DNA from: Neoalteromonas facilis
Lineage (GTDB): Bacteria; Pseudomonadota; Gammaproteobacteria; Enterobacterales; Alteromonadaceae
Length of the DNA stretch: 64,000 bases
NCBI RefSeq assembly: GCF_002807665.1
Contig: NZ_PEAY01000003.1
Span: forward strand, 186,503 to 250,502
Direction of reading: 5' to 3'
Part shown: one piece after another, positions 1 through 64,000 of the stretch
Position numbering within the stretch: position 1 is the stretch's first letter
Layout: every line of letters starts with the position of its first letter
Position numbers and translations under genes: made by a program
Notes under the pieces: model-generated
The model's database searches: none
Told to the model about the DNA's origin: nothing
The model's input: the letters and a program-made list of their open reading frames with translations, nothing else

Positions 1-269
1 GGAACAGCCCGCAGCGCGATTAAATCTTCAATCGCGGTTGCTTTTGCGTCATAGTCAGTACCATAACCTGTGCTGGTCAAATAGAAGCTATTTTCTTCAT
101 CCAGTCCGCTTTCTCGCTGCATCATGGTGTCACGCTCAATGACAATCGATACACTGTTGATGACAATGGTCATGGTGACGGCGATTTGCAGGGCGATAAG
201 AATTGCCCCCACTTTGTTACGTAACAACGCTCGCCACATTGGGCCTAACTCTAAGTGTGAAATATTCAT
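1..269 (-). CDS. MacB-like ABC transporter permease, N-terminal fragment (runs off window)
   Basis: An open minus-strand frame begins with ATG at 269 and reads MNISHLELGPMWRALLRNKV, then a hydrophobic segment (GAILIALQIAVTMTIVINSV), and stays open to the window edge. This is the usual beginning of a MacB/FtsX-type permease: a short cytoplasmic lead, the first membrane helix, then a periplasmic domain. About 90 residues are visible and the C-terminal end is outside the window. It starts 15 bases after the stop of the next permease on the same strand, so it is the fourth visible gene of the efflux operon and a second permease for the same ATPase. Family assignment is firm from context; the exported substrate is unknown. 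Confidence 0.8.
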   Translation of the reverse strand, partial: MNISHLELGPMWRALLRNKVGAILIALQIAVTMTIVINSVSIVIERDTMMQRESGLDEENSFYLTSTGYGTDYDAKATAIEDLIALRAV

Positions 270-284
270 AATGAGTTTCCTTTG

Positions 285-1595
285 TTACGATTTAAGTTGA
301 GCTGCGGGAGCAATAGAGCAAGCGCGCCACGTTGGATAGAGCCCAGCAAGAATGCTACTGATAAGGGCAAGCAAGAATGCGAAGGCAATCATGGTGATAT
401 CCAGTTTGACCAAATTCCGCATAAAATCGCCGTACAACAGCTTGATCCCTTCAAGTCCAACGATGGCAAATACGATCCCTAACACTCCGCCGAGTAAACC
501 GATACAAGCGGTTTCAATGATATGTTGGGTAAATATGTCCTGACGCGAAGCGCCAATCGCTCTGCGTAATCCTATTTCTGGCGCTTTACGAGAAAATTTA
601 GCCAATAGCAAACCAACGGTATTCACTAGGCACACAAACAAGAACATGAACGCTAGCCACAACATGATTTGTGCATCATCAGCAACCACCTCTTCATTCT
701 CAAGCCATTCCATAACATTTGATAGACGGTTGTTAAGCGGTCTTTCAAAGCGACCTAACAGTTTTTGTTCTTCGACGTAACTGTTCAAAAATGTCATGTA
801 GGCATCTTTATCTTGCTGAGTTGGGAGTTCTGCCCAAAACTGATAGTTCACACACTCGGAGTTTAAAAACGCCTGAAAGCCTTCGCCTTCTGGGGATTTC
901 CAGCAGTTAGTATTGCCGCCGGTACTGAGCTCTAATTCTTGTTTAAAGTAAAACGGCATAAACACGTCTTCGATGTCATTGAAGGCTCCAACAGTGACGT
1001 CGTAATAACGTGGAACAGGTTGCCATTCATCGAGTACACCAACCACTTGGAAGTCATTGTCGGCAATTCGAATGTTGCGACCGACTGAGTTTTCGCCGCC
1101 AAATATGCGTTCGTTTAACGCCTTACTGAGCACAACTACATAGTTACGGTTGTAGTCGTCATCTTCCGTCCAACCTGAGCCATATAGAAACGGCGTTTCA
1201 AACATTGGGAAGAAATCGGCAAACCCTAATCGCAGTGTGCCTAAAAAAGGTCGAATATCGGGATCGTTTGGCTCGATTACCGCGGATGAACTCGCAGTAG
1301 CCGTCTGCCTAAATGCAGCTTTAGCTTGCATTAAGTTTGTGGCGTCTCGCCATGTCACCTGATCGGGCGGCTCGTTGGGCTCTCTTGCCGGTTGATGAGG
1401 ACTCCAACTGTCTAATTGCACATAATAAAGTTGATCGCTTTTATGTGGGATTGGGTTAGACGACATAAGGTAATTAACCGTGACAACTGACACACTGGCG
1501 CCAATCCCTAGCGCAATTGCCACAATCATCAATGCACTAAGGATGTAATTACGTCTCATACTGGCAAAGCCGAGACGAAGATAATATGCAAACAT
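285..1595 (-). CDS. MacB-like ABC transporter permease (FtsX domain)
   Basis: 436 residues. An N-terminal helix (about 15-40, rich in A/I/V/G) is followed by a large periplasmic domain of the MacB_PCD type (about 45-310). Three C-terminal helices of the FtsX fold follow, with the characteristic cytoplasmic stretch RKAPEIGLRRAIGASRQDI between the first and second. The protein ends TWRACSIAPAAQLKS, typical of the family. In MacB-type systems these permeases do not pass substrate through the membrane. They couple ATP hydrolysis to periplasmic movements that drive efflux with an adaptor and an outer-membrane channel. The gene lies 11 bases downstream of its ATPase and 15 bases upstream of a second permease. 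Substrate is not predictable. Confidence 0.9.
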   Translation of the reverse strand: MFAYYLRLGFASMRRNYILSALMIVAIALGIGASVSVVTVNYLMSSNPIPHKSDQLYYVQLDSWSPHQPAREPNEPPDQVTWRDATNLMQAKAAFRQTATASSSAVIEPNDPDIRPFLGTLRLGFADFFPMFETPFLYGSGWTEDDDYNRNYVVVLSKALNERIFGGENSVGRNIRIADNDFQVVGVLDEWQPVPRYYDVTVGAFNDIEDVFMPFYFKQELELSTGGNTNCWKSPEGEGFQAFLNSECVNYQFWAELPTQQDKDAYMTFLNSYVEEQKLLGRFERPLNNRLSNVMEWLENEEVVADDAQIMLWLAFMFLFVCLVNTVGLLLAKFSRKAPEIGLRRAIGASRQDIFTQHIIETACIGLLGGVLGIVFAIVGLEGIKLLYGDFMRNLVKLDITMIAFAFLLALISSILAGLYPTWRACSIAPAAQLKS

Positions 1596-1606
1596 GGTGA
1601 AGGCTC

Positions 1607-2308
1607 CTAAACGGCAATCTTGGTGGCGACAGTTTCTTCGGCGATGCCTTCGCTGACGCGGCCATCGCGCACGAAAATATTGCGTTTGGCTTGCTGCGCA
1701 AGGTGAGGATCGTGCGTGACCATAACGATAGTTGTGCCATTGCGGTTAATTTCGCCTAACAGCTCCATGACCGATTGCGCCATTTTGGTGTCTAAATTAC
1801 CGGTCGGTTCGTCGGCGAGTAGAAAGCGTGGTTCGCCCGCAAGAGCTCGCGCAATCGCAACACGCTGTTGCTGCCCGCCTGAAAGTTGAGAGGGCAGGTG
1901 CTTCATGCGTTTGGCCAAACCCACCATATCCAAGCTTTGTTCAATACGTCTTTTTCGTTCGGCGCTTGTAAATCTGCGATAGCGCAGAGGGACATCGACA
2001 TTGTCGAATAAATTCAGCTCAGGGATAAGGTTGAAGTTTTGAAAGATAAAGCCAATTTTTTCATTACGCACTTGGCTGCGCTTTTTGTCGTTCAAGTTAC
2101 TCACGTCTTCGCCGTCGAGGGTGTAGCTGCCACCGTTAAAGGTTTCCAGCAGACCGGCAATGTTGAGGAAGGTCGTCTTGCCTGAACCAGACGGACCTGT
2201 GACAGCAACAAAGTCACCCTCATCTACGGTTAGGTTAAAATCGCGCAGCGCGTGCGTTTGTACACTATCAGTGACAAAGGTTTTGGTTAGATTATGCATT
2301 GTTAACAT
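1607..2308 (-). CDS. ABC transporter ATP-binding protein (MacB/LolD type)
   Basis: 233 residues, the normal size for a stand-alone ATPase of this class. Walker A is GPSGSGKTT (about 38-46), the Q-loop is in FIFQNFNLIPEL (about 88-99), the signature is LSGGQQQR (142-149), and Walker B is FLLADEPTGNLD (about 163-173). The H-loop is in VMVTHDP. All catalytic motifs are intact. LADEPTGNLD is typical of the LolD/MacB/FtsE group. It lies between the adaptor gene (21 bases upstream) and the first permease (11 bases downstream), so it powers the two permeases of this operon. A second in-frame ATG three codons in is also possible as the start. Confidence 0.93.
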   Translation of the reverse strand: MLTMHNLTKTFVTDSVQTHALRDFNLTVDEGDFVAVTGPSGSGKTTFLNIAGLLETFNGGSYTLDGEDVSNLNDKKRSQVRNEKIGFIFQNFNLIPELNLFDNVDVPLRYRRFTSAERKRRIEQSLDMVGLAKRMKHLPSQLSGGQQQRVAIARALAGEPRFLLADEPTGNLDTKMAQSVMELLGEINRNGTTIVMVTHDPHLAQQAKRNIFVRDGRVSEGIAEETVATKIAV

Positions 2309-2329
2309 GGGTATTCCTTACTCTTAGTC

Positions 2330-3628
2330 TTATTGAGTGATGAGCACAGTCTCTGCGCCGTTAAATTGATCGGTAGATGAAATTATGATTTGCTCGCCTT
2401 CATTAAGGCCTTGCGCGATTTCTACCGCGGCTAAACTGCGAGCGCCGGTTTTAATTGAAATACGCTCGGCAACATTGTCACGCACACGATAGGCGATACG
2501 ACCTGCGCCAGATTCTAAGAATTGACCGCGCTGGACGAGTAATACATCAGGTTTGTTTTCCATAAGGATACGTGTGGTGAGGCGTTGGTTTTGACGCAGC
2601 CCTGAAGGCTTTTGTACGGTATCCCCAGTCAGTGTTGTGGCGGTAAATCGCACCCGTCCAGTAACCTGATTGTTTTCGATCTCAGGCGAAATGGTTACTA
2701 GCTGCGCAGGGTGCGATTCACCATTGATTGCAACTTCAGCCGGCATACCGATAGCCAAATCATCGGCGTAGCTCTCTGGAATATCGACTTCAAGTTCAAA
2801 TTCGGTTAAATCGACCACACTCAACAATACTTGGTTGTCGGCGACCTGATTTTTCTGTTCGACGGCTAGGTTACCGACAATGCCATTAACGGGGGACGTG
2901 ATCGTCAGTTCATTAACCTGACGTTCAAGATCAGACACTAACAAGCGCTGTCGATCGACCTTCAGTTCTCGACTGCGTATTTCAAATGCCAGACTCTCTG
3001 CGTTTAGCTCAGCATCTTGCACGGCATGTTGATGCACTAGTTGAGCGTTTTGCAGGTCATCCTTGGCTTTCTCATGGTCAATTGAGCTGATCGATTGGGT
3101 TTCATATGCTTTTTCAGCGCGTCGCTTTTCTCTGTCAGCTGCGATTAACGCAACTTTGGCAATATCAACAGCCTTCTGATTTTCAAGCATACTTTTCTTG
3201 GCACTGATGCGCTCACGCGACAATGCTGTTTCATTGTCTTCTAGAACTGCTCGTTCTTGGCTGAGTTGGTTGGTCAGTTCAGGGCTATCTATCGTCGCCA
3301 GTGTTTGACCTAACGATACGGTATCACCTGCTTCAACGTGCAGGGTAATGGTGCCGCCTGCGGGGCTATACAGGGTAGGGCTAACCGCCGCAACTACTCG
3401 GCCTTGCACTGAAAGGTCTCTTTGTAGATCACCGCGCGTAACCGTCGCAATACGCACTCTATCAAGTGGTACTGTCGCGCCGGACTGGCTCCACGCACTG
3501 ATTGCCGGCGACATGTAGTAGAAAATAAAAAGGAGCAGAAGCACGCTTGCACCACTGATCATCCATGTTTTGTGTTTTCGCTTCGGCACAATGACTTCAT
3601 CTTGCGCACTGGTATCTTCAATCTTCAT
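2330..3628 (-). CDS. HlyD/RND-type periplasmic adaptor subunit
   Basis: 432 residues. A short basic cytoplasmic lead is followed by one membrane anchor (about 24-43). A beta/lipoyl segment follows (VRIATVTRGDLQRDLSVQGR and the half-motif AGGTITLHVEAGDTVSLGQ). A long charged alpha-helical hairpin (about 125-255, many E/K/Q/A) comes next, then the second lipoyl half (ITSPVNGIVGNLAVE) and the beta-barrel and membrane-proximal domains. This is the adaptor that bridges inner-membrane MacB-type permeases to an outer-membrane channel. It is the first gene of the minus-strand operon. No outer-membrane TolC-like gene is in the window, so the channel must be encoded elsewhere. Confidence 0.9.
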   Translation of the reverse strand: MKIEDTSAQDEVIVPKRKHKTWMISGASVLLLLFIFYYMSPAISAWSQSGATVPLDRVRIATVTRGDLQRDLSVQGRVVAAVSPTLYSPAGGTITLHVEAGDTVSLGQTLATIDSPELTNQLSQERAVLEDNETALSRERISAKKSMLENQKAVDIAKVALIAADREKRRAEKAYETQSISSIDHEKAKDDLQNAQLVHQHAVQDAELNAESLAFEIRSRELKVDRQRLLVSDLERQVNELTITSPVNGIVGNLAVEQKNQVADNQVLLSVVDLTEFELEVDIPESYADDLAIGMPAEVAINGESHPAQLVTISPEIENNQVTGRVRFTATTLTGDTVQKPSGLRQNQRLTTRILMENKPDVLLVQRGQFLESGAGRIAYRVRDNVAERISIKTGARSLAAVEIAQGLNEGEQIIISSTDQFNGAETVLITQ

Positions 3629-3764
3629 AAATAGTCGCCTGAGTTAAACAATCAGAAGCTAAGTCGAAGCAAAATTTGAAAAAGTTTAAATGTGAGGAAA
3701 ATTAATTAATAACCGGCTGATACAGGCTGAACAGTTAAATGGGGAAGTTTTAGCATCTAGCGTT

Positions 3765-3778
3765 ACTGAAATTTCAGT
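3765..3778. promoter_or_regulatory. Perfect 14-bp palindrome in a divergent intergenic region
   Basis: ACTGAAATTTCAGT is its own reverse complement and sits in the 221-base gap between the efflux operon (minus) and the HDOD gene (plus). Its position and symmetry suit a dimeric regulator's operator. I cannot name the regulator, and no cognate regulator gene is adjacent. Confidence 0.4.
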
Positions 3779-3849
3779 TAATTTTCACAGGAACACAGAG
3801 TTAATGGTGCTATTATTTAAGAAACCCTTTGATGTGAAACTGAGCTAAA

Positions 3850-4689
3850 TTGGAAACAGAAAAAAACGCCCTGTTACAAACGCTTGTCGATAAAATCAAC
3901 AACGATACACTGGTTTTGCCTACATTACCGGCAATAGCTATGCGTGTGCGAGAGACCGCACAAGATCCGGATGTGAATCTGAATAAAATGGCAGATGTAA
4001 TCGCATTGGATCCGTCACTTAGCGCGAGAATAATTAAGCTGGCAAACAGTGCATTATATGCGCGTAGCGTTAAGGCAGAGACTGTTACTCAGGCGGTTAA
4101 TCGAATTGGACTAGTGCAAATTAAAAACAATGCAATGGCATTAGCCATGGAGCAATTGTTTTTAAGTAGCAACGAAGTGATTAAAAAGTATATCGACCAG
4201 ATTTGGGAACGCACTGTGAACGTAGTAGCGCATGCACTGCCATTGTTTGAAGATTACAAGCGCACGCATCGTTCTTCTCCAATGGACGCCGATGTGATGA
4301 CATTGGCGCTGTTATTGCACAATATCGGCGTGTTGCCTATATTGACAGAGGCCGAGCGTATGGGCTCTAACGCGATCAACTCCTCGTTTCTTAATTTAGC
4401 GATTCAAAAGCTTTCAGGACAAATTGGCGGCGCTATCACGCGCGAGTGGGACTTTGATGAGGGCGTCATACAGGTAGCCGAATCTTGGCGAAACCTACAT
4501 GTGCAAAATGATGCGATTAGTTATGTTGATTTTGTTCGATTAGGAGCCGTTGCTGCTGGCTATATGAAGAGCAAAAAGGCAGTAATACTGCAACTTTCGG
4601 CGAAAAAGTCTCTTTTAGATTCACCTGAATATTTGGAGTCAGGGGACTACTTACAACGAGTGGAAGAGAAAAGGGCGCTGTTTGAATAG
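3850..4689 (+). CDS. HDOD domain protein
   Basis: 279 residues, starting with TTG. An in-frame stop lies three codons upstream and the next ATG is at residue 31, inside the domain, so TTG is the best start. The HDOD domain occupies most of the protein. It contains LPTLPAIAMRVRETAQDPDV and ALDPSLSARIIKLANSALY near the N-terminus and the degenerate helix LLHNIGVLPIL (H157-N158). A true HD phosphohydrolase would have His-Asp here; loss of the Asp is normal for HDOD proteins, which are thought to be signalling scaffolds and not enzymes. There is no attached response-regulator or GGDEF domain. It stands alone, 110 bases before a periplasmic binding-protein gene. Confidence 0.85.
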   Translation: METEKNALLQTLVDKINNDTLVLPTLPAIAMRVRETAQDPDVNLNKMADVIALDPSLSARIIKLANSALYARSVKAETVTQAVNRIGLVQIKNNAMALAMEQLFLSSNEVIKKYIDQIWERTVNVVAHALPLFEDYKRTHRSSPMDADVMTLALLLHNIGVLPILTEAERMGSNAINSSFLNLAIQKLSGQIGGAITREWDFDEGVIQVAESWRNLHVQNDAISYVDFVRLGAVAAGYMKSKKAVILQLSAKKSLLDSPEYLESGDYLQRVEEKRALFE

Positions 4690-4798
4690 TGCTTAAAGCA
4701 CCATAATCATTGTTTGCCTTAGTGGCTATCGTATTATGCAAATGTATTGGACTCCTTCTGCTAAACTTATTGCTACGGTTTTTTAACGAACTCTATTC

Positions 4799-5461
4799 AT
4801 GAGAAAAGCAGCCCTATTTAGTATATTGATTATCGTAAGCTGTATGGCCGTGCCGGTTCACGGACAGAAGGGTATAGATGTCATTTCAATAGAGTATCCA
4901 CCGTTTACAACATTACAAAGAGAAGATGGTGGGCTCGCATTTCAATTGTTACAACAAAAGACGAGCGACGCTAGCATAAAATGGAGGCCTCTATTTGTTC
5001 CGCCTGCTCGCGCCGCAAAATTGGTTCACGAAGGAAATTGGTGTGCGAGCTTTTACCCTGTATCAAATAACGATAATGTGCGGTCGATTGTGCTGTCTGA
5101 CAGTGACGTGCGTTTAGGGCTAGTGCGTAAAGCTACTGACCACGAGTTTGCCTGGGAAAGTTTAGATGAACTTGAGGGCGGGATCCTAGCAACTTTGAGA
5201 ACCAGAGTTGATTCACCGTTTATACAGCAATTTACAGACGCTGGTATTACGGTTGTTTTTGTAGAGTCTATTGCATCAGCCATTCAAATGGTGTTGCTGA
5301 ACAGAGTAGATATGGCCCTTAGTGACGATCTTACGTTTTCCAATATGGAATTAGAGAATAAAAAACAACTAGATTTTTCAGAGACTTATTTGTTGAAAAC
5401 ACCTATTGTGGTTTATTTAAATGAAGGCTGCACCGAGTCTTTTGGTCAAATCTTGCATTGA
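4799..5461 (+). CDS. Periplasmic solute-binding-like protein (SBP family 3 fold)
   Basis: 220 residues with a clear signal peptide (about 1-22, hydrophobic core LFSILIIVSCMAVPV, cleavage near VHG-Q). The mature part has the family-3 binding-protein pattern: IEYPPFTTLQREDGGLAFQLLQ near the start (position of the usual 'PPF' ligand loop) and a second lobe with a 'VDMALSDDLTF' type segment. No permease or ATPase genes are nearby. Many orphan proteins of this kind in Alteromonadales are sensors or remnants and not transporter subunits. It is somewhat shorter than the usual 240-260 residues. The next gene encodes a second protein of the same class, so the pair may have arisen by an old duplication. 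Confidence 0.7.
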   Translation: MRKAALFSILIIVSCMAVPVHGQKGIDVISIEYPPFTTLQREDGGLAFQLLQQKTSDASIKWRPLFVPPARAAKLVHEGNWCASFYPVSNNDNVRSIVLSDSDVRLGLVRKATDHEFAWESLDELEGGILATLRTRVDSPFIQQFTDAGITVVFVESIASAIQMVLLNRVDMALSDDLTFSNMELENKKQLDFSETYLLKTPIVVYLNEGCTESFGQILH

Positions 5462-5530
5462 CCACAAAGTGGTTAAAACGAACTGAAATAAACTCGGGCT
5501 TGAGCTCATCATGGATATTTAGTACAAACA

Positions 5531-6322
5531 ATGAAAGTACAGGAAATTAAAAGCGAATACGTTATCCACGTTCTCAAAACATTAGTCTTTATTTTGGGCG
5601 TATGCTTTGTGGCCAATGCATATGCACAAGATACGGATACTGAAACTCGGTATATCTACACGTATCACAATAAGCCTCCGTTTATTGTTGATTTGAACTT
5701 GAAAACCGGCCTTTACTTTGATTTAGCAGAATACCTCAGTAGTAAAGATCCCAAGCGACAATATATTACCGAGTACGTGCCGCGAAAAAGTTTAGACAGG
5801 CTAATTGAGTCAAAGCGACTTGACGGGATCGTGGTTGGTGTTAATCCTCTATGGTTCAATGATCCAGAAGAATCTCGATTCTTGTGGCTTCCAGGCATTT
5901 ATCATGATCGCGACGAGTTTGTCTCATTGCCGTCAACCCCGTTTGAATATAATGGTCAGGATGCCTACAACGGGAAAAGTGTAGCGGCGGTTGATGGCTT
6001 TTATTACGTTGGTATTAATGAGGCGGTAGCAGAACGCTATTTAGACAGAATAAATACAATAGGAGAAAAGCAGGTACTTGAACTGGTTGCTAAAAAAAGA
6101 GCCGACTTCGGTATCGTCAGCGCGTCCTTTTACGCCTATCTACAAAGTATAGATGCCATTAAACAGGACTTTCACTTGTCAGAAAATCCACATGATAGTT
6201 TTATGAGAAGGGCTTTTGTACTGCAATCGGAGGCTGCTTTGCATTCTGATCTCAATAGCATTATGACGTCTATAGCATCTGATGAAGAGTGGTTAAACAT
6301 TTTACAAAAATATCAAAAGTAA
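5531..6322 (+). CDS. Periplasmic solute-binding-like protein (SBP family 3 fold)
   Basis: 263 residues. The signal segment is about 13-33 (VLKTLVFILGVCFVANAYA-Q), preceded by a longer than usual polar lead. The mature protein begins YIYTYHNKPPFIVDLNLKTG, matching the 'PPF' region of family-3 binding proteins. It continues with LYFDLAEYLSS and a second-lobe segment KRADFGIVSASFYAYL. It follows the previous binding-protein-like gene by 69 bases on the same strand and probably shares its transcription. It converges on the GAF protein gene with only 11 bases between the stops. No transport permease is adjacent, so a sensing role is as likely as uptake; the ligand is unknown. Confidence 0.7.
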   Translation: MKVQEIKSEYVIHVLKTLVFILGVCFVANAYAQDTDTETRYIYTYHNKPPFIVDLNLKTGLYFDLAEYLSSKDPKRQYITEYVPRKSLDRLIESKRLDGIVVGVNPLWFNDPEESRFLWLPGIYHDRDEFVSLPSTPFEYNGQDAYNGKSVAAVDGFYYVGINEAVAERYLDRINTIGEKQVLELVAKKRADFGIVSASFYAYLQSIDAIKQDFHLSENPHDSFMRRAFVLQSEAALHSDLNSIMTSIASDEEWLNILQKYQK

Positions 6323-6333
6323 TCGTTTGGGTA

Positions 6334-7266
6334 TTACGTATCACTATTTAAATGGGCAAACGCCTTTAATACCAACTCGTTGATATCTTCTTCTTGCTGA
6401 CTCGACGCTATTCCTACAAGTAATTCAATATGCTTTAGTAAGCCGGCTGCAGACAACAACTGCTCTATGTTTTCCACAATACGCTGTGCAATATCTCGTA
6501 CACTCTTTTCATTCATATTGGTGAACAGTGCGACAAAACCTAAATTTGAATAGCGACCGACAATATCTGAACTACGAAGATTCATTTTAAACGAGTGTCC
6601 GACCGTTCTGACGGCGGTTTTATAGGCTGATGGTGTGGATTGTGGGTCGAGGTCGCCACCTAAATGCAAAAATAACACAGTAGCCGGTATGTTTTTATGC
6701 TGCGCAAATTTGAGGGCCAAGCCACCTAATTCCAAAAATCCTTCTTTTGAAGATAAGTTCGTTTCGTCATCAATGGAGGATGCGTTTCCCTCTAATAGTT
6801 CGAGTTCAACGATGCTTGCTAAATCAGATAAGCATGCATGCTCTTCAACGGTTAACGTTCTTTCACGTTTATCAATAATACACAGTGTACCCAGTTTGCT
6901 GCCATTCGGATGAACGAGAGGGTGCCCAGCATAAAATCGAATATTGGGCTCACCAGTGACCAGTGGATTTTCTTGAAAGCGAGCGTCTAAGCTTGCGTTG
7001 TTAACGACCATGGTACCGTCTTGTTGAATGGCATGCGCGCAAAATGAAATGTCACGCTCGGTTTCATCGACATTCATTCCAACCCTGGATTTAAACCATT
7101 GTCGCTCTGCGTCTATCAAACTGATAAGTACGGTCGGCACATTGATCAGTCTACTGGCTAATTTGGTAATACGGTCAAAGCGCTCTTCCGTAGGAGTATC
7201 CAGCACATTCAACGATTGAAGTGTCTTAAGGCGCTCATTTTCAGATTTATCAGCTTTTGCATTCAC
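6334..7266 (-). CDS. GAF domain protein with degenerate GGDEF domain
   Basis: 310 residues from GTG at 7266, which has a good ribosome-binding site (GGAAG, 7 bases upstream). A GTG at 7290 would add eight residues but lacks such a site. An N-terminal GAF domain (about 17-160) includes CAHAIQQDGTMVVNNASLDARF, the RFYAGHPL segment and LGTLCIIDK, the pattern of cytosolic GAF sensors found before GGDEF domains. The C-terminal 120 residues have the length and pattern of a GGDEF domain (VLFLHLGG...; VGHSFKMNLRSSDIVGRYSNLGFVALF). The active-site loop reads YSNLGF in place of GG[D/E]EF, so cyclase activity is not expected. It probably acts as a signal-binding or partner protein. Confidence 0.75.
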   Translation of the reverse strand: MNAKADKSENERLKTLQSLNVLDTPTEERFDRITKLASRLINVPTVLISLIDAERQWFKSRVGMNVDETERDISFCAHAIQQDGTMVVNNASLDARFQENPLVTGEPNIRFYAGHPLVHPNGSKLGTLCIIDKRERTLTVEEHACLSDLASIVELELLEGNASSIDDETNLSSKEGFLELGGLALKFAQHKNIPATVLFLHLGGDLDPQSTPSAYKTAVRTVGHSFKMNLRSSDIVGRYSNLGFVALFTNMNEKSVRDIAQRIVENIEQLLSAAGLLKHIELLVGIASSQQEEDINELVLKAFAHLNSDT

Positions 7267-7466
7267 GTGTTTACTTCCGACGAATATCACTGGCGATGAC
7301 CGCTTCGTGCTATCACTCGCGAATTGTTATGGTTAATGTTAATACGCTTGTTGCTGCGTTTTGGAGCACATTTTTGTTTTGTTGCATCACAATAATAGAA
7401 GATATTTTAGACGCCTGTGAAATTAATTAGGCGGTTAACAATACTCGTAAGCAGCAAGCGCAAGAA

Positions 7467-7487
7467 CTGGGCAACTTTGTTGCTCAG
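7467..7487 (-). terminator. Candidate terminator hairpin after the metalloprotease gene
   Basis: A 9-bp stem (CTGGGCAAC / GTTGCTCAG, one G-U pair) with a 3-base loop lies 18 bases past the stop of the minus-strand metalloprotease gene. On the minus strand it is followed by TTCTT, a weak U-tract, so it is plausible but not strong. Confidence 0.4.
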
Positions 7488-7504
7488 CCCTTGTAATCAG
7501 CTAC

Positions 7505-10500
7505 CTATAATGCTATGAGCCGTCTGCGACAATACACTATCATGCTTAAAGCTAATAACATCAAATGTGTTGAGCTGCCGCCACTGCTGTCCCCAGAGTT
7601 ACTACCAGGAGGAGGCGGAGTAATAACGCTAAAAGTGAGACTACTGGTTGTTACCGCGCCAAGATCATCCGTTACGGCAACACTGAATGTATAGCTTCCT
7701 GCTGCCAGAGTGCCAAGCGTGATACTGGCTTGTGTATTGTCCGGAATTGAAACTGATGCGCCACTGGTTTGACTCCATTCCAGTTCAACAATTTCTCCAT
7801 CGTTATCAGTCGCATTGGCGCGCAGCGTGATCGATTGTGACGTTGTAGGCGCGCTTGGGTTAACACTGGTAGAGACAACCGGTGCTTGGTTTTGATTTAC
7901 AACGACATTGACTGACTGTGTCGTTGAAGCGCCTCGGGGATCTGTCGCGGTCAGTTCAAACTCATAGCTGCCAGGGCTAAGACCATTCACTTGTGTGGAA
8001 GCACTATTGGGCGTGACAATTTCTACGTCACTGCCATTTGAAGTGCTCCACTGCAGGGTAAGCGCTTCGTCTTCCGGATCTGTGACCTCTGCACTGAGCG
8101 AGAAAATACGGGTTTCAACGATGTCTTCAGGAGAAACACTGATTTCGCTTATTAGGGGGGCCTGATTTTCTTGGACGACAAGGGTGTCGGTTTCAGTTAC
8201 TGAATTACCCTCTTCATCGAATACCGAAATGGTTATGGGGTATTCTCCAATCTCTAAACCTGGAATAGTAAATGTTGCGGTACTGGCCGTTACATCAAAA
8301 CTGGCTGCGCCATACACTTCGATGATATCGTCGCCTTGCTGCGTTGTTCCAACAATAATCTCTAGTGTGGGCGTTGCCCAATTGATATTTTGATCTCTAT
8401 CGCTAACCGTTATGACTATGTGGGCGTCATCACCAATAATAACGGTTTTGCCAGTAATATTTTCAATGGCTGGAGGGATGACCTCAGGTACTACAGAATA
8501 TTCCAGTAGTTGAGGTAAATAGCCTGAATCAGTAACCTCTATCTGTAACATTAACGGCGTGACACCTTCGACGATGGGGGCTTTACCTGAAAACTGAATG
8601 GTCGTTTGATTGCCAAAGTCGGTTTGGGCAAACGATTGAGCATACTCAAAGTCAGTCATTTGTGGTGTAGACGCTTGGGTAACCGTGACATTGTCCGATT
8701 CACTCAGTCCCATCACGACAAATTCGCCACTTACTGATTCTAATTCAATTAAGAAAGGTGAATTACTGAAATAGTAGGTTAAGAGCTCAGGCAGTTCTCC
8801 TTGGGGATCTAAGTAGATAGTGTTGAAAACGTCATAGTTTTCAAAAGCCGTGTTAACGATTCGGATGGGCAAGTCAAATGGGTTGCGTTGGTCAGTATCG
8901 CTCAAAAGACTGGATATAACGTCAACATTTTCTTTTAACGTTATGTCTATATTACGCTCTTCACCACTCCCCGTTACTTGATAATCAAACCATGTGTCAG
9001 CTTCGCTAATAGCATCGACAATGTCTGCTGTGCCACCATTTTCAGTAAGCGCTATGGCTAACTTGATATCACTGTTGTCAGTGTTGGGGTTAGACAGCGT
9101 AAGCGTGATGCTTTGCTGGTCGTTAGGGTTGAAGAGGTTGAGTATCGTGGTGTCTGGGTACAAATAGTCACTATTAGTGCCATCTGATTGGTAATTGAGG
9201 CTTGTTTCTCCTACTAGTGCGTAACTCGGTGTGCCGCTTTCGTCTACAAAGCGCGCGAAAACACAGGTGTTGTCAGCATACTCACTGAATCTGTCAAAGG
9301 TAAGCTGATTGTTGGCTGTCGCTAGTGAGTTCTCAAATTGACCTCGCGAGGTATAATTATAAAACGTGCAATTGTAGGATAGAATTCGGTAGTCTGTTGC
9401 ACCTTCTACCGTGGGCCAACTTAATGTGAATTCGCCATTTTGAGCGACAATCTGAGTCAAGGATTGCATTCTGCTATAGGAATCTAGTCGAGCAGTGGCA
9501 ACGGCAGTCATGCGTGTTGAACGACTACCATCTGCGGCGTCTTGTTCAGCATCACTTTTACCCATCGGCGTTTCATTGAATAATATGTCTGGGCTTGAAT
9601 AAACGGCTTCATCCGAACAGTTCACACTATCACCTATTTCTCTGCAACTGCTGCCATAGGCCATGGTGGTATAGAAGTCTCCTTCAGGCTCTATGTAGCC
9701 ATAGGGGATGTGAAAATCTATTTGAGAACCGCCACCAATGCTACCGCCTGATAGTGTGAGCCTGTCATGGCGCAGCCCCAAATTATGGCCGACTTCGTGA
9801 GCATAGGTACCGTTGCCTAAGCAAACTAAGCGTGAATATCCTGCGAGAGCATTGAAACTAGTGAAGTCATATTGGTTGGTGGATGAGATGGTGTTACCGT
9901 AATAGGCTCTGCCACATACCTGTGTATCTTGTGCGCCAATAAAATGGACCATGTCAGCTTTATATCTGTCTTTTAGGCGTTTAATTTTCTCGCTACTCCA
10001 CATCCAACTTAAAATGCTAGATGAATCCTCGGTCGGGAAACCTTCAGAGGGCGCGTCACTGACCGGCAATATGCCAACAATGTTATGGGTTACTCCCACA
10101 GATGAACGTTCAAAAACCGAGTTTATAAGGGCATCAGCAGATGCTATGCGGGCAAGTAAATCATAACTAGAGACATTGTCTTCATTGACATATGCTCCTA
10201 AAATCCTCGGGTCATATATCAGTAATACATCCAGAGAGCCGTGGGATTCAGGCTCATTCATGCTGCCCACAGTCGTTGTTTGGTTTCCGCCCGTGATATC
10301 ATTTGGATTAACAATATGTTTAAGGTTTATTGGTTCAGGCAAAGCTTTGATTGACGCTTTAGGAATTTCCAATGGGTCCGATTGTAATTCAATGGCTTTT
10401 CGTACAGTGGTTTGCCCATTTCGCTCGACAATTTCCAATTTGGGTTGATTGGGTAATTTAATCACCGTTAGTGTTGTACTATCAGTTGAAACAATATGCC

Positions 10501-10810
10501 CGACGTTGTGCAGCATACCTGTCGCTGGTGATATCATCTCTAGTCTATAAAACCCTTTGTCGGGCTTACTATTTTCCGCGACTTGCAGAGAATGAAAGTC
10601 GCCATTAATAGACAGTTCTAAAGGTTGGCTAGGAGAGAACTGTTGTTGATTGATTAAATCACTAAATAACGTCGAACGAGATAATTCGACAGAATTAGCG
10701 ACAGCGAGTGTATCGCTATCAAATTCAATTAAGATTTTTTCTATTGCGTGTGCGTAATGCGTTGTGAGCAACGCTAAACCGATCATCCATCCTTTGCCTA
10801 ATACCTTCAT
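7505..10810 (-). CDS. Secreted zinc metalloprotease (reprolysin-like) with Ig/PKD-type repeats and GlyGly-CTERM-type tail
   Basis: 1101 residues. Signal peptide 1-22 (ends HYAHA). The catalytic motif HEVGHNLGLRHD at 338-349 is the extended metzincin zinc site HExxHxxGxxHD, and a Met-turn candidate (YTTMAYGSSC) lies about 30 residues later. The propeptide-like region precedes residue 190. After the protease domain come a fibronectin-like stretch and several Ig/PKD-like repeats (about 790-1060, e.g. LQWSTSNGSDVEIVTP and LEWSQTSGASVSIPD). The protein ends with a Gly/Ser-rich linker (SNSGDSSGGSS), a hydrophobic helix and CRRR. That is the GlyGly-CTERM arrangement, a signal processed by rhombosortase on type II secretion substrates. 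Divergent from another secreted protease gene. Probably degrades environmental protein. Confidence 0.88.
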   Translation of the reverse strand: MKVLGKGWMIGLALLTTHYAHAIEKILIEFDSDTLAVANSVELSRSTLFSDLINQQQFSPSQPLELSINGDFHSLQVAENSKPDKGFYRLEMISPATGMLHNVGHIVSTDSTTLTVIKLPNQPKLEIVERNGQTTVRKAIELQSDPLEIPKASIKALPEPINLKHIVNPNDITGGNQTTTVGSMNEPESHGSLDVLLIYDPRILGAYVNEDNVSSYDLLARIASADALINSVFERSSVGVTHNIVGILPVSDAPSEGFPTEDSSSILSWMWSSEKIKRLKDRYKADMVHFIGAQDTQVCGRAYYGNTISSTNQYDFTSFNALAGYSRLVCLGNGTYAHEVGHNLGLRHDRLTLSGGSIGGGSQIDFHIPYGYIEPEGDFYTTMAYGSSCREIGDSVNCSDEAVYSSPDILFNETPMGKSDAEQDAADGSRSTRMTAVATARLDSYSRMQSLTQIVAQNGEFTLSWPTVEGATDYRILSYNCTFYNYTSRGQFENSLATANNQLTFDRFSEYADNTCVFARFVDESGTPSYALVGETSLNYQSDGTNSDYLYPDTTILNLFNPNDQQSITLTLSNPNTDNSDIKLAIALTENGGTADIVDAISEADTWFDYQVTGSGEERNIDITLKENVDVISSLLSDTDQRNPFDLPIRIVNTAFENYDVFNTIYLDPQGELPELLTYYFSNSPFLIELESVSGEFVVMGLSESDNVTVTQASTPQMTDFEYAQSFAQTDFGNQTTIQFSGKAPIVEGVTPLMLQIEVTDSGYLPQLLEYSVVPEVIPPAIENITGKTVIIGDDAHIVITVSDRDQNINWATPTLEIIVGTTQQGDDIIEVYGAASFDVTASTATFTIPGLEIGEYPITISVFDEEGNSVTETDTLVVQENQAPLISEISVSPEDIVETRIFSLSAEVTDPEDEALTLQWSTSNGSDVEIVTPNSASTQVNGLSPGSYEFELTATDPRGASTTQSVNVVVNQNQAPVVSTSVNPSAPTTSQSITLRANATDNDGEIVELEWSQTSGASVSIPDNTQASITLGTLAAGSYTFSVAVTDDLGAVTTSSLTFSVITPPPPGSNSGDSSGGSSTHLMLLALSMIVYCRRRLIAL

Positions 10811-11038
10811 ATTGATTCCTTGTAGATCTATTTCGCAACTCAGGATATCAGGATAGTACAGTCTTGAAGGGCGTAGGAGATAAAATTTGTATTGTTTCCG
10901 CGATGTTATTACATCCAGCGTTACTCAGAGATGCGGTTTAACCTTTATTAAATGTAAAAAATTCCGACACTGATCTTCGTAACTGTATGAATTTCGTTAA
11001 ACTTTTAAATTGGTTGTTTTTTATTCGGATTTTGGTCT

Positions 11039-11067
11039 TTGCTATTCAATCCTTCTGGGTATATTAT
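11039..11067 (+). promoter_or_regulatory. Candidate sigma-70 promoter of the serine protease gene
   Basis: TTGCTA, a 17-base spacer and TATTAT: four of six and five of six consensus bases at optimal spacing. The start of transcription would be near 11074, giving a leader of about 78 bases. Confidence 0.5.
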
Positions 11068-11113
11068 TTTTGGTGTTGTATGAATTACAACCACATAAAA
11101 CAATAAACAACAG

Positions 11114-11134
11114 CATTTCACAACGCATGAAATG
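11114..11134 (+). promoter_or_regulatory. Small leader hairpin before the serine protease ribosome-binding site
   Basis: CATTTCA, 7-base loop, TGAAATG: a perfect 7-bp stem in the 5' leader, ending a few bases before the AAGGAAG ribosome-binding site. It could stabilise the transcript or influence translation; no factor is suggested. Confidence 0.3.
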
Positions 11135-11151
11135 TGGAATAAGGAAGTAAC

Positions 11152-12342
11152 ATGAAGAAGTTATTCAAGTCTCTACTGATGACGACTGTGGCCAGTGCCG
11201 TCAGCTTAAACCTATCAGCAACAGAAATCTTAGATGGTATCGAAAGTGCCCCAAACTTAGTGACAGTAGGTGCACCGGATGATCCGTTATATGCGAATGC
11301 GGGTGACAACCTCCGCAATGGTGTTGGTTCTATTTTTATTCAATTCAGTGACGGTGGTGGTTTTATCTGTACTGCAAGCGCGATCAGTAAAACACACATC
11401 TTAACTGCGGCGCATTGTGTGCGTAACGCTGGATCATCGTTAACGCGTCTTCGTTTTGTACTTACCGCAGGCTTAGATTCACCAATGATTTTAGACGCAA
11501 GTTCATTCGCTGTTCACCCTTGGTATGACGCGTTGAACCCATACTTAGGCGCTTTTGCTCACGGTGATATTGCCGTTGTTGAATTGGCGGAGCCTTTACC
11601 GGATGAGATCGAAACCTATGAGCTATACAGAACGCCAGATGAGTTTGGTTCGGAAACTCGCCACTATGGTCACGGCCGCTCAGGTAAGGGTAATAAAGGC
11701 GCAACCGGTGATGCGGATTTCTTCTACGCTAGAACGGGTTTAAATCAATATGAAGAAGTGTTAGAGCCTTTCTTGGGTACAGGCATTGAAGATCAGTTAT
11801 TGCATGATTTTGACAGTGGCGGTCGTAAGCACAATGCAATGGAATGGTGGTTCTCATCGGTATTTGTGTGCGGTAATGAAAATGGCACAAATCCCGGTCA
11901 AGCGCGTGACGGCAAGTGTATGTCGAAAAAAGATGGTAGCCATCCTGACTTTAAAGGGTACGGCGCGCTTGAAACAGGCGTAGCGCCGGGTGATTCAGGT
12001 GGTCCTGGCTTCATCAATGGTAAGATTGCAGGTGTTCATTCATTTGGATTTACGCACGGTTGTGACAGTATTTCTAACGGAACAGACTTCACTTGTGGGT
12101 TAGATAGCTCATTTGGAGAAATGTCAGGAGATACGCGTGTTTCCTATCATGCTGGCTGGGTAGATGCAGCTGTTTCAGGTGCTTTCCCATCAACGTCTAT
12201 TCCAGAGGCTATGGCACCTGAGAGCAATGCTACTGATAACGCACAAGCATCTGAAGTATCAGCATTGGTCGGTGAGAAAGCTCGTTTCTTCGTTGAGAAC
12301 GTTGTTTCTGGACAAATGAGCGGGAAAGCCAAAGTTCAATAA
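11152..12342 (+). CDS. Secreted trypsin-like serine protease
   Basis: 396 residues. Signal peptide about 1-23 (LLMTTVASAVSLNLSA). The chymotrypsin-fold catalytic triad is visible: His88 in LTAAHC, Asp139 in HGDIAVVEL, and Ser282 in GDSGGP. The domain starts without the classical IVGG activation motif; the equivalent region reads NGVGSIFIQFSDGGGFICTAS. Paired cysteines are present, as expected for a secreted enzyme. An extension after the protease domain (about 340-396) is acidic/Ala-rich without a known sorting signal. A good ribosome-binding site (AAGGAAG) precedes the ATG, and a strong terminator follows 36 bases after the stop, so it is transcribed alone. Probably an extracellular or periplasmic protein-degrading enzyme. 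Confidence 0.9.
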   Translation: MKKLFKSLLMTTVASAVSLNLSATEILDGIESAPNLVTVGAPDDPLYANAGDNLRNGVGSIFIQFSDGGGFICTASAISKTHILTAAHCVRNAGSSLTRLRFVLTAGLDSPMILDASSFAVHPWYDALNPYLGAFAHGDIAVVELAEPLPDEIETYELYRTPDEFGSETRHYGHGRSGKGNKGATGDADFFYARTGLNQYEEVLEPFLGTGIEDQLLHDFDSGGRKHNAMEWWFSSVFVCGNENGTNPGQARDGKCMSKKDGSHPDFKGYGALETGVAPGDSGGPGFINGKIAGVHSFGFTHGCDSISNGTDFTCGLDSSFGEMSGDTRVSYHAGWVDAAVSGAFPSTSIPEAMAPESNATDNAQASEVSALVGEKARFFVENVVSGQMSGKAKVQ

Positions 12343-12378
12343 CTTGATACGCTTTCTCAAGACTAAAAGAGAATTTAA

Positions 12379-12406
12379 AACGACAGCTTAGGCTGTCGTT
12401 TTTTTT
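12379..12406 (+). terminator. Intrinsic terminator of the serine protease gene
   Basis: Perfect 9-bp stem AACGACAGC / GCTGTCGTT with loop TTAG, followed by a run of T. Confidence 0.9.
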
Positions 12407-12546
12407 AAACGCTAAAGTGGTCTCAGGCCGCGCTGAAAGGGAATATGTAGCCTATAACTACCAAGGGATTGCATTTAATATGTTAATCAAGTGTAAATCT
12501 CATGCTGGCATTGAATGCCCACATGATTATTGTCAGGTAGTTCAAG

Positions 12547-14538
12547 ATGAGGCTCCTTCCTTCATACCGTTTTGGCTTTACTGTTTGTTTCGCCGTTTTA
12601 ATATTAGGATGTGGAGGTGAACAAACCTCTGAATCGCCTGCACCCGCGCCACAACAACCGCCTGTAGAATCCATTACACCTGAAAGAGCAGGCCATTCTG
12701 TGGCTCGAATGTGGAACGAGGCGCTTCTCTTTGCAATCCGAAATGATTTTGCTAGACCTACTGTACATGCGCGCAATCTATTTCATATTTCGGCTTCTAT
12801 GTATGACGCATGGGCAAGTTACGATGCAAATGTCCAACAATACTTATTCGGCGCTAATGTTTCTGGATTTACTTGCACTTCTGACACTGTGTTGGTGCCA
12901 AATGACCGCTTACCGGAGCAAGAAAAAGCAATTAGCTTTGCAGCATACAGGCTGATTAAACACCGTTTTAAATACTCTCCAGGTGTAGGGTTCATTTATG
13001 CACATATTGATGCTCTGATGCAGGAACTGGGGTATGACGCGTCTGATGAGAGCTTAGATTATTCAGCAGGAAATGCAGCTGCGCTGGGCAATGCGATTGC
13101 CGATTGTTATATCTCATTTGGTTTGCAAGACGGCGCAAATGAAGCGGGGTTCTATGAGAATCAGTATTACCAACCGATCAATCCACCATTAGTGCTTGAT
13201 AGCAGTACTCAGGGTAACCCCACAATTCAAGATCTGAACCGCTGGCAACCGTTAGTCATTCAGGGGTTTATCGACCAAGCGGGTAATCGAACTGAGGATG
13301 CACCTGAATTTTTGAGCCCTGAATGGGGGCAAGTGGTGCCATTTTCGCTGTCAATCAACGATAGAAATACGTTTGAGCGTGATGGCTATGATTATCAGGT
13401 ATATCATGATCCTGGTAATCCTCCGTTGCTCGGTTCAGATAGAAGTGAAGAATATCAATGGGGATTTGCGTTAGTGGGGATTTGGTCTTCTCATTTAAGT
13501 ACCCAAGATGACGTGATGTGGGATATATCCCCCAATCGTATTGGCAATATTCAATCCTTCCCACAGAGTTTTGAGGAATACCTGAGCTTTTATAAACAAA
13601 TGGAAGGCGGCGATGCCAGTATTGGTTACGCCGAAAACCCAGTTACGGGTGAACCCTACGAAGAGCAGTGGGTGCCGCGCGGTGACTACACGCGAGTACT
13701 TGCCGAGTTTTGGGCGGATGGCCCCGACTCTGAAACACCACCGGGGCACTGGTTTGTGATCATGAATGAAATTAGTGACCATCCAATGTTGGAAAAGCGC
13801 TGGGGCGGCTCTGGGAGTGTACTGGGAAACTTAGAGTGGGATATTAAGACGTACTTTTCTTTAGGTGGCACTATGCACGATGTGGCAATTTCTGCATGGG
13901 GGATAAAGGGGCGTTACGACTATATTCGGCCCGTTTCTGCAATACGAGCTATGGCTGATAAAGGACAAAGTACTGATCCTGACGGACCATCTTATCATCC
14001 TCTAGGGCTTCCACTGTTGACCGGCTTTATAGAGGTTGTAGAAGCTAATGATCCGCTAGCCGGAGCGGGGCAGGAGCATGTCGGCAAATTAAAGCTATAC
14101 GCATGGAAAGGACCTGATTACATAAACGATCCCAATGAAGATACTGCGGGTGTAGGCTGGGTCTTAGCCGAAAATTGGTGGCCATATCAGAGGCCCACGT
14201 TTGTGACGCCACCTTTTGCAGGATATGTGTCTGGCCACTCTACTTATTCAAGAGCGGCAGCCGAGTTACTGACTCTGATGACTGGAAGTCCATATTTTCC
14301 TGGTGGAATGAGTGACTTTGTAGCACCCGCGAATGATTTTCTAGTGTTTGAGAAGGGGCCGAGTGTGCCTGTAGTACTGCAATGGGCAACGTATAGAGAT
14401 GCGGCCGACCAATGCAGCTTGTCACGTATCTGGGGGGGGATACACCCGCCCGCAGACGATATCCCAGGCCGTGAAATTGGAGAAGCAATAGGGCGAGAAG
14501 CCTTTGCGTTTGCCCAACAATATTTCAGCAATGATTAA
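12547..14538 (+). CDS. Vanadium-dependent haloperoxidase / PAP2-fold lipoprotein
   Basis: 663 residues. The N-terminus has a lipoprotein signal with lipobox ILGC (Cys about 21), followed by a Pro-rich linker. The region LFAIRNDFARPTVHARNLFH and a following 'MYDAWASYD' are typical of bacterial proteins annotated as vanadium-dependent haloperoxidases. The three PAP2/haloperoxidase active-site segments are near the end: KGRYDYIRPVSAIR (K-x6-RP type), YVSGHSTYSRAA (SGH), and SRIWGGIHPPADD (R-x4-G-x-H-x3-D). These residues bind vanadate or phosphate. Sequence alone does not show whether it oxidises halides or acts as a phosphatase. It converges on an FG-GAP/ASPIC lipoprotein gene with five bases between the stops. 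Confidence 0.8.
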   Translation: MRLLPSYRFGFTVCFAVLILGCGGEQTSESPAPAPQQPPVESITPERAGHSVARMWNEALLFAIRNDFARPTVHARNLFHISASMYDAWASYDANVQQYLFGANVSGFTCTSDTVLVPNDRLPEQEKAISFAAYRLIKHRFKYSPGVGFIYAHIDALMQELGYDASDESLDYSAGNAAALGNAIADCYISFGLQDGANEAGFYENQYYQPINPPLVLDSSTQGNPTIQDLNRWQPLVIQGFIDQAGNRTEDAPEFLSPEWGQVVPFSLSINDRNTFERDGYDYQVYHDPGNPPLLGSDRSEEYQWGFALVGIWSSHLSTQDDVMWDISPNRIGNIQSFPQSFEEYLSFYKQMEGGDASIGYAENPVTGEPYEEQWVPRGDYTRVLAEFWADGPDSETPPGHWFVIMNEISDHPMLEKRWGGSGSVLGNLEWDIKTYFSLGGTMHDVAISAWGIKGRYDYIRPVSAIRAMADKGQSTDPDGPSYHPLGLPLLTGFIEVVEANDPLAGAGQEHVGKLKLYAWKGPDYINDPNEDTAGVGWVLAENWWPYQRPTFVTPPFAGYVSGHSTYSRAAAELLTLMTGSPYFPGGMSDFVAPANDFLVFEKGPSVPVVLQWATYRDAADQCSLSRIWGGIHPPADDIPGREIGEAIGREAFAFAQQYFSND

Positions 14539-14543
14539 TTGTT

Positions 14544-16310
14544 CTATTTATCTGGGTGTTCGATAGTCACGAAGCGATTGGCCGGTATATCGTTTAATAC
14601 TGTGTCTTCAACGTCTAAGCCCGGCCATTGAATGCGAATTTCTTCAATAGAGTTCGCATTAGCAATGCCAAAATGCGCTTCGACGGGGGCTTGAGACACA
14701 TATTGCCCTCCCAACTGAAGCTCCTGCATTAAATTCAATTCTCCAGCAGTAATATATATACGAGCCCCGACAGATTGAGAATTAGCTCTTAGCCCACTTA
14801 ATTGAATATTAATAAAGTTGTTGCCATCAGCAAAAGAATCATTGCGGTAGAGTGTTGGTGATAACCCGCTATTAGCAATCAGTGCATCGATATCACCATC
14901 ACGGTCATAGTCATAACAGACTAGGCCACGCCCCATGTCAGTATGGTTTATACCTAGCTCTTCACCTTGCTCACTGAATGTTCCGTCGTGTTGATTGATG
15001 TACAGTAATGCTCGAGTATTTTCAAAGTGATCAAAATTGCCGCTTTGTTGTTGTTCTTCGGTCCAACCGTTATAACCGTTAACGACCAGTAAATCGGCAA
15101 AGCCATCGTTATTAAAATCTGCAAAACAACTGCCCCAAGCCCAATATCCCTGACGCACACCAGCGTAGTCTGTCATATTAAGGAAGTTTCCATTGCCATC
15201 ATTTTGATACAAGCGGTTGCCATCAAACAGGCCTATAGTAAGGAACTCTTCTCGAGTGTCACCGATTGCAGATACAAACCAATCTAAATCTCCATCGTTG
15301 TCATAATCGGCCACAGCAGCGCCCATACCCGCTCTATCGGAAACAACAACAGGAATGGTTTCATCTTTAAACGCTTCACCTGACTGATTCACCAGGTATT
15401 GACTTGTACCCCAGTCAGCGGCGATTAAAAGGTCAGGATACTTATCGTCATTAATATCAGCAAAAGCTGGCGTAAATGAAAATTCATCGCCACTTTCACC
15501 ATCGGCGAGCTTATTGAAGGGCTCAAGTTCCAGGGTATCGCTTACATCTTTATAGACTCCTGGGCTTTCCTGACGCCATAAAAACTCCCAGCGGTGCTGT
15601 TCATTTTCTGGGTCCCAATGGGTGATGAAAATATCTAAATCATTGTCGAGGTCTATATCGCTAACAGCTGTGCTATAAGCGACTTTACTTAACGTTAAAT
15701 CGACTAAATGACTTATATCGTTGAAGCGTTGCCCTCCTTGATTGGCAAATATTTGTATATAAGGGCTTGCCTCTAAATAGCTGATAAGATCTTGGTCACC
15801 GTCATGGTCTATATCCACAAATACAGATGAATGGTCAGTCTCCAATACGCTGATCCCCGCATCAATTGTAATATCTAGGAAATTGAGAGTATCTTGCTGT
15901 GCAAGGAGTTTTCCCTTTTGATTTCGTCCGTGGGTGACGTATAAATCCAATAAACCATCATTATCAATATCATTGACTGCAATGCCGCCAGCCACCCTCG
16001 CTGGAATACTGTCTTGTGCGGATAAATCGACTGAGTAGCATAAGCCCGCAGCGTTGGACACGTCATTAAATGCCATTACGTTTTCTGAAGATGACTGCAA
16101 GCAACCACCAATAGGCAGCGGACTAGAGGTCTGCTGAATCTCAGTTACGGTATAAGACACCAACGGCGCCGGTGGATTTGTCGGTTGTGGGGAAGCGGGA
16201 GGAGGCACTGAAGTGGTTGGGTTATCTCCAGAGCCTCCACACGCGACCAGAAAAATTGCACTCAATACAGATAGTGGTAATACCCGAATAAAGACAGACT
16301 GAATTGACAT
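14544..16310 (-). CDS. CRTAC1-like lipoprotein with FG-GAP/VCBS repeats and ASPIC/UnbV domain
   Basis: 588 residues. Lipoprotein signal with lipobox LVAC (Cys24), then a Pro/Thr linker. From about residue 85 to 470 there are repeated calcium-binding blades with patterns such as DIDNDGLLDLYVTHG, DIDHDGDQDLISY, DYDNDGDLDWFVS and DYDRDGDIDALIAN. This is a seven-bladed FG-GAP/VCBS propeller. The last 90 residues (VGARIYITAGELNLMQELQ through IRIQWPG) match the ASPIC/UnbV domain found after FG-GAP repeats in CRTAC1-family proteins. Likely an outer-membrane, calcium-stabilised surface protein; its function is not established. The convergent neighbour is also a lipoprotein, so the two may work at the same site, but that is only inference. 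Confidence 0.87.
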   Translation of the reverse strand: MSIQSVFIRVLPLSVLSAIFLVACGGSGDNPTTSVPPPASPQPTNPPAPLVSYTVTEIQQTSSPLPIGGCLQSSSENVMAFNDVSNAAGLCYSVDLSAQDSIPARVAGGIAVNDIDNDGLLDLYVTHGRNQKGKLLAQQDTLNFLDITIDAGISVLETDHSSVFVDIDHDGDQDLISYLEASPYIQIFANQGGQRFNDISHLVDLTLSKVAYSTAVSDIDLDNDLDIFITHWDPENEQHRWEFLWRQESPGVYKDVSDTLELEPFNKLADGESGDEFSFTPAFADINDDKYPDLLIAADWGTSQYLVNQSGEAFKDETIPVVVSDRAGMGAAVADYDNDGDLDWFVSAIGDTREEFLTIGLFDGNRLYQNDGNGNFLNMTDYAGVRQGYWAWGSCFADFNNDGFADLLVVNGYNGWTEEQQQSGNFDHFENTRALLYINQHDGTFSEQGEELGINHTDMGRGLVCYDYDRDGDIDALIANSGLSPTLYRNDSFADGNNFINIQLSGLRANSQSVGARIYITAGELNLMQELQLGGQYVSQAPVEAHFGIANANSIEEIRIQWPGLDVEDTVLNDIPANRFVTIEHPDK

Positions 16311-16605
16311 CGAATAGACCTACCTATGTAAACAGGTTGTTAATTAGGCATGAGCATATCGCATTACATTGCAGACTTTTGCCGATTGAGCTGTAGCGGT
16401 ACAAAAATAAGCCTAAATGGACAATAGCTGAGCGGTGAGCTTGGGAGAACGTCAAAATTATGACTAACTTATTGAAATTATTAAATATCAGTCTATAGTC
16501 AAGAGAGTTATTCATACCTAGCTGCGATTAGGCATTCTGTTTTAGTGGCATAAATTCTGTATGGTTTATGAGCGCATCAATGAAGATGAGCTCAAAGGAG
16601 AATTT

Positions 16606-16803
16606 ATGAAAACTAATAAACTAATGGTATTTGCTGCGTTGGCTGTTGTGGCTGGGGTTTCTCACGCTGTGGTAACTACACCACAGACGGTTGTTAACAA
16701 GGATTCAAAGGAGTTTGTGGACGTTTGTAAGCTTTTCCCCGATACCTGCGATGAAGGCACAGATGGTATGGGGAACGGTGGAGGCAAAGAACCACCTCAG
16801 TAA
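16606..16803 (+). CDS. Small secreted peptide, 65 aa, unknown function
   Basis: ATG at 16606 has an ideal ribosome-binding site (AAAGGAG, 5 bases upstream); the frame could open at 16561 but without such a site. A clean signal peptide (LMVFAALAVVAGVSHA) leaves a mature peptide of about 44 residues with two cysteines spaced CX6C (CKLFPDTC), several acidic residues and a Gly-rich, Pro-ending tail (GMGNGGGKEPPQ). The next gene starts 3 bases after its stop, so the two are translationally linked. I do not recognise a family. It could be a small exported partner of the membrane protein, or a secreted peptide with a disulfide loop. Confidence 0.65.
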   Translation: MKTNKLMVFAALAVVAGVSHAVVTTPQTVVNKDSKEFVDVCKLFPDTCDEGTDGMGNGGGKEPPQ

Positions 16804-16806
16804 TAG

Positions 16807-17307
16807 ATGAATTTAGCTACTGTACAAGACTTCATTCAACAATTTGGGCTATATATGCAGTTAATGGCATGTTTGGCCTACATATTGAACTTCCGACGTG
16901 TGGATACCTTCGTGTCTCTATGCGTTGGAATATTACTGTTAACACCCAGCCAATTTTTATTCGAGCGTTATTTGTTAGAATTAGCGATAGAACCGACGAA
17001 TAAAGAGATGGTCAGAAACCTTTGGTACATCGGTTTTGCAATTTCAGATATGGTTTTTGTTGCCATTGTCGCTTTAATTGCACACTTCCAAAATCTTAAG
17101 TTTGATTTTACGTCTAAAATTTTGGCTTTCAGTTTTTTAGGGATGGCTTGGATCCAACTATTTCGTTACGTCGATCGCATCGTGATAGAGACGGATATGC
17201 TGGGAGAGTTTTATCGCGCGTCAATTCCAGCGATTAATATATCTGTGACTATTGTGATAGTGGTCTTTACGCTTGGTATGATCGCCGCAGATGGGGCACG
17301 TAAGTAA
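16807..17307 (+). CDS. Membrane protein of unknown function, about five helices
   Basis: 166 residues, strongly hydrophobic. Likely helices at about 10-30, 34-52, 70-97, 103-120 and 137-160, with short charged loops (FRRVDTF; EPTNKEMVR; YVDRIVIETD). No recognised catalytic motif. Starts three bases after the stop of the small secreted peptide, with which it probably forms a two-gene operon. No ribosome-binding site is obvious in the gap, which fits translational coupling. The function is not known. Possible roles, stated only as inference, are a membrane partner, exporter or protection protein for the small peptide. Confidence 0.7.
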   Translation: MNLATVQDFIQQFGLYMQLMACLAYILNFRRVDTFVSLCVGILLLTPSQFLFERYLLELAIEPTNKEMVRNLWYIGFAISDMVFVAIVALIAHFQNLKFDFTSKILAFSFLGMAWIQLFRYVDRIVIETDMLGEFYRASIPAINISVTIVIVVFTLGMIAADGARK

Positions 17308-17404
17308 GAAACCAAAATGCATAGTTTGATTTGATTTTGCCGATTGCTAATTGAACGGTGAAATAAAAACCTTGCGTGCACATTGTTCAGTGAAGACTAT
17401 TGTT

Positions 17405-17470
17405 TTAAACACTTAAACACTTAAACACTTAAACACTTAAACACTTAAACACTTAAACACTTAAACACTT
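17405..17470. repeat. Tandem octamer array, (ACTTAAAC) about 8.25 copies
   Basis: Seven perfect consecutive copies of ACTTAAAC (17411-17466) are flanked by a partial copy on each side (TTAAAC before, ACTT after), 66 bases in all without a mismatch. Such a perfect array is prone to slipped-strand copy-number change. It lies 98 bases after the membrane-protein gene and 235 bases from the end of the nuclease gene. It is outside any coding frame, so any effect would be on RNA stability, protein binding or DNA topology. Confidence 0.97.
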
Positions 17471-17665
17471 CTCTGTAGCCAAACGTTCAAACACTTTTAC
17501 ACTCTACCCACGGCTATTTAGCCTACCAATATCATCGTTATCTTTTTGCAGGCGTATTGTGTTAAACCAGTCGCTGTATGTGTAACTTGCGCAGCAGAGC
17601 AGAGCGGAGCAGAGGATTGAGGTCTTCCTATACCGATACCTCAAGACTGAACTCGCAGATACAAA

Positions 17666-17691
17666 AAAAGCGCAGCTAATGCTGCGCTTTT
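17666..17691. terminator. Bidirectional intrinsic terminator
   Basis: Perfect 11-bp stem AAAAGCGCAGC / GCTGCGCTTTT, loop TAAT. It lies 14 bases past the stop of the minus-strand nuclease gene, with an A-tract on the plus strand that gives a U-run in that gene's transcript. It also works in the plus direction. Confidence 0.88.
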
Positions 17692-17704
17692 CATTCGATA
17701 CCTA

Positions 17705-20700
17705 TTATGGTTTAGCTACAGCGCTAATCCAATTATTCATGATACCTGTATTACAGCCATGTTTAAGATGGCCTTTGCCTAAACCTAGCTCTTCTACGAT
17801 CTGTTCGCATGAACAGCCTGCTGTATCAACTAGACTAAAGCTTTCTTTAACTTTGCCTGTTGTGTCGAACCAAATGTCTCCATCCATTAGAGCGAAATGA
17901 TTCGGCTTCAAGCCTTTGCTTGGAGCAGTTTCAGGAACTGAAGTTGCAGGGCACATGTCCAGTGAATCAGCAATAGTATCGTTATCTGAGTCCATCTTCA
18001 CATACATAACAAGACCATCGTGGTCTGATGCACGTAACGCATTACTATCGTCATTAACTAAACCAGCAGGCGCATCTGAGTTGCCACGAGCGTACGCAAA
18101 ATCAGTTACTAAAGTCGATAGATTTGCTGTTGTTAAGGCATGGTCTAATACTTGAGCACTGCCACCAAACACGAAAGAATACTGCTGAGTAGCAGCAAGG
18201 TTATTCACTTGGTTAGTCAGAACAGGTGTTACTGGACTTGGTTGCCATAACAAGTTGTCTGAAGCTACTGCAGTACCCGCAATGTGACCCAATACATCTA
18301 CGTAGCCGTCAGTAAACTGATACGCGTTAAAGTCACCGGTAACCACTAGGTTAACGCTAGGATTATCAGATTGAATATCTTGAACGATATTGGCAACAAA
18401 ATCTGCCTGCGCCAAGCGCTTGTTACGCACGCGGTCGCTGGTATCAACACTGCTAAGTGAGCGATTGTGGACAACTAACACATGAATAGGGAAGTCACTG
18501 CCGTTCGCGACAACGCGCCCTTTGAACAGTAGTGGTGGACGATCATTCAATAGGCTGTTGTCGTAATCAAAGATAGTGTCTTTACCATATTGAACAACGG
18601 CATCCATTTCTACGCTTTGACGCACTAAGAAACCAACATCGATACCACCGATATCATTACCTTCTTCTAGGTACGCCGAGTAATTGATGCTTGCATCGTC
18701 AGCATTGATTTGCGCCGCAATGGTTTCAAGCACATCGATGCTTTCTACTTCACTAACCGCCAGAATGTCTGGTGCATTCATCACGTTACGAACGAATTGA
18801 GAGATCTTACTTAAGCGCTCTTCATAAACGTTTGCGATTTGAGAAGGACGATACATATTCAAAGAACCAACCGTCATTTCACCGACTTCTTTATCACGCA
18901 ATTTCGCTAGTAAGTTCGGTTCTTCGCCGATAGTCATCTCAGTAGGCCATACTTGGTAATCACCAAATGAGAAGCCCAGTGGACCTGTTGCAGAGACTGT
19001 CTGACCAGCAAATAAGCTAGTATTTTCAAGAAGCAAGCCGTCAGGGTTGATCTCGAAGATTTCAGGGTTTCCATCCCATACAGGAAGACCAGCAATACCA
19101 GGATAGGCAATACCAGGCTCACGGAAAGCACGTGTTTGTCCTGCTACTACTGCTGTATCGCCAAAACGGTCCGTTGCGGCTGAAGCAATACCTTCAAACG
19201 TCACTATCATACCTTCAAAGCGCTCTAACTCGTTTTCAGGTTGAGGCTGTAATTTTGATGGTGTGTTTTCGTCAAACTGCACAACTGGCGGAAGTGCATT
19301 GCCATTACTTTTAACGGTTACTTGAGTGCCATTACTGAACTCAGTGAAGTCGAAGTATTCAATAATTTGACCTACTACATCCACTTCATCACCCACCGCT
19401 ACGCTTGGCGCAGAGCCCGTGAATACGAAGATACCGTCAGAGGTTTCGTCGTTATTATCGCTACGAGAAGTCGGTGTCTGCATGAAGAAACCATTGCTAT
19501 CAAGTGCGGTAACGATATTACCGAATGACTTTACAAATTGACCTTCAAAAGGAGACGTCATGCCTGCACTTTGAATATCGAAGATTTCAGCCGTTGCAAC
19601 ATTGCTTGCGCCCGGAGTTGGCGATTGTTGTAAATACGATGATGTATCTAACGCAGCACCGCCATCAGGTACACGCGCGTTTGCATGATAGTCTTTATTG
19701 CTCGCGCCATTTTCGTTTTGTTGAGGCTGGTTCGGGGTTAGTACATCAATCAGGCCTGCATCATCTGAATCACTGGTGTCATACACCAATGCATCAACCA
19801 AGCTTATACCAGTAACAGGCGTATCATTGGTGAAATCTGAAGCGTGACCCGCATAGATTGCAACCGCGTCGGCACCATTTTGCAACGCGTTATTGTTAAT
19901 GATAATGCTTGGTGCTGGAGAGACTGCTTCGTTACCCAAAACGAAGAAACCTTCTTCATTCGTGGTATAGCCATCTAAATCGAATGCGTCATTGTATGAA
20001 CGGTCGTCAGAACCGTTAAATAACACAACCACAAGTCCATCCAATGGTGTATTACCTACGCCACCATCATATAGCTCAATAAACTCTAACGTATCTGAAC
20101 CTGCGGTATCGGCATCAACTTCATTGATAACAACAGGAGAATCAACCTGCGTACCAAAACGGAAAGAGAAGTCGCTTTCCATAAAGTCAGGGCCGTCATT
20201 TAAATCAAGGTCGTTAACCAATGCGGCGACAACAGTGACATCGCACACTTCATTAGTAACAAATTCACCGTCTACATCAAGAGTGAAGTGCTGAGGACCG
20301 CCTTCTACAGCAGCGCTATGAATGCCGCTTACAGAACAGCTAATGCTAAACCAGTTACCTTGCACGTTAACTGATTCACTGAAACTGATTTCAATATTGG
20401 CGTCGACGGCTACAGCACCGGTATTGTCTCCTGGTGTTGTGCTGATCACAACTGGAGCACTGTCTACTGCAGGGCCGCCACCACCAAATATTTGGTCAGT
20501 GTTAACGGCATCAAATGAACTCTCACTAGGAGCTTGCCAAGTGAAGTCTACATAAGTACTTCCGGTACCGACTAACTGCAGGCTGTGACCGACAGGGGTA
20601 GAACTGGTTTCTGCAACACCAATGTCAGTGCTGGTCATGCCCTCTGCAGGGCCGCTAGCAGCAATAAAACTGCCTTCGTAACTTAAAAATTGAGTAACAT

Positions 20701-21028
20701 TACCCATGTTATCGACTAACGCGATCGCATCAGGAGCACCGTTTTGAATACCCGCAACCATAAAGGCAACGGTACCAAACCCATCCTGTTGATTTGGGAT
20801 TACACCGGCTAGATCAATGGTGTTGTAAACATTTCGTTGTGAGCTTGAACCATTGTAGAGCGCAAGCGTCATTCCGCTTAAGTCTGTTCCCGCAGGTCCT
20901 GCTATTTCAATGCCTTCCGAAACATCACCACCAGCGTTATCGTAGTGAATTTCGTTAATGAAAACGTCCGTTGCGAGCACAGCTGACGAGCTGAATAGCG
21001 CTAGCCAGGCCGTATGTGCCAATTTCAT
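17705..21028 (-). CDS. Extracellular nuclease, ExeM/NucH type, with lamin-tail domains
   Basis: 1107 residues. Signal peptide 1-19 (LALFSSSAVLA-T). A first lamin-tail domain begins VFINEIHYDNAGGDVSEGIEI, followed by an Ig-like domain (ISFSESVNVQGNWF) and a second lamin-tail domain (VVINEVDADTAGSDTLEFIEL). An OB-like nuclease-associated domain covers about 490-680. The endonuclease/exonuclease/phosphatase domain (about 710-1030) carries SLNMYRPSQ, ILAVSEVES, LVVHNRSLSS, VVTGDFNAYQ and the terminal ASDHDG motif, so the DNase I-fold catalytic set is present. A thrombospondin-3-like Asp-rich stretch and a conserved GCSCEQIVEELGLGKGH tail follow. Likely secreted or surface DNase for using extracellular DNA. 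Confidence 0.9.
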   Translation of the reverse strand: MKLAHTAWLALFSSSAVLATDVFINEIHYDNAGGDVSEGIEIAGPAGTDLSGMTLALYNGSSSQRNVYNTIDLAGVIPNQQDGFGTVAFMVAGIQNGAPDAIALVDNMGNVTQFLSYEGSFIAASGPAEGMTSTDIGVAETSSTPVGHSLQLVGTGSTYVDFTWQAPSESSFDAVNTDQIFGGGGPAVDSAPVVISTTPGDNTGAVAVDANIEISFSESVNVQGNWFSISCSVSGIHSAAVEGGPQHFTLDVDGEFVTNEVCDVTVVAALVNDLDLNDGPDFMESDFSFRFGTQVDSPVVINEVDADTAGSDTLEFIELYDGGVGNTPLDGLVVVLFNGSDDRSYNDAFDLDGYTTNEEGFFVLGNEAVSPAPSIIINNNALQNGADAVAIYAGHASDFTNDTPVTGISLVDALVYDTSDSDDAGLIDVLTPNQPQQNENGASNKDYHANARVPDGGAALDTSSYLQQSPTPGASNVATAEIFDIQSAGMTSPFEGQFVKSFGNIVTALDSNGFFMQTPTSRSDNNDETSDGIFVFTGSAPSVAVGDEVDVVGQIIEYFDFTEFSNGTQVTVKSNGNALPPVVQFDENTPSKLQPQPENELERFEGMIVTFEGIASAATDRFGDTAVVAGQTRAFREPGIAYPGIAGLPVWDGNPEIFEINPDGLLLENTSLFAGQTVSATGPLGFSFGDYQVWPTEMTIGEEPNLLAKLRDKEVGEMTVGSLNMYRPSQIANVYEERLSKISQFVRNVMNAPDILAVSEVESIDVLETIAAQINADDASINYSAYLEEGNDIGGIDVGFLVRQSVEMDAVVQYGKDTIFDYDNSLLNDRPPLLFKGRVVANGSDFPIHVLVVHNRSLSSVDTSDRVRNKRLAQADFVANIVQDIQSDNPSVNLVVTGDFNAYQFTDGYVDVLGHIAGTAVASDNLLWQPSPVTPVLTNQVNNLAATQQYSFVFGGSAQVLDHALTTANLSTLVTDFAYARGNSDAPAGLVNDDSNALRASDHDGLVMYVKMDSDNDTIADSLDMCPATSVPETAPSKGLKPNHFALMDGDIWFDTTGKVKESFSLVDTAGCSCEQIVEELGLGKGHLKHGCNTGIMNNWISAVAKP

Positions 21029-21351
21029 ATAAACTCCTTGAGGGTATTAAGTCGGTCAATCGCCGCCTTTTTACTACTGTTGTGTTACATTTTTATTATT
21101 AATACTTTCCATGAAAGTGCCGCCCGAAGAAGCAAAAACTGCGCCTCATTAAAAAAGTACGCGAAAACAACTACCTAACAAAAGTTGATGATCTCATTTT
21201 GAGATAGCGTAAAAAATGCTGACAACTGTTTGGTTGATTATCGAACAGTTGTAAAGTTAAACGGAATGTGGGACGCGGTTTGTAATCTCTATTGGATTGT
21301 CACTGTGTAGTTGCATAAGATGATAAAAAACAAGTAAGCGCTAGAAACATC
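21029..21351. other. Divergent intergenic region between nuclease and cca
   Basis: 323 bases, no gene. Holds two inverted repeats (21191-21205 and 21222-21252). Promoters for both flanking genes should lie here; I cannot place either firmly. Confidence 0.6.
21191..21252. promoter_or_regulatory. Two perfect inverted repeats upstream of cca
   Basis: ATCTCA-TTT-TGAGAT (21191-21205), and ACAACTGTT, 13-base spacer, AACAGTTGT (21222-21252). The second has 9 perfect base pairs and could be an operator with half-sites about two turns apart, or an RNA hairpin. Confidence 0.35.
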
Positions 21352-22584
21352 ATGTCAGAGAACAAATTGGACAATGTATATTTGGTTGGTGGTGCAGTTC
21401 GCGACCGATTATTAGGTGTTCCCGCGCAGGATGAAGACTTTGTCGTGGTGGGCAAAACACCTGAATTTATGGAGTCTATTGGCTTTCAGGCTGTGGGGGC
21501 TGATTTCCCTGTATTTATACACCCCAAGACTAGGCAAGAGTACGCGCTTGCGCGTACGGAAAGAAAGCAGGGGCGAGGCTATAAAGGCTTTGTCGTAGAT
21601 GCCAGCGCCAACGTGACATTAGAGCAAGATTTAGCGCGGCGGGATCTGACAATTAATGCCATGGCGATCAATGAAGCTGGGGAGCTGGTTGATCCTTTCG
21701 GCGGAAAAACAGATGTTGAAAACAAAGTGCTGCGCCATACCACACAGGCTTTTATTGAAGATCCTGTAAGAGTGCTGCGCATCGCACGCTTTTATGCTCG
21801 ATTTGGTCCCGATTGGACAATTCATCCAAGCACTAAAGCACTTATTCACAAAATGTTCACTGATGGAGAGCTCACTCACCTCGTTGCTGAACGCGTGTGG
21901 AAGGAAACCGAAAAGGCATTGTCGGAGCCATTTCCACAACTCTATTTTGAAACCTTAGCTGGGCTTTATATTTTCCCAGAAATTGACAACTTAAAGACAG
22001 TACAGCAACCCCTAAGTTTAGAGCAGGATGTATTCTCGCATACGATGACGGCCATGCAGTTAAGCGCGGCTAAGAATCTAGGCAGTATGACGTGTTTTGC
22101 TGTATTGATGCATGATGTGGGAAAAGTTAACGGTGCGCGCGATACGAATGAAGGAGCTCTGTACGAAACCGATGGGGCAAGTATCATTCAGCATTTTTGT
22201 GACAGATGGCGCGTGCCAAATAAGTTTCGAGAGTTGGCAATATTAACCGCTACATATCACCGCGCCGTTCACATGATCAATACGTTGTCTATTGAAACCA
22301 TATATGAACTATTAGCAGAAAAACTCGACGCTGTGCGCCAACCCGAGAGATTCGAACAGTTTCTATTAGCGTGTGAATGTGATGCTCAAAGCGGTGAAGT
22401 ATCACTACCTGACGAGCAATATACGCAGGCTGATTTGGCCCGAAAGATGGCTTTGATACTGAAGGCGTTTGATAAGAGTGTTGCAGCACAACATGCGATA
22501 CAGGCGGGAAAGAAAGGTGCTGACATTGGAGAATCTGTGCGCCAGCAAGAGCTTGAACATTTAAGAGAATTTTCGACAAATTAA
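21352..22584 (+). CDS. cca: Multifunctional CCA tRNA nucleotidyltransferase
   Basis: 410 residues, essentially the length of the E. coli enzyme. The nucleotidyltransferase head has [12 protein letters not shown] (12-23) and the metal-binding acidic pair in QDEDFVVVG (D27, D29). Next come [13 protein letters not shown] and the [11 protein letters not shown] motif, [17 protein letters not shown], and the [12 protein letters not shown] helix, all diagnostic. The C-terminal half has an HD phosphohydrolase domain ([10 protein letters not shown] and LMHDVGK), typical of the gammaproteobacterial form that also has phosphatase/phosphodiesterase activity. It adds and repairs the 3'-CCA end of tRNAs in the cytoplasm. 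Divergent from the nuclease gene and followed by a separate promoter. Confidence 0.95.
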
Positions 22585-22636
22585 TCGTTTGTAACGCTTT
22601 GTTACGAATTCATCTCAGAAAAAAATTGGCTAAGCA

Positions 22637-22666
22637 TTGAGCGGATTTTTATTCATCCCCTATACT
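22637..22666 (+). promoter_or_regulatory. Candidate sigma-70 promoter for the TldD-like operon
   Basis: TTGAGC, 18-base spacer, TATACT. Four of six and five of six consensus bases. It would give a leader of about 145 bases before the ATG at 22817. Confidence 0.45.
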
Positions 22667-22816
22667 GGATGCTTATCAACAGCATTCAGTCTGTATTGGC
22701 AGGCATTCGACGTGTGAGAACAGCGGTTCAACTAGGACTACTCGTATTTCTCAGACTGCTGTGATACCACATTGATTACAAAAAAAGCACAACAAGTACA
22801 AAACAGAGGAAGAGAA

Positions 22817-24448
22817 ATGGAAAGACGCGATTTTATTAAGCTCGGCGGTGCCGCTGGGATGGGCGCTCTCATGCTGCCCGTTTCAGGTATTGCCGTGAGT
22901 GCCGATCAGTTACTCGATAAACCGATGGATGTGGCTTATAAGAAGAAACTAGCTGACATCGCACTGAACGCAGCAAAAGCAAAAGGCGCTTCATATGCCG
23001 ATGCCCGTATTGGTCGTTATTTAAATCAGTTCGTAACGACGAATGAAAATCGCGTGGACAACATTGTTAATACTGAATCTGCAGGTATTGGTATTCGCGT
23101 TATCGCGAATGGCACTTGGGGATTCGCCTCCACCTCAAACATGACGCCAGATAGTATTGCTAAAACTGCTGAACGTGCAGTGGCAGTTGCTAAAGCAAAC
23201 TCTAAATTCCAAACTGAGCCAGTAAAGCTTGCACCGGTTAAAGGCGTTGGTGACGTAAGTTGGAAAACGCCCATTAAGAAGAATGCGATGGAAGTGCCGA
23301 TTAAAGAAAAAGTAGATTTGTTGCTATCTGTAAACGATGCGGCAATGAAAAACGGCGCTAACTTCATCACTTCAGTGCTTTTCTTAGTAAATGAACAAAA
23401 ATACTTTGCTTCAACCGATGGTTCATACATCGATCAGGATGTTCATCGTTTATGGGCACCATTCTTTGCAACCGCTATTGGCGAGCGTGGCTTTAAGCAG
23501 CGGACCAGTTTAGGTAATCCTGTCGGTATGGGCTATGAGTACCTTGAAGGTAAAGAAGAAGACAAGATCCGCGTTGCTGGCGCTAACGTTGGCTATAAGA
23601 ATAGCTACGATATGATTGAAGATGCGGTTGCTGCTGGACAACAACTGCAAGCTAAATTGAAAGCGAAATCTGTCGAACCGGGCAAATATGACATCGTACT
23701 TGATCCTGCTCACTTAATGTTGACTATCCATGAGTCAGTGGGTCACCCGTTAGAGCTAGACCGTGTGCTTGGCTATGAGGCAAACTACGCGGGTACAAGT
23801 TTTGCGACATTGGACAAATGGCGTAGTGGTAAATTCCAGTACGGCTCCGACATCGTTAACTTGTTTGCAGATAAGACACAGCCTTATTCTCTTGGTAACG
23901 TGGGTTACGATGATGAAGGTGTTAAAACCAAAGAGTGGGATCTGGTTAAAGATGGTGTCTTGGTGAACTATCAGGCTATCCGTGATCAAGTTCATATGAT
24001 TGACCAGAATGAATCTCACGGTTGTTGTTATTCTCAAAGCTGGCGCGACGTTCAATTCCAGCGCATGCCAAATGTTTCATTGCGACCTAATAAAGAAGAT
24101 ATCTCAGCAGATGACGTTATCAAAGACGTTGAAGATGGTATCTATATTGCGGGCCGCGGCTCATTCTCTATTGACCAACAACGTTATAACTTCCAGTTCG
24201 GTGGTCAATTATTCTACGAAATCAAAAACGGCAAAATTACCGAGCAGATTGAAGATGTTGCCTATCAGTCTAATACACAGGAGTTCTGGAACAACTGTGT
24301 GCAAATGGCTGGTAAATCCGATTACCGCCTTGGCGGCTCATTCTTCGATGGTAAAGGCCAACCTTCACAGGTCAGTGCGGTGTCACATGGCTGTCCAACC
24401 ACACGCTTTAATAATGTGAACGTGATCAACACGGCTCGCAACGTCTAA
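22817..24448 (+). CDS. Tat-exported TldD/PmbA family metalloprotease (TldD type)
   Basis: 543 residues from ATG at 22817, which follows GAGGAAGAG; an earlier TTG at 22772 has no such site. The N-terminus MERRDFIKLGGAAGMGALML is a twin-arginine (Tat) signal, unlike the cytoplasmic E. coli TldD. The TldD catalytic helix is HESVGH at 305-310 (HExxxH zinc motif), followed by the usual PLELDR. It ends with a TldD-like Gly-rich core (GSFFDGKGQPSQVSAVSHGCPTTRF). TldD acts with TldE to degrade unstructured peptides. The next gene encodes the TldE-like partner 24 bases later. The Tat signal points to a periplasmic or membrane-anchored version of this protease. Confidence 0.9.
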   Translation: MERRDFIKLGGAAGMGALMLPVSGIAVSADQLLDKPMDVAYKKKLADIALNAAKAKGASYADARIGRYLNQFVTTNENRVDNIVNTESAGIGIRVIANGTWGFASTSNMTPDSIAKTAERAVAVAKANSKFQTEPVKLAPVKGVGDVSWKTPIKKNAMEVPIKEKVDLLLSVNDAAMKNGANFITSVLFLVNEQKYFASTDGSYIDQDVHRLWAPFFATAIGERGFKQRTSLGNPVGMGYEYLEGKEEDKIRVAGANVGYKNSYDMIEDAVAAGQQLQAKLKAKSVEPGKYDIVLDPAHLMLTIHESVGHPLELDRVLGYEANYAGTSFATLDKWRSGKFQYGSDIVNLFADKTQPYSLGNVGYDDEGVKTKEWDLVKDGVLVNYQAIRDQVHMIDQNESHGCCYSQSWRDVQFQRMPNVSLRPNKEDISADDVIKDVEDGIYIAGRGSFSIDQQRYNFQFGGQLFYEIKNGKITEQIEDVAYQSNTQEFWNNCVQMAGKSDYRLGGSFFDGKGQPSQVSAVSHGCPTTRFNNVNVINTARNV

Positions 24449-24472
24449 GTCGACTAAAGAAGGAAAAGAATC

Positions 24473-25816
24473 ATGACAATAATGACTGAAAAAGACGCAC
24501 AAGCCTTGTTGAAGAAAGTTATCGCTTTATCAAAGGCTGACGAGTGCGAATGTAATTTAGATGGGCGCGTAGGCGGTAATATTCGTTACGCGAGAAATAC
24601 CGTATCAACCGCGGGTGAGGAAAGTGATTTAACCCTCGCTGTGCAATCGACTTTCGGCAAAAGAACCGGCGTTGCGACAATCAATGAGTTCGATAATGCT
24701 TCACTTGAAAAAGTGGTTAGGCGTTCTGAAGAGTTGGCTAAATTAGCGCCCGAAAACGAAGAGTATATGCCGGTATTTGGTAAGCAAGAATACCTTGAGT
24801 CCAAAACTTACTTTGACTCAACGGCAGCCGTTACACCGGAAGACCGTGCTCAAGCGGCTGAAGACAGTATCGCACCTTCTAAAAAGAACAAGTTAGTTTC
24901 TTCTGGTTTCCTAGAAGAAGCGGTTACCTTCACTGCGATTATGAACAGCAAAGGCTTATTCGCCTACAACAAGGGAACTAACGTAGACTTCTCTGTGACA
25001 ATTCGCACAGAGGACGGAAAGGGCTCTGGTTGGGTTACTCGTAATTACAGTGACTACAAAATGCTGGATACGGCGAAAGCTTCAAGCATTGCTATTCAAA
25101 AATCTAAGGGCAGTGTAGATGCGAAAGCAATGGAACCGGGTAAATACACCGTCATCCTTGAGCCTGCAGCAAGCGTAACCCTGCTCAACAATATGGCGTT
25201 TAACTTTGGTCAGCGCGGTGCTGACGAAGGCAGAAGTTTCTTGAGCTACAAACCTAAAGAAGGTGAAGATGCTGAAAAAGCACCTAAGAACCGTTTGGGT
25301 GAGAAGATGTTCGATGAGCGCGTCACCATTTACAGCGATCCGCAACATCCAGTAGCACCTACAGCACCTTTCGGTGGTGATGGCTATCCTCGTAAACGCG
25401 TGGATTGGATTAAAAACGGTGTCGTGACTAACATGCCTAACACGCCTTACTGGGCCAAAAAGACGGGCATGCCATACATTCCAAATGGCGGAAACCTCAT
25501 TATGGAAGGTGGCAATGAATCGTTAGAAGATATGATTGCGAGCACACGCCGCGGGATTCTGGTAACGCGTTTGTGGTACATCCGTCAATTGGATCCTCAA
25601 ACATTGCTGTATACCGGCTTAACGCGTGACGGTACGTTCTATATTGAAGACGGGAAAATTAAATTCCCAATTAAGAACTTCCGTTTCAATGAAAGTCCAA
25701 TTGTAATGTTGAACAACATTGAAGCTTTGGGTGAGCCTCAGCGTATTGATGGCAATATGATCCCAGCGATGAAGGTCAGAGATTTCACCTTCAGCAGTTT
25801 GTCTGACGCAGTATAA
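24473..25816 (+). CDS. TldD/PmbA family protein (TldE/PmbA-like partner)
   Basis: 447 residues with a good ribosome-binding site (AAGGAAAAG). The fold is that of the non-catalytic TldE/PmbA subunit: ECECNLDGRVGGNIRYARNTV and STAGEESDLTLAVQ near the start, GKRTGVATINEFDNASLEKVV, and a C-terminal region with PGKYTVILEPAASVTLLN. In the HExxxH position it has no such motif (PAASVTLLNNMAFN), so it is not itself a zinc protease. It carries no signal peptide, whereas its partner has a Tat signal; it could be exported as a folded complex with TldD, since Tat carries folded proteins. This co-export is inference. Confidence 0.88.
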   Translation: MTIMTEKDAQALLKKVIALSKADECECNLDGRVGGNIRYARNTVSTAGEESDLTLAVQSTFGKRTGVATINEFDNASLEKVVRRSEELAKLAPENEEYMPVFGKQEYLESKTYFDSTAAVTPEDRAQAAEDSIAPSKKNKLVSSGFLEEAVTFTAIMNSKGLFAYNKGTNVDFSVTIRTEDGKGSGWVTRNYSDYKMLDTAKASSIAIQKSKGSVDAKAMEPGKYTVILEPAASVTLLNNMAFNFGQRGADEGRSFLSYKPKEGEDAEKAPKNRLGEKMFDERVTIYSDPQHPVAPTAPFGGDGYPRKRVDWIKNGVVTNMPNTPYWAKKTGMPYIPNGGNLIMEGGNESLEDMIASTRRGILVTRLWYIRQLDPQTLLYTGLTRDGTFYIEDGKIKFPIKNFRFNESPIVMLNNIEALGEPQRIDGNMIPAMKVRDFTFSSLSDAV

Positions 25817-25833
25817 GCGCAGTCAGCTAAGCA

Positions 25834-25867
25834 TAGTCGCCGTTGCTATCAAGTGCAGCGGCGACTA
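25834..25867. other. Strong 13-bp intergenic hairpin downstream of the TldE-like gene
   Basis: TAGTCGCCGTTGC, loop of 8, GCAGCGGCGACTA; all pairs match except one G-U. There is no U-run, so it is not a classical terminator. It may protect or punctuate the transcript between the TldD/E genes and the DUF4159 operon. On the minus strand the same bases read as the end of a short frame (MNWVEDLVAAALDSNGDYA, then stop), which might be a gene remnant. Confidence 0.6.
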
Positions 25868-25935
25868 AATCTTCAACCCAATTCATCTCACCGGTGACAT
25901 TGATTCGTCGATGTTAGCCAGTGCTCAGCAGTAGA

Positions 25936-26634
25936 ATGGTTAACAGTCGACGACAATTTTTAAAATCATCACTTACGCTTGCGTTAGCATCGGCATTGCC
26001 GTTACAAGCACGAGCCAATGATTATGATTTTTTCTTTACTCGATTAAGTTATGAATCAGGTAACTGGGACGTTGATGAGCGTATGCCAGCCAACGTTCTC
26101 AACTCTTTGATTGAGTACACCAGTTTGCGCGTGGATCTCACGGAGCGTGTTGTTCCATTAAGTGATCCAGTGATGCTCACTGCGCCTTTTTGTTATATGG
26201 CCGGTCATCGTTTAGTGCAGTTTTCATTGCAGGAAAAGCAGAATTTTGAGACCTATGTACGAAATGGTGGTTTTGTTTTCGTAGACGATTGTAATCATGA
26301 TATTGACGGCCTTTTTGCGCGATCGTTTGAACGCCAAATGGCGGAAATATTTGGTCCAGATGCACTTAAAAAAATACCCAATGACCATCCTCTATATTCT
26401 TCATTTTTTAACTTTGACGGGCCTCCAAGAACGTCGATGGAGTTAAATGGATGGGGAGACGACCTCGTGCATGAATATTTAAAAGCCATCGAAATCAATG
26501 GGCGCATTGCCGTTTTATACAGCAATAAAGATTTTGGCTGTGAGTGGGATTATGACTTTCGCAATAAGCGTTGGTTACGTGTCGATAATACTAAGTTTGC
26601 TGTCAATATTGTGATGTACGCAATGACGGCCTAA
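25936..26634 (+). CDS. DUF4159 domain protein with Tat signal
   Basis: 232 residues from ATG at 25936 (a GTG five codons upstream is the alternative). The N-terminus MVNSRRQFLKSSLTLALASA is a twin-arginine signal, with cleavage likely near LQARA. The mature part has the DUF4159 pattern: FFTRLSYESGNWDVDERMPAN, a long loop with LVQFSLQEKQNFETYVRNGGFVFVDDCNH, and a conserved C-terminal AVLYSNKDFGCEWDYD. In this family an amidotransferase-like fold is thought likely, but no enzyme activity is established. It starts the MoxR operon: the MoxR gene begins 15 bases after its stop. Its export matches the Tat-exported TldD-like protease upstream. Confidence 0.82.
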   Translation: MVNSRRQFLKSSLTLALASALPLQARANDYDFFFTRLSYESGNWDVDERMPANVLNSLIEYTSLRVDLTERVVPLSDPVMLTAPFCYMAGHRLVQFSLQEKQNFETYVRNGGFVFVDDCNHDIDGLFARSFERQMAEIFGPDALKKIPNDHPLYSSFFNFDGPPRTSMELNGWGDDLVHEYLKAIEINGRIAVLYSNKDFGCEWDYDFRNKRWLRVDNTKFAVNIVMYAMTA

Positions 26635-26649
26635 AGAAAAGATAATGCT

Positions 26650-27663
26650 ATGCAAACAACTTCTTCACTAACAGAAACAGATATTAACGCATCACTTGAT
26701 AAACTTGATTTAGTCAGTGACGAAATTGGTAAGGTTATCGTTGGCCAACACACGGTTGTTCAGCAGTTGATGATCAGTTTGTTAGCGGGCGGCCATTGTT
26801 TGCTTGAAGGCGTACCAGGGTTAGCAAAAACGTTAATGGTCAGTAGCTTAGCCGACGCCCTTGCGATGGATTTTAAGCGCATTCAGTTTACACCTGATCT
26901 AATGCCCAGCGATATTATAGGTACAGAAATCCTAGAAACAGACCATGCTTCTGGTGAGCGTTTTTTCAAGTTTCAAAAAGGCCCTGTATTTACACAAATT
27001 TTGTTAGCAGATGAAATCAATAGAACACCCGCAAAAACCCAAGCAGCCTTGCTAGAAGCAATGCAAGAAAGGCACGTGAGTTACGCCGGTGAGCAACATG
27101 ATCTACCGAAACCTTTTTTTGTCCTTGCGACGCAAAACCCAGTTGAGCAAGCAGGGACCTATCCGCTGCCAGAGGCGCAATTAGACCGCTTCTTAATGTA
27201 TGTAAAAGTCAGTTATCCGAGTTATGACGAAGAAATTGAAATTTTACAGCGAACCACGGGCGCATCATCGTCTTCACTAGAGGCCCAGTTGAGCGGTGAG
27301 GAATTGCTCGATCTGCAGCGTATTGTTCGACAAGTCGAAATCAGTCAAGCCATGATGGCATGGGCGGTGGACCTTGTTCAGCAAACGCGGCCGCAAACAT
27401 CATCTAATAGTATGGTTAAAGAATATGTTCAATGGGGGGCTGGCCCACGCTGTGGTCAGGCGCTGGTGCTCTGTGCCAAGGCGCATGCGCTTATCCAACG
27501 TCGCTTTGCGGTAACCAAAGAGGATATTGAAGCCGTAGCGCCCGCTGTCATGCGTCATCGCTTATTGTTGAATTTCCAGGCAGAAGCTCAAGCCATTGAT
27601 GTGGATAGTATCATTTCGCATTTGCTGACCAATGTAAGTGTTGCACCAAGTCCTATTGATTAA
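26650..27663 (+). CDS. MoxR-family AAA+ ATPase
   Basis: 337 residues. Walker A GVPGLAKT (54-61), Walker B ILLADE (117-122), followed by the MoxR-typical [17 protein letters not shown], and the sensor segment [22 protein letters not shown]. Arginine-finger and lid regions follow ([10 protein letters not shown]). MoxR ATPases are cytoplasmic chaperone-like machines that work with DUF58/von Willebrand-type proteins, often in maturation of envelope or metal-dependent enzymes. Here it is followed 3 bases later by the DUF58 gene, the canonical order moxR-DUF58-bat. All nucleotide-binding residues appear intact. The client is unknown; the exported TldD/E and DUF4159 proteins are candidates from location. 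Confidence 0.93.
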
Positions 27664-27666
27664 ATC

Positions 27667-28563
27667 ATGAATCAGCCATTATTGACGCCTCAACTGCTTG
27701 CTCAGACAAAAGATTTGAGCTTGATTGCAAAGCTCGTAGCGCAAGGAGCGCTGCAGGGGGAGCATACAAGTCGACAACGGGGAGTGGGGGCTGAGTTTTC
27801 CCAATATCGTGCTTACGAACCGGGCGATGAGATCAGTAAGATTGACTGGAAATTATTTGCCAGAAGCCACCGATATTTTGTCCGCGAAGCCGAACGTGAA
27901 AGCGACATTAATGTCTGGCTCATGATTGATTGCAGTGCATCTATGCTCGAAGCATGTGATAACTCAGGTTTAAGCAAAATTGATTATGCTCGGATTTTTG
28001 CGGCGGCGTTGGCTCACATTGCATGTTTTCAAGGGGACTCAGTCGGACTTGTTGGGTTATCTGTTGAAAAGCCCGAATTTATTCCGGCCTTGTCTGGCAC
28101 AAAACATTTGAATCGCTGTTTTGTCGGACTGCATAATTTACGTAGTGGTGATGCATTTCCCGATGTTTCACAAATACAGTATCAATTGATGTCAGCACGC
28201 AAGAATGCATTAATATTTGTGTTGAGTGACTTTTATCAACAGTCCAATGAAATAATTGATTTTATTAAACAAATATCGTGTCGATACTCTGATGTTCATC
28301 CCCTTCAGCTTTCTACCAACATTGAGCACACTTTTGAATTAAAAGGGCGATATGAGTTGGAGGATCGTGAAACAGGTGAAAAAGTCAAAGTTAATGCGGA
28401 AACGATTCGAGAACAGTATTTGAGCAATAGGCAACGCTATCTGGATGAGATGGCAACCAATTTAGGTGCCTATGGCGCCAGTATGCAGGTACTGAATATT
28501 TCGTTACCTATTGAGCAGACATTACTCAATGTCGTAAATACCATGCGTTGGCAGCCGAGGTAA
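27667..28563 (+). CDS. DUF58 domain protein (MoxR partner, vWA-like)
   Basis: 298 residues. The hallmark YEPGDEISKIDWKLFARS (50-67) is followed by the vWA-like MIDAS DCSAS (D88, S90, S92). Further vWA strands are LVGLSVEKPEFIP and NALIFVLSDFYQQ (Asp-Phe of the distal metal-site loop). The protein is soluble without membrane helices. In characterised operons DUF58 proteins bind the MoxR ATPase and pass on its action to envelope partners. Starts 3 bases after the MoxR stop and ends 7 bases before the BatA-like gene, so the three are translationally linked. Confidence 0.9.
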   Translation: MNQPLLTPQLLAQTKDLSLIAKLVAQGALQGEHTSRQRGVGAEFSQYRAYEPGDEISKIDWKLFARSHRYFVREAERESDINVWLMIDCSASMLEACDNSGLSKIDYARIFAAALAHIACFQGDSVGLVGLSVEKPEFIPALSGTKHLNRCFVGLHNLRSGDAFPDVSQIQYQLMSARKNALIFVLSDFYQQSNEIIDFIKQISCRYSDVHPLQLSTNIEHTFELKGRYELEDRETGEKVKVNAETIREQYLSNRQRYLDEMATNLGAYGASMQVLNISLPIEQTLLNVVNTMRWQPR

Positions 28564-28570
28564 TGAATTG

Positions 28571-29755
28571 ATGCCAGCCATTGAATGGGGAAATATCAAC
28601 GCGCTTTGGGGACTTTTGGGTTTACTCGTCCCTATTATTATCCATTTGATCAGTCGAAGCCGTGTTATTACCCGTCAATTCGCTTTTATACGGCTATTAC
28701 CGATCCAACCATTACCGGTTAAACGAAATATCAATCTTTCCCAGCGCTTGTTACTACTGGTGCGGATGGTACTCGTGATATTGGCCGTTTTGCTATTAGC
28801 CAACGTGAGCTGCAGTGATCAACAAAAACCGAACGATGTGGTGTATGTGGTTACGCCGGATTGGCTAAACTCTGCCACCGTGTCGCAACACAATGAACTA
28901 AAACGGTCAATTGAAAACCTTGGTACACCCTCTCAAATATGGTTGTTATCTACCCATCCAGTGCGCGTTTCATTGGATGAACTGCTTTCTAAGCCAGAGG
29001 ACTTTGGTAAGTTAGTGACAGAAAAGCCTGCAATAAATATATGGGGTAGGGTAAATCAGTTATTCAGTTTATTGTCTGTTGAACATGCTAATGCATCTGA
29101 TATGACACTGCATGTTTTTACAACCAATGCCGCACATCAGTTTCAAGCAGAGCTTATAAGCGTACCCATGAATACTCAATGGCACGTGGCGCCCTCCAAT
29201 TCTCAAACGATAACAGACGACAGAGCTCAGCAATCCTCAATAGCTGTAGGGGGGGTGGGGGCTGATGCGATGGAATGGCAATTGTTTCAACGTGCTTTTT
29301 TCGCAATCAACCAGTCAAGTGAGGCCGAAATCAATGTGCGTTTGATCGACGCTATCTCGTCGCAACAACTGGAAGACGTCGATAGGCTGATTGTGATGCC
29401 AGACACTTTATTAACCACGGCTTCTCAACAAGCGCTTAACGCTTGGTTATACGAGGATTTCTCGCACAAAGTGACCAATGCTGCGCAGTTTGATATACAA
29501 GACTCCAATTTTCCCGTGCACTTGATTACAGAACTGTATGCTGACAACGCAACGGAGCTATTAACAAGTGCATCTGTGTTAACTGAAGGGCAAATAGCAT
29601 TGGCTAATGCTGAACAGCTAAAAACCCACTCTAGCGCTACAAAATTACAGCCCGATGAACAGCCTGTCCCATTAGGCCTAGCGATTGCGTTTATCAGTCT
29701 ATTGTTGTTGGAACGATTGCTCAGTGAATATCGTAGAGAGGGGCGCAATGACTGA
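28571..29755 (+). CDS. BatA-like membrane protein (aerotolerance N-terminal domain)
   Basis: 394 residues from ATG at 28571 (TTG at 28568 is one codon earlier), with GAGG 10 bases upstream. The N-terminus WGLLGLLVPIIIHLISRSRVITRQFAFIRLL is the BatA/aerotolerance N-terminal module. A second membrane helix lies near 60-80 (LLLLVRMVLVILAVLLLANVS), and a C-terminal helix near 370-383 (PLGLAIAFISLLLLERLLS). The central part is a periplasmic domain of about 270 residues without the intact MIDAS of full BatA proteins. The stop overlaps the start of the next gene (ATGACTGA), so translation is coupled. It anchors the MoxR/DUF58 partners to the membrane by analogy with bat operons. Confidence 0.83.
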   Translation: MPAIEWGNINALWGLLGLLVPIIIHLISRSRVITRQFAFIRLLPIQPLPVKRNINLSQRLLLLVRMVLVILAVLLLANVSCSDQQKPNDVVYVVTPDWLNSATVSQHNELKRSIENLGTPSQIWLLSTHPVRVSLDELLSKPEDFGKLVTEKPAINIWGRVNQLFSLLSVEHANASDMTLHVFTTNAAHQFQAELISVPMNTQWHVAPSNSQTITDDRAQQSSIAVGGVGADAMEWQLFQRAFFAINQSSEAEINVRLIDAISSQQLEDVDRLIVMPDTLLTTASQQALNAWLYEDFSHKVTNAAQFDIQDSNFPVHLITELYADNATELLTSASVLTEGQIALANAEQLKTHSSATKLQPDEQPVPLGLAIAFISLLLLERLLSEYRREGRND

Positions 29756-32099
29756 CGGGAAAAGCGCAAATAGCGATATTCTATTAGATATTGAAAGGTT
29801 GCGTTCTGAGGCGCGGAATCGCTATTGGTTGAAGCAAGCATTGCGAGCACTAGCAGCGACATTGTGGCTAATAGTGTGCCTACAAGTTAGCGCTAAGTTT
29901 GTCGATGGTGTAGATCAGTTTGTTTGGTTTTGTGCTCTAACCTTTATTCTTTGGTTTTTCGTTGTGGTGATCCGAGGCGAACACCGAAAATATTCCATAG
30001 CTAACATTCTGCTGCATGCTAACCGGCATATCCCTGATACGCAGCAAAGTGCTCATCTACTGTTGCAAAAACCGGACGAGCTTAATCCTCTACAGCGCTT
30101 GCAGCGCGAGAGAACTGCAAGGACCATTGCTCACGCGTTATCTGATATCCGTGTTGAAACCCTGCGTCCACTTCGGCTTAGAGCAGAAAGTCGTTTCTTG
30201 CTTGGCGCATGTTTACTCCTTGTGCTGCTGTTTTTTGTACAGCCTATCGTCCGACAACTACCCGAAGGGAGCAATGCTCAAAGTGCTACAGGAAATGTCG
30301 ACATTCCTACTGAGTATGTTTATGAGCTAACGATCACGCCGCCGGCCTATACACAGTTGTCACAACGCTCTTCATCTGAATTAAATGTCAGTGTCGTAGA
30401 GGGGGCAGAGATAACCTGGCGACTTGAGCCGTCAGAAATTGATAGCGACAGCGTATTTTCGCTCGATATAGACGGTGAAGCATTACCGATGGTAGAGGCC
30501 GAGAATGGCGTTTGGTCCGTTTCTACTCGTGTGTTCAGCTCGTCGCTATATCATTTTAATCTCGTTATCGGCGATTCTAGTGAACCCATCTCCGACATTT
30601 TCACGTTAGATGTTAGCAATGACAAACGACCGAATATTAAGATCCAAACACCTGAAAAAACGGTGACTGAATTTACCAAAAGTAGCACACCCACATTGTT
30701 GTCTAAAGTCGTTGTGAGCGATGACTTTGGCATTACTGACACTTACATTGAGGCATCTATTGCCAAAGGAACGGGTGAAGCTGTTAAGTTCAGAGATGAA
30801 GTGTTCCGATTTGATGATGAAACGGTAAATCCCGATGCGCAAGATAGCAAATATAGTAACGTCTACAGCAAATTATGGGATCTGGTTTCGCTTGGTATGG
30901 AGCCAGGAGATGAACTCTACTTTACCGTTATAGCGGCGGATAACCGCACGCCGGATGTGCAGGTCAGTCGCTCCGAAACGCGTATCATTAAATGGCTTGA
31001 TGACGAAGTCGAAGGCATTACCAGTGAGGGAATTGTGATTGACTTTATGCCGGAGTACTTTAAAAGCCAACGCCAAATAATCATTGAAACCAAAGAGTTG
31101 ATGGCCAACCGGGAAGAGATGCCGGTGGCTGAGTTTGACCGAATATCGCGCGATTTAGGTATGGCGCAAAGTGATTTGAAACATCGATATGGTCAGTATC
31201 TTGGAGACGAGTTTGAGTCTGGGGTTATGCAAACTATGGAGCAAGGTCCTCAGCATATCGCCGAATCACATGGACATGACGATGAAGAGGAGCACGAGGC
31301 AGAGCAGCATAGCCATGACCATGCTGAGCATGGCAATTTTACCGATACACCGACCAACGCAGATCGCTCGGGTTTCAACGAAGTTGTAGAGCAATTTGGC
31401 CATGATCATGGTGAAGTCGATGTGGGCTTTATTTCATTGCGTAAAGGGGAGTTCAGTCCCAAAGTATTGATGAAGCAATCGATTGCCAATATGTGGCAAG
31501 CTGAGTTGTTCCTGTTGTTATCTCAGCCAGAGCGCGCACTGCCATTTGAAGTCAAAGCACTAGAGTTTTTAAATAGAGCAAAACAAGCTGATAGAGTGTA
31601 TGTTAAGCGACTCGGCTTTGAGCCACCCCCTGTATCGAATGATCGCCGCTATGAAGGTGAGCTACGTGATATCGAATCTATCCAGCGGACATTAAAGAGC
31701 CCACAAAACAAAGCTGTAGAAGTGCAACTGAGAACGCTTCTCAAAACAGTCAATAGTGTTTCACTTACAGAGCAGCTAGGGTTGTCTGATCAGGCCCAAC
31801 AACAGATCAGCGCTGTGGTTGATGTGCTGCAGCAAGAACTTGAATTATCTCAGGCTGATAGTGCTTCGTTAACAGCGCTGGCGAATATGCGTCGTGTTTT
31901 AATAGCAGAGCAGTGGGCTCCGGAGAGTTGTCAGAACTGTCTAAACGACATTATGCATTATCTTTGGGGACGATTATCGAGCCCACTCTCACCTCCGCGC
32001 GAAAGTAAGCGACGAGATTTGTCTGACTCTCCTATTGTGCAAACTTATCTAGAACAAGGTGAAAGCAGCCTAACATCTGAGCAGGGAGCACAGCAGTAA
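29748..32099 (+). CDS. DUF4175-like membrane protein with histidine-rich segment
   Basis: 783 residues from ATG at 29748, inside the end of the BatA-like gene (8-base overlap); the frame opens earlier but that part lies over the neighbour. Helices near 30-50, 55-72 and 150-167 are followed by a large periplasmic region: ELTITPPAYTQLSQRSSSELN and a domain ending in DNRTPDVQVSRSETRIIKW, typical of the DUF4175 family. From residue 508 there is a striking metal-binding-like stretch in which nearly every residue is H, D or E (HGHDD, then HSHDHAEHG), with a second cluster FGHDHGEVD near 553. The rest is helical. Role unknown; the segment could buffer or sense zinc or another metal for the system. 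Confidence 0.82.
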   Translation: MTDGKSANSDILLDIERLRSEARNRYWLKQALRALAATLWLIVCLQVSAKFVDGVDQFVWFCALTFILWFFVVVIRGEHRKYSIANILLHANRHIPDTQQSAHLLLQKPDELNPLQRLQRERTARTIAHALSDIRVETLRPLRLRAESRFLLGACLLLVLLFFVQPIVRQLPEGSNAQSATGNVDIPTEYVYELTITPPAYTQLSQRSSSELNVSVVEGAEITWRLEPSEIDSDSVFSLDIDGEALPMVEAENGVWSVSTRVFSSSLYHFNLVIGDSSEPISDIFTLDVSNDKRPNIKIQTPEKTVTEFTKSSTPTLLSKVVVSDDFGITDTYIEASIAKGTGEAVKFRDEVFRFDDETVNPDAQDSKYSNVYSKLWDLVSLGMEPGDELYFTVIAADNRTPDVQVSRSETRIIKWLDDEVEGITSEGIVIDFMPEYFKSQRQIIIETKELMANREEMPVAEFDRISRDLGMAQSDLKHRYGQYLGDEFESGVMQTMEQGPQHIAESHGHDDEEEHEAEQHSHDHAEHGNFTDTPTNADRSGFNEVVEQFGHDHGEVDVGFISLRKGEFSPKVLMKQSIANMWQAELFLLLSQPERALPFEVKALEFLNRAKQADRVYVKRLGFEPPPVSNDRRYEGELRDIESIQRTLKSPQNKAVEVQLRTLLKTVNSVSLTEQLGLSDQAQQQISAVVDVLQQELELSQADSASLTALANMRRVLIAEQWAPESCQNCLNDIMHYLWGRLSSPLSPPRESKRRDLSDSPIVQTYLEQGESSLTSEQGAQQ

Positions 32100-34012
32100 T
32101 GTTAATCGATAGTTTATCCGTGCAATTACCATTCTCTTTTTGGGGATGCGTACTGCTATTCAGTATGGTTGGAACTGGATGGCTGTTGTCCGGTTATTGG
32201 ATCATTAGGCGTCTTAAGGGGCAGAACGGGCGTTTGGCGATTGTAATATTGCTCAATAGCCTGGTCTGGTTTTTAGGCGTTTTGCTGTTAAGTGATATCA
32301 AGATCAGTCGTGACGTTGAAAAGGCAATGGTGGTTATCACCAATAGCGCTAAGGACGCTACACATCAGCTTCAATCTGCAACTGAACTAGACAGCGCTGA
32401 GTGGGTGCGCTTTCTATCGAATAACAACGAAATGCAATCCCATAATGACGATAGAGAAGTTGCAACAGTCAGTCATATCGAAGCGCTCAGCACACGGTTA
32501 CAAGATGCCGGAACGGTTTTCATCGTCGGAGATGGTCTTTCTTCAACTCATTGGCAATTTCTTGAACAAAGCAGCAACGTACTGGAAAAAAATATTAATT
32601 TTATTCCGTCGGATAGTCGAACGGGGATCGTGCGTGCACAGTGGCCTAAGCATATAAAATTAGGCGAGTTTGTTAATTTATCCTTTTCTCTGCACGGCCA
32701 TCATAGCGACGATTCATTGTATCGACTAGAGCTTGTCGATCCGATGGGAGGGGCGCTAGACACCCAACTAGCGCGTGTAGGAGAGCGGCTCTCCATGCAA
32801 TGGCAACCAAAAGCAAACGGGCAGTGGCTGTACACTTTGCGTTTGATAGAGGATGCAACTGATCAAGAAATCTCAAGCGAGATGATTGCGTTGGATGTCA
32901 CCCAGCCTGATTTACTTAACGCACTTATTGTGCAATCGGCTCCTAATTTCGAATCGCGTCACCTCCAGAACTATTTGGTCGATGCGGGTGCGAACGTCAC
33001 GGTGAGATCGCAGATCAGTAAAAACGCATTTAAATCGCAGTCTGTCAAAGAGCAAACTAGCCCTCAATTGCCAACTGATACTGCAATTCTGCCGCTGGAT
33101 TTATTGCAGTTTGATGTGCTTGCCATAGATTGGCGAGCGCTAGAGAACTTATCTGAAAGTGAACGAGAGCGTTTGTCGAATGCGATAGCAGAGGGGCTCG
33201 GGGTGCACCTTTGGTTAGCCGATACAGCGCTAACTAGCAGCCTCTGGCAAGAGCTTGAATGGCTAGACATTGGGTCAGTGGAGAAGATGCGAGAAGAGTA
33301 CGCAGGGGTTTTCCCGGTGTGGCAAACGGGCAGGGCAGATAAACCACAAACGTTTGTGTCAATGCAATTACCTAAACGTAATCAAACAATATTAGTGAGC
33401 GCAAGCACAGGAGAGCCACTGGTCATAGAAAAACGTTGGCAATTAGGGCGGGTCGCGTTGAGTCTTTTACCTTCGACATACGTTGTTAAACTAGAGGGTG
33501 ACGGCGTCTTGTATACCAATTATTGGGCCGAATTGTTGAGCCGCATCGGACGCGCTTCAGAAAGACCCGAGATATCCGTTAGCGACCAAAATATGCCGCT
33601 CCGGGCTAACGAAAGAGTGCAAATATGTGTGAGCGGTGTTGCGCCTCATGCAAAGTTTGAATTGAAGTCTTATGACAATGCTAGCGTAAGCCTAGCTTCG
33701 ATGCCGCATCCGATCGTTGATGGTCGTCACTGTGCGTTCGCATGGGCTTCAGAGACTGGGTGGCACACATTGTCTGTACTTGAAGATGAAACACAAAGTG
33801 TCAGCGTATCGCAACCATTATATGTTTATGCAGAGGACGGTTGGACGAGTTGGCGACAGTATGAGGCTAGCAATGTCACCCAGAGAGTTGCCGCCAATGC
33901 TAGGAAACCAGAAGGACAACAGTATTCCACACAGTCGCAAGATAAGTATTGGCTATTTATCTTTTGGTTGCTGGGAATGACACTGTTGTGGGTAGAACGC
34001 AAATGGTTCTAA
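32099..34012 (+). CDS. Membrane protein with glutamine-amidotransferase-like domain (bat operon)
   Basis: 637 residues. Two N-terminal helices (about 16-36 and 46-65) and a C-terminal helix (about 617-632) bracket a large periplasmic part. It includes an Ig-like segment and a Rossmann-like domain starting LNALIVQSAPNFESRHLQNYLVDAGANVTVRS, and then DVLAIDWRALENLSESERERLSNAIAEG. These are typical of the amidotransferase-like proteins that end MoxR/BatA operons. No Cys-His-Glu triad is evident, so catalytic activity is doubtful. It begins one base into the stop of the DUF4175-like gene (TAATG) and completes a six-gene run (DUF4159 to here) with nearly no gaps. It converges on the ABC permease gene, 13 bases between stops. 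Confidence 0.78.
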   Translation: MLIDSLSVQLPFSFWGCVLLFSMVGTGWLLSGYWIIRRLKGQNGRLAIVILLNSLVWFLGVLLLSDIKISRDVEKAMVVITNSAKDATHQLQSATELDSAEWVRFLSNNNEMQSHNDDREVATVSHIEALSTRLQDAGTVFIVGDGLSSTHWQFLEQSSNVLEKNINFIPSDSRTGIVRAQWPKHIKLGEFVNLSFSLHGHHSDDSLYRLELVDPMGGALDTQLARVGERLSMQWQPKANGQWLYTLRLIEDATDQEISSEMIALDVTQPDLLNALIVQSAPNFESRHLQNYLVDAGANVTVRSQISKNAFKSQSVKEQTSPQLPTDTAILPLDLLQFDVLAIDWRALENLSESERERLSNAIAEGLGVHLWLADTALTSSLWQELEWLDIGSVEKMREEYAGVFPVWQTGRADKPQTFVSMQLPKRNQTILVSASTGEPLVIEKRWQLGRVALSLLPSTYVVKLEGDGVLYTNYWAELLSRIGRASERPEISVSDQNMPLRANERVQICVSGVAPHAKFELKSYDNASVSLASMPHPIVDGRHCAFAWASETGWHTLSVLEDETQSVSVSQPLYVYAEDGWTSWRQYEASNVTQRVAANARKPEGQQYSTQSQDKYWLFIFWLLGMTLLWVERKWF

Positions 34013-34025
34013 ACAGTCGTTATAA

Positions 34026-35267
34026 CTAGTTACTGAGCCCTCTGTGAAGGGTGTTGCGGTAGGCATTTATCGCTGGAATACACGCAATAATTAGGCTCAT
34101 TGCGCAAACGAATAACACAATCAGAAGCGAATGACTGCTTAATACTGTGTTGTCGATAAACAAACCAAACTCATGGCTTAGCCACTCATTGCTGAACTGA
34201 ATACCGAGCCATACGAGAGATACTGCAATAATACTGGCTAGCAAACTGATCAAAAGTGCCTCTGCCTGTATCAACCAAAAAATTGTCATGGGGCCGGCGC
34301 CTATAGCGCGCAAGATTGCAAACTCTCGCTGCCTTTCACGTATTGATGTCAACAACATGGTTGCCATGCCCATCATGGACGAAAACAGTATAAAAATGGA
34401 AATAAGCAGCAATATGTTTTCAACGTTACCTACTAATTTCCAAAGTTCTGCTAAGGCCACACCGGGCAAGATTGCCATGAGTGCCTCTGATTCATATTGA
34501 TTAATAGTGCGCTGCAGTTGCAGTGCCTGAATTTTAGAATTAAGTCCTAACATAGCCGCTGATATTGCGTCGGGTTGAAGTTCTACACGCTGATTTAAAC
34601 GCCATTCCTGTTGCATGGCATGTGCATCAGATTCACTCATATGCATGATCTCAATGCCTTGTAGGCTAACATGCAAGGTTTGGTCAACTGGTGTGCCTGT
34701 CGGGGCGAGTATGCCACTGACGGTAAAAGGCGAATGGTCATGATGATGGAAGCTGGTATGCCCAACCCCATGGGATAACACGATTTGATCGTTGAGCGAA
34801 TAGCCCAGTTGCTTGGCGACATCGGCTCCCAACACGAGTGTAAAAGGAGAATCAAAAGGTGAACCGCTGCTAAATACTAAAGGTTGCTTATTACCATATT
34901 TGAAATGGTCGAAATACGTAGAGGTTGTACCCAGAACTCTGTATCCGCGATGAGAGTCACCCAATGACATTGGAATACTCCATGCAACACTTGGTGATTG
35001 CATAATCGCTTCATAGCTCTCCCACGAAATGTTGTTGCTTGGATTGCCCATACGAAAGACAGAATATAAAAGTAGGTTAATTTGACCCGTACGCGCGCCA
35101 ACAATTAGGTCAACCCCGGACACGGTCCGTCCAAAACTGTCTTTTGCTTGTTGCCTAATAAGTTCAACACTCAGCAGCAATGAAACGCTGACGATAATCG
35201 ACAGCAATGTCATGATCACCGCACCTCGTCTGTCCTTTAAGCTAGAAATAGCAATACTGATCAACAT
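34026..35267 (-). CDS. FtsX-type ABC permease with HHHDH cluster, probable zinc importer subunit (ZrgC-like)
   Basis: 413 residues. An N-terminal helix (about 17-37) is followed by a periplasmic domain and three C-terminal helices with the FtsX loop SIRERQREFAILRAIGAGPMTI. The periplasmic domain holds a histidine cluster at 166-178 (HGVGHTSFHHHDH), which is unusual for LolC or MacB permeases and suggests metal binding. The Vibrio cholerae Zrg zinc system uses a MacB-like permease and ATPase pair of this type; that comparison is from memory. The start overlaps the ATPase stop (ATGTTGA). A Zur-like operator lies upstream of the pair. The usual His-rich binding protein (ZrgA, DUF2796) is not in this window. 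Confidence 0.7.
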   Translation of the reverse strand: MLISIAISSLKDRRGAVIMTLLSIIVSVSLLLSVELIRQQAKDSFGRTVSGVDLIVGARTGQINLLLYSVFRMGNPSNNISWESYEAIMQSPSVAWSIPMSLGDSHRGYRVLGTTSTYFDHFKYGNKQPLVFSSGSPFDSPFTLVLGADVAKQLGYSLNDQIVLSHGVGHTSFHHHDHSPFTVSGILAPTGTPVDQTLHVSLQGIEIMHMSESDAHAMQQEWRLNQRVELQPDAISAAMLGLNSKIQALQLQRTINQYESEALMAILPGVALAELWKLVGNVENILLLISIFILFSSMMGMATMLLTSIRERQREFAILRAIGAGPMTIFWLIQAEALLISLLASIIAVSLVWLGIQFSNEWLSHEFGLFIDNTVLSSHSLLIVLFVCAMSLIIACIPAINAYRNTLHRGLSN

Positions 35268-35962
35268 GACGGCACTACCTCAATACGGTTTAGTTGACTC
35301 ATATTGATACTGCACGAGAAATAGTCAGCGAGTGCATCATCATGACTGACAAAAAGCAGGGTGCTGTTATTGGTTTTGACACATTCAAACAGCAACTGCA
35401 TAAACCCATCTCGGGCCTGTTTGTCTAATGCAGACGTTGGTTCATCGACTATCAGGATTTCGGGCTCATTGATTAGTGCTCGAGCGATCGCCACACGCTG
35501 TTGTTGGCCTACACTCAATTCACTAGCACGTTTGTTGAGTAATGTTTCAGATAACCCTAATAGGCTGAAGTACGCCTTAATAGTCTCATTATTTTCTGCA
35601 GAAAGATTACCGCCAAAATATGCAGCGGCTTTGATGTTTTGCTCTACGGTTAAGTATGGGATCAAATTAAACTGCTGAAAAACCACACCCACATGTTGGG
35701 CTCTAAAACGGTCGCGACGACGAGAAGAGAGCGCAGAAAAGGGTTGTTGCAAAAGTTGAATGTCACCTGAAGAAGGCGTTAGCGTGCCGCAGATCAGGTT
35801 TAGCAGCGTGCTTTTACCTGAGCCTGACGCGCCGACGACAAAAAGGTGTTCGCCATCAGTGACCTGCCACTTGGGAATTGAAAGTACAAGCGGAGAGTCT
35901 TCGGAGTATCGAAACGTTAAGTCGCGAACATCGATTGCATTTGCCTTGGACTTTGGCACCAC
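35261..35962 (-). CDS. ABC transporter ATPase, LolD/MacB type, probable zinc importer (ZrgB-like)
   Basis: 233 residues, GTG start (positions 35962-35960; a second GTG follows directly). Walker A GASGSGKST, Q-loop FQQFNLIPYL, signature LSVGQQQR (one change from LSGGQQQR), Walker B EILIVDEPTSALD and H-loop LFVSHDD are all present, so the ATPase should be active. It is translationally coupled to the FtsX permease that carries the HHHDH cluster. The divergent promoter region to moeA holds a near-perfect Zur box (36039-36056) about 77 bases before this start. I infer zinc-repressed expression. Without the Zur box it would be called a lipoprotein or macrolide-type ABC ATPase. Confidence 0.75.
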   Translation of the reverse strand: MVPKSKANAIDVRDLTFRYSEDSPLVLSIPKWQVTDGEHLFVVGASGSGKSTLLNLICGTLTPSSGDIQLLQQPFSALSSRRRDRFRAQHVGVVFQQFNLIPYLTVEQNIKAAAYFGGNLSAENNETIKAYFSLLGLSETLLNKRASELSVGQQQRVAIARALINEPEILIVDEPTSALDKQARDGFMQLLFECVKTNNSTLLFVSHDDALADYFSCSINMSQLNRIEVVPSC

Positions 35963-36030
35963 ACTTTTCTCATCTAAATTAAAAGTTCAGAGAATAACCG
36001 CGATGTTACGCTAATCACTCTGAATTTGGA

Positions 36031-36059
36031 TTGACTATAGTGTGATAGGGTAACATAGT
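36031..36059 (+). promoter_or_regulatory. Candidate sigma-70 promoter of moeA
   Basis: TTGACT, exactly 17 bases, CATAGT (five of six and four of six consensus bases). Transcription would start near 36066, giving a short leader of about 33 bases. It overlaps the Zur box, so Zur could in principle also affect moeA. Confidence 0.5.
36039..36056. promoter_or_regulatory. Candidate Zur (zinc uptake regulator) operator
   Basis: AGTGTGATA-GGG-TAACAT. From memory, the E. coli znuA/znuC operator reads AGTGTGATA-TTA-TAACAT; the two agree at all 15 positions outside the 3-base centre. It sits in the divergent region between the ABC ATPase and moeA. Minus-strand promoter elements (TTCAAC, 18 bases, TATAGT) overlap it, a normal place for repression. 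Confidence 0.68.
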
Positions 36060-36098
36060 TGAAGTAACCGCGAACACGCCTTTTGCTCGAATAAATAG

Positions 36099-37331
36099 AT
36101 GAAAAATCAACAAACTAGACCACCCTGGTTGCCTTTGACCGAAGCGCTTGGGTATATCGAAAAAAACACTAAACCCATTTGTCAGCCTTCTCAAATAGCT
36201 ACTCAATACTGTTTAGGGCGGATTGTGGCTGAAGACATTATTTCTTCTATTGATGTGCCAGCCTTTAATAATTCCTCGATGGACGGATATGCACTTCGTC
36301 ATGCAGACACACTAACAACGGATACCCTTCAGATTGTAGGAGAGAGTTTTGCAGGGCATCCATATACCGGAACTATCGGAGAGAAAGAATGCGTGCGCAT
36401 TATGACTGGCGGCGTGTTGCCGAAGGGGGCCGACACTGTTGTGATGCAAGAAAACGTCATTGTTAGCAATGATCGTATTGAATTGACTGAGCCTGTTCAA
36501 TTTGGTGAATCTGTGCGTTACGCGGGGAGTGATATTGCGATAGGGCAAACCTTGATTGAAGCCGGACATAAGCTAAACGCTGTCGATGTGGGGCTAGGGG
36601 CTTCTGTCGGTATGGGTGAACTACCAGTATACAGCACATTACGTGTTGCGGTTTTATCCACTGGAGATGAGTTATTAGCACCTGGACAAGCATTAAAGCC
36701 TGGGCATATATATGACTCGAATCGCTATGCGTTGATGGCCTTGTTACAAGGACAAGGCTACGACGTAATTGATATGGGGATTGTGGAAGATGATCCTGAT
36801 GCAATTAAAAGTGCCTTTATGCGGGCTGATCAACAGGCGGATGCGGTGATTTGTTCAGGGGGCGTGTCGGTCGGCGATGCAGACCATGTAAAGGCAGTGC
36901 TATCTGACATAGGGCAAGTTGACTTTTGGAAGATTGCAATTAAGCCAGGAAAGCCTCTGGCATTTGGTCGCCTGCCGAATACGGTGTTTATCGGACTACC
37001 TGGAAATTCTGTATCTGCCGTGGTGACATTTATTCAAGTTGCTCAATATGCACTCGCGCGATTGGCTGGGGAAAAACGCAAATCTCAACCATCATTTACC
37101 GCGATTGCTGCTGACAGATTCTATAAACGTGCCGGGCGACAAGACTTTCAACGTGCATTATGTTTTGAAGATGACAGTGGACAGCTCAAAGTAAGACCGG
37201 TTGGCCGACAAAATTCAGCGGTGCTTTCAACATTCTCTGATAGCAACTGTTTTGCTGTTCTTCCGCTAGAATCAGCCGATGTCATGCCGGGAGAGGAAGT
37301 GACGGTGCAACTATATTCCTATCTGATGTAA
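36099..37331 (+). CDS. moeA: Molybdopterin molybdenumtransferase MoeA
   Basis: 410 residues, the family's usual length. Recognised by FNNSSMDGYALRHAD near the start, the MTGGVLPKGADTVVMQE segment, VLSTGDELLAPGQ, SGGVSVGDADHVK, WKIAIKPGKPLAFG and the GLPGNSVSA loop, followed by the C-terminal beta domain (RAGRQDFQRA). MoeA inserts molybdate into adenylylated molybdopterin to complete molybdenum cofactor in the cytoplasm. No other moa/moe/mog genes are close, so the pathway is dispersed. It is divergent from the zinc-importer-like pair, with the promoter at 36031-36059 and a short leader. Confidence 0.95.
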   Translation: MKNQQTRPPWLPLTEALGYIEKNTKPICQPSQIATQYCLGRIVAEDIISSIDVPAFNNSSMDGYALRHADTLTTDTLQIVGESFAGHPYTGTIGEKECVRIMTGGVLPKGADTVVMQENVIVSNDRIELTEPVQFGESVRYAGSDIAIGQTLIEAGHKLNAVDVGLGASVGMGELPVYSTLRVAVLSTGDELLAPGQALKPGHIYDSNRYALMALLQGQGYDVIDMGIVEDDPDAIKSAFMRADQQADAVICSGGVSVGDADHVKAVLSDIGQVDFWKIAIKPGKPLAFGRLPNTVFIGLPGNSVSAVVTFIQVAQYALARLAGEKRKSQPSFTAIAADRFYKRAGRQDFQRALCFEDDSGQLKVRPVGRQNSAVLSTFSDSNCFAVLPLESADVMPGEEVTVQLYSYLM

Positions 37332-37592
37332 TAGTAATGCTTATATAGGGCAATTCGAAAGCGACTGAATAGCCCTTACTATCGATACGCGTTTTTTTAA
37401 ACAATTGGACCACCACAGGCGCAGGAATTTGAATTCCCGCTATCGCTTGTAAGCGCTATAAGAACCAACTAACGATTCTCATATATGCGCTTATTCCGCA
37501 TAAAAAGTGGTCGACTGACTCTGATTTATGTGGCTGAAAGGTGTAGAATGAGGCGCACAAAAATAAAATCCACTCAACGTTGAGGAACGTAA

Positions 37593-39497
37593 ATGTTACG
37601 ACAAGCTCTATTCGCAACGGTAGCCTGTACGCTACTGTTGGCTTGTTCTCCTGCTACGACAGAAGTTTCAAGCACAACCGTCTCAAGCTCGCCAGAAAAG
37701 GCCAGTTCTGAAAAGTCCGCCGCTATTAAAGCTGGTGTAGATTATCACTCTTTCGGTAATCCGGATGAAATCCTTGTTAAACATATCAATTTGGATTTGA
37801 CTGCAGATTTTGATGCCAAGCAGTTGCTGGGTACAGCACAATTAGTGCTCGAGAAAAAAGACCCCAGTGCTCAAACGCTTATCGTGGATACACGTGAATT
37901 GGATATTCAAGGTGTAAACGCAAATGGCGAAGCACTTACGTTTGAACTGATGGAAGCTGACCTTGAGTTAGGCGCTGCCTTACACATACAGGTTCCGCAA
38001 GGCGTTACTGAATTAACTATCGCGTACGCAACTTCACCCGAAGCGTCAGGTGTGCAATGGCTGACCCCACAACAAACGGCTGGTAAACAGCATCCTTTCT
38101 TGTTTACACAAGCACAGGCCGTTCATGCGCGCAGTTTTATTCCGCTACAAGATTCTCCACAAGTACGTGTTACCTACAATGCAACCATTCGTACCCCGGA
38201 TACATTGTTGGCCGTTATGAGTGCTGCAAACGATCCTGACACGCCGCGTGATGGCGTCTATGAATTCAACATGCCGCAACCTATCCCGTCATATTTGATC
38301 GCATTGGCTATTGGCGACCTTGCATTCCAGCCGATGGGTGAGCGCACAGGTGTATACGCTGAACCTGCTTTGTTAGCGGACGCAGCGACCGAATTCTCTG
38401 ATACTGAAAGTATGCTGATTGCCACGGAAGAAAAGTATGGCCCATACAGTTGGGACCGTTACGACTTATTGATCCTTCCGCCATCTTTCCCATTTGGCGG
38501 CATGGAAAACCCACGTTTATCATTTATCACACCAACGGTCATAGCGGGTGATAAGAGCCTTGTAGCGTTGATTGCACATGAATTGGCGCATAGCTGGTCA
38601 GGTAACACTGTTACTAACGCAACGTGGCGAGATCTGTGGTTAAACGAAGGCTTCACCACTTATTTAACCTATCGGATCATGGAAATGATTTACGGTACCG
38701 ACCGTTATAAAATGGAAGCGGTGTTGGGTTATCAAGACTTACAGGCTGATATCAACTCCCTGCCAGAAAATGATCAAATCTTAGCCATTGATTTACGTGG
38801 TAGAAATCCAGACGACGTTTTCTCTAATATTCCTTATGAGAAAGGCGCTTTGTTCTTACGAGAGTTAGAATACAAAGTAGGGCGTGAAAACTTTGATCAA
38901 TTCTTGCTCGCTTATTTTGAAGCCTTTGCATTTAAGAGTATTACGACTGACGAGTTTATTGCTTATTTAGATAAGACATTGTTAGCAGATTACCCTCAGC
39001 AGTTGAGCAAAGCACGTATTGAAGAATGGATATTTGCGCCCGGTATTCCTGCCGATGCGCCGGTGCCTGAATCAGACGCATTTAGCAAGATTGATAATGC
39101 AAGACAAGCCTGGCTAGAAGGCGCAAGGGCAGCGGGTGATATTAATACCGAGCAATGGACAGTACATGAATGGTTATTCTTCCTGAACAACCTCCCTGAT
39201 GTACTTTCAAATGAGCAGCTTGCTGATTTAGACACTGCATTTGGATTAACCAGCAGTAAGAATAATGAAATCGCTCATAGTTGGCTTATGATTGCGGTGA
39301 AGAACGAATATAAACCCGCCTATGATCGGTTGTATGAATATTTAACGACGATAGGTCGGAATAAATTGGTTAAGCCACTTTACCGTGCTTTATCTCAAAC
39401 CGAAGAAGGTAAAGCGTTTGCGCGTAAAGCATTTGAACAAGCTAAACCGGGCTATCATCCATTGACGATTAAAGCTAACGAAGGCTTTGTCAAATAA
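37593..39497 (+). CDS. M1 family aminopeptidase (leukotriene A4 hydrolase-like), lipoprotein
   Basis: 634 residues. A lipoprotein signal with lipobox LLAC (Cys18) precedes a Ser/Thr-rich linker, so the enzyme should be anchored in the envelope. The M1 substrate motif GGMENPR precedes the zinc motif HELAH (329-333), with the third ligand Glu about 18 residues on in WLNEGF (E352). The C-terminal helical domain, with ARIEEWIFAPGIP and the following repeats, resembles leukotriene A4 hydrolase-type M1 enzymes, not PepN. It removes N-terminal amino acids from peptides. Upstream ribosome-binding site GAGGAA. Its gene converges with a small SpoIIAA-like protein gene. Confidence 0.93.
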   Translation: MLRQALFATVACTLLLACSPATTEVSSTTVSSSPEKASSEKSAAIKAGVDYHSFGNPDEILVKHINLDLTADFDAKQLLGTAQLVLEKKDPSAQTLIVDTRELDIQGVNANGEALTFELMEADLELGAALHIQVPQGVTELTIAYATSPEASGVQWLTPQQTAGKQHPFLFTQAQAVHARSFIPLQDSPQVRVTYNATIRTPDTLLAVMSAANDPDTPRDGVYEFNMPQPIPSYLIALAIGDLAFQPMGERTGVYAEPALLADAATEFSDTESMLIATEEKYGPYSWDRYDLLILPPSFPFGGMENPRLSFITPTVIAGDKSLVALIAHELAHSWSGNTVTNATWRDLWLNEGFTTYLTYRIMEMIYGTDRYKMEAVLGYQDLQADINSLPENDQILAIDLRGRNPDDVFSNIPYEKGALFLRELEYKVGRENFDQFLLAYFEAFAFKSITTDEFIAYLDKTLLADYPQQLSKARIEEWIFAPGIPADAPVPESDAFSKIDNARQAWLEGARAAGDINTEQWTVHEWLFFLNNLPDVLSNEQLADLDTAFGLTSSKNNEIAHSWLMIAVKNEYKPAYDRLYEYLTTIGRNKLVKPLYRALSQTEEGKAFARKAFEQAKPGYHPLTIKANEGFVK

Positions 39498-39512
39498 TAC
39501 TCTTCATTGAAG

Positions 39513-39539
39513 CATTAGCCTGCATTTTGTAGGCTAATG
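39513..39539. terminator. Hairpin between convergent genes (possible terminator)
   Basis: CATTAGCCT, 9-base loop, AGGCTAATG: a perfect 9-bp stem that straddles the stop of the minus-strand gene. On the plus strand it is followed by TCTTTATC, only weakly U-rich, so termination is possible but not certain. Confidence 0.4.
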
Positions 39540-39946
39540 TCTTTATCCGATATATCAAATCCATTCGTTGCTAACCACTGAAGTGCATCATGTTGCTGTG
39601 TAAAGTGTTTAAACACTTCAGATTTATTGCTCAATTTAAGCATTCTAGAGACTTGATAGTCTTTTAGCGGGTTGGCAGCGTAAACCACAGCATTGCATGC
39701 AACGTTATTGTGTTTACACCATTCTTGCAGCTCTAATATATGCGCCTCACTTTGAGGTGTAGACAATAGCCATTCATCTAAATATGTTAATATGGCCCAA
39801 GGCTCTGTCGTAAGATCAGAAGAGATGGTCTTAAGCGCTTTACAGTATTGCTGGGTAATTACTTCGTTCCATGCTCCAGAAATAATGACAATGACGACGC
39901 GATCTTCCTGCCATATCTGGTAATGCTTGGTTTTTACTCGATGCAT
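39515..39946 (-). CDS. Small cytoplasmic protein with SpoIIAA/STAS-like pattern
   Basis: 143 residues, no signal or membrane helix. The pattern RVVIVIISGAWNEVITQQYCKALKTI, then EPWAILTYLDEWLLSTPQSE, then NNVACNAVVYAANPLKDYQVSRML has alternating strands and helices. It resembles the SpoIIAA-like (STAS-type) domain proteins common in marine gammaproteobacteria. No phospho-accepting serine can be assigned. Preceded and followed by unrelated genes, it converges with the M1 aminopeptidase gene. The SOS-type gene upstream on the same strand is 104 bases away and has its own operator, so joint expression is uncertain. Confidence 0.5.
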   Translation of the reverse strand: MHRVKTKHYQIWQEDRVVIVIISGAWNEVITQQYCKALKTISSDLTTEPWAILTYLDEWLLSTPQSEAHILELQEWCKHNNVACNAVVYAANPLKDYQVSRMLKLSNKSEVFKHFTQQHDALQWLATNGFDISDKDISLQNAG

Positions 39947-40050
39947 AGCGACTACTTCATTTCAGCTGCACTACAAAGAGTATAGTTGATGTTAAAAATA
40001 CAGCAAAATCACAACGGTATTCTGATAGAACCCAACCGATTAAATCATCA

Positions 40051-40428
40051 TCACGCTGCGACCTGTTTGGCGTTTGCCGAAGTAGAGATGAGATTGAGCA
40101 ATTTGTCACAGGCGTTATAATATTTGCGTGAGTTTTGATAATACACACGCTCTACTATCTGACCATTCAGATCCATAATGAAACAAGCCAGTAACTTACC
40201 AGATTTAGGCAAGGTTAGGGTATGTACCATCCATTGAGAATAAATGGGGGCTTGAAATAAAAAACGTTTGATACAAAAAGGGAAATCTTTTCCAGCGGGT
40301 TTTCCTATACTGGCTGGCACTTCTCCACCAAAACAGGCTTGTACAGTTTGAAACTCATTTTCTGTTGGGGATTGAGCAATACCAAACTTGTCGACTGCTT
40401 GATCTATACACGAAAGTCCAAATGTCAT
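40051..40428 (-). CDS. Unknown 125-aa protein under a LexA (SOS) box
   Basis: ATG at 40428 has AAGGTGG about 8 bases upstream; a GTG three codons earlier falls inside that site and is rejected. The protein (MTFGLSCIDQAVDKFGIAQ, then QAPIYSQWMVHTLTLPKSGK and IVERVYYQNSRKYYNACDKL) is soluble, with no signal, helix bundle or catalytic motif that I recognise. It does not look like SulA, YebG, DinI or another standard SOS product, although its size and position directly behind the operator are like those of small SOS genes. The box lies 13 to 32 bases upstream of the start. I infer strong DNA-damage induction. Function unknown. Confidence 0.72.
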   Translation of the reverse strand: MTFGLSCIDQAVDKFGIAQSPTENEFQTVQACFGGEVPASIGKPAGKDFPFCIKRFLFQAPIYSQWMVHTLTLPKSGKLLACFIMDLNGQIVERVYYQNSRKYYNACDKLLNLISTSANAKQVAA

Positions 40429-40440
40429 AGCGACCACCTT

Positions 40441-40460
40441 TACTGTTTATATATACAGTA
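40441..40460 (-). promoter_or_regulatory. LexA operator (SOS box)
   Basis: TACTGTTTATATATACAGTA on the plus strand. It has the full CTGT-N8-ACAG core with an AT-only centre and differs from the E. coli consensus TACTGTATATATATACAGTA at one base. It is immediately upstream of the 125-aa gene on the minus strand. It follows the end of the diguanylate cyclase gene, so it can serve only the 125-aa gene. Confidence 0.92.
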
Positions 40461-40483
40461 TTGGCGATTTTAAGAATAATGCA

Positions 40484-40500
40484 AGCGAATTTTATTCGCT
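40484..40500 (-). terminator. Small hairpin at the 3' end of the diguanylate cyclase gene
   Basis: AGCGAAT-AAA-ATTCGCT on the minus strand, perfect 7 bp, overlapping the stop codon and followed by TTGCATTATTCTT, a loosely U-rich stretch. A weak terminator is possible, which would separate this gene from the SOS gene. Confidence 0.35.
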
Positions 40501-42072
40501 GTACACGACGACTTGGTCTCTACCTTGTGTTTTAGCCTTGTATAACGCGGTATCTGCACTGTGGATCATACGTTCAGTTGCAGCCGATTCTGGTTGGTTT
40601 TCGGTGCAAACCCCGATACTCACCGTCAAGTGGGCTTCTCCACCACTGGCTCGGTGCTGGATATTTAATTGACGAATATGGGTGCATATTTGCTCTGCAA
40701 ACTCTCTTGCTTCATCCATAGTTGGCCCTAACAGTACACCAACAAATTCTTCACCACCGTATCGAGCGATAAAGTCAGTACCTCTGCGGGCCATTGATTC
40801 TAGGGCTTGTGCAACAGCGAAGAGTGTTTCATCGCCTTTTACATGACCATACTCATCGTTGTATTGCTTAAAATAATCCACGTCGATCAATAAAATGGAT
40901 ACTGGTATTTTATTACGTGTCGCGACAGGCAGAATTTGTTCAAGGTGTTCATTGAATGCTCTGCGGTTCGCAATCTTGGTTAAACTGTCGATAAAGCTCA
41001 GTTGGGTGAGCTCATTTTTTTGATGTTCAATCGTATCAAATTGGTGCGCTATGGTATTCGTAAGCGTACCGATTTCATCTTTCTCACTTGTTCGTTCAAT
41101 GACAACTGCACGTTTCGCTTGTTTTAAGATGAGTTCATTGAGTGCAACTAAACGAGACACAACGCGGAATTTAATAAACAATATCAACACCAAGCCAATA
41201 AGGAATGTGACGGTATACACCATTAGCGTTACCGAAAATTTTTGTGATGTCGTTTGTGCGAAGTTACTGGTTAATTGCGATTGCTGTTCTGCGAATTGAT
41301 ACGCTCTAAACTCAGCATCTTTGGCTATATCTAAGACGAAGCGCCGAATAAAGTTGCTTTGTCCTTCAATACGCGCTTTTTCACGTAATATCTTTGACTT
41401 AATGCTGGTGTAACCTTCGTCAGCAAAGGTGATGGCTTTCAGTTCTTCAATATAAGCATTAATGGATTGTGGTACGTTGCCTTGTTTTTGAATACGCTCG
41501 ATTTCTGCCAGAATTTTGCTTTGTTGATTTCTTAAGTCTATCAACCTATCGGCATGAAAGAGTCTTGTGATTGACATATGCAATGCAAACAACTGTTGCT
41601 TATCGTACTGTTGGCTTAACGTATTCGTTGGGCCGACGGCTATGGTTCGCATAATGTTATCAACGACGCTGTTTGCAACTCGTTGCAAGGACAACGTCTG
41701 CGTCATAGCATCTTTAAGAATTTCAAACTCACTTTGGACCGTTTGTAAATCGTTTTGGACACTATTATCAGCGTCTAAGAGTCGGTATATTTCTTCAACT
41801 TTCTCATTCACTTCCCTTTGATTTACACGCATTTCGGGTGCACTTTGTGATTGAGCAAATTTCGAAACTAAAAAAGCTAACGCGGTCAACTGACTGTGCA
41901 ATATGCCGTTGTCTGCCAATGTCGGCACTACGTTTTCGGCAATATGTTGATATGAGGCCTCGGTGTCTGACAATTGTCGGTAGCTAAAGCCTATCATTAC
42001 CACGAATAGGGTGACGAACAACCCTAATAGGATATTGGTAATGGTTCTTATCGACTGCCTACTTTGTGCCAT
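40492..42072 (-). CDS. Membrane diguanylate cyclase (GGDEF)
   Basis: 526 residues. Membrane helices at about 12-32 and 283-303 enclose a helical periplasmic sensor of about 250 residues (many E/Q/L, four-helix-bundle-like). A HAMP-like linker (VSRLVALNELILKQAKRAVVI) and a short coiled coil follow. The GGDEF domain begins LTQLSFIDSLTKIANRRAFNEHL. It has the active-site loop GGEEF (439-443) and an intact RxxD product-inhibition site (RGTD) five residues before it, so it should make c-di-GMP and be product-inhibited. The 5'-nucleotidase-like gene ends 15 bases upstream on the same strand, so the two probably form an operon. Confidence 0.92.
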   Translation of the reverse strand: MAQSRQSIRTITNILLGLFVTLFVVMIGFSYRQLSDTEASYQHIAENVVPTLADNGILHSQLTALAFLVSKFAQSQSAPEMRVNQREVNEKVEEIYRLLDADNSVQNDLQTVQSEFEILKDAMTQTLSLQRVANSVVDNIMRTIAVGPTNTLSQQYDKQQLFALHMSITRLFHADRLIDLRNQQSKILAEIERIQKQGNVPQSINAYIEELKAITFADEGYTSIKSKILREKARIEGQSNFIRRFVLDIAKDAEFRAYQFAEQQSQLTSNFAQTTSQKFSVTLMVYTVTFLIGLVLILFIKFRVVSRLVALNELILKQAKRAVVIERTSEKDEIGTLTNTIAHQFDTIEHQKNELTQLSFIDSLTKIANRRAFNEHLEQILPVATRNKIPVSILLIDVDYFKQYNDEYGHVKGDETLFAVAQALESMARRGTDFIARYGGEEFVGVLLGPTMDEAREFAEQICTHIRQLNIQHRASGGEAHLTVSIGVCTENQPESAATERMIHSADTALYKAKTQGRDQVVVYSE

Positions 42073-42087
42073 AAAATCGTAATTGCC

Positions 42088-43578
42088 TTATTTATCAAGC
42101 TTAATGATGCGTTCGCTAACGACAAAGGTTAAATTATTATTGCGTTTAATAGTGCGGGCAACGATATCGGCTATTAGCGGACTGGTCGGTGCCTTTTCGA
42201 AATCGCGTTTATATTGCTTAAACATGGTGTAACCGTCGCCGCCATTGTGCAAATAGTCAGTCGTTGCTACTACATACGTTTTACTGAGGTCAATTGGCTC
42301 ATTATTGATTGTTATTTTAGACGTTCGCTGGCCAATAGGCTGGTTGGGCGAGAACGAAAAGCGAATGCCAGACACTTGAGGAAAACGGCCTTTTGCGTCT
42401 GCGTATTGGCTAACGCCATTTTCTAATGCTTGTTTAATATCTTCCCCCGTGACATTGAGAACAACCAATCGGGCCCTAAAGGGGAGCTCTAACAGCAAAT
42501 CTTGTTGAGTAAACACGTAATTTGCCAAGTATTCGCGTTCTCCACGGATAACACCACCATTAATAATAGCAATGTCACTGTTTACTTCATTGCGTAACGC
42601 ATCGGCGATAAAGTTACCAAACCCACTTTCTTCTAGACGAACGATATTACGACGCGTACTGAAGGGTGTTTTAACCGTTGCCAAAGATACACTCAATTGT
42701 GATTCAAGCCTTTTTTGATAGTGTTCAAGCGTGGCTAAAATGGATGGATCCGGTTCGTAAGACGCGAGTTCCTTGAGTTCCGACGATATCAGGGCCTTAG
42801 GTTGGCCATTGTCTTTTATTTGAACATCAATAACGGCGGCATAACCCACTTTATCAATGGTTATTTGATTGGGGTGAACTTGAATGCGTTGTTCTGACGG
42901 TACAACATTGTTTGGGTCACTTTGGATTGCAAGATCGATTATGCCTTTATTAAGTGCGTCAGGAATAAAGTCAAATGCATCAGAATGCAGCAAAATAATG
43001 ACATCTGCACCTTCTTCCCGCAATACTGTAGCCCGTCTCTCAACCGAAGACTGTGGAGAATGAATACTGATGCGTTGGAGCAGGTATTCTTCAGTGATCT
43101 GCGGCGCTAAAATGGATATAAACCCGAGGTTTACATTTCCTTTAGACACAAGCAATTGGGCGTATATCCCATCAAGTGGTTCCTGCGTGTATAGGTCAAT
43201 AGCGTTAGACAATAAAAGAGGGAATGAGGCTTCATAACTACGTAAAATAAGTTCATCTTCAAAATAACTGAACTCACGTTTCGTGACGCCCATGACATCA
43301 GGGGAAAGCAGGTTAAGAATATCGATAATGTGCGAACCTGAATCAAACGATGCGAGGGGGCTAGGCGCCAGGCTTGCACCACCAAAGATGAATCCGACGT
43401 TATTGTTTGATGTGCGTTCTTGCTTTAAAAGAGTGGCAAGTTCAGCGTAATCCCCATGATCTGGAGACGCAATTATAGGAAGATCAGCGGCATATAATAA
43501 ACGCACATGTCTTTCACCGAAGCATGGCGAAGATATGAACCCGATTAAGATAGCTATTACCGCAAATCGCTTTTGCAT
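42088..43578 (-). CDS. Periplasmic 5'-nucleotidase-like protein with degenerate catalytic domain
   Basis: 496 residues, signal peptide 1-21 (ends SPCFG). The C-terminal nucleotide-binding domain is well preserved: DIAIINGGVIRGE, LELPFRARLVVLNVTGEDIKQALENGV, and the terminal ATTDYLHNGGDGY. The N-terminal metallophosphatase domain has lost the usual metal ligands. Where active enzymes have TNDLHG, GD and GNHEF, this protein has AADLPI, GGASLAPS and TKREFSYF, and the later GHSH-type motif is also absent (IQSDPNN). So it is probably a binding protein and not a nucleotidase. It lies just upstream of the membrane diguanylate cyclase, with 15 bases between; a role as periplasmic ligand sensor for it is plausible. 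Confidence 0.8.
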   Translation of the reverse strand: MQKRFAVIAILIGFISSPCFGERHVRLLYAADLPIIASPDHGDYAELATLLKQERTSNNNVGFIFGGASLAPSPLASFDSGSHIIDILNLLSPDVMGVTKREFSYFEDELILRSYEASFPLLLSNAIDLYTQEPLDGIYAQLLVSKGNVNLGFISILAPQITEEYLLQRISIHSPQSSVERRATVLREEGADVIILLHSDAFDFIPDALNKGIIDLAIQSDPNNVVPSEQRIQVHPNQITIDKVGYAAVIDVQIKDNGQPKALISSELKELASYEPDPSILATLEHYQKRLESQLSVSLATVKTPFSTRRNIVRLEESGFGNFIADALRNEVNSDIAIINGGVIRGEREYLANYVFTQQDLLLELPFRARLVVLNVTGEDIKQALENGVSQYADAKGRFPQVSGIRFSFSPNQPIGQRTSKITINNEPIDLSKTYVVATTDYLHNGGDGYTMFKQYKRDFEKAPTSPLIADIVARTIKRNNNLTFVVSERIIKLDK

Positions 43579-43756
43579 ATGTTCAGGATTAAATAGTTGA
43601 TATTCTTATAATAAGCGTGGACCGCGAGAAATGCTATAAGATTAAGGTCTGAGGTGATAGATGACGCCTATTAAATAAGTGTCTATGCATATTTTTGTAT
43701 CAGATAGATAATTTTTTACGGTAGGCTAACCTCTCTTTGCAATAGGACACATCAAA

Positions 43757-44131
43757 ATGAACGATAGAAATCATTCTCCAGACCTGAACGACATGTTAGC
43801 GGCACCAGCAGATAAGCGAGTTCAAATTTTTGACCAATTGGTCAATGAGAATCAACTGATTTGGATACTGTCCGATGATGATGGTGCCGTTATGCTGACA
43901 ACTGATGATGATGACTGTATCCCAGTTTGGCCAACACAAGAATCAGCAGAACTATGGCGCAACGAAGAATGGAGTGATTGTTCGGCTACACCGATCAGTT
44001 TAAAAGATTGGTTTGCTCGTTGGACAATGGGTATGCAACAGGATGACCTATGCGTCGCAGTGTTTCCTGTGCCAGGTGAAGATGGCATGGTGCTGTTACC
44101 GGAAGAGCTTGAAACACTTCTTAAACATTAA
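43757..44131 (+). CDS. DUF2750 domain protein
   Basis: 124 residues, soluble and acidic. The pattern QLIWILSDDDGAVMLTTDDDDCIPVWPTQESAELW, followed by ISLKDWFARWTMGMQQDDLCVAVFPVPGEDGMVL, is the DUF2750 family, which is widespread in gammaproteobacteria and has no assigned function. No signal or helices. It stands alone: the divergent neighbour is the 5'-nucleotidase-like gene, and the TonB receptor gene follows after about 190 bases with its own leader. Confidence 0.82.
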   Translation: MNDRNHSPDLNDMLAAPADKRVQIFDQLVNENQLIWILSDDDGAVMLTTDDDDCIPVWPTQESAELWRNEEWSDCSATPISLKDWFARWTMGMQQDDLCVAVFPVPGEDGMVLLPEELETLLKH

Positions 44132-44230
44132 CGTTCGCTCGGTATAGTATGATTTAACTGAATGTTGATTATTTGTAAGCAATTGTTCAATAACTTGTAA
44201 CTTGACTGGATTATTGATAAACATTGGAAT

Positions 44231-44263
44231 GCGCAGGGGATCAAGGCCTACGATCGCCTGCGC
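44231..44263 (+). promoter_or_regulatory. Leader hairpin upstream of the TonB-dependent receptor
   Basis: GCGCAGG, G, GATC, 9-base loop, GATC, G, CCTGCGC: 7 plus 4 base pairs separated by one G-G mismatch. It ends 60 bases before the ATG at 44324, probably within the transcript leader if transcription starts upstream near 44225. It has no U-tract. A regulatory role (RNA structure or protein site) is possible. Confidence 0.4.
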
Positions 44264-44323
44264 GTAGTAATTGCTTTCCATAAAATATAAAGAACATTGG
44301 ATGTTAAATTAAGGAACACACGA

Positions 44324-46711
44324 ATGAAAAACGCGAACTCAACTATGCAAAAATCGTTGTTAGCGCTGGCTGTATCAGGCTTGTTTGCTGCGCCAACGTT
44401 AGCACAAGAAACACCAGATGATGAAAATATAGAAGTCATTATGGTAACGGCAACAAAACGCTCTACTTCTTTGCAAGAAGTCCCTTTTTCCATAAACGCT
44501 CAAACACAAGATGATATAGAGCGGGCAGGGGCAACCAACCTAGAAGAATTGACGCGTAGCGTAGCCGGTGTCTCAATTCAAAACTTAGGGCCTGGACAAA
44601 GCCAAGTGGCTATGCGTGGTGTGTCAGCGGGACAGATAGTACGTGACCAACCCGGTGTTAAAGAACAAGTGGGTGTATACCTAGATGAGAGTGTTATCTC
44701 ATTATCATTATTTACCCCAGACCTAGATTTATACGATTTAAATCGCGTAGAGGCTTTGCGCGGACCTCAGGGCACACTATTTGGTAGCGGCTCTATCGGC
44801 GGTACTTTGCGTTATATTACCAATGAACCTGAAATTGGTTTTACTGAAGGGTCTTTTGAAGCGAACCTGAATACAGTCACGGATGGCGGTACAGGCAATC
44901 ATATTAAAGGCATGATTAACGTACCGTTAACTGATGATACTCTGGCACTTCGTGCGGTTGTGTATCGCACTGATTATGCAGGTTTCATTGATGCATTAGG
45001 TGAAAATAATACGCGTAAGAAGGACGTTAACGATGGTGATCGTACCGGTGGACGTGTTGCACTTAAGTGGCAACCAACAGAAAACCTAACGATTACGCCA
45101 CGCGTTATTTTCCAACAAATTGATATGGGTGGTTTTAACCGTCAGGAAGTGTTTAACCTGTTTGCTAACCCTTATACCACTACTCGCCCAGCCATTCAGT
45201 TAGGTGAACGTGAACAGTATTTGCTGTTGGATGAAGGATTTGAGGACGATCTAACTATATTTGACGTAACGGCTGCATGGGAACTTGATAAGTTCGATGT
45301 GACAGCGGTATATAGCTATACAGACCGTGACATTCTTGTCAGCCGAGACGCCAGTGCTCTAACCGGTTCAGTTAGTGTTGACCTCGGCTACCCTGATGCT
45401 GCGGTATTATTACCGTCTAACCTTCAGGATCGTACTCAAGTTGAACAAGATACGTTGGAACTTCGAGCGGCCTCTACGACAGAAGGTCCTTTCCAATGGT
45501 TAGCGGGTGTATTCTTCTCAGATACGCAACGTGTGTACTCTCAGCGTTTGCCAACCCCTGGTTATGATGCCTTCACCGATTCAGTTCTAGGTGAAGGTGT
45601 ATCGGCTGCAGTGGCGAATGGTTTTCCATTGAACTCTCCATACAATGCCGACCTTCCGTATGATTTGGAACAAACGTCAGTATTTGGTGAAGTTAACTAT
45701 GATGTGAATGATGATTTAACCATCACAGCGGGGACTCGCTTCTATGATTACGAAGAAAGCCGTCGCTTTACCACTGGTGGTTTATTCTCAAACGGTGATG
45801 ACCAAGTAGACTCAACGACTTCAGATGGCTTCACGTCTCGTGTCATTGCGAACTACAGTATGAACGATACGGTTAACCTGAATGCGCAAATCTCGCAGGG
45901 CTTCCGTCTTGGTGGTGTAAACGATCCACTGAACGAAACGTTATGTAACGATAGCGACAGAGCCGTATTCGGTGGTTTCCAAGATTATGATGATGAAACC
46001 CTCATCAACTATGAATTGGGTATGAAAGCTGCCGCTAAAGGTTGGACGGCTAACGTAGCTGCATTCCGCAATAATATTGATGATTTACAAGTCACGCTTG
46101 ACGCAGGCTCTTGTTCTTCACGTATTTCATTCAACGTTGAAAAAGCGTTTACTCAAGGTGTTGAATTTGAATTTACACGTCAGGCAACAGATTACTTATT
46201 TGTTAGTCTTGCGGGTTCACTTATTCAAGCAGAGTTTGATTCAACGGTCTTAGACAGCAATGGTAATGTGATTGGCGGTGTAGCGAAAGGTAATCGCTTG
46301 GCGTCAGTACCTGAACTACAATTTGCGTTTGCAACGACTTACACGTTCCCAACGCCACTGTTTGATTCGGTTAACACTTACATGTCTGCATCATTGCAAT
46401 ACGTAGGCGATCGCATTACCCAGCCAAGTGACCAAGTTGCGGGCGCGGGACAGTTTGTGTCGAATCTTCCGTTTGGCGGAGCCAGTGGTCTTGAGCAAAC
46501 GAACTTAGACTTAGAGCTTGGTAGCTACCAGACGCTGAATCTAAATATGGGCTTCGAATACGATCAATGGGAAGCATTGCTATACATCAACAATGTACTG
46601 GATGAAAATGCAGACCTTTCATTTGACCGTGAACGTGGTGGTCGAGCGCGATTGGCGTACCGTACTAATCAACCTAGAACGATTGGTGCAACCTTCCGCT
46701 ATTTCTTCTAA
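44324..46711 (+). CDS. TonB-dependent outer-membrane receptor
   Basis: 795 residues from ATG at 44324 (AAGGAA eight bases upstream); an upstream TTG at 44297 has no such site. Signal peptide to about residue 28 (PTLAQ). The TonB-box region is IEVIMVTATKR, followed by the plug domain: LQEVPFSINAQTQDDIERAGATNLEELTRSV and RVEALRGPQGTLFGSGSIGGTLRYIT. The rest is a 22-strand barrel with the C-terminal NNVLDENADLSFDRERGGRARLAY and the terminal aromatic RYFF. It imports a ligand across the outer membrane using TonB energy. The ligand is unknown: no linked transporter or degradation genes are nearby. A strong terminator follows. Confidence 0.93.
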   Translation: MKNANSTMQKSLLALAVSGLFAAPTLAQETPDDENIEVIMVTATKRSTSLQEVPFSINAQTQDDIERAGATNLEELTRSVAGVSIQNLGPGQSQVAMRGVSAGQIVRDQPGVKEQVGVYLDESVISLSLFTPDLDLYDLNRVEALRGPQGTLFGSGSIGGTLRYITNEPEIGFTEGSFEANLNTVTDGGTGNHIKGMINVPLTDDTLALRAVVYRTDYAGFIDALGENNTRKKDVNDGDRTGGRVALKWQPTENLTITPRVIFQQIDMGGFNRQEVFNLFANPYTTTRPAIQLGEREQYLLLDEGFEDDLTIFDVTAAWELDKFDVTAVYSYTDRDILVSRDASALTGSVSVDLGYPDAAVLLPSNLQDRTQVEQDTLELRAASTTEGPFQWLAGVFFSDTQRVYSQRLPTPGYDAFTDSVLGEGVSAAVANGFPLNSPYNADLPYDLEQTSVFGEVNYDVNDDLTITAGTRFYDYEESRRFTTGGLFSNGDDQVDSTTSDGFTSRVIANYSMNDTVNLNAQISQGFRLGGVNDPLNETLCNDSDRAVFGGFQDYDDETLINYELGMKAAAKGWTANVAAFRNNIDDLQVTLDAGSCSSRISFNVEKAFTQGVEFEFTRQATDYLFVSLAGSLIQAEFDSTVLDSNGNVIGGVAKGNRLASVPELQFAFATTYTFPTPLFDSVNTYMSASLQYVGDRITQPSDQVAGAGQFVSNLPFGGASGLEQTNLDLELGSYQTLNLNMGFEYDQWEALLYINNVLDENADLSFDRERGGRARLAYRTNQPRTIGATFRYFF

Positions 46712-46721
46712 TAGCTAATCG

Positions 46722-46749
46722 AAAGGGTGTCATAGACACCCTTTTTTTT
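46722..46749 (+). terminator. Intrinsic terminator of the TonB receptor gene
   Basis: Perfect 10-bp stem AAAGGGTGTC / GACACCCTTT with loop ATA, then a T-run. Confidence 0.93.
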
Positions 46750-46847
46750 ACCTTGTCAGATATACCAATAGTCGAATATGCATCGCCTATTGTTTCTGTT
46801 AGCGTATTCTTCATACAACATTAAATATTCAGGAGTTGGTGATTTCT

Positions 46848-48191
46848 TTGGTCGCAAATGAGCAGCAATTGTGGTTTTTGCCGCTAGGAGGCACTGGTGA
46901 AATTGGCATGAATATGAACCTGTATAGCCACAATGGACAGTGGCTTATGGTTGATTGCGGCATTACCTTTGACGAACCTATTTTCCCTCACGCCAGTGAC
47001 CGCTTCAGAGTTGTGGCGGCCGATCCCAGTTTTATCAGTCAGCAAAAAGAAGCCTTAGTTGGGATTGTGATAACACATGCCCATGAAGACCATATTGGTG
47101 GACTGGCTCACTTGTGGAAACGTTTGGGCGCGCCAGTTTATTGCACACCTTTTACCGCCGAGGTTCTGCGCAGAAAGCTCGCGCAAAAAGGGTTGGATGG
47201 TCAAGTGCCGATTACTATTTTACCGCTTGATGGAGCTGCGACTGTTGGGCATTTTCACCTACGTTGGTTGCCAATAACCCATTCACTACCGGAGCCAAGT
47301 GCATTGCTGATCGAAACCCCCGTCGGTAAAGTTTTCCACACAGCCGACTGGAAAATTGACGATAAACCCGGGGTCGGCAGTGCTTTTGATAAAGCGGCTT
47401 TTAAACAGTTAGCGCAGGATCCTGTTTTAGCCATGGTTTGCGATTCAACCAATGCGCTTAAATTTGGTCGTTCAGTGTCTGAATATGAGTGCTATAAAGG
47501 TTTATATTCGTGTGTTTCCGAACAGAAAGGGCGAGTAGTGGTAACTTGCTTTGCCAGTAATATAGCGCGTTTGATTGCCATAGCTAAGGTAGCGAAAGCG
47601 ACAGGGCGCTATGTCGCGTTGTTGGGGCGAAGTTTGCAAAATATGGTAAGCGTTGCGCGTTATACCGGTTACTGGCCGGAAGATGTTGAGCTAATTGATC
47701 CGTCTCATATTGGTTATTTGCCTAAACATGAAGTTCTGGCTATCGCGACAGGAAGCCAAGGTGAACCAAGAGCAGCATTGTCGCGATTAGCGCTGGACAA
47801 TCACATGGATCTGGCGCTTGACGCCGATGATTGTGTGATTTTTAGCGCAATGATTATTCCTGGCAATGAAGTTGAGGTTGAACGGTTGCTCGTTCAGTTC
47901 GAAAAACGCAATATCCGTGTCATTTTGTCTGAAAAGAGTGAGTACGTTATCCATGCCTCTGGGCATCCTTGTAAAGATGAATTATTTGAAATGTATCAGT
48001 GGGTTAGGCCTCAAATCGCGATACCTGTTCATGGTGAAGCCGAGCATATTGAAGCAAATGCTAAGGTGGCGAAAACAGCAGGGGTGACAAAATCATTCGC
48101 CGGGCAAAATGGCGATCTATATCAATTAGCGCCTCAACCTATGCTTAAACGTGCAGCGGTTAAGTCAGGTCGGATCATCATTGAGGCTTGA
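46848..48191 (+). CDS. RNase J-like beta-CASP metallo-beta-lactamase protein
   Basis: 447 residues from TTG at 46848, 12 bases after AGGAG. GTG 46839 or TTG 46836 would leave too little room for that ribosome-binding site, but the start is uncertain. The beginning reads LWFLPLGGTGEIGMNMNLYS, as in RNase J. The zinc motif HAHEDHIGG (about 77-85) is followed by TVGHFHLRWLPITHSLP, HTADWKID, and the beta-CASP motifs VVTCFASNIARL, ATGSQGEPRAAL and PVHGEAEHI. The protein is about 100 residues shorter than typical RNase J, lacking most of the C-terminal domain. RNase J is not the usual main nuclease of gammaproteobacteria, so it is probably an auxiliary RNA- or nucleic-acid-processing enzyme. Confidence 0.85.
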   Translation: MVANEQQLWFLPLGGTGEIGMNMNLYSHNGQWLMVDCGITFDEPIFPHASDRFRVVAADPSFISQQKEALVGIVITHAHEDHIGGLAHLWKRLGAPVYCTPFTAEVLRRKLAQKGLDGQVPITILPLDGAATVGHFHLRWLPITHSLPEPSALLIETPVGKVFHTADWKIDDKPGVGSAFDKAAFKQLAQDPVLAMVCDSTNALKFGRSVSEYECYKGLYSCVSEQKGRVVVTCFASNIARLIAIAKVAKATGRYVALLGRSLQNMVSVARYTGYWPEDVELIDPSHIGYLPKHEVLAIATGSQGEPRAALSRLALDNHMDLALDADDCVIFSAMIIPGNEVEVERLLVQFEKRNIRVILSEKSEYVIHASGHPCKDELFEMYQWVRPQIAIPVHGEAEHIEANAKVAKTAGVTKSFAGQNGDLYQLAPQPMLKRAAVKSGRIIIEA

Positions 48192-48358
48192 TAATATTGT
48201 TGTGCGAAGAGCGGCTACCAATTGCTCGAATAAACATGACTTATAGGTCGACTTATTAATATTGAATTTGGCAAAGCTAACAGTCTTAATTAGCCTATGT
48301 AAATGCGATGTTAATTGGTCTAACATAAATGAATATGCCACTACAGAAAGAAGCACTT

Positions 48359-50011
48359 ATGACTATTATTCAATCCCCCGTCTCACCATTGGCAATGTTA
48401 TATAAATGGGAAAAGGAACGTCCCGAAGCAATTTATCTTAAACAACCGGTGAACGGTGTTGTTAATGAGTATACATGGTCTGATGTCGCTACTTTGGTTC
48501 GCAAAGCTGCCAATAGATTGGTTTCGCTTGGCCTAGAACCGGGAAGTCGCATATGTATTTTGTCGAAAAACTGCATGGAGTGGTTTATTGCAGACCTCGC
48601 TATCATGATGGCTGGGCATGTGTCCGTGCCTATTTTTTCTACGGCCGGCCATTCAACTATCGAATACGTGCTAAATCATTCCGACACTAAGCTAATTTTT
48701 GTAGGCAAGCTTGACGACACTGAAAATCAGATAAAAGCTATCCCAAGCCATATTAAATCGGTGGCCTTTCCATACCCGAATATAAATGTGGACGAGCAAT
48801 GGAACGACTTTATTGATATTGAGCCACTGCAAGGTGAGCCCGACGTTGATATGGATGCGATGGCTACGATTATTTATACCTCTGGTAGTACGGGTATGCC
48901 AAAAGGTGTTGTACATACGTTTAATACTATCTGTTGGGCGGCGCGTAATTCACTGAATACGCTTTCGGTATGTGAAAAAGACCGCATCATTAGTTACCTG
49001 CCGCTTGCTCACATTACGGAGCGGGTGTTATTGGAGTTGTCGAGCGTGTATTCATCTGCGCAAGTCAGTTTTGTTGAATCGTTGGATACCTTCCAGCGAG
49101 ATGTGGTGGCGTGCCAGCCGACCTTGTTTATTTCTGTACCGCGTTTGTGGACTAAGTTCCAAATGGGCATCTTGTCTAAAATGCCTCAGAAAAAGCTTAA
49201 TTTATTGCTGAGTATTCCAATTGTTAAAGGAATGGTTGCGCGCAAAATACGTCAAGGTTTGGGCATTGATCAGGCTCGTCTTTGGGCCAGCGGTTCTGCA
49301 CCTTTGGCACCTGCAGTTATTAAATGGTTCGAACGTATCGGCGTTAAAATCAGCGAAGGTTGGGGGATGACGGAAAACTGCGCTTATGGTACCAGCAGTG
49401 TTCCGTATCGTTCTGATAAAATTGGCTGTATTGGTCATGCCTATGAAGGGGTACAAATTCGTATTTCTGATGAAGGGGAAATACAAGTTAATTCCCCATG
49501 TAATATGAAAGAGTACTATTTAGATCCGGAGAAAACCGCTGAGGCATTTACCGAAGATGGTTGGTTGCGTACAGGGGATAAAGGAACTATCGATAGCGAC
49601 GGCTATGTACGTATTACAGGGCGTTTAAAGGATATCTTTAAGACGGCTAAAGGGAAGTACGTAACACCCGCTCCGATAGAAGCCAAAATTATGGAAAACC
49701 CAATTGTTGAACAAGTGTGCGTTACGGGTACCAACTTGCCGCAACCTATCGCACTGTTGGTGCTATCAGCAGATGCTGCAAAGCAACCAAAAGAAGAAGT
49801 TGAAGCATCATTGCTTGCAACACTTGAGAAGATTAATGCGGGGCTAGAAAGTCACCAACGCATGGACCGCATGGTTGTCATGAAGGATGAGTGGTCAATT
49901 GAGAATGATCTGCTCACGCCAACGTTAAAAGTAAAACGTCATATATTAGAAGATCGGTTTGTTGACGTTATTCAGAAAAAATATACTGGCAAGGTTGTGT
50001 GGAGCGACTAA
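48359..50011 (+). CDS. AMP-dependent ligase, long-chain acyl-CoA synthetase type
   Basis: 550 residues from ATG at 48359 (AGAAAGAAG upstream); an ATG at 48329 is possible but less like family starts. The P-loop is IIYTSGSTGMPKGVVHTF, the ATP-binding core GWGMTENCAYGT (here with N in place of the usual T/S), WLRTGDKGTIDSDGYVRITGRLKDIFKTAKGKYV contains the hinge aspartate, and the catalytic lysine region VKRHILEDRF lies near the end. This order is that of FAA1-type long-chain fatty acid-CoA ligases. It activates fatty acids for degradation or lipid use at the inner membrane. Alone in its unit, with a good terminator after it. Confidence 0.9.
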   Translation: MTIIQSPVSPLAMLYKWEKERPEAIYLKQPVNGVVNEYTWSDVATLVRKAANRLVSLGLEPGSRICILSKNCMEWFIADLAIMMAGHVSVPIFSTAGHSTIEYVLNHSDTKLIFVGKLDDTENQIKAIPSHIKSVAFPYPNINVDEQWNDFIDIEPLQGEPDVDMDAMATIIYTSGSTGMPKGVVHTFNTICWAARNSLNTLSVCEKDRIISYLPLAHITERVLLELSSVYSSAQVSFVESLDTFQRDVVACQPTLFISVPRLWTKFQMGILSKMPQKKLNLLLSIPIVKGMVARKIRQGLGIDQARLWASGSAPLAPAVIKWFERIGVKISEGWGMTENCAYGTSSVPYRSDKIGCIGHAYEGVQIRISDEGEIQVNSPCNMKEYYLDPEKTAEAFTEDGWLRTGDKGTIDSDGYVRITGRLKDIFKTAKGKYVTPAPIEAKIMENPIVEQVCVTGTNLPQPIALLVLSADAAKQPKEEVEASLLATLEKINAGLESHQRMDRMVVMKDEWSIENDLLTPTLKVKRHILEDRFVDVIQKKYTGKVVWSD

Positions 50012-50082
50012 ACTCTTGATTAAGAACAGGGTTTTGTTCATCGAATAGTCGATATAAGACTATCGAGACGGCAGCATAAAAG

Positions 50083-50109
50083 AGGAGGCTAATGGCCTCC
50101 TTTTTTTTT
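50083..50109 (+). terminator. Intrinsic terminator of the acyl-CoA ligase gene
   Basis: Stem AGGAGGC / GCCTCCT with a 5-base loop, followed by at least eight T. A second inverted repeat lies just upstream (50042-50066: ATAGTC and GACTAT). Confidence 0.92.
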
Positions 50110-50258
50110 AGGACCTAGACGCAAATATAGGGAGATGGTTGTCTCAAAGGATACTGGCGTATGAATTTAAATAACTAATAATGGTTGTTGAAGTGATTCG
50201 TCATCATTACATTGCGCGCCGCTAACTTAATGATAACACTCAATAAATGAGGAATTGC

Positions 50259-50684
50259 ATGTTGAAAAAGCACATGATAATAATGGGAATGGCGATAGCG
50301 CTGTCTGTTGTCAGTCACTCTGTGTTGGCAGAAGTCGTGATGGTCGTTCACCCAAGTAACGCAGAGGCAATTGATGCCAAGGTGGTTAAGCGTATTTTCT
50401 TGGGTAAAGATAAAAAATACCCCGGCGGCGCTGAAGCAACGCCGATCAACCAAGTCGCTGAGTCCGATGTGAGAGGACAATTTGATGACAGCATCATCGG
50501 CCGGAGTTCCGCACAAGTTTCTGCATACTGGTCTAAGCTAGTTTTTACAGGTAAGGGGGTTCCACCGACTGAAGTGAAAGATGATGCAGAAGTAATCGCT
50601 ACAGTCGCAGCAGATCCAAGTGCTATCGGTTATGTTGATAGCGCTTCTGTTACTGGTGACGTTAAAGCTATATCAGTTAACTAA
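50259..50684 (+). CDS. Small phosphate-binding-like periplasmic protein, copy 1
   Basis: 141 residues from ATG at 50259 with GAGG 6 bases upstream; an ATG at 50247 contains this site. Signal peptide to residue 25 (HSVLA). The mature part EVVMVVHPSNAEAIDAKVVKRIFLGKDKKYPGG, then the 'GRSSAQVSAYWSKLVFTGKGVPP' and 'DPSAIGYVDSASV' segments match the small PstS-like phosphate-ABC substrate-binding proteins found next to porins in Shewanella and relatives. It is only about half a PstS protein, one lobe, so phosphate binding is not assured. It begins a two-gene unit with a porin gene 14 bases on; the same unit is repeated just downstream. Confidence 0.85.
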   Translation: MLKKHMIIMGMAIALSVVSHSVLAEVVMVVHPSNAEAIDAKVVKRIFLGKDKKYPGGAEATPINQVAESDVRGQFDDSIIGRSSAQVSAYWSKLVFTGKGVPPTEVKDDAEVIATVAADPSAIGYVDSASVTGDVKAISVN

Positions 50685-50698
50685 GGTTGGGGTTTCCT

Positions 50699-51862
50699 AT
50701 GAAAAAATATTTCGCAATGACAGCAATTGCATTGGCCTTGAGTTCAGCGGCGCATGCAGAAGTGAGAATTAACGGGTTCGCTAACCTAGTGGGCGGAATG
50801 ACGAGCAGCGATGACACCCTGTATGGTTATGATGACAATATCAGCTTCAGTGAAGATAGCTTATTCGCCATTCAGATCAGCGGTGACATTAACGATAAAA
50901 TGACAGCAACAGCGCAATTATTGGCGCGCGGAGCTGAGGATTATGATCCGGATTTTGAATGGGCATATTTAACCTACGCGGCTAGCGACAACCTTACCAT
51001 TACTGCTGGGCGTTTTAGATTGCCTTTATTTACCTATTCCTCTTCGTTAGATGTTGGATACTCCTATCATTGGTTGTCTGTGCCATCAGTGGTATATGAC
51101 GTCCCCTTTAACAATATGGACGGTATCAAGATTGCTAAAACCGGTTTGGTTGGAGATTGGGACTATTTGCTCGATATAAATTTTGGCCAATTCAAAGGCG
51201 AAACCTTTGGTGCAGATAACATTGGTGACAATACCGGTTTAGTCTCGTTGCAATTCAGTGATGGCGAGTGGACTGTGCGTGGCGTGTATGGCCGTACCAG
51301 TACAACTATCGATTTGACCCGCTCTACGGATCCTGTTGGTCTGTCGGTCGGCCAGGGATTTGCCGCACTCGAAAGCCTGGGGTTTGCAGAGCTAGCTGGT
51401 AACTTAAAAATTGAAGAGGACACCGGCGAGTTCGTTGGGGTCAGTGTGACCTATGACAACTTTGACTATTTTTGGGGCGCTGAATACACCAATGTCAAAG
51501 TGGATGACAGTTTTGCCAATGATGATGATGCATTTTATCTCACGGCTGGAAAACGCTTTGGAAAGTGGACTCCGTCGATTACGTACGAAAGCTTCGAATC
51601 TAGCGGCGATGTTAAATACGCGAATAAGATTGCTGCGATAGGTGCTGCACCATTACCCGCTGAAGTGATTGCACAGTTAATGGGGGTTGCCATAGGGTCG
51701 CAAATGGCACAGCAAGATGAGTTTGATGTTGTGACTGCGACTATTCGCTATGACTTTGATACCAATATTGCCATCAAGGCTGATGTTAGTCGGTATTCAG
51801 ATGATGTCGATGCATCTGCAGATGCGACCTTGGTGCGGTTTGGAGTGAACTACGTTTTTTAA
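50699..51862 (+). CDS. Porin-like outer-membrane beta-barrel protein, copy 1
   Basis: 387 residues from ATG at 50699 (a TTG at 50687 lies four codons upstream). Signal peptide MKKYFAMTAIALALSSAAHA. The mature protein is a run of beta strands with aromatic girdles (EVRINGFANLVGGMTSSDDTLYG; FEWAYLTYAASDNLTITAGRF; LDVGYSYHWLS), and it ends with strands FGVNYVF that terminate in Phe, a typical barrel end. Loops are acidic, so it may prefer cations or form a specific pore. It is coupled with the small phosphate-binding-like protein upstream and repeated as copy 2 downstream. The substrate is not known. Confidence 0.85.
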   Translation: MKKYFAMTAIALALSSAAHAEVRINGFANLVGGMTSSDDTLYGYDDNISFSEDSLFAIQISGDINDKMTATAQLLARGAEDYDPDFEWAYLTYAASDNLTITAGRFRLPLFTYSSSLDVGYSYHWLSVPSVVYDVPFNNMDGIKIAKTGLVGDWDYLLDINFGQFKGETFGADNIGDNTGLVSLQFSDGEWTVRGVYGRTSTTIDLTRSTDPVGLSVGQGFAALESLGFAELAGNLKIEEDTGEFVGVSVTYDNFDYFWGAEYTNVKVDDSFANDDDAFYLTAGKRFGKWTPSITYESFESSGDVKYANKIAAIGAAPLPAEVIAQLMGVAIGSQMAQQDEFDVVTATIRYDFDTNIAIKADVSRYSDDVDASADATLVRFGVNYVF

Positions 51863-51920
51863 GTTAGACAGAGCTGGGGAGTCCCCGCTTTATGAGGACC
51901 ATTGAATTAGGAGAATTTCA

Positions 51921-52340
51921 ATGAAAGCAATACGATCAGCGATATTGGCATGTGCATTTATGGGATTGTCTGGGGCGGTGCTTGCCGAGACGGTTGTTAT
52001 CGTGCATCCAAGCAACAATGCCGCGTTGGATGAAAAAAGTGTCCAGCGCATATTTCTCGGCAAGGAAAAGAAGTTCTCTGATGGAGGTGAATCGATTCCT
52101 GTCAATCAAGTTCCCGAATCTGCAGTGCGGGCAGACTTTGATACCAACATATTAGGGAGAAGCTCTTCACAAGTCTCGGCTTATTGGTCCAAGTTGGTCT
52201 TTACAGGAAAGGGCGTACCACCCAAAGAAGTATCCAGTGATGCGGAAGTCATTGAGTTGGTGGCCAAAAATCCAAGTGCGATTGGATACATAGATTCGGC
52301 CTCCTTAACCGACGCCGTTAAATCAGTCAATTTAAACTAG
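51921..52340 (+). CDS. Small phosphate-binding-like periplasmic protein, copy 2
   Basis: 139 residues with a good ribosome-binding site (AGGAG region). Signal peptide to about residue 22 (GAVLA). The mature protein is closely similar to copy 1: HPSNNAALDEKSVQRIFLGKEKKF, GRSSSQVSAYWSKLVFTGKGVPP and NPSAIGYIDSASL match position for position; the signal peptides and inter-motif stretches differ. It follows the copy-1 porin by 58 bases and precedes the copy-2 porin by 16, repeating the same order and spacing. The signal peptide differs much more than the mature part, as expected if the mature protein is conserved. Confidence 0.85.
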   Translation: MKAIRSAILACAFMGLSGAVLAETVVIVHPSNNAALDEKSVQRIFLGKEKKFSDGGESIPVNQVPESAVRADFDTNILGRSSSQVSAYWSKLVFTGKGVPPKEVSSDAEVIELVAKNPSAIGYIDSASLTDAVKSVNLN

Positions 52341-52356
52341 GTTAGGAGTGACCAAT

Positions 52357-53490
52357 ATGAAAAAGACAATTGGATTAAGTTTGTTGGCATTGATTGCCGC
52401 ACCATCAGCATTGGCTGAAGTTCGTATTAATGGGTTTGCTAACTTAGTTGGCGGTATTACTAGCAGTGATGATTCACTTTATGGCTACGATGACAATATT
52501 AGTTTTAGTGAGCAAAGCCTATTTGCAGTCCAAATCAGCGGTGACGTAAATGAACGAATGACCGCCACTGGTCAGCTCGTGTCTCGGGGCTCAGAGGACT
52601 ATGATGTTGATTTCGAATGGGCATATCTGACTTACCAGGCAACCGACAACACCAGCATATCAGCCGGTCGTTTGCGCATGCCTTTGTTTCGCTACTCAGA
52701 TTCACTGGACGTTGGTTATTCGTATCATTGGGTTGTGGCTCCTGCGTCGGTATACAATGTGCCTTTCAATAATATTGATGGTGTACGAGTCGATTACAGC
52801 GGTTACAGCGGTGATCTTGAGTATGTACTTCAGTTTACGGGCGGTAAAATAGACAGTGATTTCACCTTAGCGGGGCAGAGTGCGCGATTAGAGGTGAATA
52901 ACGTCATGGTAGCCACTGCTGACTTTTCCTATTTAAATTGGAAGTTACGTGGGGTGGTAGCGCGTGGTGATGCAACCTTTGATATCCCAGCATTAGCGCC
53001 TGCGTTGGCGCAATTAGGACAAATAAGTTCGGAGTTGCAAGGCCTGCTCGCGGCTGAAGATGATAGTGGTATTTTCTATGGCATAAGCCTCGAATATGAT
53101 GCGTTTGATTGGTTTATCGGTGCTGAATACACAGGTGTTGAAATAGAAGATAGCTTCTACCCAGATGAAACTAACTATTATGTCACGGCAGGCCTAAGAC
53201 ATGGAAAATGGACGCCCTTTATCACCTATGAGAAACAAGATCTAAATGGTGGATTGAAGTTTCAATCACAAGTTAGCGCGTTCCCTGAGCCAATTAGAGG
53301 GCCTCTAGGTCAATTGGTCGCAGGTATTCAAGCACCAGCGATTACTGAAAACTCTACTACCTCTATTGGCGTGCGTTATGACTTGGATGTCAACGTGTCA
53401 TTAAAGGCAGATTTTAGTCGATACTCGGATGATCTAGATGACTCTGAAGACGCTTCTCTGGTGCGTTTTGCCGTGAATTACGTATTCTAG
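52357..53490 (+). CDS. Porin-like outer-membrane beta-barrel protein, copy 2
   Basis: 377 residues from ATG at 52357, with AGGAG about 9 bases upstream; the GTG at 52348 would overlap it. Signal peptide to about residue 20 (PSALA). Almost the same N-terminal barrel as copy 1 (EVRINGFANLVGGITSSDDSLYG; ISFSEQSLFAVQISGDVNERMTATGQL), while the middle loops and the region around residues 165-330 are clearly different. It ends FAVNYVF, a barrel-terminating strand. The conserved frame with altered loops suggests the two porins diverged in what they admit or bind. A strong bidirectional terminator follows. Confidence 0.85.
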   Translation: MKKTIGLSLLALIAAPSALAEVRINGFANLVGGITSSDDSLYGYDDNISFSEQSLFAVQISGDVNERMTATGQLVSRGSEDYDVDFEWAYLTYQATDNTSISAGRLRMPLFRYSDSLDVGYSYHWVVAPASVYNVPFNNIDGVRVDYSGYSGDLEYVLQFTGGKIDSDFTLAGQSARLEVNNVMVATADFSYLNWKLRGVVARGDATFDIPALAPALAQLGQISSELQGLLAAEDDSGIFYGISLEYDAFDWFIGAEYTGVEIEDSFYPDETNYYVTAGLRHGKWTPFITYEKQDLNGGLKFQSQVSAFPEPIRGPLGQLVAGIQAPAITENSTTSIGVRYDLDVNVSLKADFSRYSDDLDDSEDASLVRFAVNYVF

Positions 53491-53511
53491 AAACGTTGAG
53501 TTTAACGTTAT

Positions 53512-53543
53512 AAAAAGGCCGAACTTACACGTTCGGCCTTTTT
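53512..53543. terminator. Bidirectional intrinsic terminator between porin copy 2 and dut
   Basis: Perfect 13-bp stem AAAAAGGCCGAAC / GTTCGGCCTTTTT with loop TTACAC. It serves the porin operon (plus) and dut (minus). Confidence 0.95.
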
Positions 53544-53633
53544 GATTGCTCCTTGAGCAAATCAGTGCATGGAAACAAGCGAAGTAACGTTAACTCAATA
53601 AAGAGTCGCTACTGCAAATTACTCTTTGATGAC

Positions 53634-54089
53634 TTACTCAACGCCAGTTGAACCAAAACCACCTTCACCGCGCTGGCTTTCACCAAATTCATTTACAATC
53701 GAGAATGCCGCTTGTACCACTGGTACAAATACTAATTGCGCAATTCGATCTCCGCTTTCAATGGTGAAAGACTCATGGCCGCGGTTCCAACACGATATAA
53801 ACAACTGCCCTTGATAGTCAGAGTCTATTAGACCCACCAAATTGCCCAATACGATGCCGTGTTTGTGACCTAGCCCTGAGCGGGGAAGGATTGTGGCGGC
53901 TAGACTGTTGTCAGCAATATGTATGGCAATCCCTGTCGGCACTAGAAATGTCTCGCCGGGATTTAGCGTGATCGTTTCATCAAGGCATGCACGCAAATCG
54001 ACACCTGCCGAGCCATCCGTCGCATAGGTCGGTAATGGAATAGTGTCGCCAATTCGCTTGTCTAAAATCTTAAGTTCAATTGATTGCAT
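53634..54089 (-). CDS. dut: dUTP diphosphatase (dUTPase)
   Basis: 151 residues, the normal length of the bacterial trimeric enzyme. All five family motifs are visible: the first at SAGVDLRAC, then [15 protein letters not shown] (serine near the active site), [11 protein letters not shown] (catalytic Asp-Tyr), GDRIAQLVF, and the C-terminal GEGGFGSTG that closes over the active site. It hydrolyses dUTP to dUMP and diphosphate, keeping uracil out of DNA and supplying dTMP synthesis. The usual neighbour coaBC (dfp) is not here. The gene is divergent from recC across a 416-base gap that contains its promoter region and ends in the terminator it shares with the porin operon. Confidence 0.96.
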
Positions 54090-54505
54090 GAATAGTTTTC
54101 TTTGTTTTTTGGAAAGGCGTCAAGTTTACTGTTTTTTTCGGATATTGCATCCGAAAAGCTATACAAAACATACCTTAGGCAGCGTTGCACTATCCTAAAG
54201 CAGCTTTGCACCAATTGAGACTGTCAACTCAACGAGAGTGTCTGCGTGAAAGTTGTAACGCATTGAAAATGCTAGTAAAACAAAGTTGGTATCAATAGTG
54301 CTATGTAGAAGTGTTAACTGAGTTTTAAGTTACATGGATGATTATAAAGTGCCAGGCAACGCTTTATTGTCGGAGTAGCTTTAAACAAAATAACCTTACC
54401 CGTACGAATTTTACGTGTCCTGAAATTCGTACGGGCTTTTTCTCCCTATGCTTTCCCTGAACTATCATTTAACATGTCGTTATATCGATTTATTATTCAA
54501 GCACT
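54090..54505. other. 416-base gap between dut and recC with hairpins but no gene
   Basis: Contains an inverted repeat at 54135-54157 (TTTTCGGAT / ATCCGAAAA, 5-base loop) in the dut leader or promoter. Near the right end is a strong terminator (54399-54441) that is not preceded by a plus-strand gene. The rest is unassigned; it could hold a small RNA or a recC leader. Confidence 0.6.
54399..54441 (+). terminator. Intrinsic terminator upstream of recC, without a preceding gene
   Basis: Perfect 13-bp stem CCCGTACGAATTT / AAATTCGTACGGG with an 11-base loop, followed by CTTTTTC. It ends about 65 bases before the recC start. The most likely readings are the end of a small RNA or an attenuator in the recC leader. 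Confidence 0.75.
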
Positions 54506-57500
54506 TTGCTCAGGTTATACCCTTCAAACAAACTCGAACATCTAGCTGAACTGTTAGGCGCGGTAATGCAAGCGTCAAGGTGCAGTGATGAGCATGTAAA
54601 AGCTGTATTACGTCCACAAACCGTGCTTGTCGAAAGCCTTGGAATGCAGCATTGGCTGAATATGCAACTTGCCTCAACTACGGGTATTGCGATGAATTTG
54701 CAATTTCCAATGCCGACCCGGTTTATGTGGGAAGTTGCCCGTACTTTACTCGGTGAGGAGCTTGTTCCTCAGCAGTCAACCTATAAACGTGAAGTACTAA
54801 CATGGCGTATCTACCGGTTAATTAACTCAGGTCGCTTTATTGAACAGCCAGAGTGTGAAGCGCTGCATCAGTATTTCCAACGAGTAGGCAATGAGCAGGG
54901 GAGGCACCTCGACCTCGATCAGTTTGAATTGAGCCGCTCAATTGCGGATGTGTTTGAACAATATATGTTGTATCGCCCCGATTGGTTAGCATCATGGGAA
55001 TCGGGTGCATCGGTGTTTTCCGATCACAATGGAAAAAGTCACGAATCTTGGCAAGCCCATATTTGGCGAGCGTTAGTTGAAGAGGAGCCCCTTCATCCAG
55101 CAAAATTGCATCGCATGGCAATTGATAAACTGGCTGCATTAGAGGCAAACCAGCGCTCCCTTCTGCCCCAGCATATCTACGTGTTTGCACTCAATACGAT
55201 GGCCCCCCAGCTAGTAGAGTTTTTCAACGCGCTAGGGAGCTATTGTGATATTCATATCTTTCATTTAAACCCCTGTATGGACTATTGGGGAGATGTGCAG
55301 TCCGATAAAGCACTGGCGCGTCAAGCGCAACTTACGCGTTGGCTTGATGAACAGTCACATAACCCAATGTTGGCCAATATGGGTCAGCAAGGACGTGATC
55401 TGTTTAATTTATTGCAACAGCAGCCGGTGTTTGAAATAAGCGCGTTTGAAACGCCTCGTCCGCGTAATGGTATTGAGGGAGCGGCTGAAAAAGACACGTT
55501 ATTGACTCAAGTTCAGCAAGCAATTTTTGAGGGGGCCAGTGTACCCAGTGAGCACTGTGAAACCAGTGATGATGACTCAGTTGTAGTGGTTAAGGCTCAT
55601 AGTCCATTGCGAGAGTTACAAGCGTTACACGATCATTTACTTGATGCATGTGAGCAAGATCCGTCGCTATCGCCGCAGGATATTTTGGTCATGTGTCCAG
55701 CTATTGAAGACTATGCACCTTATATTTCATCGGTATTTGATACACACGCAAGCGGTGGGTCAGCTGAAGTCAGGCTACCTTGTTCTGTTGCTGACCGTGC
55801 ACCGCTTGATAGCATCCAAGAAGTGGCGATGTTCATGCGCCTTTTAGAGTTGCCAGATAGCCGTTTTGAAGTAAGTGCCATCATTGAGTATTTGCGTGTA
55901 GATGCGATCCGTCAGCATTTTAACTTTAAAGAAGAAGAGCTGGGTTTAGTTGAGCAGTGGTTATCAGCCGCTAATATTCGCTGGGGTCTAGATGCTCAAC
56001 ATCAGCAACTCTTGCTGGTAAATGAAGAAGATAGTGCATTGCAGCGGGATGGTATTTATAGCTGGTCTTGGGGGCTTGAACGCTTGCTCTTGGGCTTTTT
56101 GCATACTGATGAGAATGTATTGTTTGATGGCGTTTACACCGTGCCAGATGTTGAAGGTGGCAAAGCCGAATCATTAGGCAAGTTATGTTGGTTGTTAGAG
56201 CAATTGCAGGCGCATCGGCAATCTTTACAACGTGATCGGACAATTGAGGGGTGGCAAGTTTATTTACATTCGCTGAAACAAAGTGTGTTTGGTGACATGC
56301 AAGACGCACCTAAAGCGGCGAGTAAGATCGATAAAGCAATCGCTGATCTGTATACCCATCTGAGTATGGCGGCTTATGATGAAACGATTAGTCTTGCGGT
56401 ACTGAGAACAGCCATTAACCGGAGTTTTACTCAACCCGACGCAATTAATCAGTTCATGACCGGGCAAATTACGTTTTGCTCAATGCTACCGATGCGCAGT
56501 ATTCCATTTAAGATGATCGCGATGTTGGGATTAAATGATGGCGATTTTCCGCGTCCTTCTAGCGTTATGTCGATAGATTTGATGTCATATGCTCAAAAAC
56601 GTTTAGGCGACCGTTCGCGACGAGGGGATGACCGATATCTGTTTCTGGAAGCACTAATTTCAGCCCGACAGAAGCTATACTTAAGTTATCAAGCGAATCA
56701 AGTAAAGGACAACAGCGAACGCCAGCCAAGTCTCGTATTACGAGAGTTTTGTGATTACGTTAAAGCCCGATTTACACCTCATGAAAGTGTCAGCGCAACG
56801 CCTTACAAAGCCTATCAATTGCCATTACATGCCTATTCAACTAGCCATTATCAGGCGGAACGGCACGATGTCATACAGAGCTATGATCAAGGATGGTGTC
56901 GATTGGCTGAAGCGCTCCATACCAGCGCAGAAAGAGCGTTATCAACTGATACTGACTGGGCATTAGATGAGATGGCTGTGGAGTCAGTATCAGTGGAAGA
57001 ACTGCAAAGGGCTTTTGCTGATCCGCTTAAATATTTTGCCAATCATCGATTAGGTCTTTATCTGGAACAGCCGGCTCCACTTTTGGATGACATTGAGCCT
57101 TTTACTGTCGATAGATTAACGCGATATCGATTTTTGCATGATGCAATAGCATCAGAGCTAGCACACGAAACTGACGATGCCTTTGTTGAAGCATATTTTG
57201 CCAGTGGCGACATTCCGCGTACGAGTATTACGCAGCAGGTGGTCGCCGATTGGCAAACGCAAGCCCAAGTGCTATTAGCCCAAATCGCGGACGCCCCTCA
57301 ACAAATCCAATCTATTAGCGCGCTTATCGATGGGGTGGCGATCAATGGTCGCACCGTGTTAGTTGATGCTGATGAGAACGCTGAGGTACTTAACACGCTG
57401 CATTGGCACATCAGTGAGTTGCGACCTAAACACCATTTTAAGCATCGTATTGAGCAGTTGATATGCAGTGTAAATAGTCAGCGAACGGTTGGCGGGAAGG

Positions 57501-57889
57501 CCTTTTTTATCGCCGACAATAAGGGGCAAATAAATATTCGCCAGGTTGACTATTTACCGATTACGCCGCAGGAAGCTAGCGAGCAATTGCACAGTATACT
57601 GGCTGAATATCAACAAATAGTTCGCAGCCCGTCATTTAGCTTTGTCGATCTGGGGGAAGTGCTGCACAAACAAGTACCGTTTGAAGATTCTGCATCATTG
57701 TGGGGGGCTGTGGAAAAGTTATGCAGGCCTCAGATGATGGGGATGTCACTTGCCGATAGCCCTTATTGGCACTGGTTTAATCCAACTCAAGATTTGCCTG
57801 ATTTTAGTCAATTGCAGAAGATCCATGCCCTGTATTCACCGATATTTAGTGCAGTCGTTAACGTTAAAGCGAAGCGGGGGGGCGCATGA
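54506..57889 (+). CDS. recC: Exodeoxyribonuclease V gamma subunit RecC
   Basis: 1127 residues; E. coli RecC has 1122. The start is TTG at 54506: the protein begins MLRLYPSNKLEHLAELLGAVM, which corresponds to E. coli MLRVYHSNRL, and no in-frame ATG lies earlier. Helicase-like motifs follow in degenerate form, as in RecC (VESLGMQHWLNMQLASTTGIAMNLQFPMP; CSMLPMRSIPFKMIAMLGLNDGDFPR; RRGDDRYLFLEALISARQKLYLSYQ). RecC recognises Chi and holds the RecBCD complex together. The order here is recC-recB-recD without the ptrA gene that separates recC and recB in E. coli. The stop overlaps the recB start (ATGA). Confidence 0.96.
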   Translation: MLRLYPSNKLEHLAELLGAVMQASRCSDEHVKAVLRPQTVLVESLGMQHWLNMQLASTTGIAMNLQFPMPTRFMWEVARTLLGEELVPQQSTYKREVLTWRIYRLINSGRFIEQPECEALHQYFQRVGNEQGRHLDLDQFELSRSIADVFEQYMLYRPDWLASWESGASVFSDHNGKSHESWQAHIWRALVEEEPLHPAKLHRMAIDKLAALEANQRSLLPQHIYVFALNTMAPQLVEFFNALGSYCDIHIFHLNPCMDYWGDVQSDKALARQAQLTRWLDEQSHNPMLANMGQQGRDLFNLLQQQPVFEISAFETPRPRNGIEGAAEKDTLLTQVQQAIFEGASVPSEHCETSDDDSVVVVKAHSPLRELQALHDHLLDACEQDPSLSPQDILVMCPAIEDYAPYISSVFDTHASGGSAEVRLPCSVADRAPLDSIQEVAMFMRLLELPDSRFEVSAIIEYLRVDAIRQHFNFKEEELGLVEQWLSAANIRWGLDAQHQQLLLVNEEDSALQRDGIYSWSWGLERLLLGFLHTDENVLFDGVYTVPDVEGGKAESLGKLCWLLEQLQAHRQSLQRDRTIEGWQVYLHSLKQSVFGDMQDAPKAASKIDKAIADLYTHLSMAAYDETISLAVLRTAINRSFTQPDAINQFMTGQITFCSMLPMRSIPFKMIAMLGLNDGDFPRPSSVMSIDLMSYAQKRLGDRSRRGDDRYLFLEALISARQKLYLSYQANQVKDNSERQPSLVLREFCDYVKARFTPHESVSATPYKAYQLPLHAYSTSHYQAERHDVIQSYDQGWCRLAEALHTSAERALSTDTDWALDEMAVESVSVEELQRAFADPLKYFANHRLGLYLEQPAPLLDDIEPFTVDRLTRYRFLHDAIASELAHETDDAFVEAYFASGDIPRTSITQQVVADWQTQAQVLLAQIADAPQQIQSISALIDGVAINGRTVLVDADENAEVLNTLHWHISELRPKHHFKHRIEQLICSVNSQRTVGGKAFFIADNKGQINIRQVDYLPITPQEASEQLHSILAEYQQIVRSPSFSFVDLGEVLHKQVPFEDSASLWGAVEKLCRPQMMGMSLADSPYWHWFNPTQDLPDFSQLQKIHALYSPIFSAVVNVKAKRGGA

Positions 57890-60800
57890 CGATTTCAAGC
57901 AAGGCCCATCCACAAGCGTTGAGCGTTGAAACGCTACCTTTGAGCGGAATACATTTAATTGAGGCAAGTGCAGGCACGGGTAAAACCTATAATATTACAC
58001 GCATTTACTTGCGACTTATCATTGAGCAGGGGCTAGACGTTCAACAGATATTGGTGATGACGTACACCAATGCCGCCACGCAAGAGTTACGTGGCAGAAT
58101 AACCGAAACGTTGCAGTTGGCATTGCGCTTTTGGACGGATCCCCAAACTCAGACATCAAACGGTGAACCTGTATTGTCTGAGCTGTATTCGCGCATTGAT
58201 AGTGAACTGGCACAACAGCGGATAAGGCTAGCCATATTGCATATGGATGAGGCAGCGATATTCACCATCCATGGGTTTTGCCAAAGGATGCTACAGACCA
58301 TGGCGTTTGATACCGCAAGCCCGGTTTCAATGACGCTGCAACAAGATCATAGTGCATTAGTGGAACAAGCTGTAGCGGATTGGTTTAGATTGCAGCAGCG
58401 TAATGATGTTGTACTTGAGTCTTTAGCCTCATCTGGCTGGCATACACCAGATGCGTTTCTAAAGACGTTTTATGAGCTTATTTTTACAACCGAAGAACTT
58501 GTTGTCGTAACTGAAACTGATATCCAACAAGACTTTGAACAAAAGATTGCAAAGATTAGCGCACAATTACAGCCTACATTACAGGCACATTATCAGCATC
58601 TAAAATCCCAGCAGCCAATTATTTGGGAGGACTTAATTGCCTCGCAAAAGACACGGGCGGCACAAGAGAGCCGTGAAGAGGAATGGCAGGTGCTATTGGA
58701 TTGGCTAGCGACCGGTGATGTTATTGATATTCCCAAAGCCGTTGGAGACTTCTTAAACGGGAGACGTTATTCGAGCCGGCCGAATAGCAAAGCAATTCTA
58801 CTGCCATTGGCTGATGAACGAAAAAACCTCATCAAAAAAGTCAGTGCTCTGCAGGATAAACGTCAAAAGCTATTGGAAGAGAGTCGTGTATATCAGCATG
58901 TCGCAGATGCTGTGCAGTGGATACGTCATCGTATTGCCGAACAAAAGCGAAAATTAGGTGAAATGGGGTTTAACGACCTCATCAGTAATATGGCGAAAAG
59001 TGTAACGTCATCAGCAGATTTTGCGGCCCGGCTAAGTGAACAATTTCCAGCGGCATTGGTGGATGAATTTCAAGATACCGATACGCACCAGTATCAAATG
59101 CTACAGGCAATCTATGTATCACCGAAAAACGTTGCTAACTCTACTCGTTTACTGATGATGATTGGGGACCCTAAACAAGCCATTTATGGGTTCAGAGGCG
59201 GTGATATTTTCACCTACTTAAAAGCCCGTTCTGATGCTGATTATTTATGGTTGATGGATACCAATTGGCGCTCAGTCGCAGAGATGGTTAATGCCTATAA
59301 TCATGTTTTTGATGGCCATGCAATAAGCGGCAAAACCCGCGCCGTATTTGGTGAAAATATTCATTATGAGCGCGTAAATTCAACCGAGTCCTCTGCAGCG
59401 GCTGCCAGACCACTGAGCGATCCATATGAGTCGCAGCGTGGTGCCATTACTTATATCTATGCTAATCAGCAAGATGAGTCTCTAACGGAAGCGCAGGCAA
59501 AGCCTATCAATAAACAGAAAATTGCAGCGTGGTGCAGCATTGAAATTCAGCGTTTGTTGGCGACCGTAAAAATAGGGGAACACCCTCTTAATCCAAGTGA
59601 TATAGCGATATTAGTGCGTGATTGGCGCGAAGCTGAACTGATCAGCAATGCGCTTCGCCAAGTAAACCTCAATGCTGTTTACTTGAGCGACAAAACCCCA
59701 CTCTTTGCAAGTCTAGAAGCACTGGAATTATTACGCGTATTTGACGGTGTTTGGCATTATCAGCGAGACAGTTTGGTGATCACCGCACTTTCTACATCTT
59801 TGCTCAATACGCCCGTACACGTGCTGCATCAAATGCAAGCGGATCCGTTGGCAGACGACTGGACCCAGCAGCGCTCGCGCATCGTAGAGCTGCGCAAAAT
59901 GTGGCAGGAACAGGGGGTTCTGGCGTTTATTTTTAGTTTGTTGCGTCATGATTATCAGCCAGACGCCATGAGTGAACGTGCGCTGACCAATTTTGTGCAC
60001 TTAGCAGAGGTGCTACAGCAGCTACAACAGCGATCATCCCATCCGTTGCAGCTGATTCAATGGTTACGTGAGCAAATCAATCAACCGGATATAAGTGAAG
60101 CGTATCAACAACGACTCGAATCTGATGCGCAATTGATTAAAATAGTGACTCAACACAAATCGAAAGGGCTCGAATATCCTATTGTGTTTGTGCCATTTGC
60201 CAATGAATACAGCAACCCGACCAAACGAGGCAATAGCTCGCTTAGGATTTACAACTTTTTTGACCCGACGCGAAATAAACGGATCTGCCAATTGGGACAA
60301 ACGCAAAATGCAGACAAGTGGGTAACGCAACAGAGTCACGAAGAGACTGTACGATTGCTCTATGTGGCTATCACGCGGGCGGAGTATCGCTGCTACCTAG
60401 GGGTGTATGAAACGCAAAGCGCGCATGACTCGGCGTTGGGTATTGCCCTAGGTATGCATGACTCTCAATGTGACAGTTGGCAGGCATTATTGCGGCATCA
60501 ACATACACATGAGAAAAGTCATGCGGCGATGTTATCAGCTGACGATACGCCGCAGGAAGAGACGTTAATTACGCAGAGTGAAGAGTCTGCACCGTTACGC
60601 TGTCGTCAGTTCAACGGCAAGATCCAGCGAGACTGGCGACTCCATTCGTTCAGTGGACTCACACGCATGTCTCATACGCTAGATGTTACAACGCGGGAAG
60701 TTGAGTCAACGTCAATTGAGGCTGTATTGTCTGCGCAGAGTGAAGAAGGCCAGGCCGATGCATTTAGGTTTAGCTTCGAAAAAGGTGCCAGTGCAGGCAA

Positions 60801-61545
60801 CTTGTTACACGACGTACTTGAGCTTGCAGATTTTAGTCATGCAGACTGGCCTGAGCTATGCCACCAAGTTGCACCGCAATATGGTCCGTTATTAAAGCCT
60901 GAATCATTCGGAGACATGGCGGATTGGTTATCAGAAGTTGTCCAAACGCCTGTGATACAAAACCACTCAGGGCAAACGATAAAACTGTGTGACCTAGCGC
61001 AGCATCAAACCCTAAGAGAAGCGGAGTTCTACTTCCCCTTAGATAAAGTAGACCTTACCGTTTTGCGACGTGTACTTGAACAACACAGACAACAACTCGT
61101 TGATGATGGGCGCCTGATGTCTAGTTATGCCAATGCATCAGACTTTTCTTTGCAGCGCTCTCTTCGCGGGATGATGCATGGCTTTATTGACTTAATATTT
61201 GAAGTGGACGGGCGTTATTATGTGGCCGATTACAAGTCGACTCATTTAGGGAATGAACTGCAGAACTATCAGCCGCATTTGTTGGCTGCCAACAATGCTG
61301 AGCATTTGTATGATCTGCAATATTTGATTTACGCCACTGCTTTACATCGCTATCTAAAAGTGACACTCACCGACTATGATTTTGATACGCATTTTGGTGG
61401 TGTTTCGTATTTGTATCTGCGCGGTATGCATCCGGGTAATGTGCAGGGAGAAGGCGTGTTTAGTTGCCAGTTGAACGCAGAAACTATAATCACATTAGAT
61501 GATTTATTCGCAGGGCGGTTGAAAGAGGTTAACGTCAGTGACTAA
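57886..61545 (+). CDS. recB: Exodeoxyribonuclease V beta subunit RecB (helicase/nuclease)
   Basis: 1219 residues (E. coli 1180). The superfamily-1 helicase core has Walker A ASAGTGKT (27-34), VDEFQDTD in motif II, GDPKQAIYGFRGGD in motif III, KSKGLEYPIVFVP in motif V and LLYVAITRAEYR in motif VI. The C-terminal nuclease domain has the signature residues D1102 (GFIDLIFE), D1115 and K1117 (DYKS), and an upstream His in GNLLHDVLE. This is the 3'-to-5' helicase and the single nuclease of the complex that processes double-strand breaks. It overlaps recC by 4 bases and recD by 8 bases, so the three subunits are made together. Confidence 0.97.
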   Translation: MTISSKAHPQALSVETLPLSGIHLIEASAGTGKTYNITRIYLRLIIEQGLDVQQILVMTYTNAATQELRGRITETLQLALRFWTDPQTQTSNGEPVLSELYSRIDSELAQQRIRLAILHMDEAAIFTIHGFCQRMLQTMAFDTASPVSMTLQQDHSALVEQAVADWFRLQQRNDVVLESLASSGWHTPDAFLKTFYELIFTTEELVVVTETDIQQDFEQKIAKISAQLQPTLQAHYQHLKSQQPIIWEDLIASQKTRAAQESREEEWQVLLDWLATGDVIDIPKAVGDFLNGRRYSSRPNSKAILLPLADERKNLIKKVSALQDKRQKLLEESRVYQHVADAVQWIRHRIAEQKRKLGEMGFNDLISNMAKSVTSSADFAARLSEQFPAALVDEFQDTDTHQYQMLQAIYVSPKNVANSTRLLMMIGDPKQAIYGFRGGDIFTYLKARSDADYLWLMDTNWRSVAEMVNAYNHVFDGHAISGKTRAVFGENIHYERVNSTESSAAAARPLSDPYESQRGAITYIYANQQDESLTEAQAKPINKQKIAAWCSIEIQRLLATVKIGEHPLNPSDIAILVRDWREAELISNALRQVNLNAVYLSDKTPLFASLEALELLRVFDGVWHYQRDSLVITALSTSLLNTPVHVLHQMQADPLADDWTQQRSRIVELRKMWQEQGVLAFIFSLLRHDYQPDAMSERALTNFVHLAEVLQQLQQRSSHPLQLIQWLREQINQPDISEAYQQRLESDAQLIKIVTQHKSKGLEYPIVFVPFANEYSNPTKRGNSSLRIYNFFDPTRNKRICQLGQTQNADKWVTQQSHEETVRLLYVAITRAEYRCYLGVYETQSAHDSALGIALGMHDSQCDSWQALLRHQHTHEKSHAAMLSADDTPQEETLITQSEESAPLRCRQFNGKIQRDWRLHSFSGLTRMSHTLDVTTREVESTSIEAVLSAQSEEGQADAFRFSFEKGASAGNLLHDVLELADFSHADWPELCHQVAPQYGPLLKPESFGDMADWLSEVVQTPVIQNHSGQTIKLCDLAQHQTLREAEFYFPLDKVDLTVLRRVLEQHRQQLVDDGRLMSSYANASDFSLQRSLRGMMHGFIDLIFEVDGRYYVADYKSTHLGNELQNYQPHLLAANNAEHLYDLQYLIYATALHRYLKVTLTDYDFDTHFGGVSYLYLRGMHPGNVQGEGVFSCQLNAETIITLDDLFAGRLKEVNVSD

Positions 61546-63394
61546 CGCCGATTTCAATCAATACATGCAGCAGTGTGATGGCATTTCGTCGCTCGACTAT
61601 TTTGCCGCAAAAGCCCTATTTTCACATGCGCGAAGCCTTTCTTCAGACAGTCTATATGAGCGTTGTTTTACTTATGTAATGGCGCTCGTCTGGGCTCAGC
61701 GAAATGGACATGGTTGTGTGCCATTGAATGAAATGGCAGAGCACACGTGGTGGCAAAATCGAGAAGCCGGTAAAGGTGGTGTTACTTTTCCGTCGCTGTT
61801 GACTGTTGAGCAGGATCTCGAAGAACTGTTATCGGTATTGCCAGCGCCAACGCCCATAGTCTTGTATCAGAATCGGCTGTATTCCAGTCGTTTTTTCTAT
61901 TTTGAACAAGAAATTCAACATCAGTTGAAGAAGTTTAATCAGCATTCTAGTACCGATGATGGCGCATTACAGCGTGTCAGTGCTGTTTGGCCGAGTTTGT
62001 TTCCTAAGGACAACCGTGATGATGCAATGGATTGGCAACAAGCGGCGGTCGCACTTGCTGTTCAGCAACAATTGTTATTGTTGTCCGGGGGGCCAGGAAC
62101 AGGCAAAACTTACACCGTTGCACGCTTGCTTGTCGCGATGCAAATAGCGCATGAAAAACCGTTAAGAATTGGTCTGGCTGCACCGACAGGAAAAGCTGCT
62201 CAGCGTCTAAGTGAATCATTGATCAGTAACTATGAAACGTTGAGCTCTTCCCCCGAGCTGGCGAAGACGGTTGTGGGTATGCCAACCAAAGCGGTCACGC
62301 TTCATCGTTTGCTAGGCCTGCGAGAAGCGCAAGTTAGCACAAAATTTAACAAGGAAAATCGTTTACCGCTGGATGTGCTTGTTGTGGACGAGAGCTCGAT
62401 GCTGGACATCGCGCTATTTGCGCGAGTCCTACGTGCACTTGAGGACAGTTGTAAACTCATTTTTGTCGGTGACTCTCACCAATTACCGGCAGTAGAAAGC
62501 GGTAACGTGCTGCCGATGATTATGCCTCATTCGAGCAATAGTTTGGATGAGCAGCAATGGCAATGGGTAACGCAATTGATAGGGGGCAATGTGCCGGCTG
62601 AGGTTGCCGAGATACCCGCCTATGCGATCAGTCTGACGCAAACGCATCGCTTTGGTGGCGCATTGGCTGAACTTGCGCAAGACACATTAAAGGCTAAAGG
62701 TGATCAGCAAAGCGCGTTACATGTATGGCAAAAACTGTCGGTATACTCTGGTGATGACGATATCCCTGTCGATCTCACGCACAACTCAGAGCTTGAGCAG
62801 CGATTAGATGACTGGATCAGCGAATATTATCTGGCGGTAAGCCATGAAACAACGGATCCCGTTAAAGCACTCGAGTCAGCAATGCGCTTTCGCGTTTTGT
62901 GTTGTTTGCGTCGCGGCACAGATGGTGTTGAGCATATAAATGAATGGATAGAGCATCGGCTAAAACGGAAACTCGGTTTATCACTAGAACAACGTTTTTT
63001 CCATGGTCAGATTGTGATGGTCACCCAAAATATGCCAGGGTTGGATTTGTTTAATGGAGATACGGGAATTGTCTGGCAAGGCGATGGGGGACAGTTGAAA
63101 ATCGTTTTCCAACAGCAAGATAAACAACGAGTTCGTTCGGTCGACTTACAAAGAATCACAGCCATCGAATCTGTTTTTGCAATGACAGTGCATAAATCGC
63201 AAGGCAGTGAATTTAACCATGTTGCGCTGGTTTTACCGTTAGCTGGCGGTGACCAATTGCTGTCAAATCAGTTGATCTACACGGCCATTACACGCAGTAA
63301 ACAACGCCTATCGATTGTCAGTAGTCAAGATCGTTTTGTTGCGACTATCGCGCGAGGAGAGAGTCGTTGGAGCGGTTTAGCGCCACTGCATTAA
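61538..63394 (+). CDS. recD: Exodeoxyribonuclease V alpha subunit RecD (helicase)
   Basis: 618 residues (E. coli 608), GTG start overlapping the recB stop by 8 bases (GTGACTAA). Walker A GGPGTGKT (184-191), motif Ia APTGKAAQRL, Walker B VVDESSMLD, motif III GDSHQLPAVESG, and late motifs TVHKSQGSEFNHVAL and YTAITRSKQRL are those of the 5'-to-3' RecD helicase of superfamily 1. All look intact, so the complete RecBCD enzyme should be active. Its TAA stop shares bases with the stop of the convergent AstE/AspA-like gene (TTAA at 63391-63394). Confidence 0.96.
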   Translation: MTNADFNQYMQQCDGISSLDYFAAKALFSHARSLSSDSLYERCFTYVMALVWAQRNGHGCVPLNEMAEHTWWQNREAGKGGVTFPSLLTVEQDLEELLSVLPAPTPIVLYQNRLYSSRFFYFEQEIQHQLKKFNQHSSTDDGALQRVSAVWPSLFPKDNRDDAMDWQQAAVALAVQQQLLLLSGGPGTGKTYTVARLLVAMQIAHEKPLRIGLAAPTGKAAQRLSESLISNYETLSSSPELAKTVVGMPTKAVTLHRLLGLREAQVSTKFNKENRLPLDVLVVDESSMLDIALFARVLRALEDSCKLIFVGDSHQLPAVESGNVLPMIMPHSSNSLDEQQWQWVTQLIGGNVPAEVAEIPAYAISLTQTHRFGGALAELAQDTLKAKGDQQSALHVWQKLSVYSGDDDIPVDLTHNSELEQRLDDWISEYYLAVSHETTDPVKALESAMRFRVLCCLRRGTDGVEHINEWIEHRLKRKLGLSLEQRFFHGQIVMVTQNMPGLDLFNGDTGIVWQGDGGQLKIVFQQQDKQRVRSVDLQRITAIESVFAMTVHKSQGSEFNHVALVLPLAGGDQLLSNQLIYTAITRSKQRLSIVSSQDRFVATIARGESRWSGLAPLH

Positions 63395-64000
63395 CATTCA
63401 AACAAGGCATTGCTGTCTTGTTCTTGCTCGAATTCCTGTGTGTAAGGGTTAAGGCTCTCAGCATCGACGAAGTAAAATACACAATCACTTTTCGCGATAT
63501 CTGAGCAAGTGGTTGCCATAAAGAGTTTCATTGCACTTAATGGGCGCAATTCACCGTTTTCCACTTTAAAAAAGCGACTGACATGAATGTCAGTGCCTTC
63601 GAGTTCAAAATTTTCTAGGCCACCATGGTCCGTCCAACCAAGACAGACTGATTCATCACTGATGCCAAAGTTGTATTTTTCAAGTTCCTGATTAAAAGTG
63701 ACATTCACACCAAAAACGGGCCTATCCGAGTATGCAATACTGATGTCGTTGTTCACCCTGCAGCGTATAGGGCGATGAAGAATATCGATGGGTTGTTGCA
63801 GGCTGAAAGGGGATTCGCTTTTCAGCAGCTGGCATAGGCCATTATAGGCATTGAAGTCAGACTGTGGGTCATGCACGCCGCCAGCTTCAACCGTTATAAC
63901 AGGGAAAGCAAAGGGCACTTCCATCAGAGCACCAAGCTCAATGTCGGTGTGGATCAACCAGCGAGAAAAGAACGAAGCCAGCGCTAACTGTTGATGCTGA
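63391..64000 (-). CDS. M14-type zinc deacylase (AstE/AspA-like), C-terminal part, runs off window
   Basis: The frame is open from the right edge (first residues QHQQLALASFFSRWLIHTD) to the stop at 63391, about 200 residues, so the start lies outside. A segment TDIELGALMEVPFAFPVITVEAGGVHDPQSD matches the part of aspartoacylase/succinylglutamate desuccinylase-type proteins where the catalytic Glu lies (VTVEAGG). The N-terminal zinc motifs would be upstream. The remaining C-terminal part is a beta-rich domain, as in these proteins. It probably removes acyl groups from small amides or peptides. It is not in the recCBD operon: it is convergent, and its stop overlaps the recD stop. Confidence 0.6.
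   Translation of the reverse strand, partial: QHQQLALASFFSRWLIHTDIELGALMEVPFAFPVITVEAGGVHDPQSDFNAYNGLCQLLKSESPFSLQQPIDILHRPIRCRVNNDISIAYSDRPVFGVNVTFNQELEKYNFGISDESVCLGWTDHGGLENFELEGTDIHVSRFFKVENGELRPLSAMKLFMATTCSDIAKSDCVFYFVDAESLNPYTQEFEQEQDSNALFEC

Follow-up and report, generated by a model that had tools for sequence, protein, structure and literature searches.

Two adjacent genes in the window, the 64-kb stretch of DNA analyzed here, encode an ATP-binding subunit and an FtsX-type permease. Judged by the permease tree and by signature residues, the pair is a member of the ZrgBC/PA4064-PA4065 family; it is genuinely of the Zrg type and represents a side lineage that has no zinc partner genes nearby. 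The interpretation that we favor, and consider fairly probable, is that this side-lineage transporter is not controlled by Zur and that the Zur-like site in front of it is a chance match or a relic. ZrgBC-type pairs are common in the order, and by name alone such a pair could be called either a zinc importer or a lipoprotein exporter. A name of this kind would overstate the function, because the pair belongs to the family but lacks the partner genes and any convincing Zur box.

Gene Organization of the Locus

The window lies on contig C17 of a 3.9-Mb genome (G000), and the comparison within its genus covers four genomes. The ATPase gene starts with GTG and its end overlaps the start of the permease gene (Table 1). 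Walker A, the signature LSVGQQQ, and Walker B were all found in the ATPase by a motif check, and the protein matches Pfam ABC_tran with 122.1 bits; the permease matches FtsX (56.1 bits) and MacB_PCD (43.6 bits), each above the cut-off. Two long genes at 29685-34012, which we take to be Bat-type, are convergent with the transporter pair and have no Pfam match. The large protein encoded at 29685-32099, itself without a Pfam match, contains a His/Asp/Glu-rich stretch, HGHDDEEEHEAEQHSHDHAEHG, an altered version of which is present in its homolog in G002, another genome of the genus.

Table 1. Features of the transporter locus in window coordinates.
Feature	Positions	Strand	Evidence
FtsX-type permease with MacB-like periplasmic domain, ZrgB/PA4065 type, 413 aa	34026..35267	-	Pfam and tree
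Codons of HGVGHTSFHHHDH, permease residues 166-178	34734..34772	-	alignment; positions from permease ORF
ATP-binding subunit, ZrgC/PA4064 type, 233 aa	35261..35962	-	Pfam ABC_tran and motifs
Sigma-70-like site TTGACT-17-CATAGT upstream of moeA; overlaps the Zur-like site	36031..36059	+	consensus scan
Weak Zur-box-like 23-mer, core 36041-36055, probably chance	36037..36059	.	7.6 bits
moeA (molybdopterin molybdotransferase), divergent from the pair	36099..37331	+	NCBIfam NF007960, 513.4 bits (cut-off 440)

The G002 copy of the pair is 76% identical and adjoins the same M1-peptidase and Bat-type genes as in the window. In G002 (L048:2922-4039 and 5979-7154), the Bat-type genes are separated from the transporter by xre-like and RES-domain genes, and iadA occupies the position held by moeA in the window. 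These differences mark the junction as a site of gene turnover. The sigma-70-like site listed in Table 1 is weak evidence, because the region contains three such sites compared with a mean of 7.5 in shuffled sequences.

Assignment to the ZrgBC Family

The permease search matched all four genomes of the genus, 234 of 246 genomes of the family at E ≤ 0.001 (some by distant matches only), and 105 of 295 genomes of the order at E ≤ 1e-30. Among the matches listed, 85 loci, the window included, were hand-picked and taken together with their neighbors; the tree and the residue counts cover 84 of them, with L168, in which the permease is spread over two ORFs, omitted. The window permease nests with loci that contain zrgA, DUF3299, and merC genes, many of them with Zur boxes; none of the rows is identified by name as the protein of V. 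cholerae or of P. aeruginosa. The order zrgA-ATPase-permease-DUF3299 was observed in 10 of 18 loci from other families of the order, and the order A-C-B-E is reported for the V. parahaemolyticus zrg genes (PMC9817125). We therefore assigned the pair to the ZrgBC type, in agreement with the sequence-only reading.

Two described systems resemble the pair. Like the ZrgABCDE systems of Vibrio cholerae and V. parahaemolyticus, it combines a separate ATPase with a four-helix MacB-like permease, and it is grouped with this family by the tree with zrgA-linked loci and by the signature residues; in contrast to them, the window genome has no ZrgA that we could find, no linked DUF3299 gene, and no convincing Zur operator, and the neighboring gene is moeA. 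PA4063-PA4066 of Pseudomonas aeruginosa likewise includes a two-gene MacB-type transporter (PA4064/PA4065), whereas no PA4063-like or PA4066-like partner adjoins the window pair.

Conserved Residues of the Permease

Six residues (H166, H176, H209, D53, D104, and D195) are invariant in all 84 aligned permeases, while H106 is conserved in 80 and H199 in 71 of the 84 rows. Since H166 and H176 are invariant, HGVGHTSFHHHDH is a mark of the whole family, composed of HG-x8-H and variable extra histidines. The extra histidines vary even among the nine side-branch rows counted (H170 in five, H174 in three, H175 in five, and H178 in six). The histidine motif that the sequence-only reading had called untypical of LolC/MacB permeases is present, but it is not particular to the window protein, and we rejected it as a special mark of that protein. 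Because the side branch keeps the conserved His/Asp set, its members probably still use the periplasmic site. A two-sequence structure prediction reached a pLDDT of 37 and was set aside.

Family membership and residue conservation are demonstrated at the level of sequence comparison. By analogy with MacB and with the published PA4064/PA4065 model, the transporter would be a mechanotransmission machine assembled from two ATPases and two four-helix permeases, with the conserved D104, H106, H166, H176, D195, H199, and H209 of its periplasmic domains probably touching a metal or a metal chelate. The side-lineage copy, with no ZrgA, DUF3299, or MerC alongside and most likely without Zur control, would at present serve, as our best guess, to handle a metal or a metal chelate in the envelope.

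The direction of transport within the family is disputed in print. ZrgABC is linked to zinc import in V. cholerae, where ZrgA was reported to be needed for zinc-limited growth in a znuA background (PMC9820375), and for V. parahaemolyticus the zrg operon and its control by Zur have been described (PMC9817125). In contrast, a 2024 study presents PA4064/PA4065, a pair described there as Zur-regulated, as a MacB-type exporter for pyochelin-cobalt (PMC11481552). The earlier designation of the window pair as an importer named the right family, but its direction is one on which the Vibrio and Pseudomonas reports (PMC9820375; PMC11481552) disagree.

A Side Branch without Zinc Partner Genes

We defined a zinc-context locus by the presence of at least one of zrgA, DUF3299, zrgD, and merC, ZnuD not being counted; 56 of the 85 loci are of this kind. 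Among these 56, zrgA is present in 40, b-type DUF3299 (D3299b) in 45, a-type DUF3299 in 22, and merC in 19. A CobW-like GTPase is encoded in 17 of them. Of the 19 other non-zinc loci, two have a ZnuD-like gene. A Pfam check of sampled proteins identified ZrgA (131 bits) and DUF3299 (140 bits) in L046 and CobW in L082. Some zrg clusters carry an extra Fur-family gene between zrgA and merC (L046:11049-11570 and L091:10505-10999); the L046 protein matches Pfam FUR with 27.6 bits (cut-off 23.1).

In the maximum-likelihood tree of 84 permeases, the window falls in a nine-row clade (support 98/97), all of whose members lack zinc markers. Besides the window, the clade contains L048 and L049 from the same genus, five loci of genus g10 (L077, L078, L080, L094, and L095), and L079; L081 is a tenth side-branch row with weaker support (90/47). 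None of the 10 side-branch loci has zrgA, DUF3299, merC, or zrgD near the pair, and the zinc-context label switches 8 times on the permease tree versus 23.7 times in shuffles. A search of 395 genomes with the side-branch alignment revealed no new member of the branch: the nine known members score 735-773 bits and the next protein 640. Three genomes (G003, G094, and G194) have both a side-branch copy and a zinc-type copy, and the side-branch copy is therefore a paralog there; the other permease matches in G000 and G002 are weak (E above 1e-4).

The Zur-Like Site Upstream of the ATPase Gene

The sequence-only reading had proposed that the pair is zinc-repressed, on the strength of AGTGTGATAGGGTAACAT, read at 36039-36056, as a match outside the center to the E. 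coli znu operator. The letters are there and both arms match; the center that was left out of the comparison is GGG and is the weak point. This operator agrees with the published E. coli motif TGWNAYRWTATAWYRTNWCA, and the central TATA is emphasized in the same study (PMC4219657). Real sites are AT-rich at the center, and the three central G of the window site have frequencies of 0.03, 0.01, and 0.09 in a matrix of 53 sites of relatives. Only one place in the 64 kb, 36040-36055, fits the pattern GTGTGATANNNTAACA without mismatch; with up to three mismatches the pattern occurs 10 times in the window versus 21 times in shuffles. The window site also fits the 8-position purine/pyrimidine skeleton RNNNYRNNRYNNYRNNNY, as do 209 places in the window.

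Two matrices were used for scoring. The strict matrix is symmetric, spans 23 positions, and was trained on 53 sites of zinc-context loci that differ from TGTTATANNATAACA at no more than one position; the relaxed matrix comprises 38 sites, each the best positive-scoring upstream site of a zinc-context locus, with the genus of the window omitted. By the strict matrix, the window site is the top site of the 64 kb and scores the 7.6 bits given in Table 1 over 23 positions, compared with 23.9 bits for the E. coli operator; the strict matrix may undervalue sites with odd centers. By the relaxed matrix, it scores 8.8 bits, ranks fourth in the window, and lies under the tenth percentile (10.4) of the training sites. 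A 136-bp gap would contain a site as good as that of the window with a probability of 0.0075 (strict) or 0.019 (relaxed), and 3.9 Mb of Markov sequence contains 136 (strict) or 422 (relaxed) sites scoring as high. The site is locally suggestive and ordinary at genome scale. Five matches inside ORFs of the same genome outscore it (7.8, 9.1, 9.4, 10.9, and 15.3 bits), among the 30 own-genome matches that were taken as loci and scored, some of which are one site on two strands.

Upstream regions of the ATPase gene were scored in 83 of the 85 loci, L137 and L155, which have no assigned ATPase, being omitted. A site of at least 10 bits is present in 34 of the 56 zinc-context loci, in none of the 10 side-branch loci, and in none of the 17 other non-zinc loci scored, the high scores of zinc-context loci arising partly by construction because the strict matrix was trained on their near-consensus sites. 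In the remaining 22 zinc-context loci, the score in front of the ATPase gene stays under 10 bits, as in L047, a true zinc locus, with 7.3 bits; in some of these low-scoring loci the box precedes another gene, so a missing box is not proof against Zur control.

No site comparable to that of the window occurs upstream of the ATPase in any of the nine related side-branch loci, and none of these nine has a match with two or fewer mismatches (10-15 kb each, scanned on one strand with a nearly palindromic pattern). In G002, the best site upstream of the ATPase scores -2.1 bits and that upstream of iadA -4.3 bits; neither of the two genus members in which iadA precedes the pair has a comparable site upstream of that gene. 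A 9.6-bit site at position 2868 of L048 was read as background, as it lies upstream of the xre-RES pair and not of the transporter. The Zur-like site at 36041 is thus a weak match, probably chance or a relic, and expression of the pair is therefore probably not zinc-repressed. The proposed repression by zinc found no support in a site that is weak, has GGG at its center, and is unconserved in the nine related loci.

Zinc Regulon and Zinc Uptake Elsewhere in the Genome

A Zur gene was sought, and the genome indeed encodes a Zur-like regulator of the Fur family (C18:235599), which scores 157.1 bits against NF008646, just below the cut-off of 167. A genome scan for Zur sites revealed clear boxes (20.6-24.0 bits) at three kinds of genes, but not at the window pair. 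Tandem boxes of 24.0 and 23.6 bits precede a ZnuD-like TonB receptor gene (L099:3797-3833, contig C18), whose product scores 412 bits against NF038289, below the cut-off of 950. A box of 23.4 bits precedes the domain match of a MerC-family membrane protein (L217, G000:C12:424328) by about 60 bp, and the same type of box, at 23.6 bits and a similar distance of about 60 bp, is found in G002 (L219, G002:C38:223927). G000 and G002 thus share the MerC box, while the G002 transporter pair has no Zur-like site. The third gene, on contig C17 (L101:2093-3739, box of 20.6 bits), encodes a fused endonuclease/exonuclease/phosphatase (EEP) and acid phosphatase, relatives of which occur in seven zinc-context loci. 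A further Zur-like site of 16.1 bits lies on contig C1 (L004, C1:157104) between genes that by eye are leuS-like and LonB-like, with no obvious link to zinc.

The missing binding protein ZrgA had been suggested to be encoded elsewhere; it was not found in the whole genome, either with the Pfam model (PF10986, zero matches) or with a 10-row alignment that detected it in G001 and G003 and not in G000 or G002. DUF3299, the other expected partner, does have one copy in the genome; however, this copy lies on another contig (C18:144188), unlinked to the pair, and the 14.5-kb stretch around it, on the strand scanned, has no Zur match with two or fewer mismatches. ZnuA was not found in G000, the only genome searched for it, and ZIP was found in none of the four genus genomes. 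MerC, present in all four, is with its Zur box a candidate inner-membrane zinc route on sequence grounds; clear Zur boxes at ZnuD and MerC in a genome where ZnuA, ZrgA, and ZIP were not found make it directly testable how such bacteria move zinc through the inner membrane.

The strongest competitor of our interpretation is a Zur-repressed Zrg-type zinc importer that either needs no ZrgA or uses a different periplasmic carrier, in a genome where ZnuA, ZrgA, and ZIP were not found; we regard it as doubtful. Since a Zur-like regulator is present and none of these three uptake components was found, a need for a zinc importer may exist, and the clear boxes at ZnuD, MerC, and EEP point the same way, as do membership of the ZrgBC family in the tree and a site whose two arms both match, which precedes the ATPase start by about 78 bp and is locally unlikely by chance. 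However, that site is weak and unconserved, zinc-limited growth of the V. cholerae znuA background is reported to need ZrgA (PMC9820375), PA4065 is reported as an exporter (PMC11481552), and G003 has a side-branch copy in addition to a complete zinc-type cluster.

Molybdenum-Cofactor Genes near Side-Branch Loci

Genes of molybdenum-cofactor metabolism occur in the examined surroundings of 7 of the 10 side-branch loci and of none of the 75 others; the count is post hoc, because the cofactor markers were chosen after seeing the neighborhoods. In the window, moeA is divergent from the pair (36031-37331 including the upstream site). In five g10 loci, moeB overlaps the permease stop by 4 bp; the L077 gene (8571-9350) scores 326 bits against the MoeB subfamily (cut-off 266) and 304 of 377 bits against the equivalog TIGR02355. 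In L081, moaABCE lie at 10390-13156, the nearest of them, moaE, about 2.5 kb beyond the ATPase with two genes intervening. Because the five moeB loci are one arrangement in one genus, these are three arrangements and not seven independent events.

The association is a lead and not a result. A recruitment of the side lineage into molybdenum-cofactor metabolism, where it might handle, for instance, a metal or thiol ligand required by the pathway, is improbable in our estimate, and we give equally little credence to the corresponding scenario in which a ZrgBC branch lost both its zinc-binding partner and its control by zinc and was re-assigned to molybdenum-cofactor biology. The proximity of moeA, moeB, and moaABCE speaks for such a role, whereas the partner in G002 and G003 is iadA (415.9 bits in G002, cut-off 331; the G003 protein is 73% identical to it), L079 has neither cofactor genes nor iadA and unrelated neighbors, and a cofactor role has no known mechanism.

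Distinction from Other FtsX-Type Transporters

Automatic annotation could call the pair an ordinary lipoprotein releaser (LolCDE) or a macrolide exporter (MacAB), but either identity is hardly credible: LolD is the best NCBIfam match of the ATPase and the domain family is common to both, but the LolD, LolCE, and MacB scores are all far under the curated cut-offs, the tree also disfavors both systems, and the six scanned neighboring window proteins include no additional FtsX-type permease and no MacA-type domain (Pfam). Against NCBIfam equivalog cut-offs, LolD reaches 161.4 of 307.75 bits and LolCE 22 of 362.45 bits. The ATPase scores 124.7 of 966 bits against the fused MacB, and here ATPase and permease are separate genes. 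FtsEX was likewise rejected (FtsE 159.1 of 264.85 bits; Gram-negative FtsX 19.4 of 255 bits). The distinction of a Zrg-like pair from LolCDE and MacAB, made in the sequence-only reading, is borne out at the family level by the tree, the signature residues, and these sub-cut-off scores. The stretch of LolF aligned here lacks the HG-x8-H motif of the ZrgB family; the FtsX-type C-terminal domain is shared with the superfamily of MacB, LolCDE, FtsEX, and YtrF, and the permease weakly matches solved YtrF, LolF, and MacB.
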